The notes under the pieces are model-generated. The model searched no databases. It was given only the letters and a program-made list of their open reading frames with translations, and was not told the DNA's origin. A stretch of 22,013 bases of DNA, from NCBI RefSeq assembly GCF_946885885.1, contig NZ_CAMPHN010000067.1, positions 1-22,013 on the forward strand, written 5' to 3'. Below are positions 1-22,013 of the stretch, one piece after another. This DNA comes from an uncultured Pseudomonas sp. (GTDB taxonomy: Bacteria; Pseudomonadota; Gammaproteobacteria; Pseudomonadales; Pseudomonadaceae). Both the position numbers and the translations under genes were made by a program. The stretch's first letter is position 1; the number at the start of each line of letters is the position of its first letter.

Positions 1-460
1 AAGGCGTGCACTCGTCGAAAATCATCACGATGTCCGAACCCAGATCGCGCTGCACTTGCATCGACTCTTCCGGCCCCATGAACACCTTGGCGCCATCCAC
101 CGGCGAGGCGAAGTACACGCCCTCCTCCTTGATCTTGCGCATGGCCCCCAGGCTGAATACTTGGAAGCCGCCGGAGTCGGTCAGAATCGGCCCCTGCCAC
201 TGCATGAAATCGTGCAGGTCGCCATGGCGCTTGATCACCTCGGTGCCGGGGCGCAGCCACAGGTGGAAGGTATTGCCGAGAATGATCTGCGCACCTATCG
301 CCTCGATATCGCGCGGCAACATGCCCTTGACCGTGCCATAGGTGCCCACCGGCATAAAGGCCGGGGTTTCCACCACGCCGCGCGGGAAGGTCAAGCGACC
401 CCGTCGCGCCTTGCCATCGGTTGCCAATAATTCGAACGACATCCGGCAAGTGCGGCTCAT
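1..460 (-). CDS. tgt: Queuine tRNA-ribosyltransferase, N-terminal part (runs off the window)
   Basis: Tgt exchanges guanine 34 for the queuosine precursor preQ1 in tRNAs with GUN anticodons, in the cytoplasm. Read on the minus strand, the protein starts [20 protein letters not shown] and continues with the family segments [22 protein letters not shown] (the active-site aspartate region) and [10 protein letters not shown]. Only about 153 N-terminal residues are present; the 3' end is outside the window. The ATG at 458-460 overlaps the queA stop as ATGA, so the two genes are translationally coupled. The internal ATG at 440-442 ([10 protein letters not shown]) could also be the start. The sequence is very Pseudomonas-like. 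Confidence 0.95.
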
Positions 461-1506
461 ACAACATCCTCTGGTCCGCGCGGCGCGGGATTACGGGTAA
501 TGAACATGGCATCGCCATAACTGAAGAAGCGATAACCCTCGGCGATCGCGCTTTGATAGGCCGCCATGGTTTCGGGGTAACCGGCAAACGCCGACACCAG
601 CATCAGCAGGGTCGATTCCGGCAAATGAAAATTGGTCACCAGGGCATCGACCACATGCAGCGGCCGGCCCGGGTAGATAAAGATATCGGTGTCGCCGCTG
701 AAGGCTTTCAACTCGCCATTGCGCGCCGCGCTCTCCAGCGAGCGCACACTGGTGGTGCCCACCGCGATCACCCGCCCGCCACGGGCCCGGCAAGCGGCAA
801 CCGCATCGACCACATCCTGGCCGACTTCCAGCCACTCGCTGTGCATGAGGTGATCCTCGATACGCTCGACCCGCACCGGCTGAAAGGTACCGGCGCCCAC
901 ATGCAGGGTGACGAAAGCGCGCTCGACGCCCTTTTCGGCGATAGCCGCGAGCAATGCCTGATCGAAATGCAGCCCCGCGGTCGGCGCGGCAACGGCGCCG
1001 GCGCGCTCGGCATAGACGGTCTGATAACGCTCGCGGTCGGCGGCTTCGTCCGGCCGGTCGATATAGGGCGGCAACGGCATATGGCCGGCTCGCTCGAGCA
1101 GCGGCAACACCTCTTCGGCGAAACGCAGCTCGAACAACGCATCGTGACGAGCGAGCATTTCGGCTTCGCCGCCCCCGTCGATCAGAATCGTCGAGCCGGG
1201 TTTGGGCGACTTGCTCGAACGCACATGGGCCAGCACACGATGGGCGTCCAACACGCGCTCGACCAACACCTCAAGCTTGCCGCCGGAAGCCTTCTGCCCG
1301 AACAACCGCGCAGGAATCACCCGTGTATTGTTGAATACCATCAGATCGCCAGGGCGCAGATAATCCAGCAAATCGCCGAATTGGCGATGGGCCAGCTCGC
1401 CAGTGGGGCCATCGAGCACCAGCAAACGGCTGGCACGGCGCTCGGCGAGGGGATGACGGGCGATAAGAGCGTCAGGCAGCTCGAAATGAAAGTCGGCAAC
1501 GCGCAT
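457..1506 (-). CDS. queA: S-adenosylmethionine:tRNA ribosyltransferase-isomerase QueA
   Basis: QueA transfers and isomerises the ribosyl part of S-adenosylmethionine onto preQ1 in tRNA, giving epoxyqueuosine. It acts on the product of Tgt, encoded just downstream. The 349-residue protein has the usual family length, with the conserved segments [12 protein letters not shown] (from residue 59), APTAGLHF (174-181), [10 protein letters not shown] and [17 protein letters not shown], and it is near-identical in style to Pseudomonas QueA. The minus-strand leader just before the ATG is pyrimidine-rich (CCCCTCCT) and has no Shine-Dalgarno sequence. The queA-tgt order and ATGA overlap are the usual gammaproteobacterial arrangement. 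This is chromosomal flank, not element. Confidence 0.97.
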
Positions 1507-1577
1507 GGTTTAGGAGGGGTCGTCTTGCAGGGCGGCAAAGCTTACCGGAAATCATGCAATCTGACCACGCAAGTGGA

Positions 1578-1606
1578 TTGACCAACCCTAAAGTCATCCC
1601 TATACT
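1578..1606 (+). promoter_or_regulatory. Sigma-70-type promoter of tRNA-Leu
   Basis: TTGACC (1578-1583), a 17-bp spacer and TATACT (1601-1606) stand 13 bp before the first base of the tRNA. This is close to the sigma-70 consensus, with ideal spacing. It lies between divergent queA and the tRNA and serves the tRNA direction. Confidence 0.75.
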
Positions 1607-1619
1607 GCGCCGCCATTGT

Positions 1620-1704
1620 GCCCCGGTGGCGGAACCGGTAGACGCGGCGGATTCAAAATCCGTTTTCGAAAGAAGTGGGAGTTCGAGTCTCCCCCGGGGC
1701 ACCA
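1620..1704 (+). tRNA. tRNA-Leu(CAA), integration target
   Basis: The cloverleaf can be drawn by eye. The acceptor GCCCCGG (1620-1626) pairs with CCGGGGC (1694-1700), followed by A and an encoded CCA (1702-1704). The anticodon loop TTCAAAA (1652-1658) carries CAA at 1654-1656, which reads UUG leucine codons. There is a long class II variable arm and a T-arm with GTTCGAGTC. The gene is intact although an element is integrated at its 3' end, so integration restored the 3' part. It has its own promoter upstream and a terminator just after it. Confidence 0.97.
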
Positions 1705-1708
1705 TTTA
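1682..1708 (+). repeat. attL core (3' end of tRNA-Leu)
   Basis: This block runs from the T-arm TTCGAGTCT through CCA to TTTA after the tRNA, 27 bp. It matches 21110-21135 except for one missing G in the right copy. It ends with tRNA position 1704 plus four bases, as is usual for tRNA-targeting integrases. Confidence 0.9.
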
Positions 1709-1747
1709 CAAGTAGCAGGCAGTGTCAGCAAATGCCACTAGCCCAAT

Positions 1748-1774
1748 AAAGCCGGCCACTGCGCCGGCTTTTTT
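1748..1774 (+). terminator. Intrinsic terminator after tRNA-Leu, supplied by the element
   Basis: The stem AAAGCCGGC (1748-1756) pairs perfectly with GCCGGCTTT (1763-1771) around the loop CACTGC, and the T-run ends at 1774. It lies inside the element, so it replaces the chromosomal terminator that was moved to the far side of attR (21174-21198). Confidence 0.85.
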
Positions 1775-1782
1775 GTGTCTTA

Positions 1783-1863
1783 CAGTTCCTGGCAGTTCCT
1801 GCCGATTCCTTGTATCCCTGTATCCCCCTGTGTATCCTCAAAAATCACATAACTTCGGGATAC
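1783..1863. repeat. Cluster of short repeats before int (possible integrase arm sites)
   Basis: CAGTTCCTG occurs twice (1783-1791 and 1793-1801). GTATCC occurs three times as direct repeats (1812, 1820, 1832) and once inverted, as GGATAC at 1858-1863. Tyrosine integrases of the P4/lambda type bind short arm repeats flanking the core site, so this cluster between attL and int is a plausible arm region. It may also contain the int promoter. No clear -35/-10 pair was found. Confidence 0.5.
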
Positions 1864-1867
1864 ATGA

Positions 1868-3103
1868 TTGAAGCGTTCAGCAATCAAACGCCGGCCGCTG
1901 GCCGATACTGTCCTGGCCACGCTGGAGCCAGAAGCGAAAGAATATCGCGAGCTCGACGGCAACGGCCTGTACATCAGGGTGAAGGCCGACGGCGGCAAGT
2001 CCTGGCAGCTGCGCTATAAGAACGCAGCGGGCAAGTGGTCATGGATCGGGCTGGGCTCATACCCGGAAGTTGGCGGCGCCCTGGCGCGCAAGAAGGCCGG
2101 CGACCATCAGGCGATGATCAGCACCGGCATCGACCCACTCGAGCACAAGCGATCTGCCAAGCAGCGAGCCGATCAAGCCTCGGCGCGCACCTTCCGCGCT
2201 GCGGCCGAGGACTGGTACCAGCACATGCAGGCCAAGGGCCTGGAGCAATCCACCCTGGATAAGGCTCGCACCTACCTCGATAAGGATATCCTCCCGGCCC
2301 TGGGCGATATGCAGCTCGACGCGATCACGCGCAACCACTGCGCAGACCTGCAATCGTCACTCGAAGCGCGGGGCGCGCACAACGTGGCCAAGAAGGCGCG
2401 CGGCTGGATCAACCAGATTTTCGGCCGAGCCATCGCTAAAGGGCTGACCGAGAACGACCCGGCCAGCCGCCTGCACGCGATCGCAGCGCCTGCGCCGGCG
2501 ACCAAACAACAGCCGCACCTGCTCGAGCACGAACTGCCCGACTTCCTGCGCGCCCTTCATGCGACCACCAGCCGCCTACCAGCCCGCACCGCCGCATGGC
2601 TCTGCCTTTGGCTGGCCGTCCGCCCGGGCATGCTGCGCTTCGCCGAGTGGTCGGAGTTCGATCTGGACGCAGCTATATGGTCGGTACCGGCGACCAAGAT
2701 GAAGATGGACAGGGATTACACCACCCCACTACCCGCCCAAGCCGTAAACGCGCTACAGGATCTTCATCGGGTCACCGGCCGCGGGCGCTGGCTCTTCCCC
2801 GGTGTTGGGCCGAAGAACCCGACCATCAGCGAGAACACCATCTGCCTGGTGTATGCCAAGGCCGGCTACAAAGGTCGGCTGGTTGGCCACGGTGCCCGCC
2901 ACACCGCAAGCACACTGCTCAACGAGCACAACTGGCCGAAGAAGCACATCGACGCCCAGCTTGCCCACAAGGAAGAAGGCGTGTCGGGTGTCTACAACAA
3001 GGCCCAGTACTTGGAACAACGCAAGGTGATGATGCAGTGGTATGCCGACTATCTGGATGCTCTGGCAGCCGGTACCGCCAAGCAGCTCAGCCGGAGGCCC
3101 TGA
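1868..3103 (+). CDS. int: P4-type tyrosine integrase
   Basis: Site-specific recombinase of the tyrosine family that integrates and excises the element at tRNA-Leu. It has 411 residues, the usual length. An N-terminal arm-binding region (about 8-95, GNGLYIRVKADGGKSWQLRY) is followed by a core-binding region (about 105-210) and the catalytic domain. Visible catalytic residues are Arg252 (LAVRPGMLRFAEW), a lysine at 278 or 280, His341-x-x-Arg344 (GHGARHT), His367 and the nucleophile Tyr376 (GVYNKAQYL). The start is TTG at 1868: an in-frame TGA lies directly before it, no ATG occurs until codon 83, and CGGGA at 1856-1860 is a suitable ribosome binding site. The gene points away from attL into the element. 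The catalytic set is complete, so the enzyme is probably active. Confidence 0.95.
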   Translation: MKRSAIKRRPLADTVLATLEPEAKEYRELDGNGLYIRVKADGGKSWQLRYKNAAGKWSWIGLGSYPEVGGALARKKAGDHQAMISTGIDPLEHKRSAKQRADQASARTFRAAAEDWYQHMQAKGLEQSTLDKARTYLDKDILPALGDMQLDAITRNHCADLQSSLEARGAHNVAKKARGWINQIFGRAIAKGLTENDPASRLHAIAAPAPATKQQPHLLEHELPDFLRALHATTSRLPARTAAWLCLWLAVRPGMLRFAEWSEFDLDAAIWSVPATKMKMDRDYTTPLPAQAVNALQDLHRVTGRGRWLFPGVGPKNPTISENTICLVYAKAGYKGRLVGHGARHTASTLLNEHNWPKKHIDAQLAHKEEGVSGVYNKAQYLEQRKVMMQWYADYLDALAAGTAKQLSRRP

Positions 3104-3168
3104 CAAGGCCCTTGCCCTGCACCGCCACCACGCCGAAACTGGGCTTAGGTTTTTGGGAGACTTCCCGC

Positions 3169-3333
3169 ATGAGCTATCTCGACAACATCAACCTCGAGTA
3201 CGGAAAAGCACTCGGCAAGAGCGATGCCTACAAGGCCTATAAATACGAGCATGTAAAGATCCGCCGATCCCGTAAGGCGCACATCAGCAAGCTCGGTAAA
3301 TACTGGCTCCGCGCACGCGGCATATGGCTTTAG
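3169..3333 (+). CDS. Small basic protein of unknown function
   Basis: A 54-residue reading frame starting MSYLDNINLEYGKALGKSD, rich in lysine, arginine and tyrosine (KAYKYEHVKIRRSRKAH). The ATG at 3169 has TTGGGAGA (3153-3160) eight bases upstream as a ribosome binding site. It follows int by 65 bp and precedes the next small membrane gene by 9 bp, so all three may be cotranscribed. I do not recognise the family. An excisionase-like role is possible from size, charge and position, but no motif supports it. Confidence 0.55.
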   Translation: MSYLDNINLEYGKALGKSDAYKAYKYEHVKIRRSRKAHISKLGKYWLRARGIWL

Positions 3334-3342
3334 GGAGTCACC

Positions 3343-3558
3343 ATGCTACAAGTCTGGATAGGCGCCATCCTGCTGGTGCTCGGCATGTTCATGCTGCTGG
3401 CAAACCCCGTTGCCGGCGGCATCCTTATCGCCATCGGCTATGCCCTGTACATCAATACCAGCAAGGCCACACGCGCAGCGGCTGAATCCACGTTCTGGGG
3501 CATCTGCCTGATCTGCATGATTGTCGTTGGAGCAGTGGCCTTCCTTGGCCTGTTCTGA
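3343..3558 (+). CDS. Small membrane protein, two transmembrane helices
   Basis: 71 residues with two hydrophobic stretches, about residues 4-36 (IGAILLVLGMFMLLANPVAG, then ILIAIGYALY) and 50-71 (GICLICMIVVGAVAFLGLF). TAGGGAGTCACC before the ATG provides a ribosome binding site (GGGAG at 3333-3337). The stop TGA abuts the stop of the minus-strand gene to the right: TGATCA at 3556-3561 serves both, so transcription converges here with no gap. Inner-membrane location is likely. The function is unknown; small membrane proteins at element ends can be lysis- or exclusion-related, but nothing specific is seen. Confidence 0.7.
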   Translation: MLQVWIGAILLVLGMFMLLANPVAGGILIAIGYALYINTSKATRAAAESTFWGICLICMIVVGAVAFLGLF

Positions 3559-5880
3559 TCAGAAATCCCCGCCCGCCAGCTTCACGATCCTTTCCGCAAT
3601 CTGATTCGACTGACGCTGCAGCGCATCCAGGCGCTGCCGCTTCTGCTCTGGCGTCATGCTGGTGTCTCGATAAACAGCATCCATCTGGTTGCGCACGTTG
3701 CCCAGCTGCTTACGGGCAAAGCCCAGCGCCGGCCGGTGGCGGATCTTCTCGCGGTTCGCCGATAGCAGTTGGTCAGCCGCCTCGACGCGCCCTTCCTCCC
3801 GGTACGACTTGATGGTTCGATTGAGCTGGTCAGCCTCGCGCAGCATGTCGTAAAACTCGCTCTGGTACTTTGTCGAGCGTGGCGAGTCGCCCTGGTACAG
3901 CACCTTCAGGATAGGAATATCACCACTACGACTTGCAGGGCGATCGGCATCATCGAAGGCGCTCGCGAGCAGGCTCGACATATCCAACACGTACTGGCCG
4001 ATTGTGCCGGTATACCCGATCACCAGGTGGTCAACCTGCTTTGGCGACAAACCAGCGATTGGGCCAGTGATCTGGCCAAGCAATCGACCCAGGGTACTGG
4101 TGCGTTCGTCGTAACGCGCCTCCGGCAATTTTCCTTCGTCGCTCATATCCTCGATCGGCGAGTCGCGGAAGAAGTTGCGGTTGGCTTGTAGCTCGCGGAT
4201 AGGCTGGTAGAACTGCGGTACCGGGTTGAAAGCAAGGGTCTGGAAAACGCCATTCGATATGGCCTTTGCCAGGTCGCCACCATCCTGGGTGCCGGTCATG
4301 GCGTGCAGGATGCGCTCGGGCACGGTACCGAAGATCAAACCCAGCTCAAACGGCTTGGGAATGCGGAAATGCTCGTCGCCTAGGAAGATGTGCCAATGCA
4401 TGTCTTTATCCCAGTCCTGCAACGCCTGGTATCGCTCATCATCGTCATTCAGGCCGGCCAGCAGCAGCGAGAACAGCGCGATATAGCCGCCCTTCATGGC
4501 TACCTCTTTGGCTAGCAAGGTCTTATCCCCCTTCACCGCCCGCCCGAGCTTATACAGGCCCTGCAATCTGGCATTGAGGAACGGCACCACGTCGGTGAAC
4601 CACTGCGCCGCGGCGAAGTTTCCGCGCAGGCTGTAATCCATAAGATCCTTCGCCTCGTAGGCGGCCTGGCGCCGGCTCTTGCCAGCTTCCAGGGCTGCTT
4701 TGTAGGTGCTCAGGCGGTTGGCGTTCTCCACCTTGTCGCCCAGGGCCCGGTACTTCTGCCAGCCCTTGCCGAGCATCGCAGCTGCTTTGGCTGGCGTGTT
4801 CACCAGGCTACCCAGGTAGGCGTCCTGCTGTCGGCTGGTGAAGCCTTTCTTCTCCAGCGCGCGGCGGATGATCTGCGCCGAGGCATCGGGGTCGGAACCG
4901 TGCACGTAACCGCCCTGGAAGCTGCCGCCGGCGAACATCAGGTCGCGGTAGTCCTGATCTTCTCGCAGCGCATCGCGCATCCCGCGGATTGAGTCCTTGC
5001 CGAGGGTGAAGCCGTCCTTATTGATCAGCCAGGCATGCGCCGCGTCGCGGATGAAGTTGCGCAGGATGAAATCGGGCGAGGCGGTCACGCCGGTGGTGAG
5101 AATCCGCTTGAAGGCCCGGCCGATCTTGGTGATCGGGTCATTGAACACGCTGCCTTCCATGAACTTGAGGCCGCGCAGCAGGCTTTCGTCGTTGACGCGG
5201 TAATACTCGTTCTTGCCGGCGCGCTGTACGCGGATGATGTCGGGGTCGGTCGGCGCCACCCTGGTCCATAGCTTCTCGAAGCCCTCACTTTCCGGCTGCA
5301 TCAGCTTATTGACCACCTTGATGACATTGGAGCCGGCCGGCAGGTCCAGCAGGTCGGCAGCCATGGCCAGCGCCTTACGGTCCTTGCGGATCTGCTGGGC
5401 GATCTGGCTGCGGGAAATCAGCACCTGCTGATAGCGCGGACTCTCGTCCGCCAGGTATTCGCTGTCCTTCAAATTGTCGACCACTTCGAGCAACGCCTTA
5501 TTCTTCATCGAGGCGTCAATGCGCTTGGTCCAGCCGGCCAGCATGTTGCTCAGCAGGTCATTGGTAGGCAGCGTGCCGCCCTTCAGGGCCTTGATCGCTG
5601 CCGTTTGGTGCGACAGTCCACGCTTCGACCGCGGCGCCGTGAAAATGCCTTCGCTCTCGTCCTGGCGGTAGAACGGCACGTAGTAGTCGGTCAGCCACTT
5701 CGCCCGGGCATCCTGATCGATCAGGCCAGCTTCCTGCGCCAGATCCAGAACAGCCTCGTTCACCTGGGCATACTCGCGGTAAACCTTCTCGAATAGCTCT
5801 TCCTTGCCCTTACCCATAGCCAGCAGTTCGGCGATATCGGCATCGTTCAGGTTGTTCTCGCGCCCCTGCGCTTTAAGCAA
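3559..5880 (-). pseudogene. C-terminal part of giant phage polyvalent protein (LPD38-like), frameshifted from 5873-10492
   Basis: 773 residues in a frame offset by one base from the upstream gene. The sequence YQALQDWDKDMHWHIF...FRIPKPFELGLIFGTVPERI is typical of the LPD38 region at the C-terminus of large polyvalent proteins carried and injected by phages. A hydrophobic helix (YIALFSLLLAGL) lies in the middle and a basic coiled-coil-like tail at the end. The first possible start is TTG at 5878-5880, overlapping the upstream TAA at 5873-5875; it lacks a ribosome binding site. Removing one A before CAG at 5884-5882 would join the frames as ...GGKR-QLLKAQGREN..., giving one protein of about 2,300 residues. 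I therefore read it as the second half of a broken gene. Reinitiation or programmed frameshifting would keep it functional. Confidence 0.8.
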
Positions 5881-8800
5881 CTGTGCGCTTGCCGCCCAAC
5901 CATGCCAACCACGGGGTCAGGTTGTCCTGGCCAAGGTCGCCCAGGATCTCCAGCACGCCGCGGGTACCGGCCTTGCCCGATACCACACCATCGCGCCATT
6001 CGGGCGCCGCGTAGTGCAGCACGCCGTGCATCACATCGGCGATGCCGCTGGCCATCCGCGCCGACACATAACCCTGCTTGTTGATATCGGTTACGCCCAC
6101 CGCCTCCTCGGCGCGACGGATACCTGCCAGGCCGTCGAAGATCCCTTCCTCCGAGCGCGTCGACCACTCGCTGAGCTTTGCCTGTAGGCCTCCTAGGGTC
6201 ACGTTGCGCACCTGGTCTAGCAGGTTCTGCGCCTCGCTACCGGCAAGCCCGATCTTGCGCAGCGCTTCAGTGTCGCGCTGGCCGGCGCGCGAGTAGCGAA
6301 TATCCGGATCTACCTGATCGAACGCCCCAGTGTTGTTCGTCGCCGACTTCACCTGGTTGTTGTAGAAGGCCACCCAGGTGCCGGTATCGGCGAGCCGAAC
6401 CCCGTCATAGCCCTCGCGCTCGAGCTTCTGCCGAAAGGCGATGGCTTTATCTGGCGTATCCAAGCGCTGCGACTCGGCCACGCTCATCACGTAGGGTTTC
6501 TTGATCTGGACGAACAGCGGCATCACATTGGCCAAGCCCGGCATGCCATCCGTCGCCTTCTCGGCGTAGGCCTTGGCCAGCTCTCCGTCACTCGTCAGAA
6601 AAATCCCGAGCGGCGCAGTTGTATGGCCAGTGCTGCGCCCCGCTCTAGTCTGGTCGAATACGCTGAATTCCTCGGCGGTACCGTGGTACAGAATCAACGG
6701 CTCGCCGTTGCTATCAGTCACCTTGGATACATTATCGGGATTGACGCGCTCAAGCGGTCGGCGTACAAAATCGGCTGGAGCCTTGGTATTGGCCGATGTC
6801 GACCTCTGACCTTCACGGGTCATCTCGCGCGGAGAGACTGCCAAGGCTTCTTCCTTTCTATCAAGCGTCGCCAGATTGTGCAGGCGACGCCCATTCGCAT
6901 CATCCCTGACGTTGAAAACAACATAAAGCGGCACCCCGTCTACGGAAACGGGCATGATCAGCTTGTGGTGCGCCATACCCTCGCGCCCCTTGTTGTCGAA
7001 GTCCCAGCGCGAGTACTCGGCGTGTCGAATGGCATCTTGCACCCTTGCCAGCACCGCATGTTTCGCCGGATCAGCAGAGGTCGAGGAAGCTTTCTTCGCC
7101 CCATTATTGTTCAGCCTCACCTCTCCCAGGATGTCGTGCTGTAGCGTCTCACCTGAGGCGACGAACCCGCGCAGCAGCTCCAGCACCTTGGCCTGGCGAT
7201 CCTTGATCCCTAACCCCTTCCAAGATTCAGGTGTTGCCAAGCGTAGCGGCTTCGCCTTTTCCAAGCGCAGACCAACAGCCGCCGCCTGCCAGTCGCCGAA
7301 CCACTTCTCAAATGACTCGCTTCGCACCTGGTGCCACTGCTTCTGGTTCAGTTTCGAAGGCTTGCCATTCGGCGCCAACAGACGCCCCTGCTCGTCGGCA
7401 ATCTCCGGGCCGCGACCGGAACGCCCGTCGCGGGAAAATGCATCGCGAGCACCCGGCCGGCGCCGGCCGTTGATGATATAGCCCCTGGCGTTGGCCAACA
7501 GCGATTGGATATCGCCCTCGCTCCAGCTCAAGTTAAGGCCGATCGAGCGCAGCGCATTGCGCATGGCGGTGACCAAGCGCGGCCAGAACGATTGCCGTGC
7601 GATGGTACCGGCCGCGGCCATATCGGCCAGCACCTCCTCCATCGCCAGCGCTGGCTCGTAGCCGAACTTCTTGGTCAACTGGTCGGCCTGCTGCTTCAGT
7701 TCGGCATTGCTGTTGTACAGGCTCATCAGCAACGGCTTCAGGCGCTGGCCGTAGGCCCCCTGCAAACCGGCATGGCCAAGTACTTCATGCTGCAGCACGA
7801 ACGCCGCATGCTTCACGCCGCGCAGGTTATCGGCCACCAGGTACACCTGGCCGTCGGCGAACATGCCCTCCACATCGAACGCACCATCACGCTCCACCTG
7901 GCGGCGCTGGGCGTCAGGAAGATCCTTGACCGACTGCACCACCTTGATATCTGGGGCGTTCTGCCAGCCGCCAGTGAGACGCTGGAGTTGCAGGCGTAGT
8001 TGCACGGCACGGCTACCCCGCCCAGCAACGGGCCCTCGGCGGTAGCTACCGCGCGAGTACGCCGGCTCGAACTCCCGGCGCAGCGCCTCCCAGGCCTGGC
8101 GATTCACACCTTCCGGGCTGTCCTTGTTCAGGGCGTTGTATTGCTCGAAGGTCAGCCCGGCCGAGGCGCGATCGATGTCGGCCTCGTATTGATCTTGCAG
8201 GCGCTGGATGGCCTGATCGTAACCAGGCGAGCCCTTCTTGAGGCCCGATGTCTTGGCCTGGCGGTCGATGTAGCGCTTACGTGGCGTGGCCAATATTTCC
8301 GGCAGAGCTTGGGCTTCTTCCGACGCACCGGCGTTGTCTTGCTCGGTCTCGGTGCTTACACTCTGATCAGCAGGGGTGACGGCTCTAGTCGGTTTCGACT
8401 GCCGCGCAGGTGTGCTTTGCCTGCTCGGCACTTCGTTGGAAGTATCCGCCCCCTCTGCCCCTTCAGTATCCGTGCTCAGTGCACGCTGTCCGTCGGCCCC
8501 CTCAGCTGTAGCAGGAATATCAACTCCACCAGGCTCTGCCGCTGGCCCTGCAACTGCTGGCCGTTCATCCACAGCTGGCACTCGCGCCACGTTATCCACC
8601 GAAGCTGGTGCAGCAGGTAGATCGCTTGCGGCTCCGACATCAGTAGCCCCTGCCCGGTTATCAGCATCTTGCACCTCCTGCCGACGCTGAATGCGCCACT
8701 CTCGGTTACCGCTCTTCACCACCTCGAACGCGCCCGGCTCTGGCAGCTCACGCAGCGCCTTGTTTGCCCCTGGCACGCTCTTGAAAGTCGTATTTATTGT

Positions 8801-10492
8801 TTGCTGTTCGACCTGCACGCCGCGGATCGCCCTGGCTGCTTGCGCCCGGGTTGCACCGGTGACCTCTGCCAGGCCCGCGGCATCAATCTGTGCCCCGGCG
8901 GCGCGCGCCTGCTGCAACACTTGCTCGAAGCGCGGTCGCTGGCCTGGTACGGCCTGACTGGTCATGCCATCGCGGCGCACGGGCGCGTCAACCGGCTGCT
9001 GGGTCGGCACTCTACCTGCCTGCGCCTGCCCGGCAGCATCGACAATCACCGCCTCGGGCCTTAGGTCAGGGATCCCAGGGCGAACCGGATCAGCCTCGAA
9101 TGTGCGGACTTCAGCCGGCGGCTGACTTTGTTGAACGCGCGCAGCCGGAATCAGCTCACCACTTAGGGGCAGTTCACCTCGCGGAGTTTGCTGGTCCATG
9201 CCTGAGCCACCAGTGGCCGGTTGACGGCCAGGTACCGGGCGCTGCTCGCGGTCAACATCACGGCGCGGCCCCTGATCACTCACCTCGCCGGAACTGTCGG
9301 CAAATAGCACAGGGTCAGGTGCAGGGAGAGCTAGGCGGTCCGGCGCCGGCAGCATGGCCGCGGCACGGGAGATTGATCCGGCGGCAGGATCAGGGCTTGG
9401 TACCGGCGCAGGTGCAGGGTTCTCGGCCGACGGCGATGGCTGCACCATGCGCCGCATGTTGAAGGCCGTCTCGGCACCGCTCTGGCCGAGCGACAGCAGC
9501 CCCTCAAGTACGGCATCCGGCACATTACCTTCACCCGTCGCGGCCAACTCGCCCAGGTACTCGCCAACACCTTCGCCGACGGTCTCCATACCCAGCAAGG
9601 TACCGGCCACCGCCGCACGCTTGCCCAGGCTATCGGTTGCCTTGCGCGCGTTATCCTGAGCAACCCGCACTGCCGCGGCAATTTCAGGGTTGCTGCGCGC
9701 CGCGAGCACCGCAGCCTGATCCGCCACATCAACACCGCGATCAACCAGAGCTTTGCGCGTTGCCGCTTCGATAGCCGTTCTGCCAGTGCGCTGTAGCGTG
9801 CCAGCTACCTTGCCGCCGATACCCAGGGTCAGCGCATCCACCCCGGTGATCACGCCACCCTTGACCGCGCCCTCGCGCCTGGCCTGGCTCATCTCTTCCG
9901 GCGTAACCTCACCATCATCGGCCAGGCCCATAGCCTTATTGCCGGTCTCCAGCGCGGCATTTCCCAGAAACATGCCGGCCAAACCACCCACAATGCCACC
10001 CGCAACACCACCAGCAGCCGTGCCGACACCCGGCAAGACAGAACCGGCTGCTGCACCAGCTGCGGCGCCAGCTTTCATGCCGGCAAATCCGCCACCCAAC
10101 GCAACCGCGGCATTCGGTAACTGTTCAACCACCGCCAGGCCGGCACCGGCCGGGTTGTCCGCGACGGCACCGATACCTTCACCAATGGTATCCAGCACCC
10201 CAGGATCATCACCCAAGGCGGCAGTGCGCTCGGCAAAATCGGTCTGGAATTTCTCAAGGCGCGCATCGCGCGGCGCCTGCTGCTGCGCGATCGCCTTATC
10301 GGCAATGCCCTGCCCGTTACCGGTGTAGGCGTTGACGGCGGCACCAACGGCGCGGCCGGTGGACTTGGTGCCCTCGATTAGGGTGTCGCCGATGCCTTGC
10401 GCCTTTGGTGCCGGCGGCTGTGCACCATATTCGCGCCAAGGCTCATCACCAGAATCATTGCTTTGCCCGTAATCGTCCCAAGGCCCAGCCAT
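5873..10492 (-). CDS. Giant phage polyvalent protein, N-terminal part (zincin and ADP-ribosyltransferase-like domains)
   Basis: About 1,539 residues. Order: an acidic N-terminus; an Ala/Gly-rich hydrophobic zone (about 105-190, glycine-zipper style) suited to membrane insertion; a Pro/Gln-rich disordered linker (about 350-720); a metalloprotease-like HEVLGH motif (HExxGH, about residues 902-907); an NGKPSKLN...WFGDW segment (about 1030) that often precedes such domains; an LPD3-like region (about 1100-1200); and an ADP-ribosyltransferase-like domain starting LILYHGT (about 1266) and ending DPDIRYS. Polyvalent proteins are injected with phage DNA and act on the new host; targets are unknown here. 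The ATG at 10492 has GGAGG (10502-10498) five bases upstream, so I prefer it to the GTG at 10498. The frame ends early in GGKRTVA-stop (see 3559-5880). Confidence 0.85.
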   Translation of the reverse strand: MAGPWDDYGQSNDSGDEPWREYGAQPPAPKAQGIGDTLIEGTKSTGRAVGAAVNAYTGNGQGIADKAIAQQQAPRDARLEKFQTDFAERTAALGDDPGVLDTIGEGIGAVADNPAGAGLAVVEQLPNAAVALGGGFAGMKAGAAAGAAAGSVLPGVGTAAGGVAGGIVGGLAGMFLGNAALETGNKAMGLADDGEVTPEEMSQARREGAVKGGVITGVDALTLGIGGKVAGTLQRTGRTAIEAATRKALVDRGVDVADQAAVLAARSNPEIAAAVRVAQDNARKATDSLGKRAAVAGTLLGMETVGEGVGEYLGELAATGEGNVPDAVLEGLLSLGQSGAETAFNMRRMVQPSPSAENPAPAPVPSPDPAAGSISRAAAMLPAPDRLALPAPDPVLFADSSGEVSDQGPRRDVDREQRPVPGRQPATGGSGMDQQTPRGELPLSGELIPAARVQQSQPPAEVRTFEADPVRPGIPDLRPEAVIVDAAGQAQAGRVPTQQPVDAPVRRDGMTSQAVPGQRPRFEQVLQQARAAGAQIDAAGLAEVTGATRAQAARAIRGVQVEQQTINTTFKSVPGANKALRELPEPGAFEVVKSGNREWRIQRRQEVQDADNRAGATDVGAASDLPAAPASVDNVARVPAVDERPAVAGPAAEPGGVDIPATAEGADGQRALSTDTEGAEGADTSNEVPSRQSTPARQSKPTRAVTPADQSVSTETEQDNAGASEEAQALPEILATPRKRYIDRQAKTSGLKKGSPGYDQAIQRLQDQYEADIDRASAGLTFEQYNALNKDSPEGVNRQAWEALRREFEPAYSRGSYRRGPVAGRGSRAVQLRLQLQRLTGGWQNAPDIKVVQSVKDLPDAQRRQVERDGAFDVEGMFADGQVYLVADNLRGVKHAAFVLQHEVLGHAGLQGAYGQRLKPLLMSLYNSNAELKQQADQLTKKFGYEPALAMEEVLADMAAAGTIARQSFWPRLVTAMRNALRSIGLNLSWSEGDIQSLLANARGYIINGRRRPGARDAFSRDGRSGRGPEIADEQGRLLAPNGKPSKLNQKQWHQVRSESFEKWFGDWQAAAVGLRLEKAKPLRLATPESWKGLGIKDRQAKVLELLRGFVASGETLQHDILGEVRLNNNGAKKASSTSADPAKHAVLARVQDAIRHAEYSRWDFDNKGREGMAHHKLIMPVSVDGVPLYVVFNVRDDANGRRLHNLATLDRKEEALAVSPREMTREGQRSTSANTKAPADFVRRPLERVNPDNVSKVTDSNGEPLILYHGTAEEFSVFDQTRAGRSTGHTTAPLGIFLTSDGELAKAYAEKATDGMPGLANVMPLFVQIKKPYVMSVAESQRLDTPDKAIAFRQKLEREGYDGVRLADTGTWVAFYNNQVKSATNNTGAFDQVDPDIRYSRAGQRDTEALRKIGLAGSEAQNLLDQVRNVTLGGLQAKLSEWSTRSEEGIFDGLAGIRRAEEAVGVTDINKQGYVSARMASGIADVMHGVLHYAAPEWRDGVVSGKAGTRGVLEILGDLGQDNLTPWLAWLGGKRTVA

Positions 10493-10536
10493 CACCACCT
10501 CCAGCCAGCCGCACCACGCAGCGTCGTTAAGTGGAC

Positions 10537-10562
10537 GCTATGTCACTGGGCTGGCCGAGCAA
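10537..10562 (-). promoter_or_regulatory. Shared upstream element of the minus-strand virion genes, copy 1
   Basis: On the minus strand TTGCTC is followed by 7 bases and then CCAGTGACATAGC (10549-10537), ending 44 bp before the polyvalent start codon. The second minus-strand virion gene has TTGCGC, 7 bases and the identical 13-mer (13277-13252). It could be a phage-type promoter or activator site. The 14-bp gap to a CATAGC -10-like hexamer is too short for ordinary sigma-70. Confidence 0.5.
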
Positions 10563-10570
10563 GGCAGCAA

Positions 10571-10597
10571 GAAAGAGAAAACCCGCCGTAGCGGGTT
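10571..10597 (-). terminator. Minus-strand intrinsic terminator upstream of the polyvalent gene
   Basis: AACCCGC (10580-10586) pairs with GCGGGTT (10591-10597) around CGTA. On the minus strand the stem is followed by TTTCTCTTTC, a T-rich tail; on the plus strand no T-run follows. It would stop minus-strand transcription before the polyvalent gene's own upstream element. Confidence 0.6.
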
Positions 10598-10729
10598 AAG
10601 CCTCTTGGGGTGGCACATGAAAGGCGAACCTTACAGGGGGTGGCGGTCCTAGCTATGGATGAATGACCAGCTAGCGGGATGTCTCACCATGGATTAGTGT
10701 CTCTAGGCCACCAAGGAATGCTCAGAACA

Positions 10730-10960
10730 ATGGATCAAGAAGAACGATTTCAACTCATTCTCGAAGCGCTTATGCTCTCATCTGCCGCGCAAGGGGCTAC
10801 TACGGATGCCCTTCTTACCATCATCCTCCCGCTTGTCGATAAAGACCTGATTACTCGGGATCAAGCCAACGAGTTCATGACAGCCCTGAGAACTCAGCTC
10901 GAGCATGTCCGCGAAATCAACAAGCTTATCTCGGAATTATCCGGAGCGACCGAGAAGTGA
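10730..10960 (+). CDS. Small helical protein of unknown function
   Basis: 76 residues from MDQEERFQLILEALMLSSAA, predominantly helical and hydrophobic at alternating positions, with no obvious membrane segment. I chose the ATG at 10730 because AAGGA (10713-10717) lies 12 bases upstream and the preceding codons (from 10679) read like leader sequence; the start is uncertain. The stop TGA (10958-10960) overlaps the next start as TGATG, so the two genes are coupled. It belongs to a three-gene plus-strand block placed between two minus-strand virion genes. The family is not recognised. Confidence 0.65.
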   Translation: MDQEERFQLILEALMLSSAAQGATTDALLTIILPLVDKDLITRDQANEFMTALRTQLEHVREINKLISELSGATEK

Positions 10961-11568
10961 TGAATCGTGAAATGCCGGGGGCATGGGCAGAGAAAGCTGC
11001 CAGGGATACAGATGAGCGCAGCAAGCGCATTCAGAACATCGAGGCGCATGCTGGTATTGGGATTGGTGATTTTTCCGATCTGGAAGTTTCACCTAAAAGG
11101 GCAGATACTGAAACCGCCATGAACGATATCACTCGCCCCGAACTCGACGCCAAGCTAGAAGCCATTGAAGCCAGAATGGACGCTCGGGTCGCATCCACCA
11201 ATACGAAGATTGACGCCTTCCTCGCCGCTCAATCTGAAAGAGACAAAGCTACTGCAGCGCTGGCCGCCGAACGCGATCAACGCCTACATGAGCGCGTGGC
11301 CTCTTCGGTGACATTGTCTGATGAGTGGAACCAGAAGTTCCGCATGCTGACCGAGCAGGCCACCGAGGCCGCCAAGAGTTCCGACGCATCTGCGAAGCAG
11401 GCCGCCAACCTGAAAACCCATTTCTGGGCCAGTGTTGGTGTGCAGATTCTGGCCGTTGCCGCGATCATCGTGGCAGCCTACTTCGCCAACCAGCAGATCG
11501 GCATCGGTTTCGCGCAGATCGTGCAATCGATCTATGAATCGGCGCAGTCCTTACCTTCCGCACCGTAG
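10960..11568 (+). CDS. Phage-type coiled-coil protein with C-terminal membrane anchor
   Basis: 202 residues. From about residue 54 the sequence is a long coiled coil (ITRPELDAKLEAIEARMDAR, then heptad-rich stretches to about 150). A single transmembrane helix follows (ASVGVQILAVAAIIVAAYFA, about 156-175) and then a short tail. Proteins of this design are frequent in Pseudomonas prophages but have no assigned function. The start is ATG 10960 (TGATG overlap with the gene before); a GTG at 10957 would add one residue. Tethering or host-envelope modification is a guess from architecture only. Confidence 0.8.
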   Translation: MNREMPGAWAEKAARDTDERSKRIQNIEAHAGIGIGDFSDLEVSPKRADTETAMNDITRPELDAKLEAIEARMDARVASTNTKIDAFLAAQSERDKATAALAAERDQRLHERVASSVTLSDEWNQKFRMLTEQATEAAKSSDASAKQAANLKTHFWASVGVQILAVAAIIVAAYFANQQIGIGFAQIVQSIYESAQSLPSAP

Positions 11569-11587
11569 CGAAAGAGCGGCGATAACC

Positions 11588-11932
11588 ATGAAACTACTGT
11601 TAATCGCCGCCCTCTTTGCCCTACCCGCGTTTGCCTCGGCAGGTAACTTTGCAACCTGCCTGCTGGACGAGCTGCCCGGCGTGCAGAACAACAACGCCGC
11701 CGGCGCGGCCTATCAGGTTTGCAGCGCCAAGTACCCGGAACGCTACGCGAACGTCGAGCAAGGCTCCGGCCGCGGCTTCTTCGGCTTCGACTCTGGTGCC
11801 GAGTGCGCCTTGAGCAAAGCTCGAGACACACGAAACCAGGATGCGGCAGGAATGATCCGTGTCGCCTGCAACAGGCTCTATGACAAGAAATGCTCAAACT
11901 TGGCAACTGAGTTTGGACTCAATTGCCAGTGA
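11588..11932 (+). CDS. Small secreted cysteine-containing protein
   Basis: 114 residues. A clear signal peptide (MKLLLIAALFALPAFASAG) has a predicted cleavage after ASA. The mature part contains six cysteines, well placed for disulphides in the periplasm, and the segment RGFFGFDSGAECA. The ATG at 11588 lies 20 bp after the preceding gene, with GAGCGG upstream. Its stop (11930-11932) is one base from the stop of the minus-strand gene, so the two converge with no terminator between. Related small periplasmic proteins are found in Pseudomonas and phage genomes without known function. Confidence 0.75.
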   Translation: MKLLLIAALFALPAFASAGNFATCLLDELPGVQNNNAAGAAYQVCSAKYPERYANVEQGSGRGFFGFDSGAECALSKARDTRNQDAAGMIRVACNRLYDKKCSNLATEFGLNCQ

Positions 11933-11933
11933 G

Positions 11934-13217
11934 CTAACTGATATTCACACCCTGGCTCTGTAAGCTTCGAATGTAATCATCAACCGACACCCCATCTTCT
12001 TTTGCGGCCTGTTCAACCTCTGCCCGAGTGACTGACGCCCGCCGCTGCGACTGAACTGCACCGCCCGCTACCGGTTTTCCGGTTGTCACATCGATCAGCT
12101 GCGTACCACGGATATCCCTGCCGTTTTCGTCACGCCCCAGGATCACGTCCTGGGACTTGAAGCGATCTTTTGCTGGAGTACTCAGCGAGGTATAGGCCTC
12201 GCGCGCGGCCTGCTGCTGCTCGGCGCCCAAGCTCGGGTCAGCCATCATCGCACCCAACTCTGCCAGGCGCTGCTGCTTGCTCAGGTCTACGTTACCCAGT
12301 GTCAGTTCCTGCTGTAAGCGCTGCCGCTGAAGCTGGCCAGTAAGGCGCTCGTCCAATCCGGCCAAGATCCCCTGCTGTGCCTGTTGCTGCTGCAAGTTGG
12401 TTTGCGCCTGGCGCGAATCAAGGCGTGCATTCTGGATATCGGCGATCGATGGCGAGCGCGAACTATCCCGCACAACAGTGACCCGGCCACCACCTTCTCC
12501 GATGCCACCGCGGCGGCTTTCCTTGATCGTCTCAGCACGGATATCGTTGGCCCGCCCGAAACGCTCCAGGGCCAATTGACTATCGCCTGGCTGCATCTGG
12601 CTGAAGGTGCCGATGCCATCACCGATACCACCAATACCCCCATTCGGCATTGGTCGGGCGGAAGTTACCGCACCTGGCGTAGCCGCCTCGTTGGTGAACT
12701 CCATAACCCCATTCGCACCACGCCGACCAGCTATCTCGCCGCCAGCCATACCAGCACCAATGCCCGTGAGCGCATAGCCCTGGCCGCTGGGTTGAATAGG
12801 CTGAGTCGGTGCGGTCAGCGGGTTATTGGCCAGCGTATTGTCTTCCTTCGCCGGCAAAGGCTGAGTTGGTGCAATCAGCGGATTTAGCGCTTTACCACCT
12901 GCCCCCAGGCCACCAGCAATGCCGCCAGCCCTATGCTGGGCGATGAATGGCTGGCCCGTACTGTCGAAGCCAGGCAGACCAGAGAGGATGCCGCCCGGAG
13001 GTATTCCCTTGGAAACCGGCTGATCAAACTGGACCTGCATGCGTCGGGCTCGGTCAGCATCCCCCGGAACTTGCTGCACTGGCGGGGACATATCCGCGAT
13101 CGACGGCAAAGCCTGCCTTTGTCCTTTCTGGGCCAGTGGCGCATTAACAATACTGAAAGGCGTTTGCTTTTTTTTCTGGTTGGCGGCCGTTTCCAGGCCG
13201 TCGAGTTGGGCGGGCAT
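11934..13217 (-). CDS. Low-complexity phage protein, probably virion-internal
   Basis: 427 residues from MPAQLDGLETAANQKKKQTP. It is rich in Gly, Gln, Ala and Pro. A glycine-rich middle contains near-repeats (PLIAPTQPLPAKEDNT and PLTAPTQPIQPSGQG). A glutamine-rich helical part follows (about 270-330), then a compact C-terminus (VTRAEVEQAAKEDGVSVDDY). Such proteins usually sit directly before the giant injected protein in temperate podoviruses and are thought to be internal virion proteins; that role is inferred from composition and neighbourhood. I chose ATG 13217 because GAGGGAAGAG lies just upstream; the open frame extends 20 codons further. The shared upstream element lies 34 bp before the start. 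Confidence 0.8.
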   Translation of the reverse strand: MPAQLDGLETAANQKKKQTPFSIVNAPLAQKGQRQALPSIADMSPPVQQVPGDADRARRMQVQFDQPVSKGIPPGGILSGLPGFDSTGQPFIAQHRAGGIAGGLGAGGKALNPLIAPTQPLPAKEDNTLANNPLTAPTQPIQPSGQGYALTGIGAGMAGGEIAGRRGANGVMEFTNEAATPGAVTSARPMPNGGIGGIGDGIGTFSQMQPGDSQLALERFGRANDIRAETIKESRRGGIGEGGGRVTVVRDSSRSPSIADIQNARLDSRQAQTNLQQQQAQQGILAGLDERLTGQLQRQRLQQELTLGNVDLSKQQRLAELGAMMADPSLGAEQQQAAREAYTSLSTPAKDRFKSQDVILGRDENGRDIRGTQLIDVTTGKPVAGGAVQSQRRASVTRAEVEQAAKEDGVSVDDYIRSLQSQGVNIS

Positions 13218-13251
13218 AGCTCTTCCCTCGCGGATGTTGGTCGAGGCAAGA

Positions 13252-13277
13252 GCTATGTCACTGGCTACAGAGCGCAA
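13252..13277 (-). promoter_or_regulatory. Shared upstream element of the minus-strand virion genes, copy 2
   Basis: Minus strand: TTGCGC, 7 bases, then CCAGTGACATAGC (13264-13252), 34 bp before the ATG at 13217. The 13-mer is identical to copy 1 and the TTGCnC box is at the same distance. Confidence 0.5.
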
Positions 13278-13306
13278 GCCCTTAAATACCGGTTTTCTGC
13301 TCGGTA

Positions 13307-13322
13307 CAGTGTAACTACACTG
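13307..13322. promoter_or_regulatory. 16-bp palindrome between divergent genes (operator candidate)
   Basis: CAGTGTA (13307-13313) and TACACTG (13316-13322) form a perfect dyad around AC, in the 218-bp gap between the minus-strand virion gene and the plus-strand 303-aa gene. A second, shorter dyad, CACCG/CGGTG, lies at 13331-13344. The position suits a dimeric repressor controlling both directions. No regulator can be assigned from sequence. Confidence 0.45.
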
Positions 13323-13435
13323 AAGCTCTGCACCGGTATCGGTGCGGCGACCAGCCTAACCCGACGGGGTGAAAAGCGGCCCCCCTGCCGCCTGGCTGGT
13401 CGACATTTCAATTAGGGCGTCTGGGGAGACGAATC

Positions 13436-14347
13436 ATGTTGCGCGGCCAGCCTTTCACTCTGTTCGATCCACTCTTAGACCCAGTTCCTGCTGTGCCGTT
13501 TGGGAAGATGCTTCCCAAAATTGCCAACACAGCGCGCTCGCTGCTTATCTCGCGAGATTCAGAGCAGGTAATCGATGCGGCCGCTGCCATCATGTGGATG
13601 CAAGATGAGTACCTCGAAAAAGCAGCCATCGATAGCATTAGAAAAATTGGCCAATCACATGGGCTGGAACTGGAGAACTTCACCCCTGACGCGGCCGACA
13701 TCAACGATGTCATTGGTTGGCTACTGGACGGTGCCGACAAACCCAGCAGATCAGATGAAAGCCGGGAGATCTCCCGCCTAGCCGAGTTGATCCCCACTCC
13801 TGAAAACACCGATCCACTGGAAGCGCTTCAGCAAGGCATCGAACTATTCGAGCTAGACGATGAACTATTCCCGGATGCACATGAATGGGAGTACTTCGCT
13901 GTTTTATCCCTAATGCTGCTGTCAGAAGCCATAGATCAGATCAATAAGCCAGCTCAAAGCGCAATGTCGCTTGGACTTATGACACCACCTGCGGTCGAGT
14001 TCGCCGGGAAAGCAGGAGAGCTAGCCATTCTTGCCATGGAGTCAGTCTGCTATGCCGCCGAGGCGAGAAATATGGCAAGGGTGGAAAATACAGCCGCAGC
14101 GGTAGTAACAGCAGCAGTAGAGCGCGCCGTCAAAAACAAGATATCCCTGAACGCAGCAAAAGCAGCACACACGCGCCACAGCAAGCCGGATGGGGCAAAG
14201 GCCTTAAAACAGAAAATTCAAGCAATCTGGGCAACAGGTAAATATTCCTCGCGAGATACATGTGCGGAAGAGGAATATTCAGCTGTTGGCTATAGAACCC
14301 TCACCACGGCAAGGAAAGCTCTACGCGGTACACCAGACCCAAGCTAG
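13436..14347 (+). CDS. 303-residue protein of unknown function, winged-helix-like C-terminus
   Basis: The start MLRGQPFTLFDPLLDPVPAV has an excellent ribosome binding site (GGGGAG at 13421-13426). The middle is mainly helical, including an acidic stretch (ENTDPLEALQQGIELFELDD). The C-terminal 60 residues (KALKQKIQAIWATGKYSSRD... ARKALRGTPDP) look like a small DNA-binding helical domain that also occurs in other Pseudomonas mobile-element orphans. Base composition is visibly more AT-rich than its neighbours, a sign of separate transfer. It faces away from the virion genes across the operator-like palindrome and precedes the early operon by 100 bp. Regulatory function is a guess. Confidence 0.8.
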   Translation: MLRGQPFTLFDPLLDPVPAVPFGKMLPKIANTARSLLISRDSEQVIDAAAAIMWMQDEYLEKAAIDSIRKIGQSHGLELENFTPDAADINDVIGWLLDGADKPSRSDESREISRLAELIPTPENTDPLEALQQGIELFELDDELFPDAHEWEYFAVLSLMLLSEAIDQINKPAQSAMSLGLMTPPAVEFAGKAGELAILAMESVCYAAEARNMARVENTAAAVVTAAVERAVKNKISLNAAKAAHTRHSKPDGAKALKQKIQAIWATGKYSSRDTCAEEEYSAVGYRTLTTARKALRGTPDPS

Positions 14348-14417
14348 CCAGTGCGCGCACCAGCTAGCTGCTACACGCATAGGGTATTCCAGCAGCTCAA
14401 TACATGTGAAAAATAAG

Positions 14418-14453
14418 GTGCATCGCTAATCAACTGGAGATAGCGCGATGCAC
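14418..14453 (+). promoter_or_regulatory. Inverted repeat enclosing the start of the AlpA gene
   Basis: GTGCATCGC (14418-14426) is a perfect inverted repeat of GCGATGCAC (14445-14453). The ATG (14448-14450) lies in the right arm and the Shine-Dalgarno CTGGAGA (14434-14440) in the loop. In RNA a 9-bp stem would bury the start codon; in DNA it could be an operator over the start. Confidence 0.5.
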
Positions 14454-14693
14454 CCAACCACACTGCAAGACCTTCACCGCCAATCATCTGCCTTGGCTCA
14501 ACTGCTAACCCTCTCCGAGGTATGCAGCCTTCTCCGAAAATCACGCTCCGGCCTATACAAGCTTATGGCTGCTGATGAGAGCTTCCCGAAACCTTTCAAA
14601 GACGGCCAGACGCGCTCGGCACGGGCGTACTTTGCCGCCGGCGAGATTGCTGCATGGCAACAATCAAAACTGGCCGCGAGGGACGCTGTATGA
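14448..14693 (+). CDS. AlpA-type transcriptional regulator (helix-turn-helix)
   Basis: 81 residues. Residues about 20-72 form a MerR/AlpA-like helix-turn-helix with the family signature LTLSEVCSLLRKSRSGLYKL, then ESFPKPFKDG, AYFAAGEIAAWQQSKLA. AlpA-like proteins of P4-like elements act as excisionases and as transcriptional regulators of integrase or early genes. It is the first gene of the early operon and overlaps the KilA-N gene by ATGA (14690-14693). The start codon lies inside an inverted repeat (14418-14453), suggesting control at initiation. Confidence 0.88.
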   Translation: MHPTTLQDLHRQSSALAQLLTLSEVCSLLRKSRSGLYKLMAADESFPKPFKDGQTRSARAYFAAGEIAAWQQSKLAARDAV

Positions 14694-15343
14694 GCATTCT
14701 CACTGCGCTCCATCACAAACAGATCACCGTCGCAATTGATGCCGAGGGCATGCTCAACGCCACGTTGCTGGCCAAGCAGTTCGGCCGCAACCCCATCGAG
14801 TTCATCATGCTTGATGGTAACCAGCTGACTATCGCTCAGGTCGCAGAGCGCAACGGCCACCCTCTGCGCGATCAGTGGCAGAACAACCAGGTGCGGCTCC
14901 GTAACAAGCCCGAATACCTGCGCGCCCTGACAACTGCACGGATCATCCGCCACGCTGCCGGCACACCTGGTGGCCATGTCGCAGCAGCGCCAAATACGGG
15001 AGGAAACGGAATCTACAACTACGACGCAGGCCTGTGGGTTCACCCCTCACTTGCTGTGGGCCTGGCTCGCTGGCTTGAGTGTCGCGGGGAGGACTGGAAG
15101 CCAAGCCCGCTGGCCGAGTTCGTCGAGCAAGCTCTTGCCGGGCGCGGAACCGGAAAACCCAGCCAAGTTGAAAGCGCTGCTCCGAAGAGCGCGGCCGACA
15201 GCTTCTCCGACATGGTGGACGCCCAAACCCTGACGAACCTGCGCCAGATGGATCAGCTCCTGATCGACGGCGGCCTCCCATTCAGTGAGCGGCATCAGAC
15301 CCTCCAGGCTCGCCTAGACCAGCACGCCAAGCAGGGGGGCTAG
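14690..15343 (+). CDS. KilA-N domain protein
   Basis: 217 residues. The KilA-N domain covers about residues 8-135, with GMLNATLLAKQFGR near the start and the signature YNYDAGLWVHPSLAVGLARW (about 105-124). The C-terminus is a charged linker and helix. KilA-N is a DNA-binding domain of phage antirepressors (such as P1 Ant and KilA) and some toxic early proteins. The start is ATG 14690, coupled to the AlpA gene. The link of an Ant-like protein with a C4/CI-type RNA 0.9 kb downstream recalls P1 and P7 immI, although the gene order differs. Confidence 0.85.
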   Translation: MSILTALHHKQITVAIDAEGMLNATLLAKQFGRNPIEFIMLDGNQLTIAQVAERNGHPLRDQWQNNQVRLRNKPEYLRALTTARIIRHAAGTPGGHVAAAPNTGGNGIYNYDAGLWVHPSLAVGLARWLECRGEDWKPSPLAEFVEQALAGRGTGKPSQVESAAPKSAADSFSDMVDAQTLTNLRQMDQLLIDGGLPFSERHQTLQARLDQHAKQGG

Positions 15344-15348
15344 CCACA

Positions 15349-15543
15349 ATGACCAACTTCATCAAGCGCCCAGTGGTGGAGCGTATGACAGGCCTGTCTT
15401 GCACCGAACTATATCGGCGCATCGCAGCAGGAACGTTTCCGCAACAGGTCCAGCTCGGGCCGAAGAGTGTCGCCTGGGTTGAGGAAGAGATCGCGGCCTG
15501 GCAACAGGCTCAGATTGCCGCGGGTCGGAAGGAGAACAACTAA
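15349..15543 (+). CDS. Second AlpA-type regulator
   Basis: 64 residues, MTNFIKRPVVERMTGLSCTE, then LYRRIAAGTFPQQVQLGPKSVAWVEEEIAAWQ in two parts of the same AlpA/MerR-like helix-turn-helix. It is closer to the classical AlpA (Vis) consensus than the first copy at 14448. The GGGGGG run at 15334-15339 serves as ribosome binding site. The gene sits 5 bp after the KilA-N stop and its stop touches the next start (TAAATG). Two AlpA paralogues in one operon suggest that excision and transcription are controlled by separate proteins, or that one is a later acquisition. Confidence 0.9.
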   Translation: MTNFIKRPVVERMTGLSCTELYRRIAAGTFPQQVQLGPKSVAWVEEEIAAWQQAQIAAGRKENN

Positions 15544-15852
15544 ATGCTGAGCACAAAAAAGGCCGACCAACAGGCCAGCCCTAAGAAAATGCACCTGAAT
15601 GATACCACCGCCGAAGCTCAGCGCGCCCGGCTGCTGGAGCGCCTGCAGCTGGGCCCCGTGGACACCATCACAGCGCGCAGCGAACTCAACATCATGATGC
15701 CCGCCGCCCGTATCAAGGAACTGCGCGAGGCCGGCCACAACATCCAGACCCACCGCCTCACCCTGACAGATGATCAGGGCCGAACGCATCACGGCGTCGC
15801 GCGTTACTACCTGGGGACCGTGCCCGTTCAAATCGAAGGAGCGCCAGCATGA
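15544..15852 (+). CDS. Helix-turn-helix protein (HTH_39-like)
   Basis: 102 residues. After a basic N-terminus, residues about 25-90 read RARLLERLQLGPVDTITARS, ELNIMMPAARIKELREAGHN, IQTHRLTLTDDQGRTHHGVARYYL. This matches the phage HTH_39-type winged-helix pattern: a short HTH, then PAARIxELRxxG and a beta-hairpin wing. Such proteins are common in Proteobacterial prophage early regions and presumably bind DNA. GGAG at 15531-15534 precedes the ATG; the end overlaps the next gene by ATGA. Confidence 0.85.
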   Translation: MLSTKKADQQASPKKMHLNDTTAEAQRARLLERLQLGPVDTITARSELNIMMPAARIKELREAGHNIQTHRLTLTDDQGRTHHGVARYYLGTVPVQIEGAPA

Positions 15853-16088
15853 ATCTCTACGACGGCCACCGGGTTGAAGATCACGCGGCCTTCCTGTTCG
15901 ACGACTTGCTACCTGCAGTTGTCGGCTATGCCGACAGCCAAGGCGTACCGACCGGCGTAGCCGCTTTCGCGGTATTTCTGACCATGGCAGGGATCATGGC
16001 GATTGATGGTGTCGGGCGCGACGAGATCGTTCGCGCGATCGACGAAATGCGCTTTCCCGCCGACAACACCCCGGAGGTGCTGCAATGA
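15849..16088 (+). CDS. Small early protein of unknown function
   Basis: 79 residues, MNLYDGHRVEDHAAFLFDDL, followed by a hydrophobic helix (GVAAFAVFLTMAGIMAI) and an acidic end. The start overlaps the HTH gene (ATGA). The stop overlaps an ATG at 16085 preceded by GGAGGTG; that frame runs on through the antisense RNA to 16537. No family recognised. Confidence 0.75.
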   Translation: MNLYDGHRVEDHAAFLFDDLLPAVVGYADSQGVPTGVAAFAVFLTMAGIMAIDGVGRDEIVRAIDEMRFPADNTPEVLQ

Positions 16089-16094
16089 GCCAGC

Positions 16095-16123
16095 TTGCAG
16101 TTCCCCTATCTCGGCGCTATGGT
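16095..16123 (+). promoter_or_regulatory. Candidate promoter of the immunity leader
   Basis: TTGCAG (16095-16100), 17 bp and TATGGT (16118-16123). The fit to sigma-70 is moderate with ideal spacing. Transcription would start near 16130, just before a small hairpin (CGCGG 16132-16136 with CCGCG 16143-16147) and the antisense target at 16169. Confidence 0.45.
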
Positions 16124-16168
16124 TCGCCTGTCGCGGTAAGTCCCGCGGCCGACCTTGGCCGGTCGAGC

Positions 16169-16212
16169 AACTTGGCGCATAAGCGCCCCACCCGACTGCA
16201 GGCGCTTTTTTT
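16169..16212 (+). terminator. Leader attenuator: antisense target, antiterminator and intrinsic terminator
   Basis: AACTTGGCGC (16169-16178) is complementary over ten bases, with one G-U pair, to the loop of the structured RNA at 16269-16278. Its last five bases GGCGC (16174-16178) can pair with GCGCC (16183-16187) around ATAA. The same GCGCC is part of AAGCGCC (16181-16187), which pairs with GGCGCTT (16201-16207) before seven Ts, an intrinsic terminator. The two hairpins exclude each other. Antisense RNA binding to 16169-16178 would remove the antiterminator and favour termination. In phage P4 the CI RNA acts by premature termination after pairing with such a target (seqA). Confidence 0.75.
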
Positions 16213-16233
16213 GTGCCTGCATCATCGTGTTAT

Positions 16234-16307
16234 GGCGGCTGTGCGTGGGACACCTTCGGGTGTGCCGGGTGCCAAGTTCCCGGTCGGCCAACCCGCACAC
16301 AGCTGCC
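16234..16307 (+). ncRNA. Antisense immunity RNA, P4 CI / P1 C4 type
   Basis: The 74 nt fold into a three-way junction. The outer stem 16234-16249 pairs with 16292-16307 (16 positions, one C-A mismatch, two G-U). Hairpin ACACC-TTCG-GGTGT (16250-16263) has a UUCG tetraloop. The second hairpin, CCGGG/CCCGG (16265-16269 with 16279-16283), carries the loop TGCCAAGTT (16270-16278). This loop is complementary to 16169-16178 upstream and to AACTTGG at 16350-16356 over the next ribosome binding site. Phage P4 CI and P1/P7 C4 RNAs have similar size, a loop antisense to short targets in their own leader, and neighbouring early genes. The frame across it (16085-16537) includes an Ash-family-like stretch (SRSANPHTAAT in another frame); such ORFs are probably translations of these RNAs. 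Confidence 0.8.
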
Positions 16308-16359
16308 ACCCTAACTCGCTTGGCCGCGAGAAGTGGCAGCTCCAAACCAAACTTGGAGC
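16301..16359 (+). promoter_or_regulatory. Alternative hairpins and RBS-sequestering hairpin with second antisense target
   Basis: AGCTGCCAC (16301-16309) pairs with GTGGCAGCT (16333-16341) around an inner hairpin CTCGC/GCGAG. This competes with the outer stem of the antisense RNA, whose 3' strand it shares. GCTCCAA (16339-16345) pairs with TTGGAGC (16353-16359) and hides the Shine-Dalgarno GGAG (16355-16358). It shares GCT with the previous hairpin. AACTTGG (16350-16356) is the second target of the antisense loop. Confidence 0.65.
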
Positions 16360-16366
16360 ACCACCC

Positions 16367-16537
16367 ATGAATCACCTGCACACCCCCAATCCGTCTGCAT
16401 CTCACGCTGCGGCGTGGAAAGCACGCGCACTCGCTGCGCTTCATTCCGACTCAAGCTTGTCCGTCCGCCTCCGGCGCTACAACCAGGCCATGGCCCGGGC
16501 CCGCGCTCTGGAAGCTCAGGGGGTGGATCATGTCTGA
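16367..16537 (+). CDS. Small basic protein controlled by the antisense leader
   Basis: 56 residues starting MNHLHTPNPSASHAAAWKAR, a helical, arginine- and alanine-rich chain (RLRRYNQAMARARALEA). The start is ATG 16367 with GGAG at 16355-16358, which is hidden in a hairpin and covered by the second antisense target. It is the first gene after the immunity RNA, the position of kil in P4 or icd in P1, but it has no recognised similarity to either. The same frame is open from an ATG at 16085, but that part covers the structured RNA and is probably not the functional start. Its end overlaps the next gene (16530-16537). Confidence 0.65.
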   Translation: MNHLHTPNPSASHAAAWKARALAALHSDSSLSVRLRRYNQAMARARALEAQGVDHV

Positions 16538-16799
16538 TCTCGACTCCCTGAGAATCGATATCGCCGACGTGCGAGCAGTGGCTCGCGTCGAGCTGCAAAC
16601 CATCCGCACGCAGTTGCAGGCGATCTGCGCGGCCTGCAGCGACCCGGCCCTGATTCCACTGATCACCGTAGCGCAGCACCAAATGGTCGAGGCGCATGAT
16701 GCCATCGCTGGCCAGGTCGACTTCCTCGCCCAGGATCTGGAGCAGTTCGCTGCCGCAGTTCTGGGCCAGAACGCACGCGCCGGGGAGGTTCGGCCATGA
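16530..16799 (+). CDS. Small helical early protein, unknown
   Basis: 89 residues, MSDLDSLRIDIADVRAVARV, helical throughout with a long amphipathic pattern and two cysteines in CAACSD. GGGGGTGG before the ATG acts as ribosome binding site. It overlaps the preceding gene by 8 bp and the next by ATGA (16796-16799). Coupled tiny genes of this kind fill early regions of phages and satellites. No function assigned. Confidence 0.72.
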   Translation: MSDLDSLRIDIADVRAVARVELQTIRTQLQAICAACSDPALIPLITVAQHQMVEAHDAIAGQVDFLAQDLEQFAAAVLGQNARAGEVRP

Positions 16800-17059
16800 G
16801 CATTGCACTGGTACGAGCCAGATCGGCTGCCGGCCTGATGAGCAGTTCAGGATATGCCTTGGACGCTATCGCAAAGCTCCTGGCGGAAAACGCCGTGATG
16901 CGCACAGATGGCAACGGGCATGACTTCATGGACGGCTACCGGGAGGGCGGCCTGATCGAGGCGGTCAAGCTAATCGCCAGCAGCCTCAGCAGCGCAGGGG
17001 AAGACCTGGAAGCGATGATTGAGCAAAGGGAAACCGAAGACCTTGGGGGTGCGAAATGA
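16796..17059 (+). CDS. Small early protein, unknown
   Basis: 87 residues, MSIALVRARSAAGLMSSSGY, then a mixed region with HDFMDGYREGGLIEAVKLIA and an acidic tail. It is coupled by ATGA overlaps on both sides (16796 and 17056). The HDFMDGYREGGL segment suggests a compact fold related to other phage early orphans. No enzyme motif seen. Confidence 0.72.
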   Translation: MSIALVRARSAAGLMSSSGYALDAIAKLLAENAVMRTDGNGHDFMDGYREGGLIEAVKLIASSLSSAGEDLEAMIEQRETEDLGGAK

Positions 17060-17412
17060 CCACCAAGAAGACATCACAGATCCGCTGTCGCGACGACCTG
17101 AGCTTCACCTTCCGCGACGAACACGGCCGAATGATCAACTGGCCGCAGAACAACCCCGGCGTAAACGGCGACTGGGAAAAGGGCGTCGGCTTCTTCGAAG
17201 ACGAGATTGCCAAACTGGCTGAGTTCGACGAGACGGAGGCCTTTCACGCCATCGAGTTCGCCATTGCCGGCATGGCGAGGCGTGTCACATCCCTTGAGGG
17301 CGGGTTTGCCGAATCAGTCGCCCGTGCCGCCGTGCTCGGGTTGCGCGCCATGCGCAACGGCTCGGCCCGCTTCGAGCCGGTGGACGATGACGAGTCGGAG
17401 GATGACGCATGA
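17056..17412 (+). CDS. Small acidic early protein, unknown
   Basis: 118 residues. The N-terminus contains RCRDDLSFTFRDEHGRMINW, a beta-rich stretch; a helical middle (EAFHAIEFAIAGMARRVTSL) follows, and the C-terminus is strongly acidic (EPVDDDESEDDA). It is coupled by ATGA to both neighbours. The acidic tail could mimic DNA or bind a basic protein, but that is speculation. Confidence 0.75.
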   Translation: MTTKKTSQIRCRDDLSFTFRDEHGRMINWPQNNPGVNGDWEKGVGFFEDEIAKLAEFDETEAFHAIEFAIAGMARRVTSLEGGFAESVARAAVLGLRAMRNGSARFEPVDDDESEDDA

Positions 17413-17639
17413 GAAGCCTTTCCGCTCTCCTGGGCGAGCTTGGCGACAGCAAGCTCGCTCTGTTCATCGACCGCGCTGACGATCCCTGCTTGACCAAACA
17501 GGGGCGTGAAACGGCCGGCGATTGGGCTTTCGGATACCTGTGCGCCTTGCGCGATCTCGGGCACATCACCGCCGACGAGTACAACACCCTGGCCTCGGAG
17601 CCACGCCGACGGGCCTTAGCCGACAAGACCAGGGAGTAA
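17409..17639 (+). CDS. Small early protein, unknown
   Basis: 76 residues, MRSLSALLGELGDSKLALFI, a helical protein with GDWAFGYLCALRDLGHITADEYNTL. It is the last of the ATGA-coupled chain that starts at 16530. AGGGAG near its end (17630-17635) lies nine bases before a further ATG at 17645. Confidence 0.72.
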   Translation: MRSLSALLGELGDSKLALFIDRADDPCLTKQGRETAGDWAFGYLCALRDLGHITADEYNTLASEPRRRALADKTRE

Positions 17640-17644
17640 CCGCC

Positions 17645-17731
17645 ATGATTCGACAGAACGGCGCCCATGCGCCGACGGGATCGGCTTGCCCATGGAAAAG
17701 CTCGAGGATCGACCGTGGCGCGAAGCCTTAG
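17645..17731 (+). CDS. Possible 28-residue leader peptide before the replication gene
   Basis: MIRQNGAHAPTGSACPWKSS and eight more residues. It has a ribosome binding site (AGGGAG, 17630-17635) and overlaps the GTG start of the next gene in another frame, so it could couple translation. A hairpin CGGCGC/GCGCCG (17659-17674) lies in it. It may be chance coding. Confidence 0.3.
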   Translation: MIRQNGAHAPTGSACPWKSSRIDRGAKP

Positions 17732-18182
17732 GAAGTCAAAGGGCCGCAGCCCGGCCGGAACCTTCGCCGCCCTGCCCCATGCCGTCATGGACAGCGAGAG
17801 CTTCCGGGCCTTATCCGGCGGCGCCCTGAAGGTGCTACTGGGCCTGCTTCGCCAATACCGCGGCAGCAATAACGGCGACCTGTCGGCCACGCTTTCCCAG
17901 GCCAAGGCCTGGGGGGTAAACAGCACATCCACCCTGACCACAGCCCTCAAGGAGTTGCAGGAGCGAAATTTGATTGTGCGAACACGGGAAGGCCGATTCA
18001 CCAAACCCGGCGGCTGCTGCGCGCTCTATGCGCTGAATTGGCAGCCCATCGACCTATGCGAGGGAAAGCTGGAGGTGCAGCCCACTACAACAGCCCCTCG
18101 GAAATTCAGCCTCGAAAGAATAGAAAACCCGCTTCGAAAATCGAACCGAGTCGATTCGAAAATCGAAGCCATGGAGAGCTAG
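17715..18182 (+). CDS. Winged-helix replication-type protein
   Basis: 155 residues. I place the start at GTG 17715 (ARSLRKSKGR), with GAGG about seven bases upstream; homologues of this kind typically begin MARKxRRSKGR. A winged helix covers about residues 16-110 (FAALPHAVMDSESFRALSGG, then ALKVLLGLLRQYRGSNNGDL, and ELQERNLIVRTREGRF). Related proteins occur near replication genes of phages and integrative elements, and some are called replication initiators. The last 30 residues are encoded by iteron DNA (18133-18167), so the gene probably carries its own binding sites, as lambda O does. Direct initiator activity is inferred. Confidence 0.75.
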   Translation: MARSLRKSKGRSPAGTFAALPHAVMDSESFRALSGGALKVLLGLLRQYRGSNNGDLSATLSQAKAWGVNSTSTLTTALKELQERNLIVRTREGRFTKPGGCCALYALNWQPIDLCEGKLEVQPTTTAPRKFSLERIENPLRKSNRVDSKIEAMES

Positions 18183-18256
18183 CCGACCATGAAAAACACG
18201 CCCATCGGTTCGAAAATCGAACTGACCAGAGGGGTTCACTTACTTCGATTTTCGAA
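18133..18256. repeat. Four 13-bp iterons, probable origin or partition site
   Basis: TTCGAAAATCGAA at 18133-18145, 18155-18167 and 18209-18221, plus its inverse complement TTCGATTTTCGAA at 18244-18256. Each has TTCGA/TCGAA half-sites. The first two lie in the end of the winged-helix gene, the others after it. An AT tract (18261-18271, TTTTTATATAT) follows directly. Start spacings are 22, 54 and 35 bp, near multiples of a helical turn. Iterons beside a replication-type gene and an AT-rich tract are the usual layout of a replication origin. Confidence 0.75.
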
Positions 18257-18271
18257 GCCCTTTTTATATAT

Positions 18272-18344
18272 ACCAGGCGCAGCCTGGTCATCTACCAATC
18301 TAAAGCCTGTGAAACAGGCTCACGAAGTGCGAGCGCCCCCGCTC
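18272..18344. repeat. Three consecutive hairpins after the iterons
   Basis: ACCAGGC/GCCTGGT (18272-18288, loop GCA), AGCCTG/CAGGCT (18304-18320, loop TGAAA) and GAGCG/CGCTC (18331-18344, loop CCCC). They fill the gap between the AT-rich tract and the next gene. They may be part of the origin or primase and single-strand signals. No T-run follows, so none is a standard terminator. Confidence 0.5.
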
Positions 18345-18424
18345 ATTTACGTTGCAGATCGGCGAAATTTTCAGCCCATACCAGCCCCACAGAGATGCAG
18401 CCATCCGCACCAGGAAATACACAC

Positions 18425-18730
18425 ATGCCTGAGCAGAAAGACGACCAGCCGATCACGCAGGATCACCTCGGCCTAGGGCCAGAATTTATAGAGGCATTCG
18501 GTGGCAGGCCCCTGACCGCTCGCGAGATCGTGCAATGGCTATCCCGATGCCTGGAGCACGCCAGCGACCTGCAGCAGTTGCAGCTACACGCAGATTTCGC
18601 CACCGGAGCCATGCGGGCTCTGGTCCTCTGCTGGCTGGTGAGCCCCACCGAGTCGGAAACAATAGTCGCCGAACTGAATGCCGTGTATGGCGTTCGGTAC
18701 CGGCATCTATCCGGGGCGATCGTCCACTGA
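18425..18730 (+). CDS. Small protein of unknown function after the origin
   Basis: 101 residues, MPEQKDDQPITQDHLGLGPE, mainly helical (EFIEAFGGRPLTAREIVQWL) with few charged surfaces and no membrane segment. The start is ATG 18425 with AGGAA (18412-18416) eight bases upstream; the frame is open further left across the iterons but that part is repeat DNA. No family recognised. Position suggests a replication accessory, without direct evidence. Confidence 0.65.
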   Translation: MPEQKDDQPITQDHLGLGPEFIEAFGGRPLTAREIVQWLSRCLEHASDLQQLQLHADFATGAMRALVLCWLVSPTESETIVAELNAVYGVRYRHLSGAIVH

Positions 18731-19066
18731 GCCCCTGCAGCCCGAAGGCAAGAAGGCAAAAGAAGCCCCGGCAGCATCTCCGCGCGAGATGACCATCGAG
18801 CAGATGATCAGAGATCGACATCGGCCAATACCGGGGCTCCAAGGCCGGGGTTCATGTGGGACGCCTGGTGCGTCGAAACGCCCTCTAGGTTGGCCCCTAC
18901 ACCGGCCTCCCCTGCGTTGTACGCCCGGCACCAGCGGCCGTCAATCGCTACCTTCAGCGCTCCAAGTCCGCACAATCAACGAAACATTTTGTTACTCACA
19001 TCTGCTTGTAAAGCTGAGCTTATGACGGCGACACTCGATCTACGCCAGACAGGTAGAGGTCCTAAA
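18731..19066. other. Stretch of 336 bp without a convincing gene
   Basis: Two overlapping frames are open here. One reads EAPAASPREMTIEQMIRDRH from 18678 on, the other MWDAWCVETPSRLAPTP from 18854. Both lose any protein-like character after about 30 residues. They could be the pieces of one frameshifted small gene. No clear promoter, hairpin or RNA gene found. Confidence 0.5.
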
Positions 19067-19288
19067 ATGAGCGATATCCTTCAGCGATCCATGGCCGCAT
19101 TTTTCAGGTACGACCAGGCGGCCGCCACCAACCAGCCCTCAACTGGCCTCAGCGGCGAAGTCGAGCATGAGGGAAAGAGCTATGTCGTGCTGCGAAACGT
19201 GAACGGAGTACTGGCCGTCTACCGCGTGCGCAACGATGGCGTCCTGAAACGCCTGAAGCGCTGGCCGCATGAGATAGAGGAGGCCTGA
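19067..19288 (+). CDS. Small conserved-type Pseudomonas phage protein, unknown
   Basis: 73 residues, MSDILQRSMAAFFRYDQAAA, then EVEHEGKSYVVLRNVNGVLA and YRVRNDGVLKRLKRWPHEIE. A short helix is followed by a beta-rich domain. The start is ATG 19067 with GAGGT eight bases upstream; an in-frame ATG at 19022 is possible. Proteins with this pattern (VLRNxxGVLAVYRVRNDGxLKxLxRWP) are frequent in Pseudomonas prophages, with no known role. Confidence 0.75.
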   Translation: MSDILQRSMAAFFRYDQAAATNQPSTGLSGEVEHEGKSYVVLRNVNGVLAVYRVRNDGVLKRLKRWPHEIEEA

Positions 19289-19347
19289 CCGCCAGTTGAG
19301 TGGGCCACCTCCCGCCGCTACCGTGCTCAGGTACCCAGGAGGGATGA

Positions 19348-19629
19348 ATGGCAAACGGCACCCCAACCACCAAGCAGGTACTTGACGCGGCAGTCGCCGG
19401 CGGCTTCGAGCAGGTACAGCGGCTGGTCCAGGCCGGCGCGGATCTGAATGTACGGGATGACGGGGAGACGCTGCTCGATCACGTCGTCTCCGCTTTCACC
19501 AGGCCGGCGACGGTACCGGCGTTCGCCGCTGACATGCTGCGCCTGCTCCTGCAGCTTGGCGCTGAGCCCAGCTCCCGGGCGCCGAAGGGTATACTCGGTT
19601 TCAGCCCTGATGAGACGCTATACGCCTGA
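19348..19629 (+). pseudogene. Ankyrin-repeat protein, N-terminal fragment
   Basis: 93 residues with about two ankyrin repeats: VLDAAVAGGFEQVQRLVQAG, DLNVRDDGETLLDHVVSAF and DMLRLLLQLGAEPSSRAPKG. It stops just after DETLY. Related Pseudomonas proteins continue with a YDWAEFDY-type C-terminal segment; the fragment at 20583-20904 shows such a segment (APYDWAESDY). The ribosome binding site AGGAGGG (19337-19343) is excellent. Either a stop ended this copy or recombination removed its 3' part. It may still be a short functional protein. Confidence 0.6.
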
Positions 19630-19690
19630 TCGCACAGATGGAAAATCCGAAGGAATAGCCGCCCAGAGCTATCAGGCGACCGCTCATCAG

Positions 19691-19766
19691 TTTACGCCGC
19701 GTAAAACGTGCATCTGCTCAAGCTTGTGCAACCATTTGTTGAATAGTGCCCCTAAATAAGTACACT
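19691..19766 (+). promoter_or_regulatory. Operator-like palindrome and promoter of the toxin-antitoxin pair
   Basis: TTTACG (19691-19696) and CGTAAA (19700-19705) form a perfect dyad. Downstream, TTGAAT (19739-19744), 16 bp and TACACT (19761-19766) form a plausible promoter. Its start point would be within a base or two of the toxin ATG (19774), so the mRNA may be leaderless; no Shine-Dalgarno is present. Confidence 0.4.
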
Positions 19767-19773
19767 GCGCCGC

Positions 19774-20127
19774 ATGGAACAGCCGCCGCTAAAGCTGAAC
19801 GTCCGCTTCTTTTGTACCGCCTCGGGCAACGAGCCGGTGCGCGAATGGTTAAGCGAACAAGACAGAGAGGTCCGCCGCCTTGTAGGCACGGACATCAAGA
19901 CCGTTCAGCTCGGCTGGCCCATTGGCATGCCGGTAGTACGCAAACTCGACGAGAGTCTATGGGAAGTGCGTACCCATATACCGGACGGCATAGTCCGAAT
20001 ACTTTTTACCGTGGTCGGAAGCGACATGGTGCTGCTTCATGCCTTCATCAAGAAGTCACAGAAGACGCCCACCGCCGACCTGGCCACGGCAAAGAAACGC
20101 AAAGCTGCACTGCGAGGCAACCCATGA
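19774..20127 (+). CDS. HigB-like toxin (Gp49 / RelE superfamily)
   Basis: 117 residues. The fold signature of phage Gp49-like (HigB-type) mRNA interferases is visible: LWEVRTHIPDGIVRILFTVV, VLLHAFIKKSQKTPTADLAT and AKKRKAAL. Family members are ribosome-dependent RNases that cut mRNA and are blocked by the cognate XRE antitoxin. The toxin gene precedes the antitoxin, as in HigBA, and the two overlap by ATGA (20124-20127). There is no ribosome binding site before the ATG. It lies between two ankyrin-gene fragments, suggesting insertion as a unit. Addiction would help to keep the element. Confidence 0.9.
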   Translation: MEQPPLKLNVRFFCTASGNEPVREWLSEQDREVRRLVGTDIKTVQLGWPIGMPVVRKLDESLWEVRTHIPDGIVRILFTVVGSDMVLLHAFIKKSQKTPTADLATAKKRKAALRGNP

Positions 20128-20450
20128 ACAAGCATATTGGCTCCGACTTCGACGACTTCCTGGCTGAGCAAGGCCTCACGGAAGAGGTCTCTGCTGCTGC
20201 GCTCAAAAGGGTCATCACCTGGCAAATTCAAGAAGCGATGAAAGCGCGGCACATTAATAAAATGGTGCTTGCCCAGCGAATGCATACCAGCAGAACGGTA
20301 GTGACTCGCGTGCTGGATGCGAATGACGCTGGCATGACGATCGCCACCCTGGCAAATGCTGCGCGGGCGCTTGGCCAACGGGTAGAAGTCCGACTTGTAC
20401 CCGATGAAGATGCTGGGCTTTCCACGAAGGACGAAGCCTGCTACGCCTAG
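20124..20450 (+). CDS. HigA-like antitoxin (XRE helix-turn-helix)
   Basis: 108 residues. Residues about 35-80 form the XRE domain (KARHINKMVLAQRMHTSRTV, VTRVLDANDAGMTIATLANA), followed by ARALGQRVEVRLVP, the usual end of HigA-type antitoxins. It binds the toxin and, in known pairs, represses its own promoter; the dyad at 19691-19705 is a candidate site. The start overlaps the toxin stop. Confidence 0.9.
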   Translation: MNKHIGSDFDDFLAEQGLTEEVSAAALKRVITWQIQEAMKARHINKMVLAQRMHTSRTVVTRVLDANDAGMTIATLANAARALGQRVEVRLVPDEDAGLSTKDEACYA

Positions 20451-20582
20451 GCTTTTCACTTCTCAGGCGACGGAGCTTCCTGCCGCTTGATGCATCCATG
20501 CACCTGAACTGCACAATTCAGCAGCGCAGCTTCGGCCGCATCCAGAGCCACACGCCACTGATCATTGATCAGCACCAACATG

Positions 20583-20904
20583 CTAGCCCAGAGCATCGAG
20601 CTGATGCGCATCGTGCTGGAGGGCGCGCGCGGCGCCAAACGACATGCCGGATTTCAGCTCTGGTGAAGCACCGTACGACTGGGCCGAGAGCGACTATTGC
20701 TATAGCACCTGGTACGAGCCATTCCACGAAGGCGGGTCGCTGCTGCCGCCAGACACTCCCACGGCCGCCGACGAAGCCAACGAAGATGCCTGGCTGCTCT
20801 ATCTCGATCGCTGCGCGGTCAAGCATGGCATGAGGCGACCCGACTACCTGCTCCTGCTGCGGGAGTTCGGCGCCCGAACTATGGCTGAGCTGAAGAGCAA
20901 ATAG
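20583..20904 (+). pseudogene. Ankyrin-type protein, C-terminal fragment with frameshift
   Basis: From 20583 the frame reads LAQSIELMRIVLEGAR and, after an extra G near 20631, continues as PNDMPDFSSGEAPYDWAESD, then DEANEDAWLLYLDRCAVKHG and RPDYLLLLREFGARTMAEL to the stop at 20904. The tail is typical of Pseudomonas ankyrin proteins. The N-terminal repeats are missing. The second frame has an ATG at 20644 but no ribosome binding site. About 40 residues align with the end of the fragment at 19348-19629, so these are parts of two related genes rather than one gene cut in two. Confidence 0.55.
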
Positions 20905-21109
20905 GCGCGGCCCAACTGTGGAAGTTCGAGTCTTGTCAGAGGCGCCTGACTATTGCTGAAGGGCAGTTTCGACACATATGATTCGCGCCCGCTGGAGCAA
21001 AATTTGACCTTTTGGGATGGGGCACTTTTTGTTTTAGGGGCAGATTTAGGGGCATGACTCAAGAGCCACAACACATAAACCCTGCAATCAAGAGACCTAC
21101 AGCAAAAGC
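20905..21109. other. Remnants of another tRNA-Leu integration event (205 bp)
   Basis: GTGGAAGTTCGAGTCT (20928-20943) matches tRNA-Leu 1675-1690 at 15 of 16 positions. Further right, GGGGCA recurs at 21019, 21037 and 21049 (TTTTAGGGGCAGATTTAGGGGCA region), the type of repeat found upstream of divergent tRNA-targeting integrases. No gene is present. Confidence 0.5.
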
Positions 21110-21135
21110 TTCGAGTCTCCCCCGGGCACCATTTA
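21110..21135 (+). repeat. attR core (displaced tRNA-Leu 3' end)
   Basis: 26 bp from TTCGAGTCT to CACCATTTA, identical to 1682-1708 except for one missing G (CCCCCGGGC instead of CCCCCGGGGC). Sequence to the left (AAAGC) and right (TCCCA) differs from attL, fixing the limits of the repeat. Confidence 0.9.
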
Positions 21136-21142
21136 TCCCATA

Positions 21143-21162
21143 CAGATATCCAAAAATATCTG
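21143..21162. repeat. 7-bp hairpin after attR
   Basis: CAGATAT (21143-21149) pairs perfectly with ATATCTG (21156-21162) around CCAAAA. It lies between attR and the chromosomal terminator and may belong to the original tRNA trailer. Confidence 0.5.
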
Positions 21163-21173
21163 CGCTTGACCCA

Positions 21174-21198
21174 AGAGCCCGCTAACGCGGGCTTTTTG
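21174..21198 (+). terminator. Original chromosomal terminator of tRNA-Leu
   Basis: AGCCCGC (21176-21182) pairs with GCGGGCT (21187-21193) around TAAC, followed by TTTTTG. It stands about 40 bp after the displaced tRNA end, so it was the tRNA terminator before integration. Confidence 0.85.
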
Positions 21199-21260
21199 TT
21201 TTCCGTATTCCGCATCGGGAATGCCCCCTCCCCGCCGCTGATCATTGCGCCTCTTAAATA

Positions 21261-21289
21261 TTGGCAAACGCATCGCCCCCGATTATCTT
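21261..21289 (+). promoter_or_regulatory. Promoter of the DUF4124 gene
   Basis: TTGGCA (21261-21266), 17 bp and TATCTT (21284-21289), 52 bp before the ATG. Confidence 0.55.
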
Positions 21290-21341
21290 TCACGTCTGGC
21301 GGATTGCCATTATTCGTATTACCAAAGAAAGGAGTCTTACC

Positions 21342-21860
21342 ATGCCCGTGAACAGCCGCATGCTCGCGCTAGCCTTCGCCCTGATCGCGACTTCGACGGC
21401 GCAGGCACAGGTCTATAAATGGGTCGACGCCAACGGACAGACCCATTTCGGTAACGCGCCTTCGGCACCGGAGCAGCCAGTCGAACCCGTCAACGTTCGC
21501 CTAGGCTACGAGGGCACGGAACCTGATGCCGTCACTGAAACCGACAGCGCGACCGCGAGTGGCGGCGATGGCGAAACGCCAAAAACCGCACAATCTCAAA
21601 AGGAGATGTGCAACGAGGCCATGCGCTGGACGCGCATCGATATTCCCAACCTTAAGGAAATCGCGGAACAACGTTTGAAGGAGCAGAAAATCACCCGCGA
21701 ACAGTATCGCGAGAGCACGCGCGCGCTCGACCAGGTCGACTCGTCCATCACCATGACCGATTGCGTCACCAGCAAAGGTAGCGCCCTGGAGCGCTATCAA
21801 TGTCTATCGCGCGGCGCCGGCGTCCTGGTCTGTTCCGGCGCCCTGGAAGGCCTGCTTTGA
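21342..21860 (+). CDS. Secreted DUF4124 domain protein
   Basis: 172 residues. A signal peptide (about 1-22, LALAFALIATSTAQA) is followed directly by the DUF4124 motif QVYKWVDANGQTHFGNAPS (residues about 23-41). The rest is a disordered acidic linker and a helical C-terminus with cysteines. The ribosome binding site AAAGGAG (21328-21334) before ATG 21342 settles the start. DUF4124 proteins are exported envelope proteins of Pseudomonas and relatives; their function is unknown. This gene is chromosomal flank. Confidence 0.92.
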   Translation: MPVNSRMLALAFALIATSTAQAQVYKWVDANGQTHFGNAPSAPEQPVEPVNVRLGYEGTEPDAVTETDSATASGGDGETPKTAQSQKEMCNEAMRWTRIDIPNLKEIAEQRLKEQKITREQYRESTRALDQVDSSITMTDCVTSKGSALERYQCLSRGAGVLVCSGALEGLL

Positions 21861-22013
21861 CGACACCCGCATGCACTGTGAGTCGCCCCCAAACGCCCCG
21901 AACAGAGGCTGATGCGAGGGCTGCGCGGGGGTTGGCTTTTGCCTTGGAGTTAGCGTAAAGTTTGACCAACTGTGTTTGCATGGGTCGCTGTAAATCGTGG
22001 CCTGATGCAGTAG
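21861..22013. other. Trailing intergenic sequence
   Basis: 153 bp after the DUF4124 gene up to the window end. No gene, clear terminator or RNA seen. Confidence 0.5.

Follow-up and report, generated by a model that had tools for sequence, protein, structure and literature searches.

The data below support the presence, in the window analysed here (a 22,013-nucleotide stretch of DNA from an uncultured Pseudomonas sp.), of an antisense RNA of the C4/CI type, flanked on either side by targets that match it. The best explanation, which we hold to be likely, is that an integrated phage-like element uses these parts, arranged as they are in P4 and P1, as its immunity/early-control locus. The parts are called here by the names used for the P4 CI RNA, seqA-seqB-seqC and the t1 terminator. 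Of these, seqA and seqC are also named for the P4 CI RNA in the excerpt of PMC4825925 consulted.

Identity and Fold of the C4 RNA

A preliminary description, made from the letters of this DNA, had proposed a three-way-junction RNA at 16234-16307 with a design common to the P4 CI and P1 C4 RNAs, and had allowed that the Rfam C4 family might already include it. Our covariance search bears out all three points. The C4 model (RF01695) spans 16228-16313 at full length (model positions 1-87) and scores 80.5 bits against a cut-off of 45; it also matches P4 (74.9 bits) and P1 (68.8 bits). The window RNA belongs to an already described family, and the idea of a new RNA class was rejected since Rfam already has C4, c4-a1b1 and isrK. 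The features of the RNA and its loop targets are as follows.

16228..16313, + strand: C4 antisense RNA (RF01695, E 1.2e-14)
16269..16278, + strand: C4 variable loop (seqB / b'), GTGCCAAGTT
16285..16291, + strand: C4 junction contact (a'), CGGCCAA
16301..16309, + strand: AGCTGCCAC, 3' arm of the C4 outer stem; either of two strands could pair with it
16169..16178, + strand: seqA / b1 target, AACTTGGCGC
16350..16356, + strand: seqC / b2 target, AACTTGG
16085..16537, + strand: 150-aa open reading frame running through C4

In the excerpt of PMC5320573 consulted, the P1/P7 C4 is described as a processed RNA of ~77 nt whose 5' end is cut by RNase P, and the C4-like RNAs of Acinetobacter baumannii as highly expressed and apparently processed from longer transcripts.

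For comparison with other loci, two C4-core pattern scans of viral and genome contigs, each giving at least 120 stretches, were supplemented by the window and three phage records; the 244 records yielded at least 247 pattern matches, the window included. A stem filter passed 116 of the 247 matches listed and dropped 131. Keeping a single locus for each distinct loop, provided that its flanks were long enough, gave 68 loci among the matches listed; dropping loops with two or fewer differences left 58 dissimilar loops (window included), a step that handles relatedness only roughly. A separate alignment of 43 sequences (A1) joins 39 of the 68 loci, one per distinct arm core, with P4, P1, Phipami28 and phiAH14b.

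Within this alignment, 96.0% of the cells of the C4 fold are paired and 230 cells are changed on both sides. Such strong covariation, together with the score of the region as RNA, stands against reading it as a protein gene encoded by the 150-aa frame. That frame is open, and one like it is annotated in P4 (the cI gene product) and in two Pseudomonas phage records; the window frame, however, has no Pfam or NCBIfam match. On the covariation and the missing family match we reject the protein reading, which strikes us as extremely improbable.

As an observation in its own right, the P4 'cI gene product' (L244 8330-8521, minus strand) has a match to the Pfam family Phage_ASH (PF10554) at residues 22-85. 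The matched stretch covers the C4/CI RNA (8507-8420) and the downstream target, and the Icd-like model begins at residue 85. The Ash 'protein' family may largely be translated non-coding RNA, to judge from the one protein seen.

Pairing of the Loop and Junction with Both Targets

The complementarity that had been noted between loop 16269-16278 and two flanking sites agrees with the letters: the loop forms 10 pairs, one of them G-U, with seqA and 7 pairs with seqC. The latter overlaps a Shine-Dalgarno-like GGAG (16355-16358) upstream of an open reading frame at 16367. When the 200 nt upstream are shuffled by mononucleotide, 23 of 20000 trials give a match of all 10 pairs, 9 or more of them Watson-Crick; for the 100 nt downstream a 7-nt match turns up in 219 of 20000 shuffles, so the window's seqC match taken alone is modest.

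Much stronger support than these odds for a single locus comes from the comparative test, which used position limits and the 58 dissimilar loops listed. On the seqA side the native loop-target mean is 19.02 versus 10.83 for foreign loops (maximum of 5000 permutations, 12.31); on the seqC side the values are 19.79 versus 11.18 (maximum of 5000 permutations, 12.91). The native scores lie beyond every permutation and therefore the loop and both targets change together, that is, they co-vary across C4 loci. The native loop is strictly the best for its own site in 30/58 cases upstream and 32/58 downstream among the dissimilar loops listed, and the window's loop ranks first of these 58 for seqA and second (or tied) for seqC. 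An initial swap test had placed the native loop in the top 5% at 36/68 loci upstream and 46/68 downstream among the matches listed. Independent variation of loop and targets, which the preliminary description had named as contrary evidence, is not what the 58 dissimilar loops listed display.

A second contact joins the three-way junction to both flanks.

16155..16161, + strand: a1 target, TTGGCCG in an upstream hairpin, complementary to junction 16285-16291
16315..16330, + strand: downstream hairpin CTCGC-TTGGCC-GCGAG, carrying a2

The a2 site (16320-16326) is again TTGGCCG, complementary to the C4 junction CGGCCAA. An exact 7-nt complement of the junction occurs upstream in 68/68 listed loci (shuffled mean 25.8, maximum 37 in 2000 shuffles); in 54/68 there is one no more than 30 nt downstream (shuffled mean 21.4, maximum 32). 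These counts span six junction classes among the 68 loci listed, and because the search pattern requires GCCAA in the junction, only the two preceding letters test junction co-variation freely. An upstream TTGGC hairpin with a flanking stem of at least 4 pairs is found in 67/68 listed loci, and a downstream TTGGC hairpin in 44/68. Records outside the search pattern behave in the same way. P1 has the junction CTGTCAA with TTGACAG at both a1 and a2 (and b = GTTAGTG). By eye, the P4 junction and a1 have letters unlike the window's and yet are complementary to each other, the P4 leader and downstream sites show the same parts, and phiAH14b agrees with the junction-target complementarity. Each target is bipartite, combining a loop contact with a junction contact. 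The P1 record annotates a1, b1, a2 and b2, so bipartite targets are an already known feature of these loci. The second contact pair, the terminator/antiterminator and the competing downstream strand described below are absent from the preliminary description.

Leader, Terminator, and Antiterminator

Upstream of C4 the window contains the following features.

16095..16123, + strand: promoter-like site, TTGCAG - 17 nt - TATGGT, a consensus match by eye only
16117..16169, + strand: c4-a1b1-like leader; its two hairpins lie at 16130-16149 and 16150-16165
16130..16212, + strand: isrK-like leader RNA, the terminator at its 3' end
16174..16187, + strand: antiterminator hairpin GGCGC-ATAA-GCGCC, its 5' strand within seqA
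16181..16212, + strand: t1-like intrinsic terminator, AAGCGCC...GGCGCTT and a T run

The -10 part of the promoter-like site sits where the c4-a1b1 match starts. Alignment of the window leader with either leader model runs from one end to the other, but the scores stay below the cut-offs: c4-a1b1 (RF03163) gives 37.4 bits against 46.7 (E 4.6e-8), though the layout is alike, and isrK (RF01394) gives 36.9 bits against 50 (E 1.5e-6). P4 has the same order, isrK and then C4, and scores 60.8 bits with isrK.

The intrinsic terminator between seqA and the C4 RNA is a P4-type trait present in the sequence. Its 5' arm can pair alternatively with GGCGC at 16174-16178, inside seqA. Since the antiterminator strand lies inside seqA, pairing of C4 at seqA would remove the antiterminator. 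This arrangement suggests a structural reason how the C4 RNA could trigger the intrinsic terminator. Briani et al. reportedly found in 2000 that factor-free termination at t1 in P4 needs the CI RNA and seqA, and by eye the antiterminator/terminator arrangement of P1 is alike.

Folding predictions across the set point in the same direction. In 40 of the listed loci with a terminator by our search rule, the predicted terminator probability averages 0.51 with seqA free and 0.85 with seqA blocked, compared with 0.54 for control blocks; the seqA-blocked value exceeds the control mean in 33/40 (Wilcoxon p 1.9e-6) and every control block in 22/40, with a rise of more than 0.2 in 20/40. The block lowers the prediction in five of the 40 (L018, L090, L118, L139, L215). 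For the window itself, the probability is 0.11 free and 0.99 with seqA blocked, and the control blocks (mean 0.53, maximum 0.99) free the terminator too, so that the model gives seqA no specific effect there. An antiterminator helix starting within seqA is found in 36/39 listed loci, and its arms co-vary: the native helix score of 13.25 exceeds the permutation maximum of 12.75 (0/10000; 20 distinct arms listed). Our search rule finds a terminator in only 41/68 listed loci, and attenuation may therefore not be general.

A Third Strand Downstream of C4

A further perfect complement of the C4 3' arm lies past the a2 hairpin.

16333..16341, + strand: third strand, GTGGCAGCT, perfectly complementary to the C4 3' arm 16301-16309

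Together with the C4 3' arm, this strand encloses the a2 hairpin. In the 43 aligned sequences, P1 and P4 included, 83.7% of the cells of the third-strand helix are paired versus 73.1 in shuffles, and 59 cells show a double change versus a shuffled mean of 19.1, with 0/500 shuffles as high. Versions of the helix slid out of register reach at most 61.3% paired cells and 29 double-change cells. Two of the five measures fail to separate the helix from shuffles, namely the pairs with a double change (7 versus 5.9, 141/500 as high) and the further pair types (20 versus 18.6, 139/500 as high). A first swap test was weak, with 10/40 distinct arms of the listed loci in the top 5%, probably due to the GCCACC common to the foreign arms. 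The third strand is found from P1 and P4 to the window and covaries with the C4 3' arm.

The strand was also considered as an equilibrium switch. When the 43 sequences are folded with it present, the C4 outer stem has a mean of 0.69 and the alternative helix 0.15; the alternative is ahead in 6/43, the C4 stem is ahead or tied in 37/43, and the window's alternative stands at 0.00. Folding thus favours the C4 outer stem and leaves an equilibrium switch unsupported. A bolder proposal, which we regard as unlikely, is that the third strand could replace the C4 5' arm, such that read-through transcripts would yield less mature C4 and binding of C4 at a2 would release the arm, giving a bistable, RNA-only lysogeny switch. 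If this were true, C4 production and operon expression would be mutually exclusive. The analysis exposes the conserved third strand as an element directly testable at the bench.

The excerpts consulted of PMC4825925, PMC5320573 and PMC2864571, a scope that excludes the key P1/P4 primary papers, are silent on both the antiterminator and the third strand. The family-wide evidence for both may be new; we do not claim their absence from print.

The Integrated Element and Its Genes

The host locus of the C4 RNA is a phage-like element integrated in tRNA-Leu. Its extent and main genes are listed here.

1682..21126: whole element, ~19.4 kb, bounded by a 17-nt repeat of the tRNA-Leu(CAA) 3' end
1868-3103: integrase of the phage integrase family, Pfam domains matched over cut-off
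11934-13277: 447-aa open reading frame, no assigned family
13436-14347: 303-aa open reading frame, no assigned family
16367..16537, + strand: 56-aa open reading frame, the first after seqC, in frame within the 150-aa frame
17667..18182, + strand: replication-initiator O-like gene, same direction as C4 (phrog_18020, E 2.3e-6)

The 17-nt direct copies of the tRNA-Leu(CAA) 3' end lie at 1682-1698 and 21110-21126. An imperfect copy (76% over 29 nt) at 20918-20946, starting 192 nt before the right att repeat, is possibly the trace of an earlier insertion. Among the phage records that match similar DNA, 31/32 are Pseudomonas phages. Following the C4 locus come small open reading frames, the O-like replication gene with repeats, and a pair at 19774-20450 consisting of a Gp49-like (DUF891) protein and then a protein with weak helix-turn-helix matches; this pair, close to the element's right end, is putatively toxin-antitoxin-like.

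The 56-aa frame has no Pfam match. Residues 17-170 of the O-like protein are 72.7% identical to the 'replication protein O' of Pseudomonas phage vB_Pae_U1. Relatives of this protein were found at 7 loci among 20 pattern matches, and of the six O-like loci scanned for C4 (L248, which is vB_Pae_U1, L249-L252 and L254, with L253 and L255 outside the scan) only L249 has a match over the cut-off. Four TTCGAAAATCGAA-type repeats, at 18133, 18155 and 18209 with an inverted copy at 18244, fall within 18133-18259, at and past the end of the O-like gene, and this cluster is a possible replication origin.

Neither the 303-aa nor the 447-aa frame was assigned a family in Pfam, PHROGs or NCBIfam, and the 7 pattern matches for the 303-aa protein in viral contigs include 0 true relatives. 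An int-alpA RNA (RF02996, 61.6 bits) at 13349-13417, 5' of the 303-aa frame, is a second structured RNA of the element, and Phipami28 (L001) has one too. On the minus strand, 3559-10498 holds two large overlapping frames (3559-5880 and 5873-10498), perhaps a single gene in two pieces. They carry domains of large polyvalent proteins, LPD38 in one case and LPD3 with the ADP-ribosyltransferase domain of polyvalent proteins in the other. Among phages, the first is matched best by Aeromonas phage phiARM81mr (40.5%).

The gene content bears on whether the locus is still in service. If the element were dead, or if the RNA now acted on other targets (as is suggested for the A. baumannii C4-like RNAs in the excerpt of PMC5320573), the lack of any capsid or terminase match among the window proteins scanned and the presence of the long minus-strand protein in two overlapping frames would fit. 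Against such decay or repurposing, the integrase domains score over their cut-offs, the att repeats are present, and both bipartite targets, the terminator and the antiterminator match the loop and one another. We judge this alternative quite improbable.

Proposed Mechanism and Immunity

Starting from what was computed (the sequence, the family, the co-variation of both contacts and the folding prediction), we infer the promoter, processing, repression, operon extent and immunity as follows. A single transcript would start from a promoter near 16095-16123 and run through target 1 (the a1 hairpin and seqA), the t1-type terminator, C4, target 2 (the a2 hairpin and seqC) and an early operon that would include the O-like replication gene. 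The C4 RNA would be excised from this transcript and act in trans, its loop and junction pairing with both bipartite targets. At target 1, C4 occupying seqA would break the antiterminator, and the terminator would form; termination ahead of new C4 synthesis would amount to autoregulation. At target 2, C4 would cover the Shine-Dalgarno of the frame at 16367 and block its translation, and probably also lead to downstream termination. The shut-off would extend to an incoming copy whose loop/target set is the same.

The preliminary description had also stated that no CI-type repressor gene is seen and that the immunity factor is an RNA and not a protein. The first statement holds in so far as Pfam scans of 24 window proteins, one of them outside the element, gave no match to a CI-type repressor. 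It needs qualification in that seven helix-turn-helix, AlpA or KilA-N matches do exist, in five proteins, three of them below the curated cut-off; element proteins with Pfam matches include two AlpA-like, one KilA-N and one HTH_39. Nor does a C4 RNA imply that a protein repressor is absent, since the C4 locus of P1, as annotated in its record, sits behind an operator of the protein repressor C1 and before icd-ant.

This P1 precedent also favours an auxiliary role for the RNA, in which C4 controls the early operon and the main immunity comes from an unrecognised protein repressor such as the 303-aa protein. The five proteins counted above and the frames without a family would offer candidates. 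Other observations run against it: besides the missing CI-type match in the 24 proteins, the frame through C4 (16085-16537) has no match to the Icd-like model NF033153 up to E 1, whereas P1 and P4 do match that model, and the gene downstream is an O-like replication gene, as replication genes are in P4. We think an auxiliary role somewhat unlikely. It overlaps the preferred reading, an immunity/early-control locus built as in P4 and P1, and the sole difference is the share of immunity that falls to the RNA.

Comparison with Known Systems

The window shares with the P1/P7 C4 system the RNA fold, the junction and loop contacts, and the bipartite targets, a1/b1 before and a2/b2 after the RNA. In P1, too, b2 lies just ahead of a start codon and, by eye, a terminator lies between b1 and C4. 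The window differs in that the frame after C4 is not Icd-like by NCBIfam and that an O-like replication gene lies downstream. With the P4 CI RNA it has in common the order leader-terminator-RNA-target and a downstream replication gene. This gene encodes the alpha primase in P4; in the window, no primase match was found among the proteins scanned, and the O-like initiator takes its place.

Also close are the Pseudomonas phages phiAH14b and Phipami28, which have C4 at 89.0 and 75.8 bits, respectively, with similar flanks; the int, AlpA and primase/helicase annotations of phiAH14b give it a P4-like layout. Their surrounding gene content differs from that of the window, and so do their loops, so that their immunity is presumably different as well.

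To our knowledge, bench work on the C4/CI family has dealt mainly with the coliphages P1/P7 and P4. The present analysis adds to this family a complete, well-resolved locus from a Pseudomonas-type element, along with a comparative set in which both contacts of the RNA co-vary with both targets.
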